From positions 806,001 through 870,000 of the forward strand of contig UGGN01000001.1 of the NCBI GenBank assembly GCA_900450455.1: a DNA stretch of 64,000 nt. The letters are read 5' to 3'. The stretch comes from [Eubacterium] infirmum (GTDB lineage Bacteria; Bacillota; Clostridia; Peptostreptococcales; Anaerovoracaceae). The position numbers and the translations under genes are program-made. The notes beneath the pieces were generated by a model. That model searched no databases, was not told where the DNA came from, and worked only from the letters and a program-made list of their open reading frames with translations. Of this stretch, positions 1 through 64,000 are shown one piece after another; positions within the stretch are counted from its first letter, which is position 1; each line of letters begins with the position of its first letter.

Positions 1-2
1 AT

Positions 3-104
3 GCACAGTTTGAAATAGCAGATACCAGAGGACTTGATGAGATTTACGAGAGCCTCAAAAAGCGCGGTATTCAGCCGGTGATGAACGACTATGTCTATGT
101 TTAA
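3..104 (+). CDS. C-terminal end of a ThiH-like protein (partial)
   Basis: Only the last 33 codons are inside the window; the reading frame is open from the left edge to a TAA stop. The tail reads QFEIADTRGLDEIYESLKKR and ends in NDYVYV. A C-terminus of the form 'FEI.D.R..DE....L...G..PV..D' is what I recall for the 2-iminoacetate synthase ThiH, which makes the glycine-derived part of the thiazole ring of thiamine. The next gene is ThiE-like and overlaps this one by 14 bp, which agrees with a thiamine operon running in from the left. With so little sequence the family call is tentative. Confidence 0.4.
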   Translation, partial: AQFEIADTRGLDEIYESLKKRGIQPVMNDYVYV

Positions 105-645
105 AAGAATTGCGGTTACAAACCGAAGCCTATGCAGTGCAGGGCTGGAAGAACAGGTTGAAAAGATATGCAAAGAAAGACTTTGTGAAGCCTTGATACT
201 CAGAGAAAAGGATCTCAGTGAGCAGGACTACCTAGGTCTAGCAATGACTATCAAAGCTGTTTGCAACGAATACGGCGTGGATTTCATTTGCAACAATATG
301 CCGAGCGTAGCAGAAAAACTCGGATGTAAGATGCAGCTTTCATATCAAAGTTTTCTTGAGCAAAATTGGGAGAGAGACACGTATGTTTGGGTTTCGGTTC
401 ATACCGTAGAAGAAGCAGTAAATGCTGAGAAGCTGGGAGCAAATGCTCTTATAGCAGGACATATATTTATGACTGATTGCAAGAAAGGGCTGGCGCCTCG
501 CGGCCTGGATTTTCTAAAGGATATATGCAGGGCTGTTTCTATTCCTGTCTTTGCAATAGGTGGGATAGATGACAGCAATTCCGAAGCTGTAAAGCTTGCA
601 GGTGCTCAGGGTGAGTGCCGAATGTCGTGGTATATGAGGTACTAG
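91..645 (+). CDS. ThiE/TenI-like thiamine phosphate synthase family protein
   Basis: The 184-residue protein has the TIM-barrel pattern of the ThiE/TenI family. ThiE joins the thiazole phosphate and the pyrimidine pyrophosphate to give thiamine phosphate; TenI-type relatives aromatise the thiazole. Visible landmarks are the N-terminal 'ITNR.LC' equivalent (VTNRSLC near residue 10), ALILREKDL near residue 35, 'ALIAGHIFMTDCKKGLAPRG' near residue 117, and VFAIGGI near residue 154, where the phosphate-binding glycines lie. The usual C-terminal pattern 'GA.G...MSG.M' reads GAQGECRMSWYMRY here, so the conserved glycine is a tryptophan and two hydrophobic positions are Glu and Arg. The start at 91 overlaps the preceding gene; ATG 97 is an alternative. 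Confidence 0.7.
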   Translation: MSMFKRIAVTNRSLCSAGLEEQVEKICKERLCEALILREKDLSEQDYLGLAMTIKAVCNEYGVDFICNNMPSVAEKLGCKMQLSYQSFLEQNWERDTYVWVSVHTVEEAVNAEKLGANALIAGHIFMTDCKKGLAPRGLDFLKDICRAVSIPVFAIGGIDDSNSEAVKLAGAQGECRMSWYMRY

Positions 646-704
646 TTTTGATGTGTAAACTTTGATATACTAGATTAGATGAAAGTATATTAGGAGTATG
701 TATT

Positions 705-983
705 ATGATTAAAATAGTTTATGAGGAGCAGAACCTTAGAACTGCAGCCTACGACGGGGATAAGCTCGCGGGCCGCTGCACATATGTAGTGAGAGATGGA
801 CTTTGGGAGCTTGAGCACACAATCGTTGATCCGGCATATGGCGGTCAGGGTATTGCAGGAAAGCTTGTTCAGGAACTCGCTGCTCAAGCGAGAGAGCATG
901 GCGTTAAGATTGTACCGGTTTGCTCATATGCGCTTAAGACATTTGAGAAAAACACTGAATATGCGGATGTGTGGGCGAAGTAA
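705..983 (+). CDS. Small GNAT-like N-acetyltransferase (YjdJ type)
   Basis: This 92-residue protein matches the short Gcn5-related acetyltransferase family typified by YjdJ (GNAT_acetyltr_2-like). The acetyl-CoA-binding segment is visible as YGGQGIAGKLVQELAAQARE (residues about 45-64), preceded by the typical 'H..V.P..RG.GI' style VDPAYGGQG. The C-terminal CSYALKTFEK corresponds to the 'C.Y...y...h.ey' signature of the family. The substrate is unknown. It starts at an ATG after the purine-rich TTAGGAGTAT, and its TAA stop overlaps the ATG of rsmE (TAATG), so the two genes are translationally coupled. Confidence 0.8.
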   Translation: MIKIVYEEQNLRTAAYDGDKLAGRCTYVVRDGLWELEHTIVDPAYGGQGIAGKLVQELAAQAREHGVKIVPVCSYALKTFEKNTEYADVWAK

Positions 984-1702
984 TGCAGCAGTATTTTAGC
1001 GATGTGCCAATTGAGATAGGCGATGAGTATATCTTTGATAAAAGGCAAGCCCACCATGCAAAGAACGTTGTAAGACTTGAGAACGAAAGAGTTAGGATAG
1101 TTCACGATGGCATCGGATATTTTGCCACTTGCTATAGCAGTGGCAAGGATTTTGTTGCCAAAATAGAGGAAAAGGACGATAGGGTAAACGAGATTGGAAC
1201 AGATATTACCCTTGCTGTTGCACTAATTCGCAAGGAAAAGTTTGAGCTTGTACTACAGAAAGCAACTGAGCTTGGCGTAACCAAAATCATACCATATACA
1301 TCTTCCAGATGTGTTGTAAAATACAAGAGAGAGAAGGGCGATAAGGTTTTGAGCCGATATCAGGATATCCTGCTGGAGGCCAGTGAGCAGTGTAAGAGAA
1401 ATTTAGTACCGGAGATTGTGGAGCCTGTTAAACTTACAGATTTAAAGAATTATTGTTCTGAGAAGAACCTGCTTCCTTACGAGAATGCCTATGGAAAATC
1501 AAAGTTTATAGGTGAAGTATTGGATGAAAAGAAATCTGTGACCATTGCTATTGGACCTGAGGGAGGATTTAGCGATGAAGAAGTTGAGATTCTTAAGGAA
1601 TTTGGCTTTGAGACAGTGACTCTTGGTCCTAGAATACTTCGCGCAGAAACTGCATCTATGTATGCATGTAGCGTGGTTTGTGACATATTGGAAAGAAAAT
1701 AA
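983..1702 (+). CDS. rsmE: 16S rRNA (uracil-1498-N3)-methyltransferase RsmE
   Basis: A 239-residue SPOUT-class methyltransferase that methylates N3 of U1498 in 16S rRNA using S-adenosylmethionine. Signature segments are present: the start MQQYFSDVP, the central KATELGVTKIIPYTSSRCV (residues about 90-108), EASEQCKRNLVPEI, and the SAM-binding knot IAIGPEGGFSDEEVE followed by LGPRILRAETA near the C-terminus. The start at 983 is chosen over the in-frame ATG at 971 because it gives the usual family N-terminus and forms a TAATG junction with the upstream acetyltransferase. An insertion sequence now lies 70 bp beyond the stop, between the gene and what was probably its terminator. Confidence 0.95.
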   Translation: MQQYFSDVPIEIGDEYIFDKRQAHHAKNVVRLENERVRIVHDGIGYFATCYSSGKDFVAKIEEKDDRVNEIGTDITLAVALIRKEKFELVLQKATELGVTKIIPYTSSRCVVKYKREKGDKVLSRYQDILLEASEQCKRNLVPEIVEPVKLTDLKNYCSEKNLLPYENAYGKSKFIGEVLDEKKSVTIAIGPEGGFSDEEVEILKEFGFETVTLGPRILRAETASMYACSVVCDILERK

Positions 1703-1772
1703 TAGTCTGAAGCTGTCAAAATGGAGTTTCATGATGCTTCGGCATCTGCTAAGCATCAAAGCATTAAAAAGG

Positions 1773-1798
1773 GGGCTATAGGACAAAAAGTGTTGATG
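1773..1798 (+). repeat. Left terminal inverted repeat of the IS
   Basis: 26 bp, exactly complementary to 3091-3116. It is flanked on its outer side by the 8-bp target duplication TAAAAAGG at 1765-1772. Confidence 0.95.
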
Positions 1799-1799
1799 A

Positions 1800-1851
1800 A
1801 AATCGCCATGCGCATTGAGAATTCAATGTCTATGGCGATTTAATCTTTTTT
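1800..1851 (+). terminator. Hairpin and T-run inside the left end of the IS
   Basis: A 10-bp perfect stem (AAATCGCCAT at 1800-1809 with ATGGCGATTT at 1832-1841) encloses a second stem (CATTGA/TCAATG) and is followed by TAATCTTTTTT. It looks like an intrinsic terminator that would stop transcripts entering from rsmE before they reach the transposase. Confidence 0.6.
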
Positions 1852-1928
1852 GAAAGAAGATTAAGGGTGGACAAAAAGTGTTGATAAAAAGTTTCTAATC
1901 TATTCAAATTTCAACGTTAAAACGTGGT

Positions 1929-1966
1929 ATATCTTCCTTAGAATCAGAGTTCTTGGAGGAAGATAT
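1929..1966 (+). promoter_or_regulatory. Hairpin hiding the transposase ribosome-binding site
   Basis: ATATCTTCCT (1929-1938) is perfectly complementary to AGGAAGATAT (1957-1966). The 3' arm contains the GGAGGA Shine-Dalgarno core just before ATG 1968. In any transcript that includes both arms the ribosome-binding site is paired, a common way for insertion sequences to keep read-through transcripts untranslated. Confidence 0.65.
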
Positions 1967-1967
1967 C

Positions 1968-3089
1968 ATGAAGCAAGTAAATTGTCCCGTTTGTGGATCT
2001 AAATGTGTTAAAAACGGCAAACTAAAATCGGGAAAACAAAGATGGCTATGTAAGGCATGCAATATGGTATTTACGCCAAAGATAGATAATGATACTAAAC
2101 AGCTTCAGCATTTCTTGGCTTGGTTATTCAGTAAAGAAGTACAAAGTAATATGTCAGGTGGTGGAAGAACTTTTAGAAGAAAAACCTCCAAGTTTTGGGA
2201 TATATGGGTTATGGCACCAAAGATTGAAGAATCAAAAGATGTACTGTATTTAGATGGTATATATCTATCGCGTAAATCGTGTATTTTGATATGTTGTGAC
2301 AAAGAACATGTATTAGGTTGGTACGTATGCAGATATGAGCATTCAGGAGCTTGGGAGGCTCTAATGAGTCGTATAGCAGAACCTAAGGTGGTTGTATCCG
2401 ATGGTGGTAAAGGATTTAGAAAAGCACTTAAGAGAAAGTGGCCAAAGACAAAGCATCAAAGATGCGTATTTCACGTGTTTTCACAGGTTAAAAGATATAC
2501 AACAAGTAGACCAAATACTTTAGCCGGACTAGAGCTTTATGCACTGGCAAGGGATTTGTTTGATGTTAAAAGTATTGAAGACTCAAAGATATGGGTTGAT
2601 CGTTTCACAGGTTGGATTGTAAAACATAAACGTTTTTTAAGCGAAGTAACATATGATGAAAATGGGAAACCAAGACCTAAGCATGAAAGACTGATAAAGG
2701 CTGAAAAATCAATACTAAGATTACTTAATGATAATACTCTATTTACGTATCTTGATGAAAAATTAAGAGCTGAGTTTAAAATCCCGTCGACAAACAATCG
2801 AATTGAAGGTGGTGTAAATGCTTGTCTTAGGGAGATGCTGCATAACCATAGGGGGTTATCTGTTGAGAGAAGAATTAAAGCGGTTTTTTGGTGGTGCTAT
2901 ATGCACTCACCAAAACCGCTTTCTGCTTCTGAGATATTAAAAACAATGCCTACAAACAAGAGCATAGATGATATTTACAAGAAGATGACTGCCAAGAAAC
3001 AACTAGAAGATACTATTCCTATGTGGGGTGATGCAGTTGTATGGAGCGAGCTACATCATTCGAGCAATTATCCGGTTTACTGGGATTAA
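1968..3089 (+). CDS. IS1249-like transposase
   Basis: The 373-residue protein begins with a zinc-ribbon (CPVCGSKC at residues 5-12 and CKACN near 27), as in IS1249-type transposases of the IS256 group. A DDE/MULE-type catalytic core follows: VLYLDGIYL (first acidic residue, about 87-95), VVVSDGGKGFRKAL (second acidic residue, about 143-156), RCVFHVFSQVKR with the C/H motif typical of this group, and STNNRIEGGVNACLRE (about 266-281) with the third acidic residue. The start at ATG 1968 follows GGAGGA by 7 nt; a TTG 15 nt upstream lies before that site and is less likely. It is the only gene of the element and appears intact. Confidence 0.9.
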   Translation: MKQVNCPVCGSKCVKNGKLKSGKQRWLCKACNMVFTPKIDNDTKQLQHFLAWLFSKEVQSNMSGGGRTFRRKTSKFWDIWVMAPKIEESKDVLYLDGIYLSRKSCILICCDKEHVLGWYVCRYEHSGAWEALMSRIAEPKVVVSDGGKGFRKALKRKWPKTKHQRCVFHVFSQVKRYTTSRPNTLAGLELYALARDLFDVKSIEDSKIWVDRFTGWIVKHKRFLSEVTYDENGKPRPKHERLIKAEKSILRLLNDNTLFTYLDEKLRAEFKIPSTNNRIEGGVNACLREMLHNHRGLSVERRIKAVFWWCYMHSPKPLSASEILKTMPTNKSIDDIYKKMTAKKQLEDTIPMWGDAVVWSELHHSSNYPVYWD

Positions 3090-3090
3090 T

Positions 3091-3116
3091 CATCAACACT
3101 TTTTGTCCTATAGCCC
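3091..3116 (+). repeat. Right terminal inverted repeat of the IS
   Basis: 26 bp, exactly complementary to 1773-1798, followed by the second copy of the 8-bp target duplication TAAAAAGG (3117-3124). Confidence 0.95.
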
Positions 3117-3117
3117 T

Positions 3118-3168
3118 AAAAAGGCTGATTACCAAGGGAATCCTCGGTAGTCAGCCTTTTTCTTTTTT
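3118..3168. terminator. Bidirectional intrinsic terminator
   Basis: AAAAAGGCTGATTACC (3118-3133) pairs with GGTAGTCAGCCTTTTT (3146-3161) with one mismatch, and T-tracts follow on the plus strand (TTTTTCTTTTTT) and on the minus strand. It serves the minus-strand glucosaminidase gene and, before the IS landed, would have served rsmE. The 8-bp target duplication recreated the 5' A-tract, so the terminator is still whole. Confidence 0.85.
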
Positions 3169-5662
3169 ATTTAGGTTGTGGTACGGGAAGGCTTGGCATA
3201 TTTTGATATACCGGGATATCAAAGCTAAGCGCTGAAGAATATGCAGCAGCGTATCCTTCACCAAGCGTCTTTCCTGTGCTGTTTGCGCCCCAAACCGCCG
3301 TCATATATTGTCCGGTTGCGACAGCCGAAGCACCGTTCATAACGTTGAACTTCTGAAAGTATGCTGTGGTCTTGTTGTCCTGAATGTAATCCCTGGCGAA
3401 GAACTTGGTTCCTCCCATGATGGATTTTTCTCTCGTATTCCAACCTTGAGACTTTGCATAAATCAGACCGTTTTCAATTGCGCTTCTGCCGCTGTGTGCA
3501 TAGGCTCCGATATTGAAGTAGTTGTAGTAGCCCTCGTATCCCGGAACAGTTCCTGATATCGAATCCGAATTACCGGAAGTTCCGTGTTCGTTTATAATCT
3601 TGGATGCCAATATCAAAGGATTAACCCCATAGGTTCTGCCGGCTTGAAGTAGAAGCGATGCATATGAGGAATATCCGCCTTCAGGGAATGCCATTGAGAG
3701 GAAGGTCCCTTTAACAATAGCACCTATTCCGTCAAGAGTCTGAGTATTTCCGTCATAGCTGTTTGACAGGAATTGGAAGAAGGTATCATCAAAGGAGTTT
3801 CGCGGATCCATGTAATACTCGATTATCGCTCTTGATGCCGCAACATATCCACCGCTGTCATATATCTTGTGTGAGCCGTCCGGATTCAAAGCATTAGGGT
3901 CTGTCGACTTGTATGAAGCAGGGTGAGAAATGTGAACTGTGTTTACACCGGGTTTACTTTCCTTTGTTATGACGTAGTTCCAATCAAGCCCCGTCTGTGC
4001 AGCTTTGAATATCCAGGTAGGATGTTCCTTATGCATTTTTCTGAGGTAAGGCTTGTAGCTCTCAGGGAAACCCTGAGCGATCATATACTGTTCAAATTCG
4101 CTGTCGTTCATGATAGGTGGAGTCGTTCCTCCTGTGCCGGGATCTACTTCGGTTTCCGTTGTTGTTATATTGTATATAAGGTCTGAACGTATATATCCCT
4201 TCCCCTTGGCATGTGATATATAGCGCCATGTGTAGCCATCAGAACCGGGAGCGGAATTCAAAATGGTCACATATTCGTTATACGGAAGAGCAAACAGAGG
4301 TGAATAATCTGTTCCTGCTGTTGGACGAACATTTACTCCGACAGTAGATGCGACCTGACCTGTAGTTACGATATTTACTTCGTATGCTTCGCCGTCGCTC
4401 TTGGTTTTATAATTCTTACCACCATGGCTAAAGCTTCCGATAACTACCGCACCGTCGGGTCCCATGTAGTATTTTCGGGAGCCGAAGGAGATGAACTCGT
4501 TCTTGTAGAGCTCGCCCTCGGAATTTGAAAAATATCTCTTGCCGTTCTTTTCTATCCACTGTGCTACTCTTATGATTTCGCCGGTGTTTTCGTCCGCGTT
4601 GAAAATTCTGCCGTCACTTGTCGTAAATATCCCTGTTGCAAGCGAGCCGTCTTCATTGATGTAATACTTGGCTGAACCTAATGTAATAAACTGATTTTTG
4701 TATAGTTGTCCATCGGCATTTGCTACATATTTCTTGCCGTTTGACGCTGTGAAAATACCTGTTGCCACACTGCCGTCTTCGTTGATGTAATATCTATATG
4801 CGCCTGATGTTACGAATTGATTTATGTAGAGTGCACCGTTGCTGTCGGCAGCATACTTTTTGCCGTTATTTGCCGTAAATATTCCCTTGGCTACAGCACC
4901 GTCTGCACCGACGTAATATCTTACAGAACCGTAGGATATAAATTGATTTTTGTAGAGCTTTCCATCGTCGTTAGAGAAGTATTTGTTACCGTTCTTTTCT
5001 ATCAGCTGTGACTTTCTGTCGATTTCTCCTGTGCTTCCGGCGTTGTAATTCTCTCCGTCGTTTGCAGTAAAGACATCTGTGATAGCCGCTCCGTCAGGTC
5101 CCAGATAATATCTGTGAGGTCCAAAGGCTACAAACTGATTTTTGTAAATTTCGCCTGTCTCACTCGTCAGGTATCTCTTTCCGTTTGATTCTATCCACTT
5201 AGCCTTCTTAGCGACCTCGGCCGATCCGTCTGCTTTGTAAATATGTCCGTCATTGGCAACATAAAGACCTGTAGGCACCGAACCGTCCGCTCCAAGGTAT
5301 ATTCTATATGGACCATAGGAAACGAAGCGGTTTCTGCAGGCAATGCCTTCAGAATTTATAAAGTATCTTTTGCCGTTCCAACTTATCCAGCCCGCATTTT
5401 TTCTGAGGGTTCCGCTTGTAGGATCAAAATAGTATATATCACCGTCTATCTCATAGATTCCCTTTGCGTAATTACCGTTTTGATCGCGGTAGAAGGTATT
5501 ACCGTTTGTTTCAACCCAGGAACCGCTGTTATCGGATAACAGTTCCAATTTTTCCCCTGCGCTGTCGAGACTTTGTGATTCGCTTTCGTCGGCATATACA
5601 AATGATGCACCCAGCAAAAACATAAAGCTCAAAGCAAGAAGTATTCTTAATTTACGATTCAT
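3167..5662 (-). CDS. Secreted beta-N-acetylglucosaminidase with cell-wall-binding repeats
   Basis: An 831-residue autolysin-type surface protein. Residues 1-24 are a signal peptide (hydrophobic LLALSFMFLLGASFVYA). Residues about 48-425 hold glucan/choline-binding type repeats; six long units share the pattern 'KNQF(I/V)..G..(R/K)YY...DG...G.F', alternating with W-containing units such as WIEKNGKRYFSN. Residues about 430-505 resemble a bacterial SH3 domain (VGVNVRPTAGTDYSPL). Residues about 525-815 resemble the glucosaminidase domain of clostridial Acd-like enzymes, with PLILASKIINEHGTSG (near residue 690) carrying the probable catalytic Glu. It would cleave the glycan strands of peptidoglycan during growth or separation. 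A promoter on the minus strand lies at 5717-5745 and the shared terminator follows the stop. Confidence 0.88.
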   Translation of the reverse strand: MNRKLRILLALSFMFLLGASFVYADESESQSLDSAGEKLELLSDNSGSWVETNGNTFYRDQNGNYAKGIYEIDGDIYYFDPTSGTLRKNAGWISWNGKRYFINSEGIACRNRFVSYGPYRIYLGADGSVPTGLYVANDGHIYKADGSAEVAKKAKWIESNGKRYLTSETGEIYKNQFVAFGPHRYYLGPDGAAITDVFTANDGENYNAGSTGEIDRKSQLIEKNGNKYFSNDDGKLYKNQFISYGSVRYYVGADGAVAKGIFTANNGKKYAADSNGALYINQFVTSGAYRYYINEDGSVATGIFTASNGKKYVANADGQLYKNQFITLGSAKYYINEDGSLATGIFTTSDGRIFNADENTGEIIRVAQWIEKNGKRYFSNSEGELYKNEFISFGSRKYYMGPDGAVVIGSFSHGGKNYKTKSDGEAYEVNIVTTGQVASTVGVNVRPTAGTDYSPLFALPYNEYVTILNSAPGSDGYTWRYISHAKGKGYIRSDLIYNITTTETEVDPGTGGTTPPIMNDSEFEQYMIAQGFPESYKPYLRKMHKEHPTWIFKAAQTGLDWNYVITKESKPGVNTVHISHPASYKSTDPNALNPDGSHKIYDSGGYVAASRAIIEYYMDPRNSFDDTFFQFLSNSYDGNTQTLDGIGAIVKGTFLSMAFPEGGYSSYASLLLQAGRTYGVNPLILASKIINEHGTSGNSDSISGTVPGYEGYYNYFNIGAYAHSGRSAIENGLIYAKSQGWNTREKSIMGGTKFFARDYIQDNKTTAYFQKFNVMNGASAVATGQYMTAVWGANSTGKTLGEGYAAAYSSALSFDIPVYQNMPSLPVPQPK

Positions 5663-5716
5663 TATCTCCCTCCATGATCACAGTTTGTAACAGCTACAAT
5701 TAGTGATTTATCCTCA

Positions 5717-5745
5717 ACTATACCTTACTTCACATTTAATTGCAA
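5717..5745 (-). promoter_or_regulatory. Promoter of the glucosaminidase gene
   Basis: On the minus strand TTGCAA (5740-5745) and TATAGT (5717-5722) are separated by exactly 17 bp, about 55 bp before the start codon. Confidence 0.6.
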
Positions 5746-5821
5746 CTATGCAGGGGGCGACAATCGTAGAAAAAAATTAGCCTCAAATTTGTTGTACATT
5801 AGTTTCAAATTTGTTTTTTAC

Positions 5822-5850
5822 TTGAAAATGACTACACGGGTATGTATAAT
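5822..5850 (+). promoter_or_regulatory. Promoter of tRNA-Leu
   Basis: TTGAAA (5822-5827), a 17-bp spacer, and a perfect TATAAT (5845-5850). The predicted start is about 20 bp before the mature tRNA. Confidence 0.75.
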
Positions 5851-5876
5851 GGTATAGGTAATTAACAAATACATAT

Positions 5877-5961
5877 GCGGTCTTGGCGGAATTGGCAGAC
5901 GCGCACGGTTCAGGTCCGTGTGAGGAGACTCATGGGGGTTCAAATCCCTTAGACCGCACCA
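5877..5961 (+). tRNA. tRNA-Leu (anticodon CAG), CCA encoded
   Basis: An 85-nt class II tRNA. The acceptor stem GCGGTCT (5877-5883) pairs with AGACCGC (5951-5957), followed by discriminator A and an encoded CCA. The anticodon arm CACGG-TTCAGGT-CCGTG places CAG in the 7-nt loop, reading CUG leucine codons. A long variable arm (GTGAGGAGACTCAT region) and the T-arm GGGGGTTCAAATCCC are visible. It stands alone between two divergent surface-protein genes with its own promoter and terminator. Confidence 0.95.
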
Positions 5962-5972
5962 ATACATTAATC

Positions 5973-6019
5973 AAAGCGTTGGATTCCTCGATTGATGAGC
6001 AATCCGCGCTTTTATTTTT
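5973..6019 (+). terminator. Terminator after tRNA-Leu
   Basis: AAAGCG..GGATT (5973-5985) pairs with AATCC.CGCTTT (6001-6012), followed by TTATTTTT. Confidence 0.75.
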
Positions 6020-6041
6020 ACCGAAAAGGAGGTAGCGACTG

Positions 6042-7679
6042 ATGAAGATGATGATAAAGAAGCAGAGCTTGGTAAGTGTAGTTGCAGTCATGATTCTCAT
6101 GCTTGGAATATTTTATCCAATGTGTGAGTTTTCATATGCTGAAGAGCGGGGCGAATACCCGATTACGGTGGAAAACGGCGTGGCTATGGAAAGTTATGAC
6201 GGGACTAAGATAACAAAAGCAAAAGAGGGAAGCAAAGTTTATCTCTTGGCGAATGATGCTCCGGAGGGAATGATATTCGATAGATGGGAGGTCTTAGCAG
6301 GAGATGTCAAAATCTATTTGACAAGCCCTTACAACGATAAGGCGTATTACGACTTCACTATGCCGGGAGACGCTGTTCACGTAAGAGCTAAGTACAGAGC
6401 GATAAAGAGCGAGAAGGTCGATGTCAGCATCAATCTCGATGAATCCGGCTCGTCAAATCAGCCGACTTTGAACGTGCCTTATGAGGACTTGAGAACCTAT
6501 GTCATAGATATTCTCAGAAATGCGGGCAAGCTAAAGTTCGCCGGTGGAAGTGCAGGCTCGGGAGAGATAGGTTATCAGGAAGCGTATACGACGGCAAGCG
6601 GAATAGAGATTTCATGCTTGGATTACAGATATAAGAGACTGGTCAGCTTTGTTCAATCCGGGAAAACCTGTACGAGCACATCCGATGATATTCACTATAC
6701 TTTGACGGAAGAGGACTATGCGCGTTTCAAGGCGGAAGGCAAGCTCAAATACTTGGAAATACGTTCAGTCTCTATAGTGTTCGGAAAGGCGCCGCAGAGC
6801 AGGCGTATTGCAGGAAATGACCGCTATGAGACATCTCTAAAGGTTGCAGATGAGCTGAAGGCGACAATGAATGTAGATAAGTTCGATGCAGCGGTAGTGG
6901 CTTACGGTGACAACTATGCGGATGCGCTATCCGGTGCATATCTTGCGAAGGTCAACAATGCACCGCTTCTTCTAATCAACGAGCATAATATGCAGGGTGC
7001 GATAGATTACATCAACAATAATCTCAGACCCGGAAAATCGAGCAAGGTTTACCTGCTTGGCGGAACTAAAGTAATGCCTGAGCTTATGAAAACGAAGCTG
7101 GAAAACAACTTCACGGTAAAGAGAATATCTGGAGAAGATCGCTTTGAGACTAATATGGCAATCCTAAAAGAAGCAGGGGTAAGCAATGAGGAGATGGTAG
7201 TGTGCTCGGCTTACGGCTTTGCGGACAGCCTTGCCGCATCGGCAACGGGGAGACCGATACTTCTTGTAGGTGATGCTTTGACCGATGAACAGAAGGCATA
7301 TCTTAAGAGTATAAATACAAGAAAGTACACCATTACAGGAGGCTATAAATCCGTAAATGTTACAGCTGAAGGATGGCTGAGGAGCTTAGGAAATGTAAGC
7401 AGAGTGTTCGGAAACGACCGCTATGAAACCTCGGTTGCAATAGCAAAGCACTTCTTCAACAATCCTAAGAGCGTGGTTGTCGGAAATGGTGACAACTTCC
7501 CTGACGGTCTATGCGGAGGGGTACTCGCAGAGAGGCGCGGAGCACCGCTTCTATTGATAAACGAAGTGAATATAGATTACGCAAAACAATATGTCAGGGC
7601 TAACTCCATAAAGGATCAAATTGTGCTCGGGGGCAAGAGATTAATGCCCGACGAAGTTGTAAATGCGATAATCGGATAG
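6042..7679 (+). CDS. CWB2 cell-wall-anchored surface protein
   Basis: A 545-residue secreted protein. The signal peptide covers about residues 1-32 (hydrophobic VVAVMILMLGIFYPM, then SYAEE). Residues about 35-120 look like an InlB-type beta repeat (KVYLLANDAPEGMIFDRWEV, then MPGDAVHVRAKY). The C-terminal half has three tandem cell-wall-binding-2 (CWB2) repeats starting at RIAGNDRYETS (about 256), RISGEDRFETN (about 360) and RVFGNDRYETS (about 451), each with the family pattern 'DN(Y/F).D(A/G)L' and 'PLLLI'. Three CWB2 repeats are the known non-covalent cell-wall anchor of clostridial surface proteins. The segment at about 130-250 is unrecognised and may be the functional head. AAAAGGAGGT lies directly before the start; an intrinsic terminator follows the stop. 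Confidence 0.9.
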   Translation: MKMMIKKQSLVSVVAVMILMLGIFYPMCEFSYAEERGEYPITVENGVAMESYDGTKITKAKEGSKVYLLANDAPEGMIFDRWEVLAGDVKIYLTSPYNDKAYYDFTMPGDAVHVRAKYRAIKSEKVDVSINLDESGSSNQPTLNVPYEDLRTYVIDILRNAGKLKFAGGSAGSGEIGYQEAYTTASGIEISCLDYRYKRLVSFVQSGKTCTSTSDDIHYTLTEEDYARFKAEGKLKYLEIRSVSIVFGKAPQSRRIAGNDRYETSLKVADELKATMNVDKFDAAVVAYGDNYADALSGAYLAKVNNAPLLLINEHNMQGAIDYINNNLRPGKSSKVYLLGGTKVMPELMKTKLENNFTVKRISGEDRFETNMAILKEAGVSNEEMVVCSAYGFADSLAASATGRPILLVGDALTDEQKAYLKSINTRKYTITGGYKSVNVTAEGWLRSLGNVSRVFGNDRYETSVAIAKHFFNNPKSVVVGNGDNFPDGLCGGVLAERRGAPLLLINEVNIDYAKQYVRANSIKDQIVLGGKRLMPDEVVNAIIG

Positions 7680-7711
7680 CAAGGCGTTTGGACACATATC
7701 TATCTCAAAAC

Positions 7712-7756
7712 AAGAACGGTGAGATGAGTAAGGGAATCATTTCGCCGTTCTTTGTT
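7712..7756 (+). terminator. Terminator after the CWB2 gene
   Basis: AAGAACGG (7712-7719) pairs with CCGTTCTT (7745-7752), followed by TTTGTTGT. It may also limit transcription arriving from the opposite side. Confidence 0.65.
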
Positions 7757-7828
7757 GTAATAAGAAAAGCCTGCGTTTGACGCGCATAGCTATTAGATAT
7801 ATGTGATTTCAGTTAATCAAAGATTAAA

Positions 7829-8587
7829 TCACTTGTATTTTTCATATCTGCATTGTTCCGTTACCTGATTGCCAAGCAATGTGATTGCTTTTTCAGGGCA
7901 TAGACTGATGCAGCGGTAACACATCGTACATCGATCTCCGGAAACAGCCCGCCCGTTTTTTATTTGTATATTTCCCATAGGACATTCTTTAATGCATAAA
8001 CCGCAACCGATGCAGGCAGCGCTTATCTTTAATTTATCGGTATATCCATTCGTTTTACGATAAAACCACAGTCTTTGTCCGAGTAGTCCCTTGACATGTG
8101 CTGTGAGGGATAATCCTTCCTGAGGATATTTCCCGTTTCGGATTTGCTCTGCGACTTTCTCAATGCGCTTATCTGCGTTTTTAACAATCTGTCTGTTCTC
8201 ATCAATATCCTTTTTCAGTAATTTGCTGTCACAGACGGAATCGGGCATCTTTATCTGCAGACCTCCAAGGATTTCCGCACCATACTTCTTTAGGATTCTT
8301 GCTGTGCATCCCGTGCTGTCGCCGCTGAAGAGCCCCATTGTGCTGACACAGAAGATTTTCTTCCCCATCCACAGGGAAGCATTATTTCTAATAAAATCAC
8401 GCACCATAAAGGGAACATTGGAAAACTGCGTTGGATAGCCTAAGATAATCGTATCATTCCTCTCCAATGTATGTATAATCTGTGGATCTTCTATCGGAAC
8501 ACATCTTGCCTTATCATCTATCAAAGATACCAGCTTCTCAATACAGTGCTTTGTATTTCCGGTTCCGCTTAAATAAATTCCTATCAT
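7829..8587 (-). CDS. EFR1-type flavodoxin/ferredoxin fusion protein
   Basis: A 252-residue electron-transfer protein with an N-terminal flavodoxin-like domain (phosphate loop YLSGTGNTKHC at residues 5-15; LGYPTQFSNVPF about 50-61) and a C-terminal two-cluster ferredoxin (CIGCGLCIKECPMGNIQIKN about 192-211 and CTMCYRCISLCPEKAI about 218-233). Each ferredoxin motif has the CxxCxxCxxxCP spacing for a [4Fe-4S] cluster. This is the domain order of the EFR1 family in anaerobic Firmicutes; the partner enzyme is not known and none lies next door. The gene stands alone and faces away from the polysaccharide cluster. Confidence 0.88.
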   Translation of the reverse strand: MIGIYLSGTGNTKHCIEKLVSLIDDKARCVPIEDPQIIHTLERNDTIILGYPTQFSNVPFMVRDFIRNNASLWMGKKIFCVSTMGLFSGDSTGCTARILKKYGAEILGGLQIKMPDSVCDSKLLKKDIDENRQIVKNADKRIEKVAEQIRNGKYPQEGLSLTAHVKGLLGQRLWFYRKTNGYTDKLKISAACIGCGLCIKECPMGNIQIKNGRAVSGDRCTMCYRCISLCPEKAITLLGNQVTEQCRYEKYK

Positions 8588-8900
8588 CTCTCCGTCCTGA
8601 TATTTAAATTCGTGTCAGCTTTGCATTTTCAGCCTTGCATATAGATATGCTTATTTGTGTCAGCCGTTGCAAGCACCTCTGCTTATGATGACAACATATA
8701 CAATTATTCCTTTAATGTCAACATCAGTCATTACATATCAGACGTTTAAAGGATTTTCTTTGATAAAGTCATAATTACCCTTAGAGAATCTATCCGATGC
8801 GAGATGACTGTTTGTAACTTCTTTTTTGATAAAGTTACAACTGTCTTTTGAGCATTGACCTAATCGCGGTCTAAGTATTGCATTTATTAAGGTATAGCAC

Positions 8901-8929
8901 TTTTATTTAGATAATGAATATGGTATAAT
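8901..8929 (+). promoter_or_regulatory. Putative promoter of the surface glycan cluster
   Basis: A perfect TATAAT (8924-8929) lies about 95 bp before the first gene, with TTTTAT 17 bp upstream as a weak -35. The poor -35 leaves room for an activator. Confidence 0.55.
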
Positions 8930-8945
8930 AGATAGAATTAACTAT

Positions 8946-8959
8946 TAGCCTATAGGCTA
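8946..8959. promoter_or_regulatory. 14-bp palindrome just downstream of the cluster promoter
   Basis: TAGCCTATAGGCTA is a perfect palindrome starting 17 bp after the -10 box, so it would cover the first transcribed bases. This is a typical repressor-operator position, although no regulator gene is nearby. Confidence 0.45.
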
Positions 8960-9024
8960 TGATAAACCCAAGATAATAAACGGTATTATAATAATTTTAT
9001 ATTTGATTTCAGGAGGAATTGATC

Positions 9025-10098
9025 ATGAAATACGCACTCATAGGATGCGGAAGAATTGCAGTTAATCACATGAAGGCGGCGATTAACAATAATCTGGAGA
9101 TTGTTGCGGTTTGCGATATCAAGGAAGAGAAGATGGAGGAGCTTCTTGCAAAGTACGGTTTGGAGAAGGACACATCTATTAAGAGATATACGGATTACCA
9201 AAAGATGATAGAGGAACTGAAGCCTGAGCTTGCCAGCATAGCTACCGAAAGCGGCATCCATGCGGAGATTGCCCTGAATTGCATAGAGAGGGGCGTAAAC
9301 CTCATAATAGAAAAGCCTATGGCAATGAGCATAGAGGATGCCGACAAGATTATAGATCTGGCGGAGAAGAAGAATGTCAAGGTAAGTGCCTGCCACCAAA
9401 ATAGATTCAATGTTGCGATTCAGAAGCTTCGCAAGGCACTTGAAGACGGAAGATTCGGCAAGCTGTCACATGGATCTATACATGTGAGGTGGAATAGAAA
9501 TGCCGGATACTATGAGCAGGCTCCATGGAGAGGCACATGGGAACAGGACGGTGGAGCGCTTATGAATCAGTGCATTCACGGAATAGACCTTCTCAGATGG
9601 ATGATGGGTGACGAGATTGAAGAAATCTATGGCGCTACAAGACAGCAGTTCCACGATTACCTTGAAGCTGAGGATGTCGGAATGGCTGTAATCAAGTTTA
9701 GGAACGGAGCAATCGGCACGATTGAAGGAACTACGAACGTATATCCTAAGAATCTCGAGGAAACGCTCTACATCTTCGGCGAAAACGGAACGGTAAAGAT
9801 TGGCGGAACATCGACTAATAACATAGATGTTTGGGATTTTTCGGTAGAGACCGAGGAGGATAAGGAGAACAAGGGGCTTGAGGAAGAGACGAGCAATGTA
9901 TACGGAAACGGTCACACAAGCCTTTTTGCAGATGTGATGGACGCTATAGAAAACGACAGGAAGCCATACGTCGACGCTGTTGCCGGCAGAAACGCACTGG
10001 AGGTTGTGCTGTCAATTTACAAGAGCCAGAAGACAGCTGCGCCGGTTAAGCTACCTTTGAACAACTTCGCATCAACGGACATGAAGGGTGAATTTTAG
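9025..10098 (+). CDS. WlbA/WbpB-like UDP-GlcNAc-uronate 3-dehydrogenase (Gfo/Idh/MocA)
   Basis: A 357-residue NAD-dependent oxidoreductase. The Rossmann motif is ALIGCGRIAVNHM (residues 3-15), the family motif is EKPMAMS (about 97), and the sugar-binding half has RWNRNAGYYEQAPWRGTW and DGGALMNQCIHGIDLLRWM, close to the pattern I know from WlbA. WlbA/WbpB oxidises C3 of UDP-N-acetylglucosaminuronate, the step before 3-amination in the 2,3-diacetamido uronic acid pathway. The WbpA-like dehydrogenase and a WbpE-like aminotransferase occur later in the same cluster. ATG 9025 follows AGGAGG by 8 nt; an upstream TTG at 9019 is too close to that site. It is the first gene of the cluster. Confidence 0.85.
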   Translation: MKYALIGCGRIAVNHMKAAINNNLEIVAVCDIKEEKMEELLAKYGLEKDTSIKRYTDYQKMIEELKPELASIATESGIHAEIALNCIERGVNLIIEKPMAMSIEDADKIIDLAEKKNVKVSACHQNRFNVAIQKLRKALEDGRFGKLSHGSIHVRWNRNAGYYEQAPWRGTWEQDGGALMNQCIHGIDLLRWMMGDEIEEIYGATRQQFHDYLEAEDVGMAVIKFRNGAIGTIEGTTNVYPKNLEETLYIFGENGTVKIGGTSTNNIDVWDFSVETEEDKENKGLEEETSNVYGNGHTSLFADVMDAIENDRKPYVDAVAGRNALEVVLSIYKSQKTAAPVKLPLNNFASTDMKGEF

Positions 10099-10178
10099 GA
10101 AGCCGTAAACAGTATTATTTTAGCCTTTTGCCTCGAGTTATTTGCGAATGGTAAAAGGCAAGGAGAGGAATCACAGCT

Positions 10179-12017
10179 TTGAATAGCAAGAATTTAAGAA
10201 TTGCAGCATTGATGCTTTTGGATGCCGTAATAGTTGAGCTCGGCGCCCTGTTTGCCGTAGCGCTGCGATTTGATATAAGTGAGCTTCCGGCAGAATACAT
10301 AAACAATGTAATTCGCTCAGCACCTATATACATAGCCATAACCATTGCGGTAATGTTTTTGTTTAGGCTGTACAACAGAGTTTGGAGCTATGCATCGGTA
10401 AAGGAACTGCTGGATATATTTAAGGCATCCCTTGCGATAGAGGCCTTGATTATTTCATATCATGTCCTAATGCAGTACGATATGCCAAGAAGCTATTACC
10501 CTATGCACTTCATCGCAATCATAATCATGTTCTCGGCACCAAGATTCAGCAAGCAGCTGTACAGGAGCTTGAGAGGAAGCTATGACAATGATAAGATAAA
10601 CAAGTTTATTCTCGTCATCGGGGCAGGTTCCGCTGCATCGATTTTGATCAAGGATATCAATAAGGTCGGCTCTCATTCCAAGATTGTCTGCGCTGTAGAC
10701 GACAATGTGAACAAAAGGGGCAAAATGCTTATGGGCGTGCCTATAGTAGGAACGAGGGATGATGTAAAGCGCGCCGTAAAGAAATACAACGTAAACGAGA
10801 TAATAATAGCTATGCCGTCGGCTGCATCGGAGGATATCAAGAGCATAATCGCAATCTGCCAGGAAACCAAGCTTCCTGTTAAAATCCTTCCTTCGGTAGC
10901 CAAGAGCCTTTCTTCTTCAATAGTTAGGGAGTTGAGAGCCATAAGTTACGAGGATTTGCTTGGCAGAGATGCCATCAACGTCGATTCGAGCGGCATAAAC
11001 AATTTTATCAAGGACAAGACTGTACTAATCACCGGTGGCGGCGGTTCTATAGGATCGGAGCTGTGCAGGCAGGTGATAAGGTATGAGCCTAAGTGTCTCG
11101 TCATATTCGATATATATGAGAACAACGCCTACGAGATCCAGATGGAGCTCGAGAGACATTTTCCAAATGCGCAGATTATAACTTTGATAGGTTCGATAAG
11201 AGACTACGACAGGCTTGAGGCTATGTTTGCAGAATATAGACCGCAGATCGTATACCATGCTGCTGCGCATAAGCATGTTCCTTTGATGGAGGATTCTCCT
11301 AATGAGGCTATTAAGAACAACTGTCTGGGTACGCTTAATGTGGTCAAGCTCGCCGATAAATATCTTGTAGATAATTTCACTTTGATATCCACGGATAAGG
11401 CGGTAAGACCGACGAATATAATGGGGGCATCCAAGAGAATCTGCGAGATGATTGTGCAGGTCTATGCGCGTAAATCAGAGCATACCAGGTACTCGGCAGT
11501 CAGATTCGGAAATGTACTCGGAAGCAACGGTTCGGTTATTCCGCTCTTTCTAAAGCAGATAGAGGAGGGTGGACCTGTTACCGTTACTCATAAGGAAATC
11601 AGAAGATTTTTTATGACCATACCCGAGGCGGTTTCTCTGGTGCTTCAGGCGAGTCTCTTTGCAAAGGGAGGAGAAATATTTGTGCTCGATATGGGGGAGC
11701 CGGTAAAAATCTATGAGCTTGCGGAGAACCTTATCAGGATGAAGGGCTTCAGACCTCATCAGGATATTGAGATAGAGGTCATCGGTCTGAGACCGGGGGA
11801 GAAGCTTTACGAAGAGGTTCTGATGGACGAAGAGGGTCTGAACAAGACGGAGAACAATATGATCTTTGTTGGACAGCCGATTAAGATGAACGATGAAGAA
11901 TTTCTGTCCAATTTGGATATGTTGATAAGCGAGGCGGAGAAGAACGGCGGGAATATCAAAGGTATTGTAGAGGGTGTATGCAAAACCTATAGAATTACTG
12001 ATAATAAAAAGGATTAA
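10179..12017 (+). CDS. PglF/WbpM/CapD-like membrane NDP-sugar 4,6-dehydratase
   Basis: A 612-residue membrane enzyme with about four N-terminal transmembrane helices (residues 8-115), a first Rossmann fold (FILVIGAGSAASILIKDI near 145) and a second short-chain dehydrogenase fold (VLITGGGGSIGSELC near 283). The active-site segment TDKAVRPTNIMGASKR (about 405) has Met where classical dehydrogenases have Tyr, a hallmark of the PglF/WbpM dehydratases. These convert UDP-GlcNAc to the 4-keto-6-deoxy sugar that is later aminated and acetylated to bacillosamine. The start is a TTG after AGGAGAGG; in-frame ATGs further in would cut the first helix. A hairpin (GCCTTTTGCC with GGTAAAAGGC) lies in the 80-bp gap before it. 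Confidence 0.9.
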   Translation: MNSKNLRIAALMLLDAVIVELGALFAVALRFDISELPAEYINNVIRSAPIYIAITIAVMFLFRLYNRVWSYASVKELLDIFKASLAIEALIISYHVLMQYDMPRSYYPMHFIAIIIMFSAPRFSKQLYRSLRGSYDNDKINKFILVIGAGSAASILIKDINKVGSHSKIVCAVDDNVNKRGKMLMGVPIVGTRDDVKRAVKKYNVNEIIIAMPSAASEDIKSIIAICQETKLPVKILPSVAKSLSSSIVRELRAISYEDLLGRDAINVDSSGINNFIKDKTVLITGGGGSIGSELCRQVIRYEPKCLVIFDIYENNAYEIQMELERHFPNAQIITLIGSIRDYDRLEAMFAEYRPQIVYHAAAHKHVPLMEDSPNEAIKNNCLGTLNVVKLADKYLVDNFTLISTDKAVRPTNIMGASKRICEMIVQVYARKSEHTRYSAVRFGNVLGSNGSVIPLFLKQIEEGGPVTVTHKEIRRFFMTIPEAVSLVLQASLFAKGGEIFVLDMGEPVKIYELAENLIRMKGFRPHQDIEIEVIGLRPGEKLYEEVLMDEEGLNKTENNMIFVGQPIKMNDEEFLSNLDMLISEAEKNGGNIKGIVEGVCKTYRITDNKKD

Positions 12018-12038
12018 TATTATCAACGAGAAGACAGG

Positions 12039-13172
12039 ATGAAAATATTTATTGTATCAAGAGGTGTACCGAGTAAGAAAAATGTAACTTTAGGAATTTT
12101 CGAGTTTGATCAGGCGAAGGCTCTGTCCGAAGCCGGTCATGATGTTGTTATGCTTTCAATAGACCTAAGATCAATAAAGCGCAAGAGAAGTTGGGGCATG
12201 AGAAGCTATGTGCAAGAAGGCATCCGGGTAGAGGAGATGAACCTGCCGATTGGTGCTGTACCAAAATCTCTTTTGATTAAAATAGGGACTCCGGCGCTTA
12301 AAAAATTGCTGAAAGTCGCCATATCAAAGTATGGCGAGCCCGACATCGTGCACTCTCATTTTTATGACATAAGCTATATGACTAAGAATGCACTCGCGGG
12401 TAGATATAAGCACGTTATTACCGAGCATTCATCGTTAATAAACTCCGAGATCAGTGCTGGGCAAATTCGCAAGTACGGTAGTATGTATGCGAAAGCGGAT
12501 CTTGTTATCGGAGTAAGCGGGGCATTTTGCCGTAGGATGGACAGTCTTTTCGGTATAAACACGATATGCATAAATAACATAGTAGATACAGATATATTCA
12601 AAATAAAATCGCACGGCAGAGAGGGTGACAGTTCTAAGCCGTTCAAGTTTATTACTGTAGCAAATCTGACCGCGAATAAAAATGTTGAACTTGTAGTTGA
12701 GGGATTCAGCAATCTGGTAAAGGAAGGTAAGAATGTTGAGCTTATAATAGTCGGTGACGGCAAAAGACGTGCTTATATAGAAAGCAGAGTCGAAAAGCTG
12801 GGCATAGGCAAGCAGGTGAAAATGCTTGGTAAAGTTGATAGAGAGAAAATATGCAGATCTCTTTCTATGGCGGACTGCTTTGTACTCACATCAAATAGCG
12901 AGACCTTCGGGCTTGCGTATGTAGAAGCTATCGCCTCGGGACTTCCTGTAATTGCAACGAAATGCGGCGGACCGGAGGACTTTGTCACAGAGGAAAACGG
13001 ACTTTTAATCAGCAGAAATAATATGGATGAGCTTGTTGAATCAATGATATATATGTATGATAATGCCCAAAATTATGATAGTGAGAAGATGTCGAATGAA
13101 ATCTCGCACAGGTTTTGTGCTGAGAATATTGCCGAGAAAATTATAGAAGCATATAAAAGTATCGCAAAATAA
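12039..13172 (+). CDS. Glycosyltransferase, GT4 family
   Basis: A 377-residue GT-B fold glycosyltransferase. The N-terminal half starts MKIFIVSRGVPSKKN; the C-terminal nucleotide-sugar domain has FITVANLTANKNVELVVEGF (about 204-223), LIIVGDGKRRAYIE, and SNSETFGLAYVEAIASGLPV (about 286-305), where the E-x7-E motif binds the donor. It probably adds one sugar to the lipid-linked repeat unit on the cytoplasmic face. Donor and acceptor cannot be read from sequence. It starts 22 bp after the dehydratase gene. Confidence 0.9.
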   Translation: MKIFIVSRGVPSKKNVTLGIFEFDQAKALSEAGHDVVMLSIDLRSIKRKRSWGMRSYVQEGIRVEEMNLPIGAVPKSLLIKIGTPALKKLLKVAISKYGEPDIVHSHFYDISYMTKNALAGRYKHVITEHSSLINSEISAGQIRKYGSMYAKADLVIGVSGAFCRRMDSLFGINTICINNIVDTDIFKIKSHGREGDSSKPFKFITVANLTANKNVELVVEGFSNLVKEGKNVELIIVGDGKRRAYIESRVEKLGIGKQVKMLGKVDREKICRSLSMADCFVLTSNSETFGLAYVEAIASGLPVIATKCGGPEDFVTEENGLLISRNNMDELVESMIYMYDNAQNYDSEKMSNEISHRFCAENIAEKIIEAYKSIAK

Positions 13173-13187
13173 GGTGGAGAAATTGTT

Positions 13188-14525
13188 TTGAGAATAGTAG
13201 AGAGCAATAAGGGGAAAACTTTACTCAGGAATATTTCGGGTGCGTTTGTTTTCAAGGGTCTCGGTATGTTGCTATCTTTTTTTTCTCTGCCTATTTATAT
13301 GAGATTCTTTGATAATAAGCTTGTTTTAGGCGTTTGGTTCACCATTTTATCTACATCGAACTGGATTTTTATGTTCGATATTGGAATAGGTAACGGTCTT
13401 AGAAACTGCCTTACGAGAGAACTTGTCAGAGGAGATAAGAAACGCATAAAATCCTATATCTCATCCGCCTATATAATGATTACGATCATAGCCATAGCTC
13501 TACTTGGAATAGGAACGCTGCTGCTCGGATATATAAACTGGAATAACTTTTTTAATATATCTGAGAATGTGGTTGATAGAGAGACTTTGAGTACCACGGT
13601 AAAAATTATATATGTTGGGATAATATTACAGTTCGTATTTAAGATAGTAATATCTATACTATATGCCTTGCAGAAGTCGGCAGTGAATAATATGATAGCC
13701 TTCTTGACATCGCTTTTTCAGTTTGTAGCTGTACTACTTATGCCGTCTTCGTCGGTAAGTGAGAATCTCATCAGACTTGCACTCGTATTTGTAGTAAGCT
13801 CAAATGTACTCTACATTGTGGTAACTATCTTTGCATTCAGGGATGAACAACTTAGAGGATGCGGTGTCAGCTTCAGCTACTTTGATAAAGAAGCGGCGAT
13901 GAAGACCATAAATATAGGTGTGCTGTTTCTCTGGACACAGATACTGCATTTTCTGATAGTGCTGACGGATGACTATCTTGTAACAAAATTTACATCACCT
14001 AAGTATGAGGTGTATTTCTCAATATACTATAAGTTGTTTTACTTAGTGGGTATGGCGTTTTCGCTTGCACTTACTCCGGTATGGTCTGCGGTGACAAAGG
14101 CTCAGGAGGAGAGAGATTACCTCTGGGTAAAGAAGATATACAAAATTTCCAATCTCGCTGTCATACTCGGTATCATATGTGAGTTTTGTATGATTGCAGT
14201 TATGCAATTTGTTGTAAATATATGGCTTGGTGACCACGCTATTCAAGTGGATTATACCTATGCATTTATATTTGCAGTCTATGGAAGTATCATGCTATTA
14301 CAATCCGTGCAGGAGACCTTTGCTTATGGTTTCGGGAAGGTGATGGTGCTATGTGTGTGCTATACGATAGGCGTACTCGTAAAATACAGCTTTGTGTACT
14401 TCGGTACGATGATGTATCCTAATGCTTGGATTATAGTGGTTTTATCAAATATTTTAGTAATAGCACCATACTGCATAATACAGCCGTTCTATCTAAAGAA
14501 AGAGATTGAGCGCCTTAGGAACTAG
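13188..14525 (+). CDS. Wzx-like polysaccharide flippase (first of two)
   Basis: A 445-residue polytopic membrane protein with about 12-14 hydrophobic segments and the N-terminal pattern of the MOP exporter superfamily (NISGAFVFKGLGMLLSFFSL, then LPIYMRFF). Such proteins move undecaprenyl-diphosphate-linked repeat units to the outer face. The start is TTG 13188 after AAGGTGGAG, 15 bp past the glycosyltransferase stop. A second Wzx-like protein (28300-29742) lies in the same cluster, so the two may serve different substrates or one may transport a lipid-linked modifying sugar. Confidence 0.85.
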   Translation: MRIVESNKGKTLLRNISGAFVFKGLGMLLSFFSLPIYMRFFDNKLVLGVWFTILSTSNWIFMFDIGIGNGLRNCLTRELVRGDKKRIKSYISSAYIMITIIAIALLGIGTLLLGYINWNNFFNISENVVDRETLSTTVKIIYVGIILQFVFKIVISILYALQKSAVNNMIAFLTSLFQFVAVLLMPSSSVSENLIRLALVFVVSSNVLYIVVTIFAFRDEQLRGCGVSFSYFDKEAAMKTINIGVLFLWTQILHFLIVLTDDYLVTKFTSPKYEVYFSIYYKLFYLVGMAFSLALTPVWSAVTKAQEERDYLWVKKIYKISNLAVILGIICEFCMIAVMQFVVNIWLGDHAIQVDYTYAFIFAVYGSIMLLQSVQETFAYGFGKVMVLCVCYTIGVLVKYSFVYFGTMMYPNAWIIVVLSNILVIAPYCIIQPFYLKKEIERLRN

Positions 14526-14600
14526 CCGGATTTGGTGAAATTTAAACAATAAATTAGGTTTGAATAATAGATATATAGGTATTTAGCTGATTTTACAGAA

Positions 14601-14636
14601 AGGAGAGCATGGTCTGAGACCGTGCAGAATCATATG
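14601..14636 (+). promoter_or_regulatory. Hairpin between Shine-Dalgarno site and start codon
   Basis: AGGAG (14601-14605) is followed by an 8-bp stem with a 3-nt loop (14607-14625, GCATGGTC and GACCGTGC with one G-T pair) and then ATG at 14634. The linear spacing of 28 nt is too long for initiation, but removing the 19-nt hairpin leaves 9 nt, an optimal spacing. A GTG inside the 3' arm (14622) is the alternative start. Confidence 0.45.
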
Positions 14637-15896
14637 TCAAAAGAAACAGCATTTAAGTTCGAAAAAAAAGTGTGGCTAGCCACACCTACAATTTATCAAG
14701 AGTCCATGGATTACATGAGGGAGGCCTACGAAACAAATTGGATGTCCACGGTTGGGGCAAACATAAATGAGCTGGAGCGTCTAGTAGCGGAAAAGGCTGA
14801 TACGAAGGATGCAGTTGCTCTTGCTTCGGGAACATCGGCGCTTCACCTAGCTATTAAGCTAGCTGGAGTAAAGCCGGGCGATAAGGTTTTCTGTACTGAC
14901 ATGACCTTTTCTGCCACGGTGAATCCTGTATTATACGAGGGTGGAGTTCCAGTCTTCATAGATTCAGAGTATGAAACTTGGAATATGGATCCGGTTGCCC
15001 TTGAGAAAGCATTTGAACTATATCCAGATGTTAAGGTTGTAGTAATCGCTCACCTTTATGGAACTCCGGCAAAGATGGACGAGATAAAAGATATCTGCAA
15101 CAGACACAAAGCAATAATTGTTGAGGATGCGGCTGAGTCCTTTGGCGCTACGTATAAGGGTAAGCAGACCGGCGGATTTGGACAATATAATGCAATCAGC
15201 TTCAACGGAAATAAGATAATTACCGGATCTTCAGGAGGAATGCTACTTACAGACGATGAGAAGGCTGCCGAAAAGGCTAGGAAATGGTCAACTCAGTCAA
15301 GAGAGGAGGCAGCTTGGTATCAGCATGAGGAAGTAGGATATAACTATAGGATGAGCAATGTCATCGCAGGAGTTGCCAGAGGTCAGATGCCGTATCTTGA
15401 TAAGCACATTGAACAAAAGAAGGCAATCTACGAAAGATATAAGGAAGGCTTCAAGGGAATCCCAATTTCGATGAATCCTTTTGATGAAGAAAACAGTGAG
15501 CCTAATTACTGGCTTTCATGCGCAATAATAGATGAGGATGCTATGTGTAAGCAGGTGAGAAGTGACTCTGAAGCTCTTTACATAAGCGAGCAAGGTAAAA
15601 GCTGTCCTACAGAAATCCTCGAGCATCTAGCTGAGATAAATGCAGAGGGACGACCTATTTGGAAGGCTATGCATGCACAACCAATATTTCGTATGAATGC
15701 TTTTGTTACGAGAGAAGGGTGTGGTAGAGGCCTTACAAATGCATACATTTCAGGCGGGAATCTGGGAGAAGACGGAAGAACGCTCGATGTGTCGATGGAT
15801 ATATTCCACAGGGGGCTTTGCCTGCCTAGTGATAACAAGATGACTGCTGAGGAGCAGGATATAATCATTGAAACGATTCGAAAATGCTTCGAATAA
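14634..15896 (+). CDS. PglE/PseC-like DegT aminotransferase
   Basis: A 420-residue PLP-dependent sugar aminotransferase of the DegT/DnrJ/EryC1 family. Visible are ALASGTSALHLAIKLAGVKP (cofactor phosphate site), VIAHLYGTPAKMDEI, VEDAAESFGATYKGKQTGG, and SFNGNKIITGSSGGML (about residue 190) with the Schiff-base lysine. Next to a PglF-like dehydratase and a PglD-like acetyltransferase, the natural role is transamination at C4 of the UDP-4-keto sugar. An insert of about 60 residues near 310-370 (SEQGKSCPTEIL through GRPIWKAMHAQPIF) is longer than in the simplest family members. The start choice depends on the hairpin described at 14601-14636. Confidence 0.85.
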   Translation: MSKETAFKFEKKVWLATPTIYQESMDYMREAYETNWMSTVGANINELERLVAEKADTKDAVALASGTSALHLAIKLAGVKPGDKVFCTDMTFSATVNPVLYEGGVPVFIDSEYETWNMDPVALEKAFELYPDVKVVVIAHLYGTPAKMDEIKDICNRHKAIIVEDAAESFGATYKGKQTGGFGQYNAISFNGNKIITGSSGGMLLTDDEKAAEKARKWSTQSREEAAWYQHEEVGYNYRMSNVIAGVARGQMPYLDKHIEQKKAIYERYKEGFKGIPISMNPFDEENSEPNYWLSCAIIDEDAMCKQVRSDSEALYISEQGKSCPTEILEHLAEINAEGRPIWKAMHAQPIFRMNAFVTREGCGRGLTNAYISGGNLGEDGRTLDVSMDIFHRGLCLPSDNKMTAEEQDIIIETIRKCFE

Positions 15897-15946
15897 AGCT
15901 AGCTTAAATATGGAGCCTGTAAGAGACTAGTAGAGCTTGCAAAAAC

Positions 15947-15975
15947 TTGCACGGGCAGTGTATTTGAGGTAAAAT
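15947..15975 (+). promoter_or_regulatory. Internal promoter before the nucleotide-sugar dehydrogenase gene
   Basis: TTGCAC (15947-15952), a 17-bp spacer and TAAAAT (15970-15975) lie in the 139-bp gap, one of the longest inside the cluster. It could give a second transcript for the downstream genes. Confidence 0.45.
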
Positions 15976-16035
15976 GAAGAGTAATAATTAGAGACTTTTT
16001 TAAGATTTTATATGTAATTCTTTAGAGGTATAGAA

Positions 16036-17358
16036 GTGAAAAATATTAAAGAAACGCTTATTAAAAAAATTGAAAACCACGAGATAGTTGTAGGTGTTGT
16101 AGGTCTTGGATATGTAGGTCTTCCACTTGCAGTAGAGAAGGCAAAAGCCGGATTTAAGACAATCGGTTTTGATGTACAGCAGGAGAAGGTTGACCTTGTT
16201 AACAAAGGGCACAACTATATCGGAGACGTAGTAGATGACGATCTAATGGAGCTTGTAAATGCAGGACAGCTTTCTGCAACAAGTGATTTTTCCTTTGTTA
16301 AGGATGTTGATTTTATCGCTATTTGCGTGCCAACACCGCTAGATTCACATCAGCAACCGGATATCAGCTATGTAAAGGACTCAACAATCGCTATATCCAA
16401 GCACCTAAAGCCGGGCACAATGGTTGTACTTGAGTCAACGACATACCCCGGAACAACAGAGGAACTGATAAAGCCTATCCTAGAAGAAGGTTCAGGACTT
16501 AAGTGCGGAGAGGACTTCTACCTCGGATTCTCACCTGAGAGAGTTGATCCGGGTAACAAGCAGTTTAAGACAAAGAACACTCCTAAGGTTGTAGGAGCTA
16601 TCGGCAAGGATGCGACAGAAGTTATAGCAAAGATGTATCGCGAAGTTCTCGTAGGAGATGTTCACGAGGTTTCATCACCTGCTGTTGCCGAGATGGAGAA
16701 AATTCTGGAAAACACATACAGAAATATTAATATCGGTCTCGTCAATGAACTTGCCATTCTTTGCGACAGGATGAATATCAGCTTGTGGGAGGTTGTCGAT
16801 GCAGCTAAGACTAAACCATACGGATTTCAGGCGTTCTATCCGGGTCCCGGTCTAGGTGGACATTGCATACCGCTGGATCCATATTACCTTACATGGAAGG
16901 CAAGAGAGTACGGCTTCCACACGTCTATGATAGAGGCATCTATGATGATTAATGACAAGATGCCGGAGTACTGTGTAGATAGAGCTGCTAAGGTTTTGAA
17001 CCGCGCAAAGAAGGCTTTAAACGGATCAAAGGTACTTGTTCTAGGCGTTGCTTACAAGGCTGATATCGATGATTACAGAGAAAGCCCTGCTATCGATGTA
17101 ATTGAGATTCTTCATCGTGAGGGCGCCAGTGTAGACTTCTTTGACCCTTACATTCCAAAGTTCAGGGCACACGGCAAGGAATATGTCGGCATAGCAGATA
17201 TAAGCCCTGAAGTTATCGCAAGCTACGACTTGGTGTTTGTTGCAGCAGCTCACACAAAAGTAGACTACGAAATGATAGAGAAGAATGCACAGGCAATATT
17301 CGATTCTAAGAATGCGATGAAGGATGTTAAAAAGAGAGAGAAGATAGAAGTTCTTTAA
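16036..17358 (+). CDS. WbpA-like UDP-GlcNAc 6-dehydrogenase
   Basis: A 440-residue UDP-glucose/GDP-mannose dehydrogenase family enzyme. It has the N-terminal NAD fold (VGVVGLGYVGLPLAVEKAKA, about 20-39), CVPTPLD (about 98), ESTTYPGTTEEL, FSPERVDPG, the central helical ENTYRNINIGLVNELA, and the active-site GGHCIPLDPYYL (about 275) with the catalytic Cys. VLGVAYKADIDDYRESP marks the C-terminal UDP domain. 'FSPERVDPGN' and 'LGGHCIPLDP' fit the UDP-GlcNAc C6 dehydrogenases such as WbpA, which make UDP-GlcNAc-uronate for the WbpB-like step. The start is GTG after AGAGGT. Confidence 0.88.
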   Translation: MKNIKETLIKKIENHEIVVGVVGLGYVGLPLAVEKAKAGFKTIGFDVQQEKVDLVNKGHNYIGDVVDDDLMELVNAGQLSATSDFSFVKDVDFIAICVPTPLDSHQQPDISYVKDSTIAISKHLKPGTMVVLESTTYPGTTEELIKPILEEGSGLKCGEDFYLGFSPERVDPGNKQFKTKNTPKVVGAIGKDATEVIAKMYREVLVGDVHEVSSPAVAEMEKILENTYRNINIGLVNELAILCDRMNISLWEVVDAAKTKPYGFQAFYPGPGLGGHCIPLDPYYLTWKAREYGFHTSMIEASMMINDKMPEYCVDRAAKVLNRAKKALNGSKVLVLGVAYKADIDDYRESPAIDVIEILHREGASVDFFDPYIPKFRAHGKEYVGIADISPEVIASYDLVFVAAAHTKVDYEMIEKNAQAIFDSKNAMKDVKKREKIEVL

Positions 17359-17416
17359 TTAGAAATGCCGGGACATATTAGACATAGAAAATAAAGATAA
17401 GTTAGTTTGTTTATAA

Positions 17417-17743
17417 GGATATAGGTTTAAGTCCTTTGTAATTGTACCGGCATACTACTACATGATATTATTAGCGATGCTAATATCAATTAAATTCAAG
17501 CCCGGTTTATTAACGAAGAGCAAGCTGATAAAATATGTCGGAAGTTTAACATACTACTTCTTTATTCTGCAGGTATTCCTGTGGAGGCTTTCAGCTAAAG
17601 TTTGTGGATTCGCCGGACTTGAGTCCAATAAGGGCAAGCTACTAGTTTCTTTTGTGCTTTGCGTAGCGATGTCAATAATGTGCAAGGAACTCTTTGATAA
17701 GCATGCACAGAAGTACCTGAGGAAGAAACTTCTCAAGAAATAA
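17417..17743 (+). pseudogene. 3' remnant of an acyltransferase-3 (OafA-like) gene
   Basis: The frame is open from 17417 but has no start or ribosome-binding site at its head. The translated piece reads as a membrane segment (AYYYMILLAMLISIKF), then a loop with LIKYVGSLTYYFFILQVFLW, a final hydrophobic stretch (LVSFVLCVAMSIMC), and a basic tail (KYLRKKLLKK). 'GSLTYYFFILQ' resembles the 'G..SY..YL.H' motif near the end of acyltransferase-3 proteins, which O-acetylate surface sugars. About 250 N-terminal residues of such a protein are missing. The first in-frame ATG (17462) gives 93 residues that would not fold as a complete enzyme. Confidence 0.55.
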
Positions 17744-17785
17744 TTCGTATAAGTTTAGATAGATGAAGCAAAATTAAGGTAAAAA

Positions 17786-18412
17786 ATGAAATCCAAGGCA
17801 AATGGAATATATTGCAAGTTAATAAAGAGGATTATTGATTTTCTGGTAGCGGCACTCAGCATAATAATCTTGAGTCCGGTATTTATAGTGCTCGCAATTT
17901 TGGTCAGGATAAAGCTGGGAGGACCTGTAATATTTACGCAGGAGAGACCCGGTCTTAATGGAAAGGTATTTAAACTATATAAGTTTAGGACGATGACTGA
18001 TGCCAAGGATGAGAATGGCAATCTCCTTGATGACGAGTATAGGCTTACCGGTTTTGGGAAAAAGCTTAGAGCGACAAGCCTGGATGAATTACCTGAGCTT
18101 TACAATATATTAAAGGGTGATATGTCCATTGTAGGACCAAGACCTCTGTTAGTTAAATATCTGCCACTTTATAGCGATGAGCAGAGAAGAAGGCACGATG
18201 TAAGACCGGGTCTTACGGGGCTTGCACAGGTATCGGGAAGAAATGCTATAACTTGGACTGAAAAGTTCAGCAAAGATATCGAGTACGTTGATAATATTTC
18301 ACTGGGGCTGGATATTTCAATATTTTTTAGGACAATTTATTGTGTGCTGAAAAAAGAGGGAATTAACTCGGAATCGGCTGCAACGATGGAAGACTTTACA
18401 GGGAATAATTAA
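17786..18412 (+). CDS. PglC-like initiating phosphoglycosyl transferase
   Basis: A 208-residue monotopic phosphoglycosyl transferase (bacterial sugar transferase family). One re-entrant hydrophobic helix (FLVAALSIIILSPVFIVLAI, about 20-39) is followed by the signature segments KLYKFRTMTDAKDENG, TSLDELPELYNILKGDMSIV (with the catalytic Asp-Glu pair), GPRPLLVKYL and RPGLTGLAQVSGRNA. It transfers a phospho-sugar from a UDP-sugar to undecaprenyl phosphate, the first membrane step. Its short size matches PglC, which uses UDP-diacetyl-bacillosamine, and the genes for that sugar flank it. Confidence 0.9.
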   Translation: MKSKANGIYCKLIKRIIDFLVAALSIIILSPVFIVLAILVRIKLGGPVIFTQERPGLNGKVFKLYKFRTMTDAKDENGNLLDDEYRLTGFGKKLRATSLDELPELYNILKGDMSIVGPRPLLVKYLPLYSDEQRRRHDVRPGLTGLAQVSGRNAITWTEKFSKDIEYVDNISLGLDISIFFRTIYCVLKKEGINSESAATMEDFTGNN

Positions 18413-18421
18413 GGAATTGCG

Positions 18422-19081
18422 ATGAAGAAAGAAAAGATAATCCTAGTTGGGACAGGACAGCATTTTAATGTTGTTCTTTACAATTTAAGAGAGCAGAATA
18501 AGTACGAAGTAGCTTGTGCAATCGATGGGAATCCCGAAAACAGAGGGAAGACCATAAATGGTGTCTATGTAGAACATATTTACGAGGACCTTGATGCACT
18601 TAAGGAAAAGTACAACACCAATAAATTCTTCGTATCATTTGGCAGCATGAAGTACAGAAGAGAGGTATATAACAGCTTTGTAGCAAAGGGCTGGGAGGCT
18701 GTGAATATAATACATCCAAACGCAGTTATTGCTCCAGATGCGAAGATAGGTATGGGTGTTTTAATTGAGTGCGGATGCTTGATAACACCTAATCCTACAA
18801 TCGGAGACAACGTTGTAGTAAACACCGGTTCACAGGTGAATCACGATAACGTCGTAGAGAATCATGTCTACATAGCATCCGGTGTGATACTTTCAGGAGG
18901 TGTCAGGATAAAGGAAAATACACTTCTTGATGATGGCGTAATCGTAACGCTCGGAAGGACTGTTGGTGCAAACTGTATTATTGGAGCCGGTGCGGTCATA
19001 ACTAAAGATACTTCAGACAAGATAGTAGCATACGGCAATCCTGCAAGAGAGATAAGAGAAAATCTGAACATCGGAAAATAA
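18422..19081 (+). CDS. PglD/NeuD-like sugar O/N-acetyltransferase
   Basis: A 219-residue left-handed beta-helix acetyltransferase. The N-terminal Rossmann-like UDP-sugar domain begins IILVGTGQHFNVVLYNL, and hexapeptide repeats run from about residue 95 (VIAPDAKIGMGVLIECGCL) to 205. GSQVNHDNVVENHVYIASG places the catalytic His near residue 141. PglD uses acetyl-CoA to acetylate the 4-amino group of UDP-4-amino-4,6-dideoxy-GlcNAc, the last step to UDP-diacetyl-bacillosamine. Its position directly after the PglC-like gene, 9 bp apart, fits that role. Confidence 0.85.
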   Translation: MKKEKIILVGTGQHFNVVLYNLREQNKYEVACAIDGNPENRGKTINGVYVEHIYEDLDALKEKYNTNKFFVSFGSMKYRREVYNSFVAKGWEAVNIIHPNAVIAPDAKIGMGVLIECGCLITPNPTIGDNVVVNTGSQVNHDNVVENHVYIASGVILSGGVRIKENTLLDDGVIVTLGRTVGANCIIGAGAVITKDTSDKIVAYGNPAREIRENLNIGK

Positions 19082-19091
19082 AGAGAGAAAA

Positions 19092-19994
19092 ATGAAGATT
19101 AGAGAACTTCTACAACATCTAAAAGAAAGTGGAGAAAGCTTTGAGTTTAATGGAGATGAAAGGTGTGATATAAATGGGTTTTCGTCGCTAAAGAACTATA
19201 AGCCCGGGACATTCACGTGGATCAAAAAAAAGGCATCGATTCCAGATAGTATGGACATTAGCAAATGTGAGCTTGTCGTAACGCAAAAGAACGAGAAGAT
19301 TGATTGCCAAAATGTCATCTATACGGATAGCTCAAAGAGAGTTTTCTTCTCGCTTGTCGAGTTCTTCGCAGAATCAAATAATGTGGCTACAGAAGGGAAT
19401 AGCATAGGGTATAACACGTACATTTCACCAAATTGCCTGATTGGAGAGAATGTTAAAATCGGTCATAACTGCAGTTTGGACGGTAAGATTAAAGTTGGCG
19501 AAAATAGCATTATTGGAAACAATGTTTCCATAAAGGGAAATGTCAAAATTGGTGAAAATGCCATCATAGAATCCGGCGTTTGTATAGGTGATGCAGATCT
19601 AGGATATGTAGAGGGTGCTGACGGACACAGAAAAATGCTGAGTCATTATGGTGGAGTCGAGATTGGAAAGTCCGTTTACATAGGAACAGGTTCCACGATT
19701 TCAAGGGGAACCATAGATGATACTCTTATCGGAGATGAAACCTCGATAGATGCACTTTGTCAGGTAAGTCACAACTGCATTCTCGGAAAGAAAAATACGC
19801 TGGTATCGGGAACATATTTATACGGTTCTGTAGAAACCGGCGATAATGTGTATATAGCATCGTCTGTAATCATGAACCAGATTAAACTGGGAGATAATGT
19901 TACAGTCGGAATGAACAGTGTCGTTATGTCAGATGTTGGAACAGGTCTAACTGTGTTTGGTACACCGGCTAAGGCACAACGGAAGAATAAATAA
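19092..19994 (+). CDS. LpxD-like N-acyltransferase A
   Basis: A 300-residue protein with the two-domain plan of LpxD: an N-terminal uridine-binding-like domain (residues 1-95; SSLKNYKPGTFTWIKKKA) and a left-handed beta-helix of hexapeptide repeats (about 105-285; ISPNCLIGENVKIGHNCSL). ALCQVSHNCILGKKN (about 219) aligns with the 'QIAHN..IG' segment of LpxD that carries its catalytic His. LpxD transfers an acyl group from acyl-ACP to the amino group of a UDP-glucosamine derivative in lipid A synthesis. A Gram-positive cell would not make lipid A, so the likely job is N-acylation of an aminosugar in this glycan, perhaps the WbpD-like step. Confidence 0.8.
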   Translation: MKIRELLQHLKESGESFEFNGDERCDINGFSSLKNYKPGTFTWIKKKASIPDSMDISKCELVVTQKNEKIDCQNVIYTDSSKRVFFSLVEFFAESNNVATEGNSIGYNTYISPNCLIGENVKIGHNCSLDGKIKVGENSIIGNNVSIKGNVKIGENAIIESGVCIGDADLGYVEGADGHRKMLSHYGGVEIGKSVYIGTGSTISRGTIDDTLIGDETSIDALCQVSHNCILGKKNTLVSGTYLYGSVETGDNVYIASSVIMNQIKLGDNVTVGMNSVVMSDVGTGLTVFGTPAKAQRKNK

Positions 19995-20033
19995 TTTAAT
20001 TTAAGGATATAGTTAAGCAACAAGGAGTAAGAA

Positions 20034-21020
20034 ATGGTTAAGATCGGTTTAGTTGGATTTGGATACTGGGGACCGAATGTAGCAAGAAACATCTACAGGA
20101 ATAAGAATTTTGATTTTAAATATCTATGTGATAAGAAGCCCGAAAGATTAGAACTTGCAAAGAATACTTATGCTGAGTCTGTCATATACACAGAGGACTA
20201 TAGAACGCTCTTGGAAGATCCTGAATTAGAGGCAGTTGCACTTGCAGTAGAGACCAGTGCTCACTTTCAGCTAGCGAAGGAAGCTCTTCTTGCAGGAAAA
20301 CATGTCTATGTAGAAAAGCCTTTTACAGATTCTGTAGATCAGGCTGTTATTTTGAGAGACCTGGCAGAGAAAAAGAAGCTTAAGATACATGTTGACCACA
20401 TCATGGTATACCATCCGGTAATCAAAAAGATTAAGGAGATAATCGATAGCGGAGAACTGGGAGAACTACTATACTTTGATTGTTCAAGAATCAACCTCGG
20501 GCAGTTAAAAAACGATGTAAGCTCAATGTGGGATCTAAGCGTTCACGATCTATCAATTATAGATTATCTGTCAGACGGTGCAGAGCCTGTTGCGGTAAGC
20601 GCTATGGGAGAGAAAATCTATACAAAGAGGGAATCTATCACATTCCTTAACATCAAATTCGATAAGTTCCTCGCTAACCTGCGCTCAAGCTGGTTATCGC
20701 CAATAAAAGAGAGAAGAATCATCATTGCAGGGACAAAGAAGATGATAGTATACGATGATGTTGATGCTCTGAACAAGCTAATCGTTTATGACAAAGGCTT
20801 TGATGTAAAGATTGTTGAGAATATGGAATATGAGGATTTTGTTGTAAAGACAAGAATTGGGGACGGTATAATTCCTTCACTAAATCAGGGTGATGCTTTA
20901 TTCAACAGCCTCGACCACTTCAGAGATTGTATAGAAAATAATCATGAATCTGTAACAGGTCCGGACTCGGCAATAAGAATGCTTAAGATTTTGGAAGAAG
21001 CAGATAAGCAGCTTATATAG
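20034..21020 (+). CDS. Gfo/Idh/MocA-family sugar oxidoreductase (GnnA- or WbpB-like)
   Basis: A 328-residue NAD-dependent oxidoreductase starting VKIGLVGFGYWGPNVARNIY (residues 2-21), with EKPFTDSVDQ (about 95), VDHIMVYHPVIKKIKEII and WDLSVHDLSIIDYL. It belongs to the 'GYWGPN' subgroup that usually sits beside a DegT aminotransferase and a hexapeptide acyltransferase, exactly as here. It probably oxidises C3 of a UDP-sugar so that the next gene product can aminate it, as GnnA does before GnnB. The 9025-10098 protein looks closer to WlbA, so the cluster may make two different 3-amino sugars. Confidence 0.8.
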   Translation: MVKIGLVGFGYWGPNVARNIYRNKNFDFKYLCDKKPERLELAKNTYAESVIYTEDYRTLLEDPELEAVALAVETSAHFQLAKEALLAGKHVYVEKPFTDSVDQAVILRDLAEKKKLKIHVDHIMVYHPVIKKIKEIIDSGELGELLYFDCSRINLGQLKNDVSSMWDLSVHDLSIIDYLSDGAEPVAVSAMGEKIYTKRESITFLNIKFDKFLANLRSSWLSPIKERRIIIAGTKKMIVYDDVDALNKLIVYDKGFDVKIVENMEYEDFVVKTRIGDGIIPSLNQGDALFNSLDHFRDCIENNHESVTGPDSAIRMLKILEEADKQLI

Positions 21021-21072
21021 TTGTAAGACATAAGAAAATAAATTCATTTAGATATAAGGAGGGGATGTAGTC

Positions 21073-22191
21073 ATGCAATTCATTGATCTACACAGACAAT
21101 ATGATGTTATAGAGAGTAAGGTAAACGAGAGAATCAAGGAAATCCTGAGCCATAAACACTTCATCGGAGGTGCAGAGGTTTCGGAGCTTGAGAAGAGACT
21201 CGCAGAATATGTAGGTGTCAAGCATGTGATAGCTTGTGCAAGCGGTACAGATGCTCTGACAATTCCTATGATGGCATACGGTCTAAAGAAGACGGACGCA
21301 GTTTTCGTACCGTCATTCACATTCTTTGCAAGTGGTGAAAGCGTAAGCCTTGCTGGGGGAACTCCGGTATTTGTAGATTCATGCAGAGACACATTCAATG
21401 TAGATCCAAAGGCACTTGAGGAGATTATTGCTAAGACAATTGCAGAGGGGAAGCTTACACCTAAGGGGATAATCGCAGTCGATTTGTTTGGGCTTCCTGC
21501 CAACTTTGATGAGATAAGAAAGATTGCAGACAAGTACAATTTATTCGTTCTTGAGGATGCTGCACAGGGATTCGGAGGAAGCGTTAATGGAAAGAAGGCT
21601 TGCTCATTCGGTGATGTTGCGGGTACATCATTCTTCCCAGCAAAGCCTTTAGGTTGCTACGGCGATGGTGGTGCTATTTTCACAAACTCAGACGAGCTTT
21701 ACGTGAAGATGAAATCCATCCACGTTCACGGACAGGGCTCAGATAAGTACGATAACATTCAGATTGGTCTAAACAGCCGTCTTGATACAATTCAGGCAGC
21801 AGTTCTAATTGAAAAACTAAATATCTTTGATGATGAACTGGTTAAGAGAAATCACGTTGCTGAGTATTATACAAATGCACTCAAGAACATAGTTGAGACT
21901 CCGGTGGTGCCTGAAGGCTATGGTTCATCATGGGCTCAGTTTACACTTAAGCTTAAGTCAACTGAGGATAGAGAAAAGCTAATCAAGAAACTTAATGATA
22001 ATGGTATTCCGGCTATGGTTTACTATCCAGTTCCAATGCATAAGTCAACAGCCTATGCTTCGGAAAACGAAGGTCTTGTACTAGCTGAATGCGAGAAACT
22101 CAGCAAGACGGTTATGAGCCTTCCAATGCATCCATACCTAACAGACGACGAGCTTAAGACAATCTGCGATATAGTAAAGAGTGCATACTAA
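21073..22191 (+). CDS. WbpE-like 3-aminotransferase (DegT family)
   Basis: A 372-residue PLP enzyme beginning MQFIDLHRQYDVIESKVNER. CASGTDALTIPMMAYGL, PSFTFFASGESVSLAGG, VEDAAQGFGG-like LEDAAQGFGGSVNGKKA and SFFPAKPLGCYGDGGAIFTN (about 180-199, with the Schiff-base Lys) are characteristic of the WbpE/WlbC branch. These use glutamate to aminate the 3-keto group made by WbpB-type enzymes. It follows the Gfo/Idh gene by 52 bp with GGAGGGGATG in between. It is clearly different from the PglE-like aminotransferase at 14634. Confidence 0.88.
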   Translation: MQFIDLHRQYDVIESKVNERIKEILSHKHFIGGAEVSELEKRLAEYVGVKHVIACASGTDALTIPMMAYGLKKTDAVFVPSFTFFASGESVSLAGGTPVFVDSCRDTFNVDPKALEEIIAKTIAEGKLTPKGIIAVDLFGLPANFDEIRKIADKYNLFVLEDAAQGFGGSVNGKKACSFGDVAGTSFFPAKPLGCYGDGGAIFTNSDELYVKMKSIHVHGQGSDKYDNIQIGLNSRLDTIQAAVLIEKLNIFDDELVKRNHVAEYYTNALKNIVETPVVPEGYGSSWAQFTLKLKSTEDREKLIKKLNDNGIPAMVYYPVPMHKSTAYASENEGLVLAECEKLSKTVMSLPMHPYLTDDELKTICDIVKSAY

Positions 22192-22203
22192 AAATAAACG
22201 ATT

Positions 22204-23439
22204 ATGAAAAAGAAAGTTTGGATTTTTAATCACTATGCCACCGACACCATGCTTGACCATGGCGGGAGACATTACTGGTTTGCCAAGTATTTGACGAGAG
22301 CCGGCTATGATGTGAGGATTTTCTGCGCATCTACGGTGCATGATACGGATATAAATTTTGATGTAGGAGAGGACGGCTACTGTGATAAGGAAGTAGACGG
22401 GCTCAAATACACGCTTATAGAGACATCTGATTATGTGGGCAATGGAAAGAGCCGTGTAAAAAATATGTACCAATTCTATAGGCGTATATTTCGTGTAGTC
22501 AGAAATTACGAAAAGCCGGATGTTATATTTGCATCATCGGTTCATCCTTTGACCTTACTAGCCGGCATTAAAATTGCCAAGAAACTTGGTGTTAAGTGTA
22601 TCTGTGAGGTAAGAGATCTATGGCCTGAAAGTCTTGTGGAGTATGATATAATCTCGAGAAATCATATAGTTACGAAGCTTATGTACAAGGGAGAAAGAAG
22701 ACTCTATAAAAAAGCGGATTACCTCATATTCACAATGCCTGGAGCAGGTAAGTACATTTCTGACAGAGGCTGGGATGCAGATGTATCAAAGGATAAAATC
22801 TATTACATAAATAACGGCATTGACTTAGAAGTATATAAAGAAAATATGCTAAACAAAACCATAGAGGATAAAGACCTCGAGGATGATAGCTTCAAAAAGG
22901 TTCTTTATACAGGATCTCTAAGAGCGGCAAACAAACCGGAAAACTTTATTTCTCTAGCTGAGCGCCTAGCTGAGATAGCAGGAAATATTAAAATCATAAT
23001 TTATGGCGGTGGAGATCAGCTTGAGACTTTAAGAGCAGAGGTTATCGAAAAGGGGCTCAAAAACATCCTGTTCAAGGGTCGTGTAGACAAAGAATACATA
23101 CCATTTATTCTCAGTAAGGGTAATCTAAATCTGATGGATGGCGACATTGGTGGCATTTCAAAATATGGAATAAGTGGGAACAAGCTCTTTGACTATATAG
23201 CGAGCGGTAGACCTGTAATAATGGATTGTGAGGAAAATGAGTTTGGAATTATAAATGCAAACAAAATAGGAATTTCAAGACGTTTTAAGGATTCTTCGGA
23301 AATGGCAGAAGTAATAGCCGATATGCTAAATGGCGATGACAATAGGTATGAGTGTTGGTGTGAGAATGCAAGGAAACTTGCACTTGAGTATGATTTCAAT
23401 AGACTCACGGATAAATTAATAGAGATAATTGAAAAATAA
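22204..23439 (+). CDS. Glycosyltransferase, GT4 family (WbuB-like)
   Basis: A 411-residue GT-B glycosyltransferase. It starts KKKVWIFNHYATDTMLDHGG and contains GGRHYWFAKYLTRAGYDVRI, the acceptor-domain segment EVRDLWPESL (about 138), YINNGIDLEVYKEN, VLYTGSLRAANKPEN (about 235), IIIYGGGDQLETL and KLFDYIASGRPVIMD (about 330). 'RDLWPES' is common in transferases of the WbuB/WcaI type that act on N-acetylated deoxy sugars. The ATG lies 12 bp after the WbpE-like stop without a strong Shine-Dalgarno, suggesting coupling. Confidence 0.88.
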   Translation: MKKKVWIFNHYATDTMLDHGGRHYWFAKYLTRAGYDVRIFCASTVHDTDINFDVGEDGYCDKEVDGLKYTLIETSDYVGNGKSRVKNMYQFYRRIFRVVRNYEKPDVIFASSVHPLTLLAGIKIAKKLGVKCICEVRDLWPESLVEYDIISRNHIVTKLMYKGERRLYKKADYLIFTMPGAGKYISDRGWDADVSKDKIYYINNGIDLEVYKENMLNKTIEDKDLEDDSFKKVLYTGSLRAANKPENFISLAERLAEIAGNIKIIIYGGGDQLETLRAEVIEKGLKNILFKGRVDKEYIPFILSKGNLNLMDGDIGGISKYGISGNKLFDYIASGRPVIMDCEENEFGIINANKIGISRRFKDSSEMAEVIADMLNGDDNRYECWCENARKLALEYDFNRLTDKLIEIIEK

Positions 23440-23453
23440 TAGGTGGTAGAATA

Positions 23454-24194
23454 ATGCAATTTACCTATTCTTGGTATAAAAATATAATCGAATTAGCAGA
23501 TAAACAAGGGTATTCTTTTTGTGACTACTCTAATTACAATAAGCATAATCAGGAGATTATCCTAAGACATGATATAGACATGTCACTGAGAAAAGCTGTT
23601 GAGATGGCTAAGATAGAAAATGAACTCGGAGTATCTTCAACATATTTTGTTTTGATGCTAACAAATTTCTACAACATAGGTGGAAAGACGGAACGCCATT
23701 TGATAAAAGAGCTTGTTAGTCTAGGCCATAATGTAGGGTTACATTTTGACGATACGGTTTACTGTTCGGAAAAGAACAGAAGAAGCTTTGATTATAGCAA
23801 GGCTATATCGCAAGAGGCTAGAATACTTTCCGACATAATAGGTGAGCCGGTAAAATTCATGTCTATGCATAGGCCTGATAAGGTTACTCTAGAGATGAAT
23901 ATAGATACGGGTGGAATAATAAATGCCTACGACAAGGTCTTTTTTGATGGAGAAATCAAATATGTATCGGATAGCAGAAGGCACTGGAGAGAAGATGTTG
24001 ATAGTATAATCACTAACAAGACATACGATAAGATTCAGATGCTTGTTCATCCGTTCTGGTATTACGAAAATGAAGTTTCGGCAACTGATGCACTCAAAAT
24101 GATTATAGGAGAAAGTGTTTCTGACAGATTTATGGCTATAAAGGATAATATAACTAGGGTTGAAGAATTTCTCAATGAAGAGGATTATCTTTAG
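23454..24194 (+). CDS. CE4-like polysaccharide deacetylase domain protein
   Basis: A 246-residue cytoplasmic protein without a signal peptide. It has the metal-binding pattern of the NodB/CE4-like superfamily: ILRHDIDMSLRKA (residues 36-48, with His39, Asp40 and Asp42), a metal-ligand type LHFDDT near residue 97, MHRPDK near 142 and LVHPFWYY near 197. WbmS-type relatives occur in O-antigen clusters. Because it is not secreted, its substrate should be a nucleotide-linked or lipid-linked sugar on the inner face, not mature polymer. It sits immediately before two LpxD-like acyltransferases, an order that suggests deacetylation followed by re-acylation of the freed amine. The activity is inference. 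Confidence 0.72.
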   Translation: MQFTYSWYKNIIELADKQGYSFCDYSNYNKHNQEIILRHDIDMSLRKAVEMAKIENELGVSSTYFVLMLTNFYNIGGKTERHLIKELVSLGHNVGLHFDDTVYCSEKNRRSFDYSKAISQEARILSDIIGEPVKFMSMHRPDKVTLEMNIDTGGIINAYDKVFFDGEIKYVSDSRRHWREDVDSIITNKTYDKIQMLVHPFWYYENEVSATDALKMIIGESVSDRFMAIKDNITRVEEFLNEEDYL

Positions 24195-24223
24195 AAATTA
24201 TCCAAAAAACTATGGAGGATAAT

Positions 24224-25129
24224 ATGAAACTATCTGAGCTAAACAATTTAATTGATAAAAAGATTGAAGTTCTGCGAGATGGAGAATTTGGTACGGTAAT
24301 GCTTTCGGGACTAAGGTTCGACAGAAACCATAAGACCGTATCATACATTTTGTCGATGGAGTATTTTCCGGTGGTTAAAGATGCAGGGGTAAGCTGTATT
24401 ATATGCCCTAAAGAAATAGCAGAGGATGTAAGAAGAGAGTTTGATGGAGGAATCTGCACATCAGATGATCCTAAAACCGTTTTCTTCCAGGCACATGAGG
24501 CTATATCAAAACAAAGAGAGGTAAGTTTTGACACTATCATAGGTGAAAATTGCAACATTGCAGAATCGGCAGTAATTTCGCCTAAGAATGTAAAGATAGG
24601 AAATAATGTAACTATAGACCCTCAGGTTGTAATTTATGACGGCGTTGTTATTGATGACAATGTGAGGATTATGGGTGGAACTGTAATAGGTTGTCCGGCC
24701 TTCTATTATTATGGGGATGGAGCAAAGAAAAAATTAGTATGTAGTTCCGGAACAGTGCATCTATACGAGGGCTCTACAATCCATACGAATGTTACGATAC
24801 AAAAGGGTGTAATCGGTGGCGAAACAAAGATAGGGCGTTATTCATCGATAGATAATTGTATAATGGTAGGACATGACGTGTGGATCGGAGAAAATGTTAT
24901 TGCAGCAGCAAATATTACCTTTGGTGGATGGGCAGAGGTTGGGGACAATACATTTGTCGGAGTGCAGGCTTGTATCGCCCCTATGGCTACTGTTGGTAGA
25001 AATTGCAAGATTTCAATGGGAGCAGTGGTTACAAAGGATGTGCCTGATAATTCGCAGGTATCGGGAAACTTTGCTATAGACCACAAGCTTTATGTGGAAC
25101 ATTTAAAGTCAATTTTGAATACAAAATAG
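24224..25129 (+). CDS. LpxD-like N-acyltransferase B
   Basis: A 301-residue protein with an N-terminal LpxD-like domain (residues 1-100; SYILSMEYFPVVKDAGVSCI) and a long left-handed beta-helix (about 108-285). The probable catalytic His lies in IDNCIMVGHDVWIGENV (about 216), the position of LpxD His239 in E. coli. FYYYGDGAKKKLVC near residue 165 is an insert that would face the UDP-sugar. ATG 24224 is chosen because GGAGG lies 6 nt before it; the ATG at 24212 is part of that ribosome-binding site. It shares organisation with the next gene but they are only moderately alike. Confidence 0.8.
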   Translation: MKLSELNNLIDKKIEVLRDGEFGTVMLSGLRFDRNHKTVSYILSMEYFPVVKDAGVSCIICPKEIAEDVRREFDGGICTSDDPKTVFFQAHEAISKQREVSFDTIIGENCNIAESAVISPKNVKIGNNVTIDPQVVIYDGVVIDDNVRIMGGTVIGCPAFYYYGDGAKKKLVCSSGTVHLYEGSTIHTNVTIQKGVIGGETKIGRYSSIDNCIMVGHDVWIGENVIAAANITFGGWAEVGDNTFVGVQACIAPMATVGRNCKISMGAVVTKDVPDNSQVSGNFAIDHKLYVEHLKSILNTK

Positions 25130-25162
25130 CGAGAACGAGTTTTAGTTCGAAAGAAGGTAGAT

Positions 25163-26068
25163 ATGTTTTTAAGTGATGTTTTAAAGAATATGGGTATCGC
25201 GTTTGAGGCAATCGACGAGAAGCCTATAAAATCGCTTGGATTGGTAAACTATAATGGCGGATGTGAGGTTTGTACCTTTGCCGAAAAGTTATCCTTTGTT
25301 GAAAATTTACCAAAGAGTATTTCAATGCTTATAACCAAGAGGGATGTTGCAGAATCGCTAAAAAATGAACCTAGAAATTATGGCTTTATTGTCACAGAGT
25401 ATCCTCGTGTTACATTCTTTATGCTACATAATACTCTTTGCAATTCAAAAAAATATGTAAGGGAAAAGATACCGACTAAGATTGGAAAATCATGTGATAT
25501 TAGTAAACTTGCCTGTATTGCAGATAACAATGTAATAATAGGAGACAATGTAACTATAGAAGAGTTTGTATCAATCAAAGAAAACACAGTTATTGGTGAT
25601 AACTGTGTAATAAGAACAGGGTCTGTTATAGGTAGCACAGGGTACGAATTCAAAAGAAATTTTGATGGAGATAAAAGTTTTCTAGTAGAGCATATTGGCG
25701 GTGTCAAGATTGGTAACAATGTAGAAATACAGCACAACACATGCGTCGATAAGGCTATTTATCCTTGGGATGATACAGTTATATCAGATTACTGTAATGT
25801 AGATAATCTTGTTCACATTGCCCATGGAGTTAAACTTGGAAAGCTAAGTTACGTAGTGGCTGGGGCAAAGATAGGTGGCCGCTGTAATATAGGTGAGAAT
25901 GTCTGGATTGGACTAGGTGCCATAATAAGAAATGGCTTGACAATCGGTAGTAATAGCAGAGTTAATATGGGAGCTGTAGTAACAAAGTCGGTAGCTGATG
26001 GCGAAGCAGTGAGCGGTAACTTTGCAATAGAGCATAGCCAATTCATCGCAGAAATGAAGAAGAAATAA
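25163..26068 (+). CDS. LpxD-like N-acyltransferase C
   Basis: A 301-residue paralogue of the preceding protein. An N-terminal domain (residues 1-105; AEKLSFVENLPKSISMLITK) is followed by hexapeptide repeats (ADNNVIIGDNVTIEEFVSIK). VDNLVHIAHGVKLGKLS (about 215) retains the LpxD-type histidine, and GSTGYEFKRNFDGDKSF lies where LpxD contacts the nucleotide sugar. Both B and C end with a similar tail ('SGNFAI.H...', SGNFAIDHKLYVEH and SGNFAIEHSQFIAE), which suggests an old tandem duplication. Confidence 0.8.
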   Translation: MFLSDVLKNMGIAFEAIDEKPIKSLGLVNYNGGCEVCTFAEKLSFVENLPKSISMLITKRDVAESLKNEPRNYGFIVTEYPRVTFFMLHNTLCNSKKYVREKIPTKIGKSCDISKLACIADNNVIIGDNVTIEEFVSIKENTVIGDNCVIRTGSVIGSTGYEFKRNFDGDKSFLVEHIGGVKIGNNVEIQHNTCVDKAIYPWDDTVISDYCNVDNLVHIAHGVKLGKLSYVVAGAKIGGRCNIGENVWIGLGAIIRNGLTIGSNSRVNMGAVVTKSVADGEAVSGNFAIEHSQFIAEMKKK

Positions 26069-26100
26069 ACCCGAAGTATTTATACGGAGCATATTTTGAT

Positions 26101-27174
26101 ATGAGTTTAAAAGTTTTATACATAACATTTACAGATTTTGGTGAGCTTTCATCGGGTTCATCGGTAAGACCTTTCAGAATGTACAATGCATTTGTAAATT
26201 TAGGTCTTGATGTAAAACTTCTGGAGGGACAACAGAATAGAAGAAAAGAAAGAAGGCTCAAGGTTAAGAAAATCATAGATTGGCTTGACGATAATAAACC
26301 TGATATCTGCTATGTGGAACCTCCTTCGGGTCCGTTTTTCAATCAAATAGATCTTAAATTACTAAAAAAGGTTCATAATATGGGCATTCCTATCGGATTG
26401 TTCTACAGGGATTTCTACTGGAAGTTCCCTGAGTGGGCTTGGTTTGATACACCACTATGGAAGCGTACTATTTTGACAATGATGCACAAGAGAGATCTCA
26501 AGGCCTTTCAAAAATACTGCGATGTCTTATATTTTACTTCTCAAGAATGTCTTAAGTACTTCAATGATGTCAAATTCAGAAAGATTGGTATTTTGCCACC
26601 AGGCTGCAGTGAACCAAAAGGAAGTGTGAGGCTAGGAGCAAGGGAAATCTTCTACGCTGGTGGAGTAAGAGAAGCAGATGGCATTGATGATTTGTTAATT
26701 GCGCTTGACCGAATAAACAAGAGCGGACTTAGAGTAAAGTTCAATCTCATAACAAAGAAGGAAGAACTCGTTCATATCAAAAACAGTGAGCTTCTAAACA
26801 GTGATTGGCTAGATGTTATGGAAGCGTCGGGAGAAGCACTAGAGCCTATTTACGCAAAGTGTGACCTAGGTATACTTCCAAAGAAAAGACATTTCTATAT
26901 GGATATGGCTATATCAGTTAAGGTGTTAGAATGTATGAGCCATGGACTGCCACTGGTTTCGACGGATTGCCCTGCCATGGCGAGGTTTATCAAGCAAAAT
27001 GAAAGCGGTATAATTTGCAAAGAGGGTCCTGAGAGCATAGAAAAAGCTATTGTAGAGTATTATACGAACGATGAGCTATATCACAGCTTGATAGACAATG
27101 TTAAAAAAGCCGCATTGAATAATACATGGGAAAAGAGAGCTGAGCAGATGATTTCAGATCTACTGGACAAATAG
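26101..27174 (+). CDS. Glycosyltransferase, GT4-like
   Basis: A 357-residue GT-B protein starting SLKVLYITFTDFGELSSGSS. Other recognisable parts are VEPPSGPFFNQIDLKLL, GLFYRDFYWKFPEW (about 100), REIFYAGGVREADGIDDLL (about 182) and KVLECMSHGLPLVSTDCPAM (about 280). The 'SVRPFRMYNAF' segment after the first loop is typical for this subgroup. It probably adds a sugar of the repeat unit; the donor is unknown. The ATG starts 33 bp after the acyltransferase C stop without a clear Shine-Dalgarno. Confidence 0.82.
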   Translation: MSLKVLYITFTDFGELSSGSSVRPFRMYNAFVNLGLDVKLLEGQQNRRKERRLKVKKIIDWLDDNKPDICYVEPPSGPFFNQIDLKLLKKVHNMGIPIGLFYRDFYWKFPEWAWFDTPLWKRTILTMMHKRDLKAFQKYCDVLYFTSQECLKYFNDVKFRKIGILPPGCSEPKGSVRLGAREIFYAGGVREADGIDDLLIALDRINKSGLRVKFNLITKKEELVHIKNSELLNSDWLDVMEASGEALEPIYAKCDLGILPKKRHFYMDMAISVKVLECMSHGLPLVSTDCPAMARFIKQNESGIICKEGPESIEKAIVEYYTNDELYHSLIDNVKKAALNNTWEKRAEQMISDLLDK

Positions 27175-27235
27175 GAATTTTGCTCACAAAACAAAAGGAG
27201 AACTAATACTTTATTAAAGTATAGAGAAATCAATT

Positions 27236-28297
27236 ATGAAAATAATGCATGGAATGAGAGAGGTTGCAGGGCAAGCCTACTACTCTGTAAAGGGACTTAG
27301 AAGCAACGGATATGATGCAAAACTAATACTGTGGGACGAGTCACCGGTTCACTATCCATACGATGAATGTATGAAGATGGTGCAAGAAAAAAAATATATG
27401 TACCCTATATATGCGATAAGGGTATTTTTCAATTTTATAAAATGTAGTTTCAAGTATGATACATATCACTTTCACTTCGGGCATAGTCTTTTGCCTTGGA
27501 ATTTGGACCTGCCTTTTTTGAAGCTTCTAAAGAAGAATATATTCTTTGAGTTTCACGGCTCGGACGTCAGACAGGAGTCAATTGCATATAGGATGAACCA
27601 CTATTGGAGAGAAGTTGGACTCACCAATGAGGAGAGATTAAGAACAAGAATGCTCAAGCTTGGAAAGTATGCCAAAGCATTTATTATTCATGATGATGAG
27701 CTGCTTCCACATTTTACAGCAGAGCTGCAGCCGTATATAGTTCCGCTTAGGATAGAGCCTGATAGATTTACTCCCAAATACCCGAATCCCGATAAGAAAA
27801 AGGTGACAATCGTTCATGCTCCCTCAAATAGAGGAGTTAAAGGAACAAGCTACATTCACAAGGCTGTCGAAAATCTAAAAGAGAAATATGATATTGAATA
27901 TATCCTGGTTGAGAATATGACTCAGGACGAGGCTTTCAAAGAATACCAAAAGGCTGATATTATAGTCGATCAAATTCTCGGAGGCTCATACGGCGTGTTT
28001 GCAATCGAGGCTATGGCTATGGGCAAGCCTGTAATCACATATATTACTGAACAGATGCAGAAGACCTTTCCGGATGAGCTTCCTATTGTGAGTGCATCGC
28101 CGTTAAATATAGAAACAGAAATAGAGAAACTGATCCTCGACGGACGGAGAAGATATGACTTAGGTGTCGAGGGTAGAAAATATATAGAGATCTACCACGA
28201 TTGTAAGAAAAACGGCAGGATTATAGGTCGAATTTATGAGGGAAAAGCAAAGAAGGCTACGGGAAAGGATGCCTTCAAGGAAGTTAAAGAGCTTTAA
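27236..28297 (+). CDS. Glycosyltransferase, GT4-like
   Basis: A 353-residue GT-B protein. It starts MKIMHGMREVAGQAYYSVKG, with FFEFHGSDVRQES (about 102), KAFIIHDDELLPHF, IVHAPSNRGVKGTSYIHKAV (about 197) and GVFAIEAMAMGKPVITY (about 250). 'HAPS....KGT' is characteristic of a subgroup often found in surface-glycan clusters. A good Shine-Dalgarno (AAAAGGAG, 27193-27200) lies 35 nt before the ATG, with an 8-bp hairpin (27206-27222) in between, so the true initiation geometry is unclear. Confidence 0.82.
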   Translation: MKIMHGMREVAGQAYYSVKGLRSNGYDAKLILWDESPVHYPYDECMKMVQEKKYMYPIYAIRVFFNFIKCSFKYDTYHFHFGHSLLPWNLDLPFLKLLKKNIFFEFHGSDVRQESIAYRMNHYWREVGLTNEERLRTRMLKLGKYAKAFIIHDDELLPHFTAELQPYIVPLRIEPDRFTPKYPNPDKKKVTIVHAPSNRGVKGTSYIHKAVENLKEKYDIEYILVENMTQDEAFKEYQKADIIVDQILGGSYGVFAIEAMAMGKPVITYITEQMQKTFPDELPIVSASPLNIETEIEKLILDGRRRYDLGVEGRKYIEIYHDCKKNGRIIGRIYEGKAKKATGKDAFKEVKEL

Positions 28298-28299
28298 TT

Positions 28300-29742
28300 A
28301 TGAGTGATAGCAAGATTAGTAATTTCATAAAGGGAAGTGCAATACTGGTGCTTGCAAATATGATGATTAAAGCGATAAACTTTTTCCTTTTACCGCTTTA
28401 TACAAAGTATTTGACACCGACAGAGCTCGGTATTTCCGATTCTATAACCAATGTGACGGCTATACTTATGCCAATACTCATGCTTGGATTAGACTCTGCT
28501 TTTAGTGCGTTTTATTTTGATGAGAGAACAGAAGAGCATAAGAGCAAGGTATTCAATACATCGCTGATAACGCTTATAGTTGCGGGCATTACGCCATTCA
28601 TAATAGCGATATTTAGCAAGGATATTTCACTTTGGTTATTCAATACCGAAAAACACCAAATTTTAGTTGCCGTTTCACTTATAACCATAAGCTTTAACCT
28701 TTGGTACACTCCGTATGCTCTGCACGCGAGGATGGAAAACCGCATGCTGCTGTTTGCAGCGGTTAATGTCAGCGCTTCACTTTTGATGATAGCTTCTAAC
28801 ATAGTATTTGTGTCGGTTATGCAGCTGGGTGCATTTGCTTTGATATTGAGCTCGGCGCTCGTGCAGTTGTTCCAACTGTTAGCATATCTGGTGTTTCTGC
28901 CGAAGCTGTTCAGGTACAAGGAGTACGACAAGGCGCTCTTACATAGAATGCTCAAGTATTCCATACCTTTAATCCCGACTGCGATTGCGGCTTGGTTTTT
29001 GAATCTGTCGGATAGATATTTTTTACTGCATTATTTCTCGGCTGCAGAAGTAGGAATCTACGGAATCGGTGCGAGGTTCAGCTCCCTGCTTTCAGTTTTA
29101 TCAAACGCGGTGTTTACCGCATATACAACATTCGCATTTGATAAGAAGGACGATGAGGATGCCAAGTATCAGTACAAGCGAGTGTTGAGCTTCTACTATA
29201 TGATTTTGATGATTACATGTATAATCGTGACCATGTGGGGCAAGGAGATAATAGAGCTGATGTCAAACTCGGCCTACGGTGCAGCTTACCTGCTTCTTCC
29301 CGGACTTCTCTTCGGACAGGTAATGTACGGTGTTTCGGTCATCGTCGGCTATGGTCTTTCTTTTACGAAGAGGACAAACTATATCCTTGCCGCAAATGTA
29401 ATAGGCGCATTGCTTAATATAGTGCTGAACATATTGCTTATTCCGAACTTCGGACCTGAGGCGGCGGCATATACTACCTATATAGGATACTTTGTGATGG
29501 CAATTCTGCTATATGTGTTTGGGCAGAAGTTCTACCCATGCGACTACGGGATTGTAAAGCTTATAATCAGTAATGTAGGCGTAATAGGGCTTGTAAGCTT
29601 TATGAATCACTATGAGATGGGACTTGGACTAAGAGCGCTGCTAACTATAGCAACTCTCGCTTTGATGAGTATTTTCTACAGGGCTGCCATAAAGGATATA
29701 TTCGTGATCTTTCGGAGAATCAAGAGAAAAATAAGAGGTTAA
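28300..29742 (+). CDS. Wzx-like polysaccharide flippase (second)
   Basis: A 480-residue polytopic protein of the MOP superfamily with about 14 hydrophobic segments; it starts SKISNFIKGSAILVLANMMI, then FFLLPLYTKYLTPTELG. The 'P.YT..L.P.E.G..D' pattern at residues 32-46 is the classical Wzx/RfbX N-terminus. It sits directly before the polymerase gene, so it is the likelier flippase for the main repeat unit. Its ATG lies 2 bp after the preceding stop. Confidence 0.9.
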   Translation: MSDSKISNFIKGSAILVLANMMIKAINFFLLPLYTKYLTPTELGISDSITNVTAILMPILMLGLDSAFSAFYFDERTEEHKSKVFNTSLITLIVAGITPFIIAIFSKDISLWLFNTEKHQILVAVSLITISFNLWYTPYALHARMENRMLLFAAVNVSASLLMIASNIVFVSVMQLGAFALILSSALVQLFQLLAYLVFLPKLFRYKEYDKALLHRMLKYSIPLIPTAIAAWFLNLSDRYFLLHYFSAAEVGIYGIGARFSSLLSVLSNAVFTAYTTFAFDKKDDEDAKYQYKRVLSFYYMILMITCIIVTMWGKEIIELMSNSAYGAAYLLLPGLLFGQVMYGVSVIVGYGLSFTKRTNYILAANVIGALLNIVLNILLIPNFGPEAAAYTTYIGYFVMAILLYVFGQKFYPCDYGIVKLIISNVGVIGLVSFMNHYEMGLGLRALLTIATLALMSIFYRAAIKDIFVIFRRIKRKIRG

Positions 29743-29743
29743 G

Positions 29744-32389
29744 ATGAATCAAATTAGACAAAAGACAGATGATATACTGGTAACGGCTCTGGTTCTATCC
29801 GTCTTTTTCGGTGCGAGCATCAGCTTTGGATTCAGGCTTGCGGGAATCGTCGTAACCCTGTTCAGGGTGGCAATACCGTTGCTTTTGTGCGTGTTCTTCT
29901 TCCGTGCCTACAGAGATAAAAGCTTGGATTTCAGGTCTATGGAGAAGTCGCTGATAGTCCTTTTAGCCTTGTGGTTTATATATAGCATATTTCTTATGGC
30001 ATATAGAGGTATGATTGCAGATAAGGATGCAATCAGAGAGTTGCTACAGATGACTTTGCAGTTTTTCATCGTCCTCTGCATACTTATTGCTGTAAAGACG
30101 GAGGGCATGGAGGAGAAAGTTTTTCTCATCTGCAAAATATCAATAATTGCTCTGACCGTTCTTGGAATGTTTGAGATAGTATCGGGTGTACATTTGCCGA
30201 CCTCAGGGTATTACAATGCTTCGGTCATTGCCAATTCAAGCAACGGTATACCGAGAGTCGCTACGGGAATTTTCTTTAACGAAAACGACTACTGTGCATG
30301 CCTTGCGCTCTTTTCACCGCTCTTCTTTCCGGAGGTCGGAAAGAAGCTGCATGTAAACACACTGAGGGTTTTAGAGCTGTCTTTGATGGAGTTTATACTC
30401 CTAAAGGATGATGCGATAATTTGCCTGTTCGGTATCTTCGTTGGACTTGTTCTCTATTCAATTGTTGCAACTGTAAAGTATAGATGGGTGATTGCAGGAG
30501 CTGTTTACGCATTTGTACTTGAGAAGCTGATAATGTCTTTTTCACTTAAGAGGGTAGCCGGAAAGGGGCTTGGCTCAGAGGTTGCGGAGCAGTTTTCGGG
30601 GGTAAGCACTCAGACAGGCTCTGCCTATGTTAGGATGAATACCTATATTACCGAGTTTACACATGCAATCAGCGAAGGCAAGGGCATGGGCTTTGGACCA
30701 TACGGGGTCAACAAATTCCTCGCTCCGTTCAATCACAGCTATGTTCTGAACAATCCGCACTCTCTGTGGCTTGAACTGCTCGCAAATTACGGCATTGTAA
30801 TATTTATTTTTTTCGTGACTATATGTATATTGTCATTAGGCGTGCTTATAACCTGCGGAGATAAGAACGACCGTATCAGGACAGTGCTGATTCCTATGGA
30901 TATAATTTTCGTTATAGTTGGATTTGCATCAAGCAACTATATAGGAATAGCCTACTGGTGGATGCTCATAGCGCTGTCTGTAGCATACGCATCAAAGCTT
31001 CTAATCGGGGGCGCAGTCAAAAAGACGATAAAGAAAAGATATATTGCAGCCACTGTTGTTTTCCTGATTTGCCTGATAGGGCTGGCATACGCTTTGATGA
31101 CATCCGGATACATCAAATATAAATTCCAAGAACCCCTTAAGCCTGTGTTTGAGACCAAGACGGAATACAAGTTGAGCAGGATTACAGGCAAGGAAGTTAG
31201 CAGAGTTGAGATTTCCCTTGACGGTAAGCGAGTAAAAAGCTTTGATGTCAAGGGTAGAAAGTTTGCCTATGATATGGAGCTAGGCAAGCTGAAAGAGGGC
31301 TGGCACTATTATCGCTACGACTATTACGATGCTGATGGTAAGGAATCGGGGCACGAGGGCTACCTTGTGAACAGGTTCAAAGATCAAACTTCGATTTTAA
31401 TGCCTGAGGAGCATGTCGTTAACGCCAGATATTTTAACAGAAGTGTCAATGTTAGCACGCAGGACTTCTACTTTGATAAGAAGAAGGCTGAGAGCCGGTA
31501 TTCTGCGACGGGGGCATACTGGATGCCTGATGAAATGACAGACAAGAATGTGGATCAAAGGGTCAAGCTTGACAAGGACGGAATCCCTAAAATCCTTGTG
31601 GGTGAAAATGAGTTTGATTATGATGTGGATCTTGTCACAAGCTATGCTCTGATGTGGTATACGCAATCGCTTGAGAATAAGAATGCGGCTAAGGAGAAGT
31701 TCATAAGCTGTAGCAAATGGCTTGCAAAACATCAAAAGTCTGACGGATCTATCCCTATGCTGCTTGGAAGAAGATATAGAGAGGAGACCTTTAACGGCGG
31801 ATGGGTTTCAGCCAAGGTGCAGGGAAAGGCTCTTAGTGTATTTTCAAGGGCATACGAAATGACAGGGGATAAGCTGTATCTCGATGCCGGAAACAGGGCT
31901 CTTGCATATCTGCAAGACAAGTGTCTGAGGACTTACGATAAGGACAATGATAAACCATCCGAGCTGCTCGAATACCTGAGTAAGGACGGTCCGTTCTCAT
32001 ACTTTGAGGATGTTTCGGGAAATGAAGCTCATTACAGGCTCGACACACAGCTGTATGTACTTATAGGACTCTATGACTGGACGCAGATAGAATCCAAAGA
32101 TGGCAGTGGCGGAGCAGCGATAGAAAGCTTTGATAATGAAATCAAGATGTTGAAGAAAACCTTGCCGCTCTATGATTTGAACGGATACTTAACAGGTGAT
32201 CTGATGCATCTATCGGATCAGCATATTGTGGCACTTGATGCAGACGATAAGTTTGTGAAATCCATCGTGATGCTGAGGGCTGTTTCCCAAATCAGCGGTG
32301 ATGAAAAGATCAAAGCATTTTACGACAGATACAGCAGTTTTATGAGCGATGATTTTTATAGACAGAATAAGGAATTGTTAAATCGGTAA
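29744..32389 (+). CDS. Wzy/O-antigen-ligase-like polymerase fused to a C5-epimerase-like domain
   Basis: An 881-residue fusion. Residues 1-455 are a polytopic membrane part with about 11 helices and the loops of the Wzy/ligase superfamily: FFNENDYC near 176 and NNPHSLWLELLANYG near 335. A beta-rich linker follows (about 470-560; SRVEISLDGKRVKSFDV). Residues about 600-875 resemble the C-terminal alpha/alpha barrel of D-glucuronyl C5-epimerases: KDGIPKILVGENEFDYD, SKWLAKHQKSDGSIPML, VQGKALSVFSRAYEMTGDKL (about 693) and LDTQLYVLIGLYDW (about 766), matching the 'QG.A.SVL.RAY..T.D' and 'L.G.IY.L.GLYD' blocks. The globular part would sit outside the membrane, where the nascent chain emerges. Role: polymerise the repeat unit and possibly epimerise its uronic acid. 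The fusion is contiguous without any frameshift. Confidence 0.8.
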   Translation: MNQIRQKTDDILVTALVLSVFFGASISFGFRLAGIVVTLFRVAIPLLLCVFFFRAYRDKSLDFRSMEKSLIVLLALWFIYSIFLMAYRGMIADKDAIRELLQMTLQFFIVLCILIAVKTEGMEEKVFLICKISIIALTVLGMFEIVSGVHLPTSGYYNASVIANSSNGIPRVATGIFFNENDYCACLALFSPLFFPEVGKKLHVNTLRVLELSLMEFILLKDDAIICLFGIFVGLVLYSIVATVKYRWVIAGAVYAFVLEKLIMSFSLKRVAGKGLGSEVAEQFSGVSTQTGSAYVRMNTYITEFTHAISEGKGMGFGPYGVNKFLAPFNHSYVLNNPHSLWLELLANYGIVIFIFFVTICILSLGVLITCGDKNDRIRTVLIPMDIIFVIVGFASSNYIGIAYWWMLIALSVAYASKLLIGGAVKKTIKKRYIAATVVFLICLIGLAYALMTSGYIKYKFQEPLKPVFETKTEYKLSRITGKEVSRVEISLDGKRVKSFDVKGRKFAYDMELGKLKEGWHYYRYDYYDADGKESGHEGYLVNRFKDQTSILMPEEHVVNARYFNRSVNVSTQDFYFDKKKAESRYSATGAYWMPDEMTDKNVDQRVKLDKDGIPKILVGENEFDYDVDLVTSYALMWYTQSLENKNAAKEKFISCSKWLAKHQKSDGSIPMLLGRRYREETFNGGWVSAKVQGKALSVFSRAYEMTGDKLYLDAGNRALAYLQDKCLRTYDKDNDKPSELLEYLSKDGPFSYFEDVSGNEAHYRLDTQLYVLIGLYDWTQIESKDGSGGAAIESFDNEIKMLKKTLPLYDLNGYLTGDLMHLSDQHIVALDADDKFVKSIVMLRAVSQISGDEKIKAFYDRYSSFMSDDFYRQNKELLNR

Positions 32390-32428
32390 ATTTATAAGTT
32401 TATGTATATGATAAAAAAGTGATTGAAA

Positions 32429-33583
32429 ATGAGCAGTAGAATTTTGCACTTATGCTCTAATAGAAATGTATTATATACAAATCTGTGGGAGAAAGTTTTA
32501 AAAAATAATATTGATTTACAGGTATTTCATTTCAGCAACAAGAAGCTCGGAATGCCTGCCTCGGGGAGCTGCTATGACAAGGCTTATATAGATACAGCGC
32601 TGCCTTTTAACAGCTTTGACAGGTGCTTCTTTCTCACTAAAGAGAGAAAGATTCTAAGGGCTTTTAAAAGCAGGTACGCAGGAAAAAGTTTCAATCTGAT
32701 TCATGCACACACGCTGTTTTCTGAAGGATATATAGCCTATAAGCTGCATCAGGAAACGGGAATCCCGTATATGGTAGCTGTGAGAAATACGGACTTGAAC
32801 TTCTTCTTTAAGTATAGGAAGTACCTGCATGGTTTAGGCTGCAAAATTCTCAGGAGTGCAGAAAAAATCATATTCCTTACACCGGCCTATGAGAAAAAGC
32901 TATATGATAAGTATATTCCTGAGAGATATTGCGAAGATCTGAATAAAAAAGACATCGTAATTCCTAATGGCATAGATGACATATTTCTTCAAAATATGGC
33001 AGAACCTAAGAGTAGAGAGACAGGTGATCGTTTAAACATAATTACAGTCGGAGTCGTAGACAGAAATAAGAACCAACTATACGTGTGCAAACAGTTGGAA
33101 AAGTTTAAGCAACGCAATCCTGAAATAAAACTTTCATACAAAAACTTCGGCAAGATTAAGGACAAGAAGTATGCGAGCCTGATCGAGATGCATGACTTTG
33201 TTGAGTTGTGCCCAGCAAAGCCGCATGAGGAGCTGATAGATGAATACAGAAAGGCTGACGTATTCGTTATGCTTTCTAAGACGGAAAGCTTCGGAATCGT
33301 ATATGGAGAGGCTATAAGTCAGGCGCTGCCGATTCTATACACCAAGGGAGAAGGATTTGACAATCAGTTTGAAGACGGATTTGTAGGTTATGCCGTAGAT
33401 TTATCAAAGAAGGATGACTTCGTTCAAAGGCTGGAATGTATATTGAACGACTACGAAGGATTTTCCGGAAGGGCAATCCGGGGTGCACACAAGTTCGACT
33501 GGGATAAAATTGCAAGGCAATACAGTGATATATACGCTGAAATAATTCATGCAAATGGAAAAAGCTACGAGATTAAAGCTTAG
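32429..33583 (+). CDS. Glycosyltransferase, GT4 family (last gene of the glycan cluster)
   Basis: A 384-residue GT-B transferase. LIHAHTLFSEGYIAYKLH (about 92), YMVAVRNTDLNFFF, IPNGIDDIFLQNM, ITVGVVDRNKNQLYVCKQLE (about 200) and VMLSKTESFGIVYGEAISQA (about 275) mark the acceptor and donor domains. It starts at ATG 32429; a TTG six bases upstream is possible because no clear Shine-Dalgarno decides between them. The cluster ends here: a hairpin lies about 50 bp after the stop and the following genes are metabolic. Confidence 0.85.
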   Translation: MSSRILHLCSNRNVLYTNLWEKVLKNNIDLQVFHFSNKKLGMPASGSCYDKAYIDTALPFNSFDRCFFLTKERKILRAFKSRYAGKSFNLIHAHTLFSEGYIAYKLHQETGIPYMVAVRNTDLNFFFKYRKYLHGLGCKILRSAEKIIFLTPAYEKKLYDKYIPERYCEDLNKKDIVIPNGIDDIFLQNMAEPKSRETGDRLNIITVGVVDRNKNQLYVCKQLEKFKQRNPEIKLSYKNFGKIKDKKYASLIEMHDFVELCPAKPHEELIDEYRKADVFVMLSKTESFGIVYGEAISQALPILYTKGEGFDNQFEDGFVGYAVDLSKKDDFVQRLECILNDYEGFSGRAIRGAHKFDWDKIARQYSDIYAEIIHANGKSYEIKA

Positions 33584-33632
33584 GTCTTGTTTTGATTGAG
33601 GATAAGTTCATAAACCTCAGATTAAACCGAAG

Positions 33633-33671
33633 GGAAGACGACACGGCATAATCGGTCTTCCTATTTCTGTG
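33633..33671 (+). terminator. Hairpin closing the glycan cluster
   Basis: GGAAGAC (33633-33639) pairs with GTCTTCC (33655-33661). The following TATTTCTGTGTTT is only weakly T-rich, so termination may be partial. Confidence 0.45.
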
Positions 33672-33723
33672 TTTAGGAGTAATAGTTTTTAAATAATAGA
33701 TTTTTAAAATACCGGAGGATAAA

Positions 33724-35154
33724 ATGCTTTATGATATTTTGATAATTGGAGCGGGAATCAGCGGCAGCATGCTTGCCAGAGAACTTTCTCGCTATAAGCT
33801 TAAGGTCGCAGTTTTAGATAAGGAAAACGATGTTGCAAACGGTGCGACCATGGCAAACTCTGCCATTGTTCATACGGGCTACGACCCTGAGGATGGAACG
33901 CTCAAGGCTGAGCTAAACGTGAGAGGAGCACGCCTTTATCCTAAGCTTTGCGAGGAGTTAAACTGCCGAATCAAAACCACAGGAGCATATGTTGTTGCCT
34001 GCAATAGCGATGAGGAAAAGCAACTTGATGTCCTTGCAGAAAGAGCTTTGAGAAGGGATATACCGCATGAGTTTTTGACGGGTGAAGAGGCGAGAAAGCA
34101 CGAGTCGAATCTGGTAGATGCAATAACGAAGGTTCTCTCTTTTCCGACGACAGCAGTAATTTACCCTTGGGAAGTTGCAATCGCTTGCATGCAGGTTGCA
34201 ATAGGAAATGGCGCAGAGCTCTTCCTAAATCACGAGGTAACAAACATATCAAAGTCTGAACATGGCTATACCGTCAAAGCAGGAGGCAAGGAGTTTAATG
34301 CGAAGTTGGTCGTTAACGCTTCAGGTACCGGTGCAGAGAAAATATGTAAGATGCTCACGGATGATGTTGGGTTTCAGATTAAACCAAGACGCGGTGAATA
34401 CTTTGTCATAGAAAAGGATGTACATATCGTTGATAATGTTATCTTCCCGGTTCCTACAGAGAAGGGAAAGGGCGTTCTTGCCGTGCCTACTGTCTACGGA
34501 AATACTTTGATCGGTCCAAACAGTGAGCCTATAGATGAGGCGAGCATTGCAACAAGCGACGATGGTATTAAATACATCAAGAATAATATTAAGAAAATCC
34601 TAAAAGAGGTTCCCCTAAACAAGGCAATTCGTACCTTTGCAGGCGTTAGACCAAGCTCAACATCAAAGGATTTCATTATCGAGCCGCTCGGAGAGGATAA
34701 TCCTAACTTCATCAATATCGCATCAATCGAATCACCGGGACTCGCAAGTTCGCCGGGAATCACCGAATACGTAATTGATAAATACATCAAAGAAAGACTT
34801 GAGCTTATGCCAAACCCTGATGCAGTAATGACGAGAAAGAGTGATATCGTAATGGCACAGCTCACCGATGATGAGAAGAATGCCGTTATCAAGGAAAATC
34901 CACAGTACGGAAATATAGTCTGTCGCTGCGAGAAAATTTCAGAGGGAGAAATCGTTGCAGCTATCAAGGCGGTGTGTGGCGCGCGCAGTGTCAAGGGAGT
35001 TAAGAAGCGCGTTCGTCCGGGAATGGGCAAATGCCAAGGAGGATTCTGCGAGCCTAAGGTTGTTGAAATCTTGGCAAGAGAACTGAACTGCTCACCGGTT
35101 GATGTTGTACTTGACAGAAAAAAATCAAATATCTTGGGAAGGGAGAATCGCTAG
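33724..35154 (+). CDS. GlpA-like FAD-dependent oxidoreductase with BFD-type iron-sulfur domain
   Basis: A 476-residue flavoprotein. The FAD-binding motif ILIIGAGISGSMLARELSRY starts at residue 5; ANGATMANSAIVHTGYDPED (about 38) and a DAO-type core follow, with RTFAGVRPSSTSKDF near 305. The C-terminus (about 395-465) is a BFD-like [2Fe-2S] domain with CRCEKISEGEI and GMGKCQGGFC, four cysteines in all. This architecture is shared by the A subunit of anaerobic glycerol-3-phosphate dehydrogenase and related enzymes. With the next two genes it forms a conserved three-gene unit of unclear substrate. GGAGG precedes the ATG. Confidence 0.88.
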   Translation: MLYDILIIGAGISGSMLARELSRYKLKVAVLDKENDVANGATMANSAIVHTGYDPEDGTLKAELNVRGARLYPKLCEELNCRIKTTGAYVVACNSDEEKQLDVLAERALRRDIPHEFLTGEEARKHESNLVDAITKVLSFPTTAVIYPWEVAIACMQVAIGNGAELFLNHEVTNISKSEHGYTVKAGGKEFNAKLVVNASGTGAEKICKMLTDDVGFQIKPRRGEYFVIEKDVHIVDNVIFPVPTEKGKGVLAVPTVYGNTLIGPNSEPIDEASIATSDDGIKYIKNNIKKILKEVPLNKAIRTFAGVRPSSTSKDFIIEPLGEDNPNFINIASIESPGLASSPGITEYVIDKYIKERLELMPNPDAVMTRKSDIVMAQLTDDEKNAVIKENPQYGNIVCRCEKISEGEIVAAIKAVCGARSVKGVKKRVRPGMGKCQGGFCEPKVVEILARELNCSPVDVVLDRKKSNILGRENR

Positions 35155-35155
35155 T

Positions 35156-36403
35156 ATGAGACATTGTCAGGCAGTAGTTATAGGTGGAGGCTGTGGCGGT
35201 CTTGCTGCGGCAGCAAAGCTAAAGCAGGAAGGTCTCAAGGATGTAGTTCTCATCGAAAAGGATGCAGAGTTAGGCGGGGTTCTAAATCAGTGCATACACA
35301 ATGGTTTCGGTCTAACGACGTTTAAGGAGCAGCTCAGTGGTCCAAGCTTTGCTGAAAGATATGAGGATCAAGTACGTGAAGCCGGCGTTGAGGTAAAGCT
35401 TAACACCATGGTTACTCACATGAGCAGCGATAAGATAATCGAGTATGTAAACCGTGAGGAGGGATACCAAAAGCTTCAGGCAGATATTATCATCCTCTCC
35501 GTAGGTTGTTACGAAAGAAGTCGTGGCGCTCTAGCTATTTCGGGACAGAGACCGACAGGAGTCTACACAGCAGGGCAGGCTCAGAAATACCTTAATATAG
35601 ATGGGTATATGGTAGGAAAGCGCGTGTTTATCTTGGGTTCAGGTGACATCGGACTCATAATGGCAAGAAGAATGAGCCTTGAGGGAGCAAAGGTGCTCGG
35701 CGTGGCAGAACTTATGCCTTACAGCAACGGACTTCCAAGAAATATGAAACAGTGCCTTGATGACTTTGGAATTCCTCTATATCTATCTCACACAGTAACC
35801 AATGTTTACGGTGAAGATAGGCTGGAAAAAATAGAGCTAACAAAGGTGGATGAAAATAGAAATCCTATCCCGGGAAGTGAGATGTATTTTGATGTGGATA
35901 CACTGCTTCTCAGCGTAGGCTTAATCCCGGAAAACAGTCTTGCAGAGGAAGCGGGGATAGCCATGGACATGATCACTCGCGGGCCTGTCGTAGACGAAAA
36001 CTACATGACATCTGTGCCCGGAATCTTTGCATGTGGAAATGGACTTCATGTTCATGACCTTGCAGACTTTGTAACAAAGCAGGCGGGTGAAGCTGCTCTG
36101 GGAGCACTTCGATATCTCAAGGGCACAAGCTCTAAGTATTGCGATGTCAAAGCAGGAAACCTCATCGGCTACGTGGTTCCGGCAAAGCTGCACAGGGAAA
36201 ATCTGCCTAAGACCGTAACGCTATACTTCAGAGTCAGAAAACCTTTGACGGATGTTACAATAGAAATCAGTAAAGGTGACAAGGTGATAAGGTCGATTCA
36301 CAAAGACCATATGATACCTTCGGAGATGGAGCAGGTAATTATTGCAAACAGCATGCTTGAAGATGCTGAAGGTGATATTCAGGTTCAGATAAAGGAAAGC
36401 TAA
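35156..36403 (+). CDS. NAD(P)/FAD-dependent oxidoreductase, partner of the GlpA-like protein
   Basis: A 415-residue two-dinucleotide-binding flavoprotein: AVVIGGGCGGLAAAAKLKQE (FAD, residues 6-25), then KRVFILGSGDIGLIMARRMS (second Rossmann fold, about 160) and GIFACGNGLHVHDLADFV (about 290), typical for pyridine-nucleotide-disulfide-like oxidoreductases. The start at ATG 35156 follows GGGAG and lies one base after the upstream stop; an earlier in-frame ATG (35099) would run 55 nt into the previous gene. A C-terminal domain rich in lysine (KTVTLYFRVRKPLTDVTIEI) is typical for this partner protein. Confidence 0.87.
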   Translation: MRHCQAVVIGGGCGGLAAAAKLKQEGLKDVVLIEKDAELGGVLNQCIHNGFGLTTFKEQLSGPSFAERYEDQVREAGVEVKLNTMVTHMSSDKIIEYVNREEGYQKLQADIIILSVGCYERSRGALAISGQRPTGVYTAGQAQKYLNIDGYMVGKRVFILGSGDIGLIMARRMSLEGAKVLGVAELMPYSNGLPRNMKQCLDDFGIPLYLSHTVTNVYGEDRLEKIELTKVDENRNPIPGSEMYFDVDTLLLSVGLIPENSLAEEAGIAMDMITRGPVVDENYMTSVPGIFACGNGLHVHDLADFVTKQAGEAALGALRYLKGTSSKYCDVKAGNLIGYVVPAKLHRENLPKTVTLYFRVRKPLTDVTIEISKGDKVIRSIHKDHMIPSEMEQVIIANSMLEDAEGDIQVQIKES

Positions 36404-36413
36404 AGGAATTGAA

Positions 36414-36779
36414 ATGAGACAAGAAAAATTAGTTTGTGTAAACTGCCCAAAGGGTTGTAATATAACTGTGCAGATTGAGGGCGATGAGGTTAAGGACGTA
36501 CAGGGTTACAGCTGTAAGGAAGGATTGAACTACGCTCGCCAAGAGGTTATAAGACCTATGCGGATTCTCACGTCTACTGTTAGGATCGAGGGTGCTTTGA
36601 ATAGAGTAGTTCCGGTAATAACCGATGGAGAAATACCTCTTGACATGTGGCATGAGGCAATGGATGAAATTAAAACCATCAAAGTGTCGGCACCGATTGC
36701 GGTAAATCAGGTTCTTGTAGCTGACTTCTTGGGAACAGGCGTAAATCTTGTATCGAGCAGAACGATGCAAAAGGCCTGA
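36414..36779 (+). CDS. DUF1667 iron-sulfur-type protein
   Basis: A 121-residue protein of the DUF1667 family, which regularly follows the two flavoproteins above. It starts with a cysteine motif, LVCVNCPKGCNITVQIEG (Cys at about 8, 11, 15), with a further Cys in VQGYSCKEGLNYA (about 34), the arrangement of a single iron-sulfur cluster. EVIRPMRILTSTVRIEGA resembles molybdopterin-enzyme style segments without the rest of such an enzyme. It may be the small electron-transfer subunit of the complex. Confidence 0.85.
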   Translation: MRQEKLVCVNCPKGCNITVQIEGDEVKDVQGYSCKEGLNYARQEVIRPMRILTSTVRIEGALNRVVPVITDGEIPLDMWHEAMDEIKTIKVSAPIAVNQVLVADFLGTGVNLVSSRTMQKA

Positions 36780-36879
36780 TAAATACAGGATTGATAAGTT
36801 TCCAATATCCAAGCTTCATATTTAAAACAAGTGGATTTTATGATATACTACAAAGTGATAATAAAGCTAGGAGGCAAAG

Positions 36880-38523
36880 ATGAGTGAACCTATTTCAAAT
36901 AACTTTATACATAATTTCATAGATAAGGATCTCGAGGAAGGAGTATACAAAGAGGTCTATACTCGTTTCCCTCCTGAGCCAAATGGCTATCTTCACATAG
37001 GACATGCTAAGGCGATTTGCGTGAACTTCACGACTGCGCTAAAGTACAAGGGAAAATGCAATCTCAGATACGACGATACCAATCCTGTCAAGGAGGATGT
37101 AGAGTATGTCGATGCGATTGAAGAGGATATCAAGTGGCTCGGTTTTAGTTGGGATAAACTGCTGTGGGCATCTTCGTATTTTGAGACGATGTACGATGCT
37201 GCTGTTGCTTTAATCAAAAAAGGAAAGGCATTTGTAGACGATCTGTCCGCAGAGCAGATCAAGGAGTACAGAGGTACACTTAAGGAGCCTGGTAAGGAGA
37301 GTCCATACAGAAACAGAAGTATAGAGGAGAACCTGGCTTTGTTCGAGGATATGAGAGCCGGTAAGTTTGCCGACGGCGAAAAGGTTCTGAGAGCGAAGAT
37401 AAATATGGCATCCCCTAATATCAACATGAGAGATCCTGTAATTTATAGGATTTTACATGCTCACCACCATAATACGGGAGATAAGTGGTGCATTTATCCG
37501 ATGTACGACTTTGCTCATCCTATTGAGGATGCGATCGAGGGAATCACGCACTCCCTTTGTTCACTTGAGTATGAAGATCACAGACCGCTATACAACTGGG
37601 TTTTGGATGAGGTTGGATTCTGGGTAAATCCCCCTCGTCAGATTGAGTTTGCAAGGCTTAACCTGACAGGAACCGTTATGAGCAAGAGACTTCTCAAGGG
37701 ACTCGTTGACGATGGCGTTGTTGAGGGCTGGGACGATCCGCGTATGCCGACCATTGCAGGACTTAGGCGCAGGGGCTACACTCCTGAGGCTATCAGAGAT
37801 TTCTGTGATAGAATAGGCGTGGCTAAGGCTAACAGTACGGTTGAAGCTTCACTTCTTGAGCACTGCGTCAGAGAAGACCTTCAGGACAAGGTTGAGAGCC
37901 GAAATGTAGTTGAGGATCCTATCAAGGTCGTAATCACAAACTATCCTGAGGATAAGACAGAGATGGTGGAGATAGAGAATAACAAGAATGTGCCTGAGAT
38001 GGGCATGAGGGAAATTCCTTTCTCAAACGAGCTTTATGTTGATGGTGAGGACTTCATGGAGGTTCCTGCAAAGAAGTATTTCAGACTATTCCCGGGTAAT
38101 GAGGTAAGGTTCAAGGGTGCATACTTCATCAAATGCGAGGAAGTTATCAAAAACGATGACGGAAGTATCAAAGAACTTCACTGCACCTATGACCCGGCGA
38201 CAAGAAGCGGACTTGACTTCACAGAGCGCAAGGTTAAGGGAACAATCCACTTTGTGGATGCGAAGACTGCTGTTCAGATAAAAATCAGAGAGTATAATCA
38301 GCTTTTGATAGAGGACGAGAATGGGAACCTGCTTCCTAACGAGGCTTCCAAGGTGGAGAAAATTGCTTATGCAGAGCCGGCGCTTGCGAATGCAAAGGCG
38401 GGAGAGCGCTTCCAGTTCTTTAGACATGGATACTACATCGCAGATAGCAAGCTGACGACTGACGATGAGAAGGTGTTCAACAAGATTGTAGGGCTGAAGA
38501 GCAGCTACAAGCCAAACAAGTAG
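36880..38523 (+). CDS. glnS: Glutaminyl-tRNA synthetase
   Basis: A 547-residue class I synthetase that charges tRNA-Gln directly. The HIGH motif is in [20 protein letters not shown] (about 31-50), [13 protein letters not shown] marks the ATP/amino-acid site and [14 protein letters not shown] (about 266) is the KMSKS-like loop. [17 protein letters not shown] separates GlnRS from GluRS, and the C-terminal anticodon-binding beta barrels are present ([20 protein letters not shown]). Many Clostridia instead use GatCAB transamidation, so a dedicated GlnRS is a useful lineage marker. AGGAGG precedes the ATG; no T-box leader is visible. Confidence 0.96.
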
Positions 38524-38557
38524 AATTTTGTTTCAGACTTAGGGGCGCTTATGTAAC

Positions 38558-38586
38558 TTGACAAGTTATGCCCAAAAAGATAATAT
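38558..38586 (+). promoter_or_regulatory. Promoter of the SCIFF operon
   Basis: A perfect TTGACA (38558-38563), a 17-bp spacer and TAATAT (38581-38586). An imperfect hairpin (TGTAATTTCACC with GGGTGATTTACA, about 38596-38626) lies in the leader. Confidence 0.65.
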
Positions 38587-38663
38587 ATCAGTGTGTAATT
38601 TCACCTTTTGATGGGTGATTTACATGCGAACTTATTCAGATTTTTTACGAAAGAGGTACGATA

Positions 38664-38807
38664 ATGAAGAGAATCAAGACTATAGAGACAAGAAATCTTA
38701 AGGACAGCCTAAAGGACGGTGGCTGTGGTGAGTGCCAGACATCATGCCAGTCAGCTTGCAAGACTTCATGTGGTGTAGCTAACCAGGAGTGCGAGAAGAA
38801 GAACTAG
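38664..38807 (+). CDS. scfA: SCIFF ranthipeptide precursor (six-cysteine peptide)
   Basis: A 47-residue peptide: leader MKRIKTIETRNLKDSLKDGG, then a core with six cysteines at residues 21, 24, 28, 32, 36 and 43 (CGECQTSCQSACKTSCGVA). The six-cysteines-in-about-45-residues pattern and the adjacent radical SAM maturase identify it as SCIFF, a peptide conserved across Clostridia. The maturase makes thioether cross-links between cysteines and neighbouring residues. It starts at ATG 38664 after AAAGAGGT. It is not in frame with, and ends one base before, the maturase gene. Its function in the cell is thought to be signalling, but that is not readable here. Confidence 0.96.
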   Translation: MKRIKTIETRNLKDSLKDGGCGECQTSCQSACKTSCGVANQECEKKN

Positions 38808-38808
38808 T

Positions 38809-40182
38809 ATGGTACATCAGTATAAGCTAAATGGTTACAATATTGTAATCGACGTTTATAGCGGAGCAGTACACGTGGTGGATGATGTTGCTTATGACAT
38901 CATCCGTCTTTTTTGTGAGAAGACTAAGGACGAGCTTGTTGCTTACATCATGAAGACCTACGGGCATCTTGAGGATGTGACGGAGGCTGATGTAATCGAA
39001 ACCTATGAGGATATTGTATCACTTAAGAAGGCAGGCAAGCTGTTTACCGAGGACATCTACGAGCCTAAGGCAAGTGTTCTAAAGGACAGACATACGGACA
39101 TCAAGGCGCTGTGTCTTCATGTTGCGCATACCTGTGATTTGACATGTTCATACTGCTTTGCAGGACAGGGAAGATTTAAGGGTAAGAGTGCTTTGATGAG
39201 CAAGGAAATTGCTCGAAGAGCCATTGACTTTTTGATAGAAAACTCAGGTTCAAGACGCAACCTTGAGGTCGACTTCTTCGGAGGAGAGCCGCTTCTTAAC
39301 TTTGATGTAGTCAAGGATACGGTTGCTTACGCGAGATCGATTGAGAAGGAGCACGGCAAGAACTTCAGATTTACGCTGACGACTAACGGCATGGGCATAA
39401 ACGATGAGGTTATCGAGTTTGCCAATAAGGAATGTCATAATGTCGTTTTGAGCTTGGATGGACGTAAGGAAGTCCACGACCGCGAGAGGACGACTGCAGA
39501 CGGAAAGGGTAGCTATGATATCATAGTTCCTAAGTTCCAAAAACTCGTTGAGTCGCGTGGTGGCAAGGACTATTACATTCGCGGAACCTATACCAAGTAC
39601 AACACGGATTTCACCGAGGATATTAAGCAGATGCTGAATCTCGGCTTTAATGAGCTTTCGCTCGAGCCGGTTGTCTGTGAGCCTGATAGCGAGTTTGCTC
39701 TTAGCAAGGAAGACCTTCCGGTAATTTTTGAACAGTACGAGAAGCTTGCCGAGGAAATGATTGAGAGACACAAGCAGGGCAAGGATTTCACTTTCTACCA
39801 TTATATGATAGATTTGAACCATGGACCTTGTATATATAAGAGGATATCAGGCTGTGGTTCGGGTACGGAGTACTTTGCGGTGACGCCTCAGGGCGACCTC
39901 TATCCGTGTCATCAGTTTGTTGGTGAACCTGAATATTTGATGGGTAATATCTTTGATGGAATCAAAAGAGAGGACATCAAGGATGAGTTCAAGATGTGCA
40001 ATGTCTACGCCAGAGAGGACTGCCGCGATTGCTGGGCTAAGCTATATTGTAGCGGTGGATGTGCAGCTAACGGGTTTAAGTCTTCCGGCGATATCAGAGG
40101 CGTTTACGAGTTCGGCTGTGAGCTATTCAAGAAGCGCATGGAATGTGCGATAATGAAAGAAATCGCCATCAGCGAGATCTAA
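38809..40182 (+). CDS. scfB: Radical SAM SCIFF maturase (thioether-forming, CteB-like)
   Basis: A 457-residue radical SAM enzyme. The N-terminal about 90 residues look like a RiPP recognition element (GYNIVIDVYSGAVHVVDDVA). The SAM cluster motif is HTCDLTCSYCFAGQGRF (CxxxCxxC near residue 108), DFFGGEPLLNFD follows, and the C-terminal SPASM-type region has CGSGTEYFAVTPQGDLYPCH plus CNVYAREDCRDCWAKLYCSG for auxiliary clusters. CteB and relatives cross-link SCIFF cysteines by thioether bonds. The ATG follows the peptide stop by one base, so the two are translationally coupled. Confidence 0.95.
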   Translation: MVHQYKLNGYNIVIDVYSGAVHVVDDVAYDIIRLFCEKTKDELVAYIMKTYGHLEDVTEADVIETYEDIVSLKKAGKLFTEDIYEPKASVLKDRHTDIKALCLHVAHTCDLTCSYCFAGQGRFKGKSALMSKEIARRAIDFLIENSGSRRNLEVDFFGGEPLLNFDVVKDTVAYARSIEKEHGKNFRFTLTTNGMGINDEVIEFANKECHNVVLSLDGRKEVHDRERTTADGKGSYDIIVPKFQKLVESRGGKDYYIRGTYTKYNTDFTEDIKQMLNLGFNELSLEPVVCEPDSEFALSKEDLPVIFEQYEKLAEEMIERHKQGKDFTFYHYMIDLNHGPCIYKRISGCGSGTEYFAVTPQGDLYPCHQFVGEPEYLMGNIFDGIKREDIKDEFKMCNVYAREDCRDCWAKLYCSGGCAANGFKSSGDIRGVYEFGCELFKKRMECAIMKEIAISEI

Positions 40183-40194
40183 CTTAGCAGGTGA

Positions 40195-40251
40195 TTCGGA
40201 CTGCGATAACAATTTCGGACCGCGAGAATAATTTCGGATATTGATAACAAA
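40195..40251 (+). repeat. Three 19-bp tandem repeats
   Basis: Three consecutive units begin TTCGGA and end in a (A/T)AACAA-like tail: TTCGGACTGCGATAACAAT, TTCGGACCGCGAGAATAAT and TTCGGATATTGATAACAAA. They lie between the maturase stop and rluB, where no hairpin terminator is visible. Confidence 0.7.
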
Positions 40252-40283
40252 TTTTGATCAAACCTTTACAAAGAGGGAGAGAG

Positions 40284-40985
40284 ATGAGAATAAATAAATA
40301 TATAGCATCGGCAGGTATCTGCAGTAGGCGTAAGGCCGACGAGCTGATTGCCAACGGAAATGTCAAGGTTAACGGGGCTGTTCTGACTAGCCCGGGATAC
40401 GATGTTTGCGAGGGTGATAAGATTGCAGTAAATGGCAGACTCATCGATGCTGAACGAAAAAAAGTATATCTTCTTCTGAACAAGCCTATCGGATACGTTA
40501 CGACTGTTAGCGATGAGCTCGGAAGGGATACGGTCATGGAGCTCGTGACGGATTTTGATGAGAGGCTCTTTCCTGTGGGAAGGCTTGACTATAACACTTC
40601 CGGCATGATAATCCTCACAAATGACGGAGAGTTCGCCTATAAGCTCGCGCATCCTAAGCATGAGCTGCCCAAGACCTACAGGGCACATGTTACAGGATAT
40701 CTTTCAAAGCAAAAGTGTCATCGCCTGATTAACGGCGTCGACATCGGTGGATTTAGAGTCAAAGCCGATTCGGTCGAGATAGTCAAGGACTTGCCTAAGT
40801 CGACCATCGTGGACATAACCATTCACGAGGGCAAGAATAGACAGGTCAGAAAGATGTTTGCAGCTGTCGGAAATCAGGTACAGGAGCTTCAGCGCATAGC
40901 TATCGGAGATATCAAAATTGGAAGGCTTTCAGTCGGCCACTACCGTAAGCTAACAAGAGAAGAGATAAATAAACTACAGGGATAA
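40284..40985 (+). CDS. rluB: RluB-type rRNA pseudouridine synthase
   Basis: A 233-residue pseudouridine synthase of the RsuA/RluB family. The N-terminal S4 RNA-binding domain (RINKYIASAGICSRRKADEL) is followed by the catalytic core with FPVGRLDYNTSGMIILTNDG (about 95-114, catalytic Asp in GRLDYNT), LAHPKHELPKTYRAHVTG and IHEGKNRQVRKMFAAVGNQV. It probably converts a uridine in 23S rRNA. ATG 40284 follows GAGGGAG; an earlier TTG at 40254 has no ribosome-binding site. Its last seven codons plus stop are repeated at 45941-45964, five kilobases downstream. Confidence 0.93.
   Translation: MRINKYIASAGICSRRKADELIANGNVKVNGAVLTSPGYDVCEGDKIAVNGRLIDAERKKVYLLLNKPIGYVTTVSDELGRDTVMELVTDFDERLFPVGRLDYNTSGMIILTNDGEFAYKLAHPKHELPKTYRAHVTGYLSKQKCHRLINGVDIGGFRVKADSVEIVKDLPKSTIVDITIHEGKNRQVRKMFAAVGNQVQELQRIAIGDIKIGRLSVGHYRKLTREEINKLQG
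40962..40985 (+). repeat. rluB 3'-end repeat, left copy
   Basis: These 24 bp are the last seven codons and stop of rluB (EINKLQG). A second copy with 22 of 24 identical bases, encoding the same peptide and stop, lies at 45941-45964. Confidence 0.8.
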
Positions 40986-41012
40986 ACAAAACCACCGAGC
41001 AGAATTTTGTAC

Positions 41013-41060
41013 CGACCTCAAAAGTCAGACTAAAGCCTAACTTTTGAAGGTCGTTTTTTT
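41013..41060 (+). terminator. Terminator downstream of rluB
   Basis: CGACCT (41013-41018) with a further AAAAGT pairs with ACTTTT..AGGTCG (to 41053), followed by seven T. Confidence 0.85.
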
Positions 41061-41119
41061 GTATCTTGAATTGTCAAGTCAAGGGATTGAAAATAGCTTA
41101 ATTAAAAATGTGGAATGTG

Positions 41120-41128
41120 TGATATAAT
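41120..41128 (+). promoter_or_regulatory. Extended -10 promoter of the two-component system
   Basis: TGA followed by a perfect TATAAT (41123-41128) forms an extended -10; the -35 region is poor. The start codon lies about 118 bp downstream. Confidence 0.55.
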
Positions 41129-41245
41129 CGTTATAAGAATTCAAATAAAACAAATAATACAACTATTAAGGGCTGACCATAGTTGAACAACTACCGGTTT
41201 GCTGCAGTTGCATTATTGAAAAGCTTACATCAAAGGAGAAGTGCA

Positions 41246-41938
41246 ATGCATAAAATACTTTTAATTGAAGATGATGTGAACTTAGCCGAACTCATAAGAA
41301 TTTATTTGATTTCTGAGGATTGGCAGATAAAAATCTTTCATAACGGAATAGACGCATTAAAAGAACTGGAGAATTCGAACTATGATTTGATTATGCTCGA
41401 TTTACTGCTGCCGGATATAAATGGTTTTGATATATGCAGAAATATAAGAGAGAAATCTACGGTACCTATTATAATGCTAACGGCTCTAGAAGATTCAATA
41501 CATAAGATTCAGGGCCTGAATATGGGTGCTGACGACTATATAATCAAACCTTTTGAGCCTTCAGAACTAATCGCAAGAATCAATTCACAGCTTAGAAGAA
41601 GCTATATTTATGATAGTGCAAAATCTCTTGAAACAGTATCTGAGAGAGAGGTTAATAAACTAAAGCTTAGCACCAAGACACACAAAGCATATTATGACAA
41701 TATTGAAATCAATCTTACACCAAAGGAGTTTGATATTCTATGGCTTTTGATGGGTGACCCTGATAAGGTATATAATATGAATGAAATTCATTATAAAATT
41801 TGGGGGGATACAGTGCTTGAGAGCGAAGTTAATCCTGTCATGGTTCATGTTAGAAGGATTAGAAGCAAGTTTGAAAGAATAGGGCTTAAATCAATCATTC
41901 AAACGGTTTGGGGTGTGGGGTATAAGATCAATGGATAA
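41246..41938 (+). CDS. OmpR/VanR-family response regulator
   Basis: A 230-residue response regulator. The receiver domain begins KILLIEDDVNLAELIRIYLI with the phosphorylated Asp in DLIMLDLLLPDINGFDICR (about residue 51), and PIIMLTALED and ADDYIIKPFEPSELIARI give the Thr and Lys of the switch. A winged-helix DNA-binding domain follows (LTPKEFDILWLLMGDPDKVY, then VNPVMVHVRRIRSKFERIG). ATG 41246 follows AAAGGAGAA; an in-frame ATG at 41183 lacks a site. It overlaps the kinase gene by 8 bp, and the pair probably controls the transporter genes downstream. Confidence 0.93.
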   Translation: MHKILLIEDDVNLAELIRIYLISEDWQIKIFHNGIDALKELENSNYDLIMLDLLLPDINGFDICRNIREKSTVPIIMLTALEDSIHKIQGLNMGADDYIIKPFEPSELIARINSQLRRSYIYDSAKSLETVSEREVNKLKLSTKTHKAYYDNIEINLTPKEFDILWLLMGDPDKVYNMNEIHYKIWGDTVLESEVNPVMVHVRRIRSKFERIGLKSIIQTVWGVGYKING

Positions 41939-43013
41939 GAAGAGCTATCTGGTTGAGAGCATAATATATCAAATTTTATGGGTGATAATCGGGACGATTT
42001 TCTTTGCGGTTACATATATACTATTAGAGGGTGTAATTACAAGGAGTATAGATCCTGAGACTGAGCTAGGTACTTTTTATGTTTTCTACTTTAATGTAGG
42101 TAAATACATTTTTATGGCTATTTGTGGACTGCTTATATTATCAGGCATGTTTATAATACAGCGTAAGAGATTCAATAAGTACAATCAATATTTTGAGTCC
42201 GGGCTAAGGTATATCAGTGGAGAAGATCAAAGTATGATAGCTTTCCACGAATCATTATCAGATGAAAAAATGATATTTGAGAAGCTTCATAGACACCGCG
42301 TTGAGCTCGAAGAGAAATATGAGCTTGCTTATCGCGAGAAAACGGATCTTCTAACCTATCTGGCTCATGATATAAAAACACCACTTGCTAACATGAGCGG
42401 ATATATAACTTTGCTAAATGACGAGGAATCGCTCACGGATGAACAGAAAAGGAGATTTATAAACGTTGTATATAAAAATGTTAAGTATTTGGAATACCTT
42501 AGTGAGGAATTCTTTCTATACTTGAAGCTTAGTCTAAATGAAATTCCTTTGAATCTTGTAAATTTAAACATTGGAATCTTCTTTAGACAGTGGGAGGAGG
42601 AAAAAGGAAGCTTGGTAGATAGGCATAAGCTGATTTTAGAAATTCCAAAGCTTGAAATTCCGGAAATAAATACAGACCCACAGCTACTTCTCAGGGTCAT
42701 GGAAAATTTACTATCAAATGCTGTTAAATATTCTCCTATGGATTCGGAAATCAAAATTATAGTTTCAGCAGAACCGGAGCGTCTAAAAATATGTGTAGTT
42801 AATGCTAAAGAAGACAATATAAATGTTAACTGGAGTATGGCGACATCAAAGTTTTATAGAGGCGATATATCCAGACGGGCAAATGGCAATGGCTCAGGTC
42901 TGGGACTAACTATAGTTAATGACATAATAAAGCATTTAGGAGGAAGCTTTGAGATAGGGGAAGAGGATAAGTGTGTCTGTGCAAAGGTGAACTTGCCATA
43001 TAACTTGAACTAA
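41931..43013 (+). CDS. Sensor histidine kinase (VanS/BaeS-like)
   Basis: A 360-residue membrane kinase. Two transmembrane helices (about 12-34 and 58-80) enclose an extracytoplasmic loop of only about 25 residues (GVITRSIDPETELGTFYVFY). The phosphoacceptor His is in LLTYLAHDIKTPLANMSGYI (about residue 147), then RVMENLLSNAVKYSP (N box, about 258) and GNGSGLGLTIVNDIIKHLGG (G box, about 324). A very short loop is typical of intramembrane-sensing kinases that detect cell-envelope stress or an associated ABC transporter, which agrees with the neighbours. Confidence 0.92.
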   Translation: MDKKSYLVESIIYQILWVIIGTIFFAVTYILLEGVITRSIDPETELGTFYVFYFNVGKYIFMAICGLLILSGMFIIQRKRFNKYNQYFESGLRYISGEDQSMIAFHESLSDEKMIFEKLHRHRVELEEKYELAYREKTDLLTYLAHDIKTPLANMSGYITLLNDEESLTDEQKRRFINVVYKNVKYLEYLSEEFFLYLKLSLNEIPLNLVNLNIGIFFRQWEEEKGSLVDRHKLILEIPKLEIPEINTDPQLLLRVMENLLSNAVKYSPMDSEIKIIVSAEPERLKICVVNAKEDNINVNWSMATSKFYRGDISRRANGNGSGLGLTIVNDIIKHLGGSFEIGEEDKCVCAKVNLPYNLN

Positions 43014-43065
43014 ACCGCAAAGAAAAAGCAAGAAGTAATTTAGGTTATTGTTAAATATTAAATAC

Positions 43066-43107
43066 AGAGCTATTCTACAATGATATTGAGGATAGCTCTT
43101 TTATTTT
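43066..43107 (+). terminator. Terminator after the histidine kinase gene
   Basis: AGAGCTAT (43066-43073) pairs with ATAGCTCT (43092-43099), followed by TTTTATTTT. It separates the two-component operon from the transporter operon. Confidence 0.85.
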
Positions 43108-43133
43108 GAGTTTTGCTTAGGAGACATATTAAA

Positions 43134-45275
43134 ATGAAAAAAATGGTGTGTATATTGATAGTTCTCTTTGTTACGGTAATAAGCATAGGGAACTTTTTTA
43201 GTAGAGATGGCGTTTTTATGAATTTTTTTTACAAAGAATTTGATGTTACGATAAACCTTGTAACTAAGCCAGAGTATTCAAGCGCTACAATAAAAAATAT
43301 GGAAAAAATAGCGAAAAAACATGGTATTAGTTTCATGAAAGAAGAGCATGCAACAATGAATGGCAGATATGGTGGGCAAGTAATTAATATATACTTGTAT
43401 TTACATGAAGATAAGTGGTTTAAACTAGCCTTTAAAAATATATCAATTATAGGTAATAATAAAGGTGAAAACTCATTTGATAAAGTGAGTTCGATTGATA
43501 TAGCCACAAGGAAAGACATTAGGATAAAGAGGTACTCAGATATAGATAGGAATCTTGTTAATGGCGACTATCATTTAAAAGGAACAGAATCAGACATAGA
43601 AAAATTTGTAAATGATTTGAATGGTAGCAAAAAGTTAAATTTGGATGTTAAGATTGTTGAGAATCCTATAATAGCAAGCGATTATACACAAAAACAATTT
43701 GTTTTGTATATTTCTTTAGTTTTTATATTGGGGCTTGCATTGTTATTCTGCTTTGTAATTTATAACAACACTCTTTCGAAGGAGTTAGCCATTTCATTGT
43801 TATTGGGGCATAAAAAGATTTACTTATGCAGTGAAAAAATTATAGCATTGATGTGGCTTCCGGCAGCTATAAGTGTAGCTGTACAAGTTTTAATTTTATA
43901 TGTATTAGTCAACCCGGACACAATTTCAGGATATCTATTCTCAATAAAAAAAGATATAGCAATAACTTTACTTATTTCTGTATGTATATTTACAGCAGAA
44001 TTTATTTTGTTGTTTATAAAAGTAAAGAATGTTAATGTGTTGACATATTTAAAGGGATATAGAAAGTATTTCAATAAAAGTTTATATGTTTTTAGGACCT
44101 TATCTGTGATACTTACAATGTCTATGGTTTTAATATGTGCATTTGGCTTTGAGGAGTATATATATCTCAGAGGATACATAAATATTTGGGAGAAATCTAG
44201 TAATTATGCAAATATTGCATGCGCATGGCCGCAATCATATATAAAAGATAATAGTAAGTTTCAGGAAGTTGTAGTTCCAAAGTTAAATAACCTATGGGAC
44301 AAGCTTGATGAAGAGGGTGCGATACTTTTCTTAGCACCTGATATTTCGGGAAATGAAATTGCAGAAGATGAACAATACTTGAATAGTAGGGAATTTAGAG
44401 GAAATTATGCATATATAAATAGTAATTACTTAAATTTAGCAGGAATTAGGGATATAAATGGTGACGATATAGAAAAATATAAACTAAAGTCAAATGAATG
44501 GATTGTATTTGTCCCAGAAAACATAAAAATCAGAGACTTTGATAAAAAAATGACTCATAAATCACATATAACTCAAAGTGTGAATAAGAGAAATATTACC
44601 GAGAAATATGTATTTGTTAAGAGGAATCAAAGAGTGTTTTCGTTTGATATAAGTAAAGGGGTTGATAATGTTGGCTTTCAGAATATTGTTCTCATATTAA
44701 TTGATGGTAAAGAAGTTTTGCCTGATCAGTCAATAAAACTTCCATCTCTTGTAAATGGAAACTTTCATCCGTATATTGATAATCCGAAAAAAGCATACGA
44801 TAGCATAAAAAAAATAATTTCTAGTACACATTCTGATGCATTTATACTATATGTAAATTCGGTGTATAGTGAAGTTAATTGGGTGGTAAATGAACGTAGA
44901 ATTGAGGCAATGGTATATGCGATAGGAGTCTTGCTTTCGCTAATAATTTCGATAACAATATTAAAAATAGATATGGAAACCTATTTTTACAGCAATGGTC
45001 AAAGAATATATGTATCGAATTTGCTAGGCTATAAATTTGTGGATATACATAGAAAACAGATTATTAAAAATGTCTCATCCTATCTCATTGGAATATTGGT
45101 AACAATATGGTTTATAGTGAAGTCACTCTCGTATAGTTCCGTATGGAGTTTGTATAACTTAGTTGAAGCCATAGTAATATGTATATGTTGTTGTTTGACA
45201 TGTTTCCTGCTTGAAACATTCAAATTATATAATAGTGACGCATGCATAGTGCATAAGCTTAAGGAGGGATGTTAA
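43134..45275 (+). CDS. Bacteriocin-associated integral membrane protein (lactococcin-972 type)
   Basis: A 713-residue membrane protein, very AT-rich. One N-terminal helix (about 3-20) leads into an extracellular region, then a block of helices near 193-335 (FVLYISLVFILGLALLFCFV), a second extracellular region (about 350-590), and three final helices (about 605-700; AMVYAIGVLLSLIISITIL). This 1+3+3 arrangement with large outer domains matches the 'bact_immun_7tm' family found with lactococcin-972 systems, and is FtsX/MacB-like in plan. With the next gene it forms an ABC exporter or immunity pair. ATG 43134 follows AGGAGA by 9 nt. No lactococcin-972 precursor gene is next to it. Confidence 0.75.
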   Translation: MKKMVCILIVLFVTVISIGNFFSRDGVFMNFFYKEFDVTINLVTKPEYSSATIKNMEKIAKKHGISFMKEEHATMNGRYGGQVINIYLYLHEDKWFKLAFKNISIIGNNKGENSFDKVSSIDIATRKDIRIKRYSDIDRNLVNGDYHLKGTESDIEKFVNDLNGSKKLNLDVKIVENPIIASDYTQKQFVLYISLVFILGLALLFCFVIYNNTLSKELAISLLLGHKKIYLCSEKIIALMWLPAAISVAVQVLILYVLVNPDTISGYLFSIKKDIAITLLISVCIFTAEFILLFIKVKNVNVLTYLKGYRKYFNKSLYVFRTLSVILTMSMVLICAFGFEEYIYLRGYINIWEKSSNYANIACAWPQSYIKDNSKFQEVVVPKLNNLWDKLDEEGAILFLAPDISGNEIAEDEQYLNSREFRGNYAYINSNYLNLAGIRDINGDDIEKYKLKSNEWIVFVPENIKIRDFDKKMTHKSHITQSVNKRNITEKYVFVKRNQRVFSFDISKGVDNVGFQNIVLILIDGKEVLPDQSIKLPSLVNGNFHPYIDNPKKAYDSIKKIISSTHSDAFILYVNSVYSEVNWVVNERRIEAMVYAIGVLLSLIISITILKIDMETYFYSNGQRIYVSNLLGYKFVDIHRKQIIKNVSSYLIGILVTIWFIVKSLSYSSVWSLYNLVEAIVICICCCLTCFLLETFKLYNSDACIVHKLKEGC

Positions 45276-45947
45276 GTGCAAAATGATGTGGATACACAAA
45301 TTTTAATGAAAAACATTACAAAAAAGTATGGTGAGCATTTGATTCTTAAAAACATAGACTTGCAGATTAGAAAAGGAGACTTTATATGTATTTTCGGTAA
45401 AAGTGGTGAAGGGAAATCTACTTTATTGAATATAATAGGAACTTTAGAAAATTACGACTCTGGAGATTTAATTAGCTTTTCTAAGCTAAATCCCATAAGG
45501 AATGCTAAAGATAGAGATTATCTACGTAGAGAGAAGATTGCATATCTATTTCAAAACTTTGCATTGGTAGAGAATATGACAGTGGAAGAAAATATGAAAC
45601 TTGCCATAAAGTATAGAAAAGTCAAGGACAAGGCTGGATGTATCACATCAGCACTGAGGGCAATGGGTGTTTCAGACAAACTAAAATCAAAAGTATTTGA
45701 GCTTTCCGGTGGTGAGCAACAGAGGGTTGCCATGGCAAGGAATATGGTTAAACCGTTTGATATATTGTTAGCAGATGAACCTACGGGTTCATTGGACTAT
45801 GAAAACAAGATGATAGTTATAGATTCTCTTATACGATTAAGTAACGAAGGCAAAACCATTGTGGTAGTAAGTCATGATAATGATTTTAAACAAATTGCAA
45901 ATAAAAGCTACCTAATAGAAAGTGCAAGTATCAGGGAAATGAGATAA
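45276..45947 (+). CDS. ABC transporter ATP-binding protein (lactococcin-972/MacB-like group)
   Basis: A 223-residue ATPase. The Walker A motif is IFGKSGEGKSTLLNIIG (about residue 40), the signature is FELSGGEQQRVAMARNM (about 140), Walker B with catalytic Glu is FDILLADEPTGSLDYENK (about 160), and the H-loop is VVVSHDND. It pairs with the preceding membrane protein, whose stop lies directly before the GTG start (TAAGTG) and whose end supplies the AAGGAGGGA ribosome-binding site. The substrate could be a bacteriocin-like peptide or an envelope-targeting antibiotic. Its stop overlaps the right copy of the rluB-end repeat. Confidence 0.9.
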   Translation: MQNDVDTQILMKNITKKYGEHLILKNIDLQIRKGDFICIFGKSGEGKSTLLNIIGTLENYDSGDLISFSKLNPIRNAKDRDYLRREKIAYLFQNFALVENMTVEENMKLAIKYRKVKDKAGCITSALRAMGVSDKLKSKVFELSGGEQQRVAMARNMVKPFDILLADEPTGSLDYENKMIVIDSLIRLSNEGKTIVVVSHDNDFKQIANKSYLIESASIREMR

Positions 45948-45964
45948 ACAAATTACAGGGATAA
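45941..45964 (+). repeat. rluB 3'-end repeat, right copy
   Basis: GAG ATA AAC AAA TTA CAG GGA TAA encodes EINKLQG and a stop, the same peptide as the end of rluB, with two synonymous base changes. It is not part of any gene in this frame. Confidence 0.8.
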
Positions 45965-45980
45965 TATAAAGGCGAACAAT

Positions 45981-46006
45981 ATTTGCTGAACAATATTTCA
46001 AATAAA
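45981..46006 (+). repeat. 26-bp direct repeat left of the IS481-like element
   Basis: The segment beginning ATTTGCTGAACAATATTTC is identical to 47054-47079 on the other side of the element. A partial extra copy (GAACAATATTT) lies just before it at 45974. Confidence 0.9.
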
Positions 46007-46011
46007 TGTAA

Positions 46012-47046
46012 TGTGATAAGACATATGTTACAGAAATAAATAAAAAAAGAGAGGAACTTTGGTACAATAGGTTTTACCACAAACTTTCAAGTACTAAAGG
46101 AGTCCTCTCATGAAAAGTATAACCGAAGAAATGCGTTTCCGCCAGCGTTTATGTGAATATGCGATTAAATATGGTGTAACACGTGCTGCAATGCGATATC
46201 ATACTAATAGACAGTTTGTCTATCGCCAATTAGAAAAATATAACGGAGATGTCAGAAGCCTAGCACTTAAATCAAGAAGACCCCATAATAGTCCTAACGC
46301 TCACACAAAAGAAGAACTTGCATTAATATGCAGAATGCTTAAACGTAATGGAGTATATGGGTTGGCGGAGGTTTTTGTCAGATGTAAAGAGAAAGGCTAT
46401 ACAAGAAGCTTTGCAAGTATGTGCCGTCAAATACGAAAAAAGGGTTATAGAAAGCCAATAATACATAAAAAGAGTTATTGTAAGTATGAGCACATGGAAG
46501 GTAAATATCCGGGTGATAAGGTTCAAATAGATATAAAGTATGTGCCGGCTGAATGTATACGATTTCCAAGCTACGGAAATAGATACTATCAAATTACAGG
46601 AATAGATGAATACAGCAGAAAACGAGTACTAAAAATAGTAAAAGAGAAGAGCACATATGAAACATGTAAGTATTTACAGGAATTAGAAAAGAGAATGGGC
46701 TTTCCAATTCGTATGATTCAAGTTGATAATGGCAGTGAATTTGTAAATGATGGTGATCGTACAGAACGAGAAAGTGCATTTGAGAAGGCTGCAAAAGAAT
46801 TGAACATGGAATTAAAGAGGATAAGACCATATTCACCTTGGCAAAACGGTAAAGTCGAAAGAAGCCATAGGGAGGATGGAAAGATTCTCTATGGAAGAAA
46901 AGCTTTTACAAGCGAAAAAGATCTAAGAAAACAAGTGTCAAAGCATGAGGCTAGATATAATAAGACAGCAAAGACAGTTCTTGATTTCAAGAGCCCAAAC
47001 CAAGTTGTATCGGAATACTTCTCAAAGTGTAACATATGTGTTGACA
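46012..47046 (+). mobile_element. IS481-like insertion sequence
   Basis: A roughly 1-kb element with one DDE transposase. Inverted sequences ACATATGTTACA (46021-46032) and TGTAACATATGT (47028-47039) lie near both ends, and TGT.../...ACA could be the termini (46012 and 47046), though the outermost bases match imperfectly. Instead of a short target duplication, 26-bp direct repeats flank it at 5 and 7 bp distance. The exact ends are therefore uncertain by a few bases. Confidence 0.65.
46049..46109 (+). promoter_or_regulatory. Hairpin hiding the IS481-like transposase start, with internal promoter
   Basis: GAGAGGA (46049-46055) and the following bases can pair with the stretch ending TCCTCTC (46103-46109) directly before the ATG, covering the AAAGGAG ribosome-binding site. 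A TACAAT box (46063-46068) inside the element would start transcripts after the 5' arm, leaving the site free. Read-through transcripts would be blocked. Confidence 0.55.
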
Positions 47047-47051
47047 ACTAA
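46110..47051 (+). CDS. IS481-like transposase
   Basis: A 313-residue transposase. An N-terminal helix-turn-helix (YAIKYGVTRAAMRYHTNRQF) is followed by the retroviral-integrase type core: GDKVQIDIKYVP (first Asp, about residue 139), IRMIQVDNGSEFVND (second Asp, about 211) and YSPWQNGKVERSHRED (third acidic Glu, about 250). C-terminal FKSPNQVVSEYF resembles the end of integrase-core transposases. The reading frame is intact. AAAGGAG precedes the ATG inside the hairpin described above. Confidence 0.88.
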   Translation: MKSITEEMRFRQRLCEYAIKYGVTRAAMRYHTNRQFVYRQLEKYNGDVRSLALKSRRPHNSPNAHTKEELALICRMLKRNGVYGLAEVFVRCKEKGYTRSFASMCRQIRKKGYRKPIIHKKSYCKYEHMEGKYPGDKVQIDIKYVPAECIRFPSYGNRYYQITGIDEYSRKRVLKIVKEKSTYETCKYLQELEKRMGFPIRMIQVDNGSEFVNDGDRTERESAFEKAAKELNMELKRIRPYSPWQNGKVERSHREDGKILYGRKAFTSEKDLRKQVSKHEARYNKTAKTVLDFKSPNQVVSEYFSKCNICVDN

Positions 47052-47053
47052 GA

Positions 47054-47079
47054 ATTTGCTGAACAATATTTCAAATAAA
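47054..47079 (+). repeat. 26-bp direct repeat right of the IS481-like element
   Basis: Identical to 45981-46006 and in the same orientation. Confidence 0.9.
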
Positions 47080-47108
47080 GTGCTTGATTGTATATGTACT
47101 GGTATGGT

Positions 47109-47160
47109 AAACTAAAGCTGCAATGAGTTAGTCATGACTAACTCATTGCAGCTTTAGTTT
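47109..47160. terminator. 52-bp perfect palindrome, probable strong terminator
   Basis: Two 26-base arms meet without any loop at GTCA/TGAC (centre 47134/47135); the outer part reads ACTAAAGCTGCAATGAG and its complement. The plus strand continues TTTTTACTTTTT, so it can terminate transcripts from the IS481-like transposase; the minus strand also ends in T residues. The lack of any unpaired loop base and the arm length are unusual for an ordinary terminator. Confidence 0.75.
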
Positions 47161-47298
47161 TTACTTTTTAAGCTTTAAGCATTAATTAATACGCGCCTTA
47201 AGAACCATAGACTTTGATTCTCTAATCATATCAGCAAATTAAGAGCGCGTGTGGCGTAATGAGCGATTACAGTTTATTAATTTAAGAAAGGACAAGGT

Positions 47299-50200
47299 AT
47301 GAAGAATTTTAAGAGGAATATCAGCTTAATTCTAACTGTAATAATGCTGTTGTTTAACTTCGGTTCAGCTTTCTCTTTTGCCGAGAGCAGGCAGAGTGTA
47401 GACAAGAGCGAACAGTCAGTGAATGAAAGTACTGTAGAAGAATCCGAACAAAAGGAAAATCTTACTTCAGATTCACCTGACGAAACAGGTTTTCGAAAAG
47501 GTGTTGACAAACCGATGTCTTCGGATGATGGTGCCGTCATAGAGAGCAGGAATGAAATGAAAAATGGCGCTTCAAACTTGAAAAGTCAGGCGTTTGACGA
47601 AGATGATTTTCACATCTCCGGTGTCAATTTCAACGGATTGACAGAGTCCGGGAAGGCGAAGCTCAAAGCCAAAAACGGAGTACTTGTTTTTCCTGTTCTT
47701 AAGACACAACACGGATCGTATGTAAGCCGAATCGGCAGTAACGGCTTTAAAGGTTTAGGCATTAAGTCCGTAAGTTTTCCTTCAGTAGTGACGGAAATAG
47801 ATCCTCAAGCTTTCTATGATAACGAAATCAGCGAGCTCAGACTTCCGGATACGATACAAAATATAGGATATGGAGCTTTTAGTAAAAATAAGATAAAGAA
47901 ACTCGTATTGTCTAAAGGGATGAAAACAATATGGGGATTTACATTTGCAAACAACTATCTAAATGAGCTTGTTGTTCCTGCCAATATTACTAAGATAAGC
48001 TATAACGCATTTGAAAACAACAAGTCGGACAACCCTAACGGAAAGCTGAAGCTTGTTGCTGAGAATCCTGAAAGCCTTGCAATAGATCCGAAAGACAAGG
48101 ACAAATATGATATAGTAGCGCAGAATTCAGAGTCTGAAAAATACAAGGAAGAGGATTTTGATTATGAAATCGTATGGGATCACGATCTTCAGAAAAATGT
48201 TTGCAAGGTGACCGGATTAAATGATTCCGGTAAGGAGAAACTAAAGAAAAACCTTAATCTGATTATTCCCGATGTTATAAAAGGGAATAAGGTTGAGGTT
48301 ATAGGCAAAAATGCATTTCTGGAACGAAATATGTCATCAATTTCAAAGCTCGTATCAATAAAGCTTCCTAGGAACCTTCTCAAGATCGAGGATAGCGCCT
48401 TTGCAGGCAATGCATTTGAAACCCTTACACTTCCGACGACATTGCAGATTATTGGACCGAACGCATTCTGCTATAACAATATAGCAGAGCTTTTTGTTCC
48501 GAATTCGGTAAAAACAATTTCGCTAAATGCGTTTGGAGGAAACCCGCTGACAAGTGTTGAGATTGATAACTACAAGGAGAATGTCAGCGTTGACTTCCAG
48601 GCATTCGGAAACAATACTAAACTCAAGTATCTCAGAGTAAAAGAGGAATATGAAATCAAAATCAAAGCGGATGAGGGGGTTACTGTAGCTACAGACCCGT
48701 CCGGGAAGGCTTCTGCCGGCGATAAGGTAAAAATCACATATTCCATTACGGATAACAACAAAGAGCTTCTTGATATCAAGGTGAAGAGTGGCGAATACAG
48801 CACGGTTACATTGAAAGACGGCAGTTTTGTTATGCCGAAAAAAGCGGTAACTATAGAGCTCAGATTAAAGGATAAATATTCACTTGATAAATGGTGCGCT
48901 GAAGATTTTGAATACGGATATTATGAGCTTGGAACGCCGGACGATGATTACTATCTTTACGAATATTCAGTTAAAGGATTTTCGGAAAAAGGAAAAACAA
49001 AGCTGAAAACACTTAAGTCTATAGTTCTTCCATCTCGTGATGATAAAGGAAACATTCCTGTTTGGGTATACGAAGACGCGTTTAAGGGAATTAAGATGGA
49101 CAGCGTTGAGATTCCGGGAAACTACACACATATCCAAAATAATTCGTTTAAAAACTGCGACCTAAAAAAACTTGTGTTACACGAGGGCGTACTCTATGCA
49201 AATGATTCTGCATTTGAGGATAACAATTTAAGTGAGTTGTCATTACCTAACAGCTTCAAATATCCGTCAAAAGCAGCGTTTAAGGGAAACAATCTCAAGC
49301 ATGTAAAACTACCGGAGCTTTGTGAATCAATCGGTCCTGAAAGCTTTATGAATAATCAGCTTGAAAGTGTGGAAATGGGCTCAAAGGTAAAACATATTTA
49401 TTCAAAAGCCTTTGCCGGAAACAGGCTTACAGAGGTAAACATACCTAAAAGCCTCAAAAACAAAGAGGGCGGTATTGACGGTATTAAAGCGGATGCCTTT
49501 GATAACAACCCGGGGAAAAAGAATCCTCTTAAACCTGATGAAAATAAAGTAATTTTGTGGACTCCGAATAAGGATAATCCAAATAAGCTGATTGACAGGG
49601 GTAATTATATAGTTGATCCTAAGCTCCATGAGCAGGATGAAGAAAAATGGCAAGCGGACGATTTTATATACAAGACACTAAAGCTCAATAAGATTGAGAA
49701 TGGTGAAAAGATTGCTGTCGATTTGAATAGTGTTTCCGGTTTTTCCGATAAGGGAAGAGAGAAACTCAAGACTAACAAAAAATTGGTACTGCCAACTGTA
49801 GACACCGGCGGACAAAAGGTTGAGGCAGTTGAAGACAGAGCTTTTTCGGGGTCACCTGGTACTAAGCGTCTTGACACACTGAAAATACCGGAAGGTTATG
49901 TATATATTGGAAGCACTGCATTTGCATTTAACGGATGCGGAGGAGAACTGATTCTTCCGGACAGCATGGAATATGTAGGACCTGCGGCTTTCTTCAGAAA
50001 CGAGTTTACCGCTCTTGTTGTTCCTGAAGGAATGGACGAGATTTCATCTGCAATGATGAGGGGAAATAGACTCAGCAAGCTTACGTTCAAGGGCAATAAT
50101 CTTGTATCAATAGACAGGCTGGCATTTGCTGAAAACAGGCTTGAGGAAATCACAGTTCCGGATTCTTTAAAGTCGATAGGGGCTCAGGCATTTACGACAA

Positions 50201-52374
50201 ATACCGGTTCCGACAATTACAAGGGTAAGCTCATTATCCATACCGCATCGGGGAAGAATCCTAATAAGCTTAAGGATGCGGAAAACTATTTGATAGACCC
50301 TAAGGATCCGGGAGTAAATCCGGGCATTGATTATAAGAAGTGGACTGTAGATGACTTTGAATATGACGATACAACAGTAAAAGGCTTTTCTGAACAGGGT
50401 CAGCTTAAAATCAAAAAGAACAAGAATCTGGTAATACCTGATAAAACGCCTGATGGAAAATCAGTTTTGACAATAGGCATAGATGCATTTAGGAATCTCA
50501 ATAAAGGCTATGACATAGAGAGTATCAAATTGCCTGAAACTGTCACGGTAATTGAAGATTATGCTTTCCAGTTCAACAACATTGACAAGTTTAAGATGCC
50601 TCGTGATTTGAAAAAATTAGGTATGGGCGTTTTCATGATGTCAAATGTAACGAAGATAGAATGGAACGATAAAATCGAATATATTGATCAAGCATGCTTC
50701 TTCATGTGCGAATTCGGCAAATTGGAAATACCTGCTTCGGTAAACACCATAATGAATGCATCTTTCAGACGCTGCAACCTTACAGAGGTAAAGTTTGCTA
50801 AAGGCAGCAAGCTGAAAAATATCGAGAGCCTGGCGTTTGCCGACAACAAGCTAAAGGGAATTACTCTTCCTGACGGTTTGGAATCTATAGGCAGTCAAGC
50901 CTTCGGTGACAATCAGTTCAAGGAACTTGATGTACCTGCTTCGCTTAAAAATATAGGATTTCAGGCTTTTGTAAACAATCCGAGCAAGGAGAATCCTGAA
51001 CCCGTAGTCGTTCACACTCCTGAAGCTAAGAATCCTGGCGGACTTACAGATGATCAAGGAAGGACCTTCGTTATAGATCCGAAGAAAAAGGCTGATGCCG
51101 CTGATAAGGCAGAACTTAAGAAGTCTATAGATGCGGCGGGAAAAATAGATAGTAATAAACTTACAGCAAAATTCAAAGAATTGTTCGATGAGACATTGCT
51201 TGAGGGCAAGAACATATATGCTGGCAAGGATGCATCACAGGCAAGCGTAAGGGGCAGCATCAAGTCAATCCGCTGGGTTGTAAGGAGATCGGAATTAAGC
51301 GAATTGATGTTCAAGAAAGAAGAACTGGAACCGCAAAAGGATAAGTATGATGCTGATAAGTGGGTAAATGTAGAAAACGCATATAAGGAGGCAAAGGAAA
51401 ATCTTTTCTATATTAATATTTCGGACGAAAAGGTAGCACATCTTATAAATACCTTATCCGTTGCACTTAAGGCTCTTGACGAGAATACCGACGAGCTCAA
51501 GGGTGCTAAAGCGTATGAAGGAGAGTTCCTGGTTAAAAAGACTCATTATATCGAGCCTTATACTATCAAGGTAAAAGTATGGGTCAAAGATGGAAAGATT
51601 GTTCACGTTATCAATAACGGAACGGTTACAGACGATCCTAACGATCATGAGGAACATAACGGTGGCTATTTCAAACAAGCTGTCGAGAACCTCTCCAAAT
51701 ATAAGGGCAAGAAGGTGTCTGATGTCAAGAACAGCAGCAGTAATGATCTGGGCATCGATGCAATATCAGGAGCAACTATAAGCAGTGTCGGAATACACGA
51801 GGCTATTAAAAACGCGCTCAGCAAGGTTCAGGAAGAAGAACCCGTTCCACAGCCACAGATACATATCGCTGTAGATGATCCATCAATCAATATCAATAAC
51901 GGAGTTGTTGTCAAAGGCAATCAAATAATATATACAAAGGGCAAGTCTAAAGGAGCCGAATTCAGGATAATCGGTTTGAACTTTGATAATGATAAAGACA
52001 GCATCAAAGTTATGGTGGATGGACAAGCAGTAGATAAGGCAAACGCATATACGCTGCGCTCAGGGAGTATAATAATAAGCTTTAAAAAAGCTTACCTTGA
52101 TTCCCTTAAGACAGGAGAGCACGAAATTGCAATTTCTACAGGAAAAGGAAATCTGAATGCAAGGATTATCATCAGAGAAGATGAGGTGAGCGCTAACAAA
52201 CCATATGAAAATATTGAATCTAAGAACGGCGCAATACAGATTAAGCACGTAAAGTCCGTAAATTCACCGGTTAATACCGGAGATTCGCAGAATATTATTG
52301 AATTTACACTTATAATGATTATTGTGAGTGCTGCATTAGCAGCTCTGATTATAAGAGTCGGAAGACATGAGTAA
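47299..52374 (+). CDS. Giant BspA-like leucine-rich-repeat surface protein with FMN-binding domain
   Basis: A 1691-residue secreted protein. The signal peptide spans about 1-30. Five modules each start with a '(E/D)DF.Y' linker and 'V.GFS..GK.KLK...LVLP' (about residues 101, 284, 533, 784, 1015), followed by LRR_5 repeats of the BspA type ('I...AF..N.L..V.LP..L..IG..AF'). An InlB-like beta domain lies about 450-530. Residues about 1403-1500 are an FMN_bind domain: THYIEPYTIKVKVWVKDGKI and IDAISGATISSVG, where the Thr of SGAT is the usual site of covalent FMN attachment by ApbE. An Ig-like domain (about 1510-1640) and a C-terminal helix with RVGRHE follow; SPVNTGD before it is only a weak sortase-like signal. 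It probably binds host or matrix proteins and may carry electrons at the cell surface. Confidence 0.85.
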   Translation: MKNFKRNISLILTVIMLLFNFGSAFSFAESRQSVDKSEQSVNESTVEESEQKENLTSDSPDETGFRKGVDKPMSSDDGAVIESRNEMKNGASNLKSQAFDEDDFHISGVNFNGLTESGKAKLKAKNGVLVFPVLKTQHGSYVSRIGSNGFKGLGIKSVSFPSVVTEIDPQAFYDNEISELRLPDTIQNIGYGAFSKNKIKKLVLSKGMKTIWGFTFANNYLNELVVPANITKISYNAFENNKSDNPNGKLKLVAENPESLAIDPKDKDKYDIVAQNSESEKYKEEDFDYEIVWDHDLQKNVCKVTGLNDSGKEKLKKNLNLIIPDVIKGNKVEVIGKNAFLERNMSSISKLVSIKLPRNLLKIEDSAFAGNAFETLTLPTTLQIIGPNAFCYNNIAELFVPNSVKTISLNAFGGNPLTSVEIDNYKENVSVDFQAFGNNTKLKYLRVKEEYEIKIKADEGVTVATDPSGKASAGDKVKITYSITDNNKELLDIKVKSGEYSTVTLKDGSFVMPKKAVTIELRLKDKYSLDKWCAEDFEYGYYELGTPDDDYYLYEYSVKGFSEKGKTKLKTLKSIVLPSRDDKGNIPVWVYEDAFKGIKMDSVEIPGNYTHIQNNSFKNCDLKKLVLHEGVLYANDSAFEDNNLSELSLPNSFKYPSKAAFKGNNLKHVKLPELCESIGPESFMNNQLESVEMGSKVKHIYSKAFAGNRLTEVNIPKSLKNKEGGIDGIKADAFDNNPGKKNPLKPDENKVILWTPNKDNPNKLIDRGNYIVDPKLHEQDEEKWQADDFIYKTLKLNKIENGEKIAVDLNSVSGFSDKGREKLKTNKKLVLPTVDTGGQKVEAVEDRAFSGSPGTKRLDTLKIPEGYVYIGSTAFAFNGCGGELILPDSMEYVGPAAFFRNEFTALVVPEGMDEISSAMMRGNRLSKLTFKGNNLVSIDRLAFAENRLEEITVPDSLKSIGAQAFTTNTGSDNYKGKLIIHTASGKNPNKLKDAENYLIDPKDPGVNPGIDYKKWTVDDFEYDDTTVKGFSEQGQLKIKKNKNLVIPDKTPDGKSVLTIGIDAFRNLNKGYDIESIKLPETVTVIEDYAFQFNNIDKFKMPRDLKKLGMGVFMMSNVTKIEWNDKIEYIDQACFFMCEFGKLEIPASVNTIMNASFRRCNLTEVKFAKGSKLKNIESLAFADNKLKGITLPDGLESIGSQAFGDNQFKELDVPASLKNIGFQAFVNNPSKENPEPVVVHTPEAKNPGGLTDDQGRTFVIDPKKKADAADKAELKKSIDAAGKIDSNKLTAKFKELFDETLLEGKNIYAGKDASQASVRGSIKSIRWVVRRSELSELMFKKEELEPQKDKYDADKWVNVENAYKEAKENLFYINISDEKVAHLINTLSVALKALDENTDELKGAKAYEGEFLVKKTHYIEPYTIKVKVWVKDGKIVHVINNGTVTDDPNDHEEHNGGYFKQAVENLSKYKGKKVSDVKNSSSNDLGIDAISGATISSVGIHEAIKNALSKVQEEEPVPQPQIHIAVDDPSININNGVVVKGNQIIYTKGKSKGAEFRIIGLNFDNDKDSIKVMVDGQAVDKANAYTLRSGSIIISFKKAYLDSLKTGEHEIAISTGKGNLNARIIIREDEVSANKPYENIESKNGAIQIKHVKSVNSPVNTGDSQNIIEFTLIMIIVSAALAALIIRVGRHE

Positions 52375-52406
52375 TATATGTAATTGAACTTGATTTTCAC
52401 ATACTA

Positions 52407-52492
52407 TAATTTATCGTGTAGGTTTAATTTTAAAGGTACTTTAAATTATCGTGTGGGTTTGAAAAAGTGAACTCTAAATTATCGTGTGGGTA
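52407..52492 (+). repeat. Three direct repeats of an AATTATCGTGTGGGT motif
   Basis: TAATTTATCGTGTAGGTTT (52407-52425), TTAAATTATCGTGTGGGTTT (52441-52460) and TAAATTATCGTGTGGGTA (52475-52492) are closely similar. They lie at the 3' side of a minus-strand transposase remnant and probably are ends of insertion sequences. Confidence 0.65.
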
Positions 52493-52506
52493 CCAATGAA
52501 ATCAAG

Positions 52507-52540
52507 AGCACTTCAAGCTCAAATGCCTGAAGTGCTTTTT
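52507..52540. terminator. Terminator hairpin in the IS scar
   Basis: AGCACTTCA (52507-52515) pairs with TGAAGTGCT (52528-52536), followed by TTTTT on the plus strand. It may end transcripts of the large surface-protein gene and of the transposase remnant. Confidence 0.7.
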
Positions 52541-52546
52541 GAATGC

Positions 52547-52780
52547 TCACTCTTTAATTTTCTTGTATGTACCTCTTTTTCTTTTGGGAACACTTTCACT
52601 GTGCAGGCTATTGTTTAGTGAATATTGAACATCTCTCGAAAGCGAATAGATAACTCTCTTTCTAAAGCGAGTAAATTTACTAATTCCTCTAGATACTGCC
52701 AGATAAGTACGTAGTTTTCCGTTAACATTTTCAGTGAATGAGTTAGATAGTTTTCTATCATCATAGGGTCTAAGATATGA
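52547..52780 (-). pseudogene. C-terminal remnant of an ISL3-like transposase
   Basis: On the minus strand an open frame of about 77 codons ends in a TGA stop and has no start. It reads PYDDRKLSNSFTENVNGKLR, then TYLAVSRGISKFTRFRKRVI and a basic tail (PKRKRGTYKKIKE). The 'NSFTE..N.K.......G...F.RFR.R' pattern is the C-terminus of ISL3-type transposases. The N-terminal three quarters of the gene is gone. Confidence 0.6.
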
Positions 52781-52910
52781 GTTTAAGCTAAGGTTTATTC
52801 AGGTAGATGAAGGAACTCAGATAATAGGTGAAATCAATCCGGGGGCAGAGATAAGATATTGGACAAAAGAAGACGTTAAGGAGTTAAGGTCAAAATTGTT
52901 GGACGACTAA
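52767..52910 (+). pseudogene. 3' remnant of an unrecognised gene
   Basis: On the plus strand a frame is open from 52767 to a TAA at 52908, without a start codon. Its peptide ends QIIGEINPGAEIRYWTKEDV plus KELRSKLLDD, which looks like a genuine protein C-terminus and not random translation. It abuts the transposase remnant on the other strand, so the insertion or a later deletion removed its front. I do not recognise the family. Confidence 0.4.
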
Positions 52911-52985
52911 CTTTAATATATTTTGAACTGATTTAAATGCTAGTCTAAATAATATATGCGATTACTAAATGTAGGAGGTATTATT

Positions 52986-53627
52986 ATGTCATCAAAATCT
53001 AAGTCTTTTGGGGAAAAAATACTTATTTTTTTTGTTGCAATTGTAGGTATCGTGGCTTTAATATTTACAATCATACATATGGCTTACAGTCCGACACCGG
53101 ATAAGTCTCGCGTGACAAACGAAACGGATATCAAGGTCAGCGTTGAAACTTCTAAGGAAACGGCATCGCCATTCATAAAGACCTATGATGCAGAGAAGTT
53201 CTCATCTTTTTCAGAAACAAAACAAATGAAAATCCTCGGCTCTACTTGCGGAAAGTTAGAAGGAGATGTTCCTTTTGTATCCATAAAGAATAAAAAAGAT
53301 TCTTATGTAAAAATCAGCTTTCGAGATAATGATTCCAAGAATTTAGTGCCTGATATCAAAAAGATTAGCCTCTATACAGCAGATGGAATGCCTGTGTCTC
53401 CTAAGAAAAGACTAGACATTGCTGTGACATACGACTTTGACCACAAAACAGGAAATCTCAGCATGCATCTGTCAGACTTTATACCAAGGGACAAGCTGAC
53501 TTTCCGTGGGGAAGAGGCAGATGTTGATGCTACAGAGGATAATATTTGGTTCTGCATTTTCGAAATAGAATATTCTTTAGAAGGTAACGATTACGTGAGT
53601 ATTACAGCTGTGTCTGTTGGAGAATAG
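52986..53627 (+). CDS. Membrane-anchored hypothetical protein
   Basis: A 213-residue protein of unknown function. It has one N-terminal transmembrane helix (about residues 12-33; IFFVAIVGIVALIFTIIHMA) and an outer domain of about 175 residues rich in beta-strand patterns (YVKISFRDNDSKNLVPDIKK, KISLYTADGMPVSP, NIWFCIFEIEYSLEGNDYVS). One cysteine (GSTCGKLEG) lies early in that domain and a second near the C-terminus (WFCIFEIE). ATG 52986 follows AGGAGGT by 6 nt; an ATG 30 bases earlier is less likely. It shares no obvious role with its neighbours. Confidence 0.7.
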   Translation: MSSKSKSFGEKILIFFVAIVGIVALIFTIIHMAYSPTPDKSRVTNETDIKVSVETSKETASPFIKTYDAEKFSSFSETKQMKILGSTCGKLEGDVPFVSIKNKKDSYVKISFRDNDSKNLVPDIKKISLYTADGMPVSPKKRLDIAVTYDFDHKTGNLSMHLSDFIPRDKLTFRGEEADVDATEDNIWFCIFEIEYSLEGNDYVSITAVSVGE

Positions 53628-53702
53628 AGTATGTATTGTAAATTATAGTGAATCTCATCAATGAGAAATACCGAAACCTAATTAGATAAACCATAAACAA
53701 AA

Positions 53703-53721
53703 GGCACCGAACTTCGGTGCC
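53703..53721. terminator. Terminator between two convergent genes
   Basis: GGCACCGAA and TTCGGTGCC form a 9-bp stem with one loop base. The minus strand continues CTTTTGTTT and the plus strand CTCAGCTTTT, so it can serve kal on the minus strand and the gene at 52986. Confidence 0.8.
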
Positions 53722-53748
53722 TCAGCTTTTATTGAAATCCGTATTTAA

Positions 53749-54141
53749 CTACTTTCTCTTGCTTTCCTTTGGTGTTACGCAAGTTCCTGTAGCTCTGGCT
53801 ACAACGATTGGCTCCTCAAGGAAGTCTGCTGCTGAAGCACTTACGTCTGTTCTGGCTACGATTACCTTACGAGCTTCAAATGACATCTTTCTTGATGTGT
53901 TTCCGATCTTTGTGATTTCACCAACTGCTTCAATATAGTCACCTGCATATGTTGGAGCAAGGAATTCAACGTTATCATAAGCACAGAAAAGACCTTCGTC
54001 TCCGTCGCACTTGATAAGAAGCTCTGTAGCAACGTCTCCGAATAGGTGTACCATGTGAGCTCCGTCTACAAGGTTTCCGCCGTAGTGAGCGTCTTTAGCT
54101 GACATTCTAACTCTAATCATTGAAGTGATTTTCTCTTCCAT
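53749..54141 (-). CDS. kal: 3-aminobutyryl-CoA ammonia lyase
   Basis: A 130-residue hot-dog fold protein that removes ammonia from (S)-3-aminobutyryl-CoA to give crotonyl-CoA in lysine fermentation. It starts [20 protein letters not shown], with [20 protein letters not shown] (about residues 22-41) and [20 protein letters not shown] (about 58-77), the typical sequence of Kal. ATG at 54141 (minus strand) follows AAAAGGAGAA; an upstream in-frame ATG gives an implausible 28-residue extension. Unlike the other pathway genes it is transcribed in the opposite direction, divergently from the regulator gene. Confidence 0.9.
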
Positions 54142-54193
54142 TATTGTTCTCCTTTTGCATATATACATCTTTGATAATATTTTTACAATATAA

Positions 54194-54222
54194 ATTATAG
54201 CTTTAGGTGGCGGGGCTGTCCA
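54194..54222 (-). promoter_or_regulatory. Promoter of kal
   Basis: On the minus strand TGGACA (54217-54222) and a perfect TATAAT (54194-54199) are separated by exactly 17 bp. Confidence 0.75.
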
Positions 54223-54233
54223 CATAAAAACGG

Positions 54234-54262
54234 TTGCAAAAAGGCACTTAATGCGTTAATAT
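54234..54262 (+). promoter_or_regulatory. Promoter of the Kdd-like regulator gene
   Basis: TTGCAA (54234-54239) and TAATAT (54257-54262) are 17 bp apart. The predicted start near 54270 lies just before the GAACC/GGTTC dyad. Confidence 0.5.
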
Positions 54263-54278
54263 TGGAAATAAGTAAAAT

Positions 54279-54294
54279 GAACCGAAAAAGGTTC
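54279..54294. promoter_or_regulatory. Inverted repeat GAACC-N6-GGTTC, probable operator
   Basis: GAACC (54279-54283) and GGTTC (54290-54294) form a dyad about 10-25 bases downstream of the predicted transcription start of the regulator gene. The same half-sites in the opposite arrangement occur upstream of kdd at 56452-56477, so both are candidate binding sites for the regulator encoded here. The position suggests autorepression. Confidence 0.5.
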
Positions 54295-54315
54295 GACAAA
54301 TGGAGTGAACATTAA

Positions 54316-56382
54316 ATGAATAATAATTATGGCATCAATAGGGTTCTGGAGCCAAAGCATGTGCTTCCGACTTCGGCTTGGCAACTTGACAACAACCACA
54401 ATATATTTCCTGACGAGATTCGCATAGATATCAGGAGGATTCATATAGAGGGAACTAGTTTCAAGGAGATTTGCCTCGAGGCAAACGACAATGACCAAAA
54501 GATTAAGCAGAAGATAATGGACATAGTCATAAGAAGGGGTAAGCTTCACAATCCGGTAACCGATACAGGCGGAATGCTCTACGGCGTGGTCAGCGAGATA
54601 GGTTCTGAACACGAGAACCTCAAGGGGTTTAAGGTCGGTGACGAGGTTATATGCAACGCATCTCTGACATCACTTCCTCTATATATAGATAAGATCACTT
54701 CTATAGATAAGTCCTTTGGACAGATAGAGGCAGAGGGCTACTGCATTTTGCCGAAAGACGTTCCTGTAATAAGAAGGCCGCAGGGGCTACCGCTAAAGCT
54801 TTTGATGTTCACATTCAATGAATCGGGCACCATCTACAGGATAAGTAGCACGGCCGTAGGTAAGAGGAAGTTCCTTGTTGTCGGAAACAACCTTCTATCA
54901 AATCTTCTTTTTGGATTTGCGATACGCAAGGTGGCAAGAGAAGATGCCGAGGTTATCTGTTTACTCGACCACAAGACAGACATGGTGCTCAAGGGAGAGG
55001 GAATCAATCAGCTGATAAAGAGGGTTTTCACCGAGGTCCGCTACGTGGATATCCTAAAGCCGCTTGAATGCATAGCTGATATAGACGGCGATTCTGCTTT
55101 TGATCTTTCGGTCAACTGTGCAGATATTCAGGGTGCAGAGACAATCAACATCCTCGCAACAAAGAGCGGAGGAACAGTAATCTTCGCAAATCTGATAAAC
55201 AACTACAACATCGCCCTATATATAACTGAAGCGATTTCCAGACAGCTAGACATTAGGTGTGCCGATGGTTACCTCGAGGCCTACGACAAGTTCGACATCG
55301 AGATTGTTAAAGACCTTGCTCCGTACATAGAAAACGCGGAGGAGACGACCATAAGACTCAAGGACGATTCTTCATATGGCGGAACCAAGAGTAGGTTTGT
55401 AAATGCCAGCGGTGTGAACCAGACTATAATGGAGGACTTTGTATTTACGAGCCATGCGATGTCGGTTGTCATCGATGAGGTTTTGACAGTTGCAAAGTAC
55501 GACTGTAATGTTTTGATTACCGGAGAAACCGGTGTCGGCAAGGAGAAGGTCGCTAATCTGATTCACAAGAACAGCAATAGAAAGATGCAGCCGTTCATCA
55601 AAGTGAACTGTGCTTCAATTGCACCGTCAATGCTTGAAGCTGAATTCTTTGGAGTAGAGAAGGACAAATCAAAAGGTCTTGAGACGAGCAAAAAGGGATT
55701 CTTTGAGTTTGCGGATAACGGCTCGATTTTTCTCGATGAAATCGCTGATTTACCGCCTGATATGCAGGCTAAACTTCTGAGGGTGATACAGGATGGGGAG
55801 TTCTTCAGAGTCGGAGGTCAGGAAGCTATTAAGTTCAATGTGAGAATTATTTCGGCAAGCAACAGAGAACTTGAGGATTTGATAGATGCAGGTGGATTTA
55901 GAAGAGACTTATATTACAGACTGAATGTTGTCAGGATAAGGGTTCCCGCTTTGAGGGACAGGCCTTCGGATATTCCTGTTTTGGTTGAACACTTCCTCGA
56001 TGCCTATGGAAAGACTTTTTCCATCAAAAGGGCGATAAACACAGATGCTCTAGATTACCTCGGACAATGTGAGTGGCCGGGCAATACCAGAGAGCTTGAG
56101 AACATCGTTCAAAGGCTGATGATTGCGGCTAGGAGCGAAGAAATAACTCTGCTTGATGTCATGAGGGAGCTTCATGCGGATGTCTTTGATATGAATGTGA
56201 TGAACTCGGGTGATGAGAGCATTGCCATGGAAGAGGTCAACATGCAGGTAATGGTTGAAAACTTTGAGAAAAATATAATCAAGCACGCCATAGAGAAATA
56301 CGGTTCAACTCGTAAGGCTGCTAAGGCGATAGGCATAAGTCAGACTCAGCTCGTTCGCAAGAAAAACAAATACAACATATAA
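54316..56382 (+). CDS. AAA+ enhancer-binding-type regulator with a Kdd-like sensor domain
   Basis: A 688-residue three-part protein. Residues 1-345 are homologous to Kdd of the same pathway (YGINRVLEPKHVLPTS against YGTHRVISPKGVLPQP; GGMLYGVVSEIGSEHENLKG against GGMLIGTVEEIGPEWKG), but the dinucleotide-binding glycines (VIGGGGKSG in Kdd) are VVGNNLLSN here. Residues about 375-605 are the AAA+ domain of sigma-54 activators: Walker A LITGETGVGKEKVANLIH (about 397), Walker B GSIFLDEIADLPP (about 471), arginine finger FRRDLYYRLN. The GAFTGA loop that contacts sigma-54 is replaced by DKSKGL after FFGVEK. A Fis-type helix-turn-helix ends the protein (STRKAAKAIGISQTQLVRKK). It probably senses a lysine-pathway intermediate and controls kal, kdd and the kam genes. 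Confidence 0.9.
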   Translation: MNNNYGINRVLEPKHVLPTSAWQLDNNHNIFPDEIRIDIRRIHIEGTSFKEICLEANDNDQKIKQKIMDIVIRRGKLHNPVTDTGGMLYGVVSEIGSEHENLKGFKVGDEVICNASLTSLPLYIDKITSIDKSFGQIEAEGYCILPKDVPVIRRPQGLPLKLLMFTFNESGTIYRISSTAVGKRKFLVVGNNLLSNLLFGFAIRKVAREDAEVICLLDHKTDMVLKGEGINQLIKRVFTEVRYVDILKPLECIADIDGDSAFDLSVNCADIQGAETINILATKSGGTVIFANLINNYNIALYITEAISRQLDIRCADGYLEAYDKFDIEIVKDLAPYIENAEETTIRLKDDSSYGGTKSRFVNASGVNQTIMEDFVFTSHAMSVVIDEVLTVAKYDCNVLITGETGVGKEKVANLIHKNSNRKMQPFIKVNCASIAPSMLEAEFFGVEKDKSKGLETSKKGFFEFADNGSIFLDEIADLPPDMQAKLLRVIQDGEFFRVGGQEAIKFNVRIISASNRELEDLIDAGGFRRDLYYRLNVVRIRVPALRDRPSDIPVLVEHFLDAYGKTFSIKRAINTDALDYLGQCEWPGNTRELENIVQRLMIAARSEEITLLDVMRELHADVFDMNVMNSGDESIAMEEVNMQVMVENFEKNIIKHAIEKYGSTRKAAKAIGISQTQLVRKKNKYNI

Positions 56383-56451
56383 CTACATGCAGAATAATTA
56401 AACTTGCTAATCAAGAGAATAACGAGCGTTAATTAAAACTGATTATAGAAT

Positions 56452-56477
56452 GGTTCACATGATGTTTTATGCGAACC
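56452..56477. promoter_or_regulatory. GGTTC-N16-GAACC dyad upstream of kdd, probable activator site
   Basis: GGTTC (56452-56456) and GAACC (56473-56477) with CAT/ATG inside form an interrupted dyad centred about 105 bp before the predicted kdd transcription start. Both half-sites recur at the regulator's own promoter, where the shared word is GAACCGAAA. Confidence 0.5.
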
Positions 56478-56557
56478 GAAATCTATTCGCTTGTTATTTT
56501 TTTGTTAAATTCTTGTATACACGCAATCAAGCATATAGAAAAAAGTATAGACTGTTT

Positions 56558-56563
56558 TATAAT
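56558..56563 (+). promoter_or_regulatory. -10 box of the kdd-kam operon
   Basis: A perfect TATAAT; no good -35 lies 16-18 bp upstream, as expected for an activated promoter. No -24/-12 sigma-54 pattern (TGGCAC-N5-TTGC) is present between 56380 and 56640. Confidence 0.5.
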
Positions 56564-56639
56564 ATACGAAGAATGTATATTACATTATACACGCTAAATT
56601 AAGTTAGTTAAAATTTTACATTTTTAGGAGGAAGCTAAT

Positions 56640-57701
56640 ATGAAAAAGGGTAATCCATACGGTACTCACAGAGTAATTTCACCAAAGGGTGTTCTACCAC
56701 AGCCGGCTGACGTTATAGATAACGATATGGAAATCTATGACAACGAGGTTAAGATCAATGTTCAGACACTAAACATCGACTCAGCTTCGTTCACATCAGT
56801 TTGTGACCACGCTTGCGGAAAGAAGCCCGGAGATGATTTAACTGCTGATGATATCGAGAAGATAAAGGAGACAATGCTTGGTATTGTTGCTAAGGCAGGT
56901 AAGCACAAGAACCCATGGACAGGTTCAGGCGGAATGCTAATCGGAACGGTTGAAGAAATCGGACCTGAGTGGAAGGGTGATCTAAAGGTTGGAGATAAGA
57001 TTGCTACACTGGTTTCACTTTCACTTACACCACTTGTAATCGACGAGATCGTAGCTATGAGACCGGCTATCGACCAGGTTGACATCAAGGGACATGCTAT
57101 CCTATTCCAGAGTGGTATCTATGCTAAGCTACCTGAGGATATGCCTGAAGGACTTGCACTTTCAGCTCTTGACGTTGCAGGTGCTCCTGCGCAGGCTGCT
57201 AAGCTTGTTAAACCGGGAATGAAGGTTCTGGTTATCGGCGGCGGCGGAAAGTCAGGTCTAATGTGCCTATACGAGGCAAAGAAGAGAGCCGGCGTTACAG
57301 GTCAGGTTATCTGTGCTGCAGGTTCACAGAGATCAGAGGACAGAGCTCGTGAGCTTGATCTTGCTGACGCATACTTCCACCACGATGCTACAGATGCAGT
57401 AGGAATGTACGAGAAGGTTATGGAGCTCACAAATGGAGAGCTTTGTGACGTTGTTATCAACTGTGTAAACATCGAAAACACAGAGATGGCTTCAATTCTT
57501 TGCACAAAGGACAAGGGTCTGGTTTACTTCTTCTCAATGGCTACAAGCTTCACAAAGGCTGCTCTTGGTGCTGAGGGTGTTGGCAAGGACGTTGACATGA
57601 TTATTGGTAACGGTTATACAGCAGGACATGCTGAAATCACACTTCAGGTTCTAAGAGAGCACGAAGGACTAAGAAAGCTCTTCAACGAGATGTACGCTTA
57701 A
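56640..57701 (+). CDS. kdd: L-erythro-3,5-diaminohexanoate dehydrogenase
   Basis: A 353-residue NAD-dependent enzyme of lysine fermentation that oxidises 3,5-diaminohexanoate to 5-amino-3-oxohexanoate with release of ammonia. It starts KKGNPYGTHRVISPKGVLPQ; the dinucleotide-binding motif KVLVIGGGGKSGLMCLYEAK lies near residue 197, and ALDVAGAPAQAAKLVKPGMK precedes it. The leader contains a dyad and promoter, AGGAGG precedes the ATG, and the codon choice is more uniform than in the glycan genes, suggesting high expression. It begins the kdd-kamA-kamB-kamC-kamD-kamE operon. The N-terminal part of the regulator upstream is a degenerate relative. Confidence 0.93.
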   Translation: MKKGNPYGTHRVISPKGVLPQPADVIDNDMEIYDNEVKINVQTLNIDSASFTSVCDHACGKKPGDDLTADDIEKIKETMLGIVAKAGKHKNPWTGSGGMLIGTVEEIGPEWKGDLKVGDKIATLVSLSLTPLVIDEIVAMRPAIDQVDIKGHAILFQSGIYAKLPEDMPEGLALSALDVAGAPAQAAKLVKPGMKVLVIGGGGKSGLMCLYEAKKRAGVTGQVICAAGSQRSEDRARELDLADAYFHHDATDAVGMYEKVMELTNGELCDVVINCVNIENTEMASILCTKDKGLVYFFSMATSFTKAALGAEGVGKDVDMIIGNGYTAGHAEITLQVLREHEGLRKLFNEMYA

Positions 57702-57778
57702 TAGCAAACAATAGAGTACTTAAGAACACTATAAATCATATAAAAGTGTTCAAACTTTGATAGAATAAAAAAATATTG

Positions 57779-57807
57779 CGAGGTGGGGTGATGACTGCCC
57801 CATCTCG
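57779..57807 (+). terminator. Intercistronic hairpin between kdd and kamA
   Basis: CGAGGTGGGG (57779-57788) pairs with CCCCATCTCG (57798-57807) with one G-T pair and a 9-nt loop. Only AATTAAGAAAATTT follows, so it is more likely a partial terminator or an RNA-stabilising end than a full stop. Confidence 0.5.
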
Positions 57808-57855
57808 AATTAAGAAAATTTCACGGGCTAACCTATGAATGAAAAGGAGAAAATC

Positions 57856-59115
57856 ATGGCACTTAGAAATTGGAAAGACATTCCATTATTTAAGGATGTA
57901 ACAGATGAGCAGTGGAACGACTGGCACTGGCAGGTTTCACACAGACTCTCAACAGTAGATGATATCGCTCAGGTTGTTAACCTAACAGAGAAGGAAAGAG
58001 CTGATATCGAGAAAGTTATCGGCGGTTTCAGAGTAGGTATTACACCTTACTACGCTTCAATCATGGATCCGGACGATCCTACAGATCCGGTAAGAATGCA
58101 AGCTGTTCCAACACTTATGGAGATGCACAGATCGCCTGCTGACGATGCTGATCCACTTCACGAGGATGCAGACTCTCCTGCTCCGGGACTAACACACAGA
58201 TATCCGGACAGAGTTCTATTCCTCATTACAGACCAGTGCTCAATGTACTGCAGACACTGCACAAGAAGAAGACTTGCAGGTGAAACTGACGGTGCAAGAT
58301 CAAGAGAAGATATAGATGCATGTATTGCATACATCAAGAAGACTCCGGAAGTCAGAGACGTACTTCTATCAGGCGGAGATGCTCTTCTTGTTGAGGATGA
58401 TACATTGGAATACATCATCAGCGAACTTAGAAAGATTGACCATGTTGAGATTGTAAGAATTGGTTCAAGAACACCGGTTGTTATGCCAATGAGAATAACA
58501 GACAAGCTCGTTAACATGCTTAAGAAATATCACCCAATCTGGCTGAACACACACTTCAACCATCCACAGGAAGTTACGGCTGACGCTAAGGAAGCTTTGA
58601 GAAAGCTTGCTGACGCAGGTATTCCACTAGGAAACCAGAGCGTACTTCTAAGAGGAATCAACGACGATAAGTCAATCATGATGGATCTTGTTCATGAGCT
58701 TGTTATGAACAGAGTAAGACCTTACTACATCTACATCTGCGACCTATCAGTTGGTATCGAGCACTTCAGAACTACAATGGCTAAGGGACTTGAGATCATG
58801 GAAGGTCTAAGAGGACATACTTCAGGATACTGTGTCCCTACATTCGTAATCGACGCTCCTGGCGGCGGCGGAAAGACTCCGGTAATGCCACAGTACGTAA
58901 TTTCAGAGACTCCGGACAAGATTATTCTCAGAAACTACGAGGGTGTTATTACAACATATACACAGCCACATCTACCGGAAGTTAAGTGCAACTTCAACTA
59001 CAGAAACGGTAAGGAAGGCATCAAGGTTTCAGGTGTATCTGCACTTGGAGAAGGCCTACAGATTAAGTCAATGGAGCCTGCTCACCTTGCAAGACACGAG
59101 AGAAACAAGCACTAG
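57856..59115 (+). CDS. kamA: L-lysine 2,3-aminomutase
   Basis: A 419-residue radical SAM and PLP enzyme that converts L-lysine to L-beta-lysine, the first step of the pathway. It starts ALRNWKDIPLFKDVTDEQWN; the SAM cluster motif is CSMYCRHCTRRRLAGE (near residue 128), VLLSGGDALLVEDDTLEYII follows, and VDAPGGGGKTPVMPQY-type sequence (IDAPGGGGKTPVMPQYVISE near 335) holds the PLP-binding Lys. The C-terminus with CNFNYRNGKEGIKV continues to a zinc-type end. ATG 57856 follows AAGGAG by 6 nt; an in-frame ATG 21 bases earlier overlaps that site. Confidence 0.95.
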   Translation: MALRNWKDIPLFKDVTDEQWNDWHWQVSHRLSTVDDIAQVVNLTEKERADIEKVIGGFRVGITPYYASIMDPDDPTDPVRMQAVPTLMEMHRSPADDADPLHEDADSPAPGLTHRYPDRVLFLITDQCSMYCRHCTRRRLAGETDGARSREDIDACIAYIKKTPEVRDVLLSGGDALLVEDDTLEYIISELRKIDHVEIVRIGSRTPVVMPMRITDKLVNMLKKYHPIWLNTHFNHPQEVTADAKEALRKLADAGIPLGNQSVLLRGINDDKSIMMDLVHELVMNRVRPYYIYICDLSVGIEHFRTTMAKGLEIMEGLRGHTSGYCVPTFVIDAPGGGGKTPVMPQYVISETPDKIILRNYEGVITTYTQPHLPEVKCNFNYRNGKEGIKVSGVSALGEGLQIKSMEPAHLARHERNKH

Positions 59116-59140
59116 TTCTCACAATAGGTTAAATTTAATA

Positions 59141-59160
59141 TGGGGGGCTTCGGTCCCCCA
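59141..59160 (+). promoter_or_regulatory. UUCG-capped hairpin between kamA and kamB
   Basis: TGGGGGGC-TTCG-GTCCCCCA is an 8-bp stem closed by a C(UUCG)G tetraloop, one of the most stable RNA hairpins known. No T-run follows, so it probably protects the upstream mRNA end or tunes relative expression within the operon. Confidence 0.6.
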
Positions 59161-59184
59161 TACATTAGATATTAAGGAATTGAT

Positions 59185-60204
59185 ATGGGATTGATATATG
59201 ACTTATCACAAAAATATAAGACTTTATCCATAGTGGGAATGTCCAAAAATGCAGGCAAGACCACTGCCCTCAATTACCTGATTGAAGAGGCGATGGACGA
59301 GGGAGTCATGTTGGGCATTACGTCTACCGGACGTGACGGAGAGACTGAGGACCTTGTAACCGGAACCGAAAAGCCTAGAGTTTACCTCGATGAGGATACG
59401 CTCGTGGCAGTACCGTCGTTCTTATACGACATGTCAGACGCCGGACTTGAGGTAGTCAGAGAAACCAAGTATTCAACAGCGATTGGAACCCTTTTGATTT
59501 GTAGGGTAAAGTCCGCAGGATACGTTCAGGTCGCAGGACCTGTTATCAATGCCGAACAGAAACTGCTATGTCAGGACATGCTAAACGAAGGTTGCGATAT
59601 GGTTTTGATAGATGGCGCAATTGATAGAAAGACCATTGCATCTCCGGATACTTCAGATGCAATAATCCTCGCGACAGGAGCTGTTATATCAAGAAAGATG
59701 AACAAGGTTGTCGAGGAAACCGCACACGTTGTAAATCTCTACTCGATAGATGAACTCGAGAGCGGAATTCACAGGGATGCGATAGAAGCTAATAAACACG
59801 AAGACAAGATTATGACCATAAGTAAGAGCGGAGAGCTTAAGAAGCTTGACCTGCTCACCGGACTTGGGGCTGCTAGACACATAGACGAGGCAATCGAAGA
59901 GGATGTCGAGTTTGTCTATATCCCGGGTGCTTTTACGAACAGCGTAATTTCAGATATAAGTACAAAAAAATTAAAACAGGTCAGATTCGTTCTCAAGGAT
60001 CCGACCAAGATATTCATAAATCCTATGGATTGGGGAAAACTCCGAAAGAGAGGCTTTAGGGTATCTGTCCTAAAAAAGATAGAAATTGCCCTTATCACTG
60101 TCAATCCGTGGGCGCCGGCGGGATACACCTTTGATAACAGAAGCCTCCTAGAGGCCATGAAGGAAGCTATTCCGGATATTCCGGTGATCGATGTGAGGAT
60201 GTAG
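59185..60204 (+). CDS. kamB: Lysine 5,6-aminomutase reactivase subunit KamB
   Basis: A 339-residue P-loop protein. The nucleotide-binding motif LSIVGMSKNAGKTTALNYLI lies at residues 14-33; GVMLGITSTGRDGETEDLVT and MVLIDGAIDRKTIASPDTSD (about 136) follow. KamB and the next protein, KamC, are always linked to kamDE in lysine fermenters and are described as the reactivating system for the B12-dependent aminomutase, removing damaged cofactor. AAGGAATT precedes the ATG. The assignment rests on position and the P-loop; the family is otherwise little described. Confidence 0.85.
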   Translation: MGLIYDLSQKYKTLSIVGMSKNAGKTTALNYLIEEAMDEGVMLGITSTGRDGETEDLVTGTEKPRVYLDEDTLVAVPSFLYDMSDAGLEVVRETKYSTAIGTLLICRVKSAGYVQVAGPVINAEQKLLCQDMLNEGCDMVLIDGAIDRKTIASPDTSDAIILATGAVISRKMNKVVEETAHVVNLYSIDELESGIHRDAIEANKHEDKIMTISKSGELKKLDLLTGLGAARHIDEAIEEDVEFVYIPGAFTNSVISDISTKKLKQVRFVLKDPTKIFINPMDWGKLRKRGFRVSVLKKIEIALITVNPWAPAGYTFDNRSLLEAMKEAIPDIPVIDVRM

Positions 60205-60206
60205 AT

Positions 60207-61988
60207 ATGCAAAACGGAGCAAACAAAAGATTAGCAAATCTGAAGACCAAAGCTGAGACGGGTCTTGATTATGTGATGCTGAAGCTCGATGTAATCTCAC
60301 CCTTCGGAAAGAAAAAGCTAAAGGAGATGAGACCTTTTTATCCGGGAGACGAGCAGCTGCTTAACGAGGAGCTCGACAGAATTCAGAATATAGTGGATTT
60401 CATAAAAGCCTACCCAAAGCTTAAGGACAAGATTCAAGAAATTTACATGGAGCTCAAGGACTCTTCAGGAACTATAGAGCGATGTGAAAACAGCGTTCTA
60501 TCGGTGGTGGAGATATTCGAAGTAAAGTCGCTACTCTTGCAGATGAGAAGACTCCTAAAGATTATAAAGGAGAGAGAAATCGTAGCATATAAGTCGGCAT
60601 GTGGATGTGTTTCGCAGTCTGCGGAAGAACGTGAAGAAGAGCCGGCTGAGATGAGCCGGGAAGATAGCGGAGCCACTAAAGAAGTACATATTCCGGAAAA
60701 GTATTTTCTTGAGGATACCGAGGCACTTTTGGACATCCTCGATCCTAGAAAAGACAGGATGAATACTTTCTATATATACGATGAGTTCAGCGAAGAGCTT
60801 GCTAATTATCGAAAGGAAAAGCGAGAGCTTGAGCTTGAGATAAGAAGAGTACAGAAGAAATCAAGAGAAGACCTGCGCAGGGAGCATGGTGTTCAGCTGA
60901 CTCCGAAGTTCGACATAGTAGTAGCGAGATCCCATCCTGACTTAGAAAAGATTAAAGGACTCAAGGAACTCGAAGAGGTCGATCAGGATTATATGAGCCT
61001 AACCTTTAAGCTGAGACCTAGCGAAGATGTTTTCAAGATAACTCAGAGCATGGAAGAGCTTAACGATAAAATTGAGGCTGAAGAGGAAAGAATAGCAGAG
61101 ATACTCTCAAAGAAAATAGGCGAGTACAGAAGCGTTCTTCTCAAGAACTGCGATATAATGGGAGAGTTTGAACTGGCGCTAGCCAAGGGACTCTTCTCTA
61201 TAAAGAGAAATCTCGTAAGGCCTGAGATTGTTGCAGAGCACGTAATCGAGTTCGATGACGGAAGAAATTTACAAGTTGAGGAAATTCTGAAGAACAAGGG
61301 TAAGGAATACTGCCCGGTGTCGATTTCACTTAAGGACGGCGTAACCTGTATAACAGGTGCCAATATGGGTGGTAAGACGATTTCCCTGAAGCTCTCCGGA
61401 CAGATAGCAATCCTCTCACAATATGGATTCTTTGTTCCGGCAAAGAGAGCCAAGGTCGGACTTTCAAACTACATGCAGATGCTCATAGGAGACAGCCAGT
61501 CGGTCGAAAGAGGGCTTTCATCCTTCGGATCTGAGATGGAAGAACTAAAGGAAATATTTGATCACAGTAAGGACAGATCTCTAATTTTGATAGATGAGAT
61601 AGCAAGTGGTACAAATCCTATTGAGGGACTTGCTCTAACTAAATCGGTTGTAGATTATTTGATAACAAAACCTTACATATCGCTTATAACGACTCATTTT
61701 GAGACCGTAAGCGAGAGAGAGGGTGTTATAAATATGCAGGTCAGAGGACTTGCAGATGTGGACTTTGATCTTCTCGACAGAGAGATTAAGTACGCGAAGA
61801 GAAAAGACAGGATAAACATCATATCCAAGTACATGGATTACCGACTTTTCGAGGTCGGCAAAAACGGTTCAGTTCCTAAGGACGCTCTAAATATTGCAAA
61901 GATGCTGGGAATAAGCGCGGAGATAATAGAAGGGGCGAAGAAATATATCAATAAGGAGAAAAAAGATGAAAAGCAAACTAAATCTTGA
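60207..61988 (+). CDS. kamC: Lysine 5,6-aminomutase reactivase ATPase KamC (MutS-like)
   Basis: A 593-residue ATPase. The C-terminal half is a MutS-family ABC-type domain: Walker A VTCITGANMGGKTISLKLSG (about residue 378), signature-like GLSSFGSEMEELKEIF (about 432), Walker B SLILIDEIASGTNPIEG (about 455) and H-loop ISLITTHFETV (about 490). The N-terminal half is mostly coiled coil with a Glu-rich loop (AEEREEEPAEMSREDSG, about 140-156). It begins 2 bp after kamB. Its last 23 bp overlap kamD, so the products are probably made in fixed ratio. Confidence 0.87.
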   Translation: MQNGANKRLANLKTKAETGLDYVMLKLDVISPFGKKKLKEMRPFYPGDEQLLNEELDRIQNIVDFIKAYPKLKDKIQEIYMELKDSSGTIERCENSVLSVVEIFEVKSLLLQMRRLLKIIKEREIVAYKSACGCVSQSAEEREEEPAEMSREDSGATKEVHIPEKYFLEDTEALLDILDPRKDRMNTFYIYDEFSEELANYRKEKRELELEIRRVQKKSREDLRREHGVQLTPKFDIVVARSHPDLEKIKGLKELEEVDQDYMSLTFKLRPSEDVFKITQSMEELNDKIEAEEERIAEILSKKIGEYRSVLLKNCDIMGEFELALAKGLFSIKRNLVRPEIVAEHVIEFDDGRNLQVEEILKNKGKEYCPVSISLKDGVTCITGANMGGKTISLKLSGQIAILSQYGFFVPAKRAKVGLSNYMQMLIGDSQSVERGLSSFGSEMEELKEIFDHSKDRSLILIDEIASGTNPIEGLALTKSVVDYLITKPYISLITTHFETVSEREGVINMQVRGLADVDFDLLDREIKYAKRKDRINIISKYMDYRLFEVGKNGSVPKDALNIAKMLGISAEIIEGAKKYINKEKKDEKQTKS

Positions 61989-63519
61989 CTTTGATGTTGT
62001 TGCAAGTGCCAGAAATCATGCTGCTAACATTGCCAAGGATATGCAGGAATTTATCTCAAGACACACAACTGTGTCAACTGAGAGAACAATCCTCAGACTT
62101 TTGGGAGTAGACGGCGTTGATGATGTTGACACTCCACTACCTAACGTCGTTGTAGATCAGCTTAAGGACGCAGGCGTTCTGTCGACAGGTGTGGCATATT
62201 GGATTGGTAATGCAATAGTACAGACAGGTAAGGATCCTCAGACTATCGCTGAAGAGATGTCAGACGGCAAGCTGGATGTAACAAAGCTTCCTACTTGTAC
62301 AGTTGAGGAGGCTGCTGCAGCGCTTCAGCCATCAATCAAAAAGACCTTCGAGAGAATCGATATGCAGAAGGCTAAGCGTCAGGAATATCTTGACAGAATC
62401 GGTTCAGGTCCGGAGCCATATCTATACGTTATCGTAGCTACCGGTAATATCTATGAGGACGTTCTTCAGGCACAGGCTGCTGCCAGACAGGGTGCAGACA
62501 TTATCGCTGTAATCAGAACAACAGCTCAGTCACTTCTCGACTACGTACCATACGGAGCAACAACTGAGGGATTCGGTGGAACATACGCTACACAGGAGAA
62601 CTTCAGAATCATGAGAAAGGCTCTCGATGAGGTTGGAGAAGAGGTAGGAAGATATATTAGATTGTGTAACTACTCATCAGGTATGTGCATGCCGGAAATC
62701 GCAGCTATGGGTGCACTTGAGAGACTTGATGTAATGCTTAACGACGCTATCTACGGTATCCTGTTCCGTGACATCAACATGCAGAGAACACTGGTTGACC
62801 AGTTCATGTCCAGAGTTATCATCGGATACTGCGGAATAATCTTCAACTCAGGTGAGGATAACTATTTAACTACAGACGACGCTATCGAAGCGGCACATAC
62901 GGTAACCGCATCACAGTTTATAAACGAACAGTTTGCTGTACTTGCAAACATTCCGGAAGAGCAGATGGGCCTCGGTCACGCATTCGAGATGGATCCTAAG
63001 ACAGAGAACGGATTCCTTCTTGAGCTTTCACAGGCTATCATGGCAAGAGAAATCTTCCCAAAGGCAAGACTTAAGTACATGCCACCAACAAAGTTCATGA
63101 CAGGTAACATCTTCATGGGTCACATCCAGGATGCTCTATTTAACTTAGTGGCAATTTGGTCCCACCAGTCACTGCTTCTACAGGGAATGCTTACAGAGGC
63201 TATTCATACACCTCATATGCACGATAGATACCTATCAATCGAAAATGCTCAGTACATCTTTAACAACTGTAAGGACATAGGTGAGGAAGTTGAGTTCAAG
63301 AAGGACGGAATTATCCAGACCCGTGCTCAGGAAGTTCTCAAGAAGGCTGACAAGCTACTTGCAGAAGTTGAACAGGAAGGACTTTTCACAACTATCGAAA
63401 AAGGTATCTTCGGTGGAGTTAAGCGTCCAAAAGACGGTGGACACGGTCTTGCGGGTGTAACAACAAGAGGTGAAAACTACTTCAACCCATTCATAGATTT
63501 ATTTATGGATCATGAGTAA
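61966..63519 (+). CDS. kamD: D-lysine 5,6-aminomutase alpha subunit
   Basis: A 517-residue subunit of the adenosylcobalamin and PLP-dependent enzyme that moves the terminal amino group of beta-lysine (or D-lysine) to C5. It starts KSKLNLDFDVVASARNHAAN; QTGKDPQTIAEEMSDGKLDV, IVATGNIYEDVLQAQAAARQ (about 162), FGGTYATQENFRIMRKALDE and MPEIAAMGALERLDVMLNDA are characteristic TIM-barrel segments. AAGGAGAA precedes the ATG inside the end of kamC. It acts with KamE, encoded next. Confidence 0.95.
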   Translation: MKSKLNLDFDVVASARNHAANIAKDMQEFISRHTTVSTERTILRLLGVDGVDDVDTPLPNVVVDQLKDAGVLSTGVAYWIGNAIVQTGKDPQTIAEEMSDGKLDVTKLPTCTVEEAAAALQPSIKKTFERIDMQKAKRQEYLDRIGSGPEPYLYVIVATGNIYEDVLQAQAAARQGADIIAVIRTTAQSLLDYVPYGATTEGFGGTYATQENFRIMRKALDEVGEEVGRYIRLCNYSSGMCMPEIAAMGALERLDVMLNDAIYGILFRDINMQRTLVDQFMSRVIIGYCGIIFNSGEDNYLTTDDAIEAAHTVTASQFINEQFAVLANIPEEQMGLGHAFEMDPKTENGFLLELSQAIMAREIFPKARLKYMPPTKFMTGNIFMGHIQDALFNLVAIWSHQSLLLQGMLTEAIHTPHMHDRYLSIENAQYIFNNCKDIGEEVEFKKDGIIQTRAQEVLKKADKLLAEVEQEGLFTTIEKGIFGGVKRPKDGGHGLAGVTTRGENYFNPFIDLFMDHE

Positions 63520-63538
63520 GGATAAGGAGGTAATGAAA

Positions 63539-64000
63539 ATGGCAGAAAACACAGTACAGACAACCGGTGATCTAACAAAGGTAAAGCCTTACGGTGATAC
63601 CCTAAACGACGGTAAAGTAGAAATGGCATTCACACTTCCTGTACCTTATGGTGAAGAAGCTGAGGAATGTGCAAAGCAGTACGTAAAGAAGCTGGGATTT
63701 GACGAACCTAGCGTAACATATTATCACGAACTTGCACCAGGGTTTACATTCTTTGTAGTTTACGGTGCAGCACAGCAGACAATTGACTACACAGCAATCA
63801 AGGTTCCTAAGGTTGAAGGTAATGTCTTTGACAGAGTTGAGTGTGGAGAGTGGATTGCAGAAAATATTGGAAGAGATATCGTGGTAGTTGGTGCATCGAT
63901 AGAGTCTGATGCTCACACAGTAGGTATCGACGCTATAATCCAGATGAAGGGCTTCCATGGACACTTCGGTCTTGAGAGATTCAAGAATGTTGTAGCATAC
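63539..64000 (+). CDS. kamE: D-lysine 5,6-aminomutase beta subunit (partial, runs off the window)
   Basis: The first 154 residues of the cobalamin-binding subunit are present. It starts AENTVQTTGDLTKVKPYGDT; IVVVGASIESDAHTVGIDAI (about residue 115) contains DAHTVG, the DxHxxG motif whose His replaces the lower axial ligand of B12, and HGHFGLERFKNVVAY follows. ATG 63539 is preferred over ATG 63533 because AAGGAGG lies 8 nt before it and only 2 nt before the other. The rest of the gene, and probably kce and other pathway genes, lie beyond the right edge. Confidence 0.93.
   Translation, partial: MAENTVQTTGDLTKVKPYGDTLNDGKVEMAFTLPVPYGEEAEECAKQYVKKLGFDEPSVTYYHELAPGFTFFVVYGAAQQTIDYTAIKVPKVEGNVFDRVECGEWIAENIGRDIVVVGASIESDAHTVGIDAIIQMKGFHGHFGLERFKNVVAY

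Follow-up and report, generated by a model that had tools for sequence, protein, structure and literature searches.

A CE4-fold deacetylase and LpxD-like acyltransferases predicted to exchange amino-sugar acyl groups in a glycan operon of [Eubacterium] infirmum

In lipid A synthesis, LpxC and LpxD follow a simple logic: a deacetylase frees the N2 amine of a UDP-amino sugar, and an LpxD-family enzyme with a catalytic histidine then re-acylates it. A stretch of 64,000 nucleotides of [Eubacterium] infirmum (hereafter referred to as the window) contains a glycan operon in which a putative deacetylase, DAC, is found together with LpxD-like proteins, and this raises the question of whether the same logic, predicted here, can operate outside lipid A. 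The first-pass annotation, made from the sequence alone, described DAC as directly followed by two LpxD-like genes, with a third at 19092, a Gfo/Idh gene at 20034 and a DegT gene at 21073; the open reading frames agree with this layout. All named open reading frames are on the + strand, in one operon-like run with spacings of ∼10–50 bases (Table 1). A second species of the same genus keeps the whole cluster, with proteins 70–97% identical, and the DAC family is present in many phyla, which excludes chance open reading frames.

Table 1. Predicted genes of the glycan cluster, with positions in the window.
Predicted product	Position	Strand	Length and basis
Gfo/Idh, WbpB-like 3-dehydrogenase (Gfo2)	9019..10098	+	orthologue of the Gfo adjoining DAC-LpxD elsewhere
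Membrane UDP-GlcNAc 4,6-dehydratase, WbpM/PglF-like	10179..12017	+	PseB model 197 bits
LegC/PglE-type 4-aminotransferase	14622..15896	+	TIGR04181 319 bits
UDP-GlcNAc 6-dehydrogenase, WbpA/TviB-like	16036..17358	+	TIGR03026 cut-off passed; TviB model 274 bits
Initiating phosphoglycosyltransferase, PglC-like	17786..18412	+	EPS_sugtrans model 244 bits
PglD/NeuD acetyltransferase	18422..19081	+	TIGR03570 178 bits, cut-off 160.8 passed
LpxD-like acyltransferase, clade A	19092..19994	+	300 aa; tree; catalytic His kept
Second Gfo/Idh oxidoreductase (Gfo1), role uncertain	20034..21020	+	Pfam GFO_IDH_MocA
DegT aminotransferase, WbpE-like	21073..22191	+	Pfam DegT 340 bits
Glycosyltransferase, GT4 type	22204..23439	+	Pfam
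DAC, cytoplasmic CE4-fold N-deacetylase	23454..24194	+	246 aa; fold match and invariant residues
LpxD-like acyltransferase, clade B, long branch	24212..25129	+	305 aa; tree; catalytic His kept
LpxD-like acyltransferase, clade B	25163..26068	+	301 aa; tree; AlphaFold model matches LpxD structures
Flippase	28300		part of glycan cluster

Genome contigs were searched with a DAC profile, which gave 80 further DAC loci (given L numbers below). WbpA, WbpB, WbpE and WbpD convert UDP-GlcNAc to UDP-GlcNAc3NAcA by an established pathway (PMC10622841). The sugar genes of the window resemble this pathway, known from Pseudomonas, Bordetella and Psychrobacter, and the same dehydrogenases and aminotransferase are found in the DAC cluster. 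The Gfo/Idh protein encoded at 9019 is 56–87% identical to its counterparts in the L017, L029, L039, L048 and L102 clusters, and the DegT at 21073 is 51–63% identical to the DegT occupying the WbpE slot in L017, L029, L039, L070, L077 and L107. Gfo1 is of a type that pairs with a WbpB-like Gfo2 in L059 and L070. The sugar pathway looks to be of the WbpA/WbpB/WbpE (uronic acid) type, and not of the GnnA/GnnB kind with which it was initially compared. The acyltransferase of the relatives sits between Gfo and DegT, whereas the window genes are rearranged; the window cluster has no short WbpD (∼190 aa), which would be replaced by the ∼300-aa LpxD-like proteins of clade B (see below), and it adds a deacetylase and a second LpxD-like enzyme. 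Around DAC, the glycan cluster is complete, with glycosyltransferases and the flippase at 28300 besides the sugar genes, and the products of 10179, 14622, 17786 and 18422 together suggest a primer of the di-N-acetylbacillosamine type.

Sequence models identify DAC poorly. Its match to PF01522 (CE4) is weak (13.8 bits against a cut-off of 23.1, E 0.058), and it falls below the cut-offs of all CE4 sequence models. The AlphaFold model (pLDDT 95.5) possesses a CE4 (NodB-type) fold, and the leading matches to it obtained with Foldseek and VIA-align are CE4 enzymes, with Z scores up to 13.1, for PplD (3.2 Å over 171 residues); PgaB, IcaB and ArnD (Z 11.6 for the latter) are also matched. The longest structural alignment in the list (183 residues, Z 11.8) is to WbmS (BB0128, PDB 3hft) from the Bordetella O-antigen locus, which is similar to DAC in its CE4-type fold and in its O-antigen cluster setting. 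However, no sequence relation between the two was found, WbmS not being among the DAC-profile matches at E up to 1, and WbmS is not known to have a reported activity.

Within DAC, residues R38, H39, D40, D42, H92, H97, H139, Y170, D173, S174 and H199 are invariant across 54 homologues. These include R38-H39-D40-x-D42, with D40 and D42 at the D-x-D of CE4 motif 1, and H199, at the motif 5 histidine. In the canonical H-x3-H pair H97 is kept but position 101 is not, and H139 is a candidate substitute metal ligand for this second histidine of motif 2. Of the metal motifs originally attributed to the deacetylase, D40/D42, H97 and H199 are invariant and motif 2 is altered. An outer-surface deacetylase is unlikely, as the DAC sequence, read by eye, has no obvious signal peptide and no obvious membrane segment. 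An ArnD-like deformylase is also unlikely despite the fold match, since a formyltransferase is found among the DAC partners. A cytoplasmic conversion of UDP-GlcNAc to UDP-GlcN has been proposed for the polysaccharide deacetylase 2901 of the Acinetobacter baumannii core locus (PMC10936431). This proposal provides a precedent for the deacetylation that DAC would carry out; there the amine stays free (PMC10936431), while DAC is instead linked to a re-acylating partner.

The LpxD-like proteins were compared with E. coli LpxD. A tree of 77 LpxD-like sequences divides most of them between a clade A (38 rows, SH-aLRT 98), which includes 19092, and a clade B (22 rows in this case, SH-aLRT 98), which includes both 24212 and 25163. 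The uridine-binding N-terminal domain and the left-handed beta-helix of LpxD are both present, as the family profile can be aligned with residues 18–144 and 128–313 of E. coli LpxD, and LpxD chains are the first structural matches of the AlphaFold model of 25163. The position of the catalytic His239 is a histidine in all three window proteins, confirming the motif noted at first reading, and in every sequence of clade A (38/38) and of clade B (22/22). In contrast, His276 is replaced, by Gln in 19092, Met in 24212 and Gly in 25163; Gln is found here in 38/38 clade A sequences, and Gly, Ala, Met and others in clade B. The F41 position is aromatic in all the sequences aligned (n = 60), and 24212 has aromatic residues at both the F41 and Y47 positions. 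In clade A the second aromatic residue of the uridine pocket is lost, and because of this UDP-sugar binding is less sure for clade A than for clade B.

The three window proteins are full-length, and score 110–177 bits against TIGR01853, below the cut-off of 242.5. As judged from these alignments, they are true LpxD homologues that fall outside the lipid A family limits. LpxC (PF03331) and the LpxD N-terminal domain (PF04613) have no match in the genome, while control genomes were positive, and a lipid A pathway was rejected on this ground. DAC itself has no LpxC family match, and its fold is that of CE4. The convergent LpxC-LpxD-like system suggested from the first reading therefore holds for one half only: DAC would be a non-homologous stand-in for LpxC, but the acyltransferases share their ancestry with LpxD. 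The window system further differs from LpxC-LpxD in the shorter C-terminus of its LpxD-like proteins, in its location in a glycan operon with WbpABE, and in acyl groups that are probably short.

The DAC loci are spread over Clostridia, Bacilli, Actinomycetota, Alpha- and Gammaproteobacteria, Bacteroidota, one spirochaete and haloarchaea. DAC is also found on haloarchaeal and Sphingomonas plasmids, where the matches are mostly annotated as hypothetical proteins. Ureibacillus xyleni (L042) is among the carriers available in culture. A ∼300-aa LpxD-like protein accounts for 40 of the 81 close co-directional genes downstream of DAC, often with a 4-base overlap, and the other recurring neighbours are an N-formyltransferase, a WbqC-like protein (function unknown), a GNAT acetyltransferase, an ATP-grasp ligase and a carbamoyltransferase. 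An amine-modifying or acyl-transfer gene adjoins DAC in 64/90 cases, compared to 47/960 other genes of the same loci, a contrast that is inflated, as the partner classes were partly chosen for adjoining DAC and the loci are related, and whose P value calls for caution. More than 40 of these 64 cases are LpxD-like genes. On the DAC tree, which is weakly resolved, the partner class switches at least 17 times.

Within the order of the window organism, 7 of 148 genomes possess a convincing DAC, and a full-length LpxD-like protein is found in six of these seven, compared to 8 of the 141 others (Fisher 1.5e-6). In the seventh, G005, DAC is followed by a formyltransferase (locus L020). In genome G052 (locus L109), the place of DAC is taken by an unrelated PIG-L deacetylase, whose gene overlaps a clade C LpxD-like gene. 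No description of the DAC/acyltransferase pair was found in the open-access literature, a weak absence, as the search covered open-access papers only. This probable deacetylate-reacylate pair occurs widely among bacteria and in some archaea, and appears undescribed.

Which of the three LpxD-like enzymes would serve DAC is indicated by gene order in the relatives. Most clade A genes (34/38) directly follow DAC, and the other four, including 19092, are in the same cluster as DAC. The acyltransferase slot flanked by a WbpB-like Gfo and a WbpE-like DegT is occupied by wbpD in 17 clear cases, and by a clade B gene in four (L039 and L107, and with MaoC, L017 and L105). Two contiguous operons are particularly close, with the order WbpA-DAC-A-WbpB-WbpD-WbpE in L029 and WbpA-DAC-A-WbpB-B-WbpE in L039; therefore clade B replaces WbpD, and clade A goes with DAC. 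By phylogeny, 19092 is the partner of DAC, and 24212 and 25163 are in a clade able to fill the WbpD slot. In the window DAC touches the clade B genes and not its clade A partner; these neighbours are therefore not the usual DAC partners, and the gene order is shuffled.

This differs from the arrangement as first drawn, in which DAC frees an amine that 24212 and 25163 re-acylate, and 19092, beside Gfo and DegT, acylates the 3-amine. Physical proximity is in its favour, since 24212 and 25163 adjoin DAC and 19092 directly precedes Gfo1 and DegT, and in L018 and L019, too, DAC adjoins a clade B gene. However, the tree assigns 19092 to the clade that follows DAC and the two others to that of the wbpD slot, and the clade-specific residues agree with the tree. 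I consider this arrangement unlikely, and the two genes adjoining DAC are no longer retained as its re-acylation partners. The underlying idea of deacetylation and LpxD-type re-acylation of an amino sugar is nonetheless kept, on the basis of the DAC-LpxD adjacency, the partner swapping, the PIG-L enzyme of L109 and the lack of a lipid A pathway.

The amine on which DAC would act was considered next. As a rule, DAC clusters contain the genes of the WbpA/WbpB/WbpE pathway, which leads to 2,3-diamino-2,3-dideoxyuronic acids, and a majority of the DAC loci having WbpE also have a WbpB-like Gfo. In such sugars the N2 acetyl comes from UDP-GlcNAc, and a deacetylase would therefore be needed only for changing N2. 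Two loci bear on this point: L020 consists of a TviC-like epimerase, a WbpA-like dehydrogenase, an epimerase, DAC and a formyltransferase, and L086 of LpxD, DAC, TviB-like and TviC-like genes. No aminotransferase is present in either within the locus stretch examined, an absence limited by the locus ends, and N2 is therefore the sole expected amine. Both loci lend support to N2 as the probable DAC site.

It could also be that the glycan has another sugar as the target of DAC and the LpxD-like enzymes, for example a lipid-linked intermediate or a hexosaminuronic acid that lacks a 3-amine, WbpABE being just nearby. This would account for L012, L020, L023–L025 and L086, where DAC has a formyltransferase or LpxD beside it but no Gfo/DegT pair close by, and some CE4 enzymes, such as ArnD, act on lipid-linked sugars. 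The frequent pairing of WbpE with a WbpB-like Gfo in DAC loci, and the contiguous operons of L029 and L039, argue against it, and make it an improbable explanation.

The nature of the acyl group is hinted at by the neighbours of the module. MaoC hydratases (L017, L046, L070, L074, L105), thiolases (L072, L077) and KAS III (L019, L033, L036) are found beside it, an indication that the donors used by those relatives are short 3-hydroxyacyl-CoAs; the MaoC gene beside an LpxD-like gene in several DAC loci is reminiscent of E. coli, where fabZ adjoins lpxD. The O-antigen of Plesiomonas shigelloides O51 contains 2-acetamido-3-(D-3-hydroxybutyramido)-2,3-dideoxyglucuronic acid (PMC3210612), the product that would be expected from a WbpABE and MaoC/clade B pathway. 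The window cluster itself has no acyl-precursor gene, and while I infer non-acetyl groups in its glycan, in line with the original suggestion, acetyl is also compatible, if less likely. The least probable explanation is one of ordinary acetylation, in which the LpxD-like proteins are acetyl-CoA N-acetyltransferases substituting for WbpD, and DAC either has no activity or yields a free amine that serves another purpose, such as amidination or charge: this is in keeping with the G-x-PAK motif at the clade A C-terminus, common in acetyltransferases, with the lack of a donor gene in the window, and with the free glucosamine proposed to arise through a cytoplasmic deacetylase in Acinetobacter (PMC10936431), but there would be no point in removing an acetyl group only to add it again, yet DAC is found coupled with transferases of acyl, formyl and carbamoyl groups, its active-site residues are invariant, and acyl-precursor genes lie beside the module.

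The explanation that I favour, and consider probable though far from assured, is that the operon makes a UDP-2,3-diamino-2,3-dideoxyuronic acid in which both amines carry chosen acyl groups. In this scheme, the WbpA-like 16036, WbpB-like 9019 and WbpE-like 21073 would convert UDP-GlcNAc to UDP-GlcNAc3NA, and the clade B enzymes 25163 and/or 24212 would stand in for WbpD and acylate the 3-amine so formed. DAC would then hydrolyse the N2 acetyl inherited from UDP-GlcNAc, and the clade A enzyme 19092 would re-acylate the N2 amine, most likely with a non-acetyl group. DAC would thus play the part of LpxC, and clade A that of LpxD, outside lipid A. I infer the substrates, the N2 position, the order of the steps, the acyl groups and all enzyme activities from the gene content, folds, conserved catalytic residues, tree and conserved neighbourhoods. 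One point against this scheme is that it has three acyltransferases for two amines.

A more general, and distinctly tentative, proposal is that of a hitherto undescribed amine recoding module, found in bacteria and archaea, in which the DAC family would strip the default N2 acetyl from UDP-hexosaminuronic acids. The new group would then be written by an exchangeable partner, be it an LpxD-like protein, a formyltransferase, WbqC, GNAT, ATP-grasp or a carbamoyltransferase. Here, both amines of the diaminouronic acid would receive groups of the 3-hydroxyacyl type from LpxD-family enzymes, without lipid A.

If true, a deacetylate-reacylate logic thought typical of lipid A would also diversify surface amino sugars, and an unrelated deacetylase with exchangeable partners would serve Gram-positives, Proteobacteria and haloarchaea alike. 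It would explain the presence of non-acetyl groups on the 2-amines of glycans, and provide a gene signature predicting them. As N-acyl groups are antigenic determinants, this would have a bearing on the surface variation of gut bacteria.

The glycan setting of DAC, the predicted cytoplasmic N-deacetylase of the CE4 fold, differs between genomes. In four clostridial MAG loci (L023, L024, L025 and L032, around 10000–14000), the homologue is paired with an LpxD-like acyltransferase of clade A, its usual partner, without a local WbpA/Gfo pair; this DAC-LpxD pair is adjoined by PIG-L and VTC-domain genes in L023, and by a VTC-domain gene in L025. Comparison of the loci also showed that a homologue of the window's second Gfo/Idh enzyme is directly paired with a WbpB-like Gfo/Idh in L059 and L070, with comparable double Gfo arrangements in L072, L081 and L090.

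Window features discussed here
Feature	Position	Basis
Second Gfo/Idh enzyme	20034-21020	
Wzy/O-antigen-ligase-like + D-glucuronyl C5-epimerase fusion, 881 aa	29744-32389	domain-model matches

In the fusion ORF, one part matches the D-glucuronyl C5-epimerase C-terminal domain (PF06662, 77 bits), and the membrane part is Wzy/O-antigen-ligase-like at 23.4 bits, under the cut-off of 31.7. From this domain composition, polymerisation or ligation would seem to be coupled to epimerisation of a uronic acid polymer at C5. No further copy of the epimerase part was found among the DAC loci retrieved for comparison. Elsewhere in the window, a transposase ORF of the MULE/Mutator family (1953-3089) lies 5' of the cell-wall-binding genes.

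Other neighbours of DAC were also noted. In a Sphingomonas locus (L012, 8980-11553), the LpxD-DAC pair lies within an acetamidino module with amidotransferase, HisH and HisF2, a hint that deacetylation and amidination may be linked. In L026 and L027, DAC is followed by a PLP enzyme of the Orn/DAP-decarboxylase fold and an ATP-grasp ligase, which suggests that an amino acid is attached to the freed amine. Finally, WbqC-like proteins are encoded directly 3' of DAC in L050, L064, L065 and L071, a position that would fit alternative amine-modifying enzymes, and this adjacency may offer a clue to WbqC function.

Follow-up and report, generated by a model that had tools for sequence, protein, structure and literature searches.

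How does an enhancer-binding protein work when it has lost its GAFTGA loop and carries, as its sensor, what appears to be a copy of an enzyme of the pathway beside which it is encoded? The question is raised by a regulator gene in the window, by which we mean the whole 64,000-nucleotide stretch of [Eubacterium] infirmum DNA that was analysed. The gene is divergent from kal and is followed by kdd, which heads a downstream cluster continued by kamA, kamB, kamC, kamD and kamE (Table 1). Our answer, to which we give a probability of roughly 0.75, is that a sigma-54 activator has been rebuilt about six times as a fixed-spacing sigma-70 activator of kdd and kal, with promoter use and ligand being inferred. 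The domain make-up, both motif losses, operator conservation, promoter exchange and fixed spacing were computed. Elsewhere in the window, a large, apparently secreted leucine-rich-repeat (BspA-like) protein is encoded at 47299-52374, with a C-terminal region resembling an FMN-binding domain, both named by eye, and an IS481-like transposase gene (46110-47051, under the family cut-off) adjoins it.

Table 1. Features of the regulator locus (positions are those of the window)
Feature	Position	Strand	Evidence or remark
kal, 3-aminobutyryl-CoA ammonia lyase, divergent from the regulator	53749..54141	-	NF052388, 192 bits vs cut-off 160
Predicted sigma-70-type kal promoter TGGACA-N17-TATAAT	54194..54222	-	
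Predicted sigma-70-type regulator promoter TTGCAA-N17-TAATAT	54234..54262	+	
Perfect operator GAACCGAAAAAGGTTC, +18 of regulator promoter, -99 of kal promoter	54279..54294	.	No binding data
Regulator gene, 688 aa	54316..56382	+	Kdd-like sensor, bEBP AAA+ domain and TyrR-type HTH
Kdd-like sensor domain, residues 2-333	54319..55314	+	BLASTP, phmmer, Foldseek
Destroyed NAD glycine motif VVGNNLLSN, residues 188-196	54877..54903	+	Alignment
E305, aligned with Kdd E310	55228..55230	+	E in 95/95 fusions
AAA+ domain and lid, residues 377-621	55444..56178	+	Pfam; Foldseek to NtrC1 AAA+
DKSKGL in place of GAFTGA, residues 450-455	55663..55680	+	Alignment
TyrR-type helix-turn-helix (HTH_50)	56251..56379	+	Pfam
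Distal kdd operator GATTATAGAATGGTTC, right half perfect, about -121	56441..56456	.	No binding data
Proximal kdd operator GAACCGAAATCTATTC, left half perfect, about -89	56473..56488	.	No binding data
Predicted sigma-70-type kdd promoter TAGAAA-N16-TATAAT	56536..56563	+	
kdd, L-erythro-3,5-diaminohexanoate dehydrogenase	56640..57701	+	NF052381, 244 bits

The regulator gene is a single open reading frame with the limits first given for it, and the enzyme origin that had been claimed for its sensor is supported by both sequence and predicted fold. The N-terminal domain aligns with the neighbouring Kdd, encoded 257 bp downstream, at 27% identity (BLASTP, E 9e-43), and residues 4-332 align with the solved Kdd of Candidatus Cloacamonas (7dl3; phmmer, E 1e-25), with which the fold is shared; the NCBIfam Kdd model NF052381 matches residues 6-167 with 138 bits, under its cut-off of 200. 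An N-terminal fold unrelated to Kdd had been named beforehand as a refutation. In an AlphaFold model built from 56 sequences (mean pLDDT 80), the domain proved to be Kdd-related, with a TM-score by target of 0.79 to 7dl0_B (Foldseek, E 2.4e-22). The preliminary description further proposed an AAA+ domain followed by a Fis helix-turn-helix. The former is secure (Sigma54_activat PF00158, E 3.8e-60, with AAA_lid_14 also matched; TM by target 0.93 to NtrC1 AAA+ structures in Foldseek), and the latter is better described as TyrR-type, as HTH_50 outscores Fis HTH_8.

The NAD glycine motif, which reads GGGGKSG in the neighbouring Kdd and GANGKSG in 7dl3, is GNNLLSN in the regulator; as had been claimed, it is destroyed, the first glycine remaining and the others gone. 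The loss of this motif and the fusion to AAA+ and HTH domains set the regulator apart from Kdd, and its Kdd-like half is presumably a non-functional enzyme copy, the missing dehydrogenase activity being inferred from the missing motif. In contrast to the lost NAD motif, Kdd E310, one of the two positions substituted in the engineered enzyme E310G/A314Y (7dl0), is conserved as E305 of the regulator, and the aligned residue is E in every fusion examined. Because E305 is kept and the NAD motif is lost, the ligand of the sensor is probably 3,5-diaminohexanoate or a compound much like it, an inference from homology and a single residue. The NAD motif is absent from all main-group fusions, most of which have a GNNLLSN-like sequence instead, and near-intact versions occur together with GAFTGA or GSFTGA in distant fusions (GANGKIG in L041, GANGKVG in L141, GASSKIG in L142). 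The loss of the NAD motif is the earlier event and that of GAFTGA the later one. L141 and L142, which belong to two other families, may sense NAD(H) or remain enzymes.

In the AAA+ domain, GAFTGA is replaced by DKSKGL, as first described; the accompanying statement that the loop had kept its length does not quite hold, since 11 residues separate FFGYEK from GYFE in the window protein and 12 in GAFTGA-containing relatives. Walker A, Walker B and the arginine finger were correctly called intact, and so are sensor I, the second arginine finger (equivalent to PspF R168; PMC7175178) and sensor II. Loop sequences vary between loop-less clades from substitutions through to deletions, and among sister species they are unrelated or deleted. 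Each of the 23 loop-less proteins retains Walker A and the first arginine finger, and 22/23 retain sensor II. All 72 GAFTGA-containing proteins have an intact Walker B, sensor I and second arginine finger, whereas only three of the 23 loop-less ones, including the window protein and its sister, have all three. This erosion pattern would fit a relaxed need for ATP hydrolysis with ATP binding and assembly retained. By analogy with Caulobacter NtrC (PMC10274813), hydrolysis may still matter in the window protein, whose ATPase residues are intact.

The architecture, which was to be sought in other genomes, was found in at least 95 fusions, mostly from Anaerovoracaceae, so that a single oddity or annotation error is ruled out; sampling of the 95 examined is biased toward close relatives. 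GAFTGA or GSFTGA is kept in 72/95 and lost in 23/95, and the losses are spread over about six separate clades: L103/L113; L082; L072-L076; Aminicella, Hornefia and Eubacterium minutum; L081; and the window's genus. Six changes are needed both on a tree of the N-domain alone and on one of the whole protein without the loop (bootstrap range 5-6), and the GAFTGA-containing orthologues likely represent the ancestral state. The phylogenetic tests are nevertheless thin, with few independent pairs: six on the best tree and only four on well-supported branches (sign test p 0.125 for the four). One GAFTGA-containing fusion (L027, genome G030) is split into two frames by an in-frame stop in a genome that keeps kdd. 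In a related family, two Kdd-bEBP fusions, both with GAFTGA-type loops, stand in tandem (L039 2242-6420, and L040), and the same genomes carry a third, distant fusion elsewhere (L042, L043).

The two classes share an operator. GAACC-N6-GGTTC is a clearly enriched palindrome in both, often in tandem at 31-33 bp; the spacing of 6 occurs in 45/55 GAFTGA-containing and 16/18 loop-less loci against about 0.2 expected, and other spacings are ruled out, none having comparable enrichment. What differs is the distance from the proximal operator to the predicted +1, which ranges from -61 to -218 (SD 34.8 bp, n=51) with GAFTGA and only from -87 to -91 (SD 1.0 bp, n=18) without it (Levene p 6e-6), although the sigma-70-type promoter of the loop-less loci was picked independently of operator position. 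In a genome-wide search of the window genome, only two exact operators were found, and the reversed pattern, run as a control, occurred equally often, so that we propose no wider regulon. The only other exact operator (L135 1501-1516, genome C2:333551) is located where a gene for a LysE/ArgO-like exporter of basic amino acids begins; chance alone would give about one such site in this genome. In the intergenic regions of L062, L068 and L063, a T-run follows the operator palindrome, which may double as a terminator of the regulator gene.

The promoters were exchanged along with the loop. A single scoring rule was applied in all species to the region from the regulator to kdd (or kce), a sigma-54 site being TGGCA[CT]-N5-TTGC; all promoters discussed here are consensus predictions, without expression, footprint or binding data. 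A near-perfect -24/-12 site precedes kdd or kce in 53/55 testable GAFTGA-containing loci and in none of 18 loop-less loci, the two exceptions among the former being near-misses (TGGAATGATTCTTGCT and TGGCATATTTATTTCT). The divergent kal promoter has such a site in 38/45 and 0/19, respectively. Shuffles, which on the kdd/kce side gave 0.0002 hits per region, rule out chance matches there and on the kal side. In the window, there is no -24/-12 site in the regulator-kdd intergenic region and none upstream of kal. The mean sigma-70 score at the -90 spot is 10.4 in loop-less and 5.1 in GAFTGA-containing loci, which rules out a sigma-70 promoter at kdd inherited from GAFTGA-containing relatives, and the promoter-proximal z is 2.9 versus 0.25. 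The preliminary description had inferred that the regulator acts at sigma-70-type promoters. That inference is now strongly supported by the predicted promoters: the sigma-54 site vanishes exactly where GAFTGA does, and a sigma-70-type promoter stands in its stead.

Traces of the exchange remain in Emergencia. Several kal loci there carry both promoter kinds, a -24/-12 site and then TTTACA-N17-TATA-type boxes, and are a possible dual-promoter intermediate. L081, which lies inside the GAFTGA-containing Emergencia group, has a decayed -24 element beside a kept TTTGCA, with TATAAT directly after; judged by its sequence, it is a fossil of in-place promoter conversion. Three loop-less loci (L077, L080, L124) are exceptions in appearance only, as kdd has moved there and kal is the first gene, with the operator upstream of it; in two of them, the distance is -90 to the promoter with the highest score, which is a weak one.

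The switch cannot be put down to a loss of RpoN, which 32/34 genomes checked keep; it is missing only from G001 (78% complete) and from G067, the genome of L082. The window genome has rpoN (PF04552, 212 bits). Its ord gene (2,4-diaminopentanoate dehydrogenase, ornithine fermentation; L131 and L035, near 74-77 kb of genome C2) carries an intact sigma-54 site and adjoins its own bEBP gene. Sigma-54 is thus apparently still used in this genome, and it is lysine fermentation that has left it.

For the window itself, the evidence is less direct. Its kdd start was set by TATAAT (56558-56563), and the promoter has a poor -35 and a score that does not stand out from those of shuffled sequence (z 0.4). 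Of the 10 operator positions, 2 are mismatched in one kdd site and 3 in the other (3 in each in the sister genome); both sites are weaker than the kdd sites of relatives, so that the strong site of the window is the kal/regulator operator. What speaks for the window is position and relatives, not its own kdd promoter score.

We propose that the regulator is a transcription factor through which lysine fermentation responds to a ligand. Its ancestors would have been ordinary sigma-54 enhancer-binding proteins that activated kdd or kce, and kal, from the tandem operators, and GAFTGA would have been lost together with the -24/-12 promoters of the targets in the window's genus and about five other lineages. 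From the unchanged operator, placed some 90 bp before +1 at kdd and 99 bp before it at kal, the loop-less regulator would activate sigma-70-type promoters as a class-I-style recruiter, and it would repress its own gene from the operator at +18. The ligand, the direct recruitment of sigma-70 polymerase and the sign of regulation are inferred. We hold it reasonably probable that some six independent conversions led from distance-tolerant, ATP-driven sigma-54 activation to rigid sigma-70 recruitment, with the operator and ligand sensor kept, the promoter rebuilt and all ending at -90.

It is conceivable, though unlikely, that the main role of the loop-less regulator is to repress sigma-70 promoters until a lysine intermediate relieves the repression. 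The operator is palindromic and lies at about +18 of the regulator's own predicted promoter in most loop-less loci, and bEBPs without GAFTGA can repress, as in Caulobacter NtrC (PMC10274813). At kdd, however, the operators, centred on no promoter element but placed at about -89 and -121, leave the promoter itself clear in 18/18 loop-less loci; the -35 boxes are mostly off-consensus, like those of activated promoters; and the GAFTGA-containing orthologues with -24/-12 promoters, from which the operator has been kept, should be activators. The preliminary description had left open whether the protein activates or represses, and operator geometry indicates both, with sites at about -89 of kdd and -99 of kal and at +18 of its own promoter. 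A different objection concerns the number of conversions, as a single loop loss could have spread by transfer of a regulator-promoter module, or GAFTGA could have been regained in some lineages. Some deep branches are indeed weakly supported, and supported branches alone force only two changes (N-domain tree) or four (whole protein without the loop). We still consider this improbable: changes were counted on the regulator's own tree, where module transfer would have grouped the loop-less proteins, and they are not grouped; their loops differ between clades; and L081, with its fossil sigma-54 site, is nested among GAFTGA-containing proteins.

That the loop-less regulator is no more than a relic in decay, with the lysine genes now constitutive, seems very improbable, even though relatives show erosion of the loop, Walker B and arginine finger and the window kdd operators are weak. 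Nearly all loop-less species have full-length frames with Walker A and the HTH kept, the operator lies upstream of the regulator in 23/23 loop-less loci, and the kdd operator spacing has an SD of 1 bp across about six lineages. Scarcely credible, too, is continued sigma-54 dependence in which a changed loop acts at a non-canonical promoter. The window genome has RpoN, the window protein keeps all ATPase residues, and some GAFTGA variants are tolerated (PMC6615313); but neither kdd nor kal has a -24/-12 site upstream, the loops of sister species are unrelated to one another or missing, and the ATPase residues are eroded in most loop-less relatives.

The activator reading has partial precedents. 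With its loop lost and its ATP-binding site kept, the window regulator resembles bEBPs without GAFTGA that act at sigma-70 promoters, its own sigma-70-type promoters being predictions at a fixed operator spacing. TyrR acts at such promoters. NtrC of Rhodobacter capsulatus and Caulobacter and VspR of Vibrio, also without GAFTGA, have been reported there as well (PMC10274813). All of these share with the window regulator an AAA+ domain without GAFTGA, and its HTH_50 is the TyrR-type HTH; it scores 250.9 bits against the TyrR model NF008085, under the cut-off of 576. Its sensor is a dead dehydrogenase, whereas TyrR/NtrC-type bEBPs have ACT/PAS or receiver domains, and no ACT or PAS match was found in it with Pfam. 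Unlike in the TyrR, NtrC and VspR cases, it has GAFTGA-containing orthologues with intact sigma-54 promoters in sister genera, and in the Kdd-bEBP family loop loss recurs within one family, with promoters replaced at fixed spacing. KamR of Bacillus thuringiensis, a PAS bEBP controlling the lysine 2,3-aminomutase gene from a -12/-24 promoter (PMC4428206), differs from it in sensor and promoter and has no Kdd fusion. Among Clostridiales, 39 groups of sigma-54 enhancer-binding proteins have been described (Nie et al. 2019, PMC6615313). Our regulator shares with them a one-component design, a place beside a fermentative amino-acid operon and palindromic upstream sites; the GAFTGA-containing Kdd-bEBP orthologues fit the description fully, whereas the window regulator lacks GAFTGA and its targets lack -24/-12 sites. 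The main text of that survey lists no dehydrogenase-type N-domain and mentions neither lysine nor kdd. In open-access text, we found neither the Kdd fusion nor a family with repeated loop loss described.

Isolated regulators without GAFTGA are already known, and a change of polymerase class has been hard to study for lack of replicates and intermediates. The Kdd-bEBP family offers about six apparent conversions with close unconverted sisters, together with a fossil intermediate (L081), the double kal promoters of Emergencia and a measurable end state (-87 to -91). A dead pathway dehydrogenase would add a sensor type to those of enhancer-binding proteins, and we propose the protein as a regulator of lysine-to-butyrate fermentation in anaerobes of the gut and mouth.
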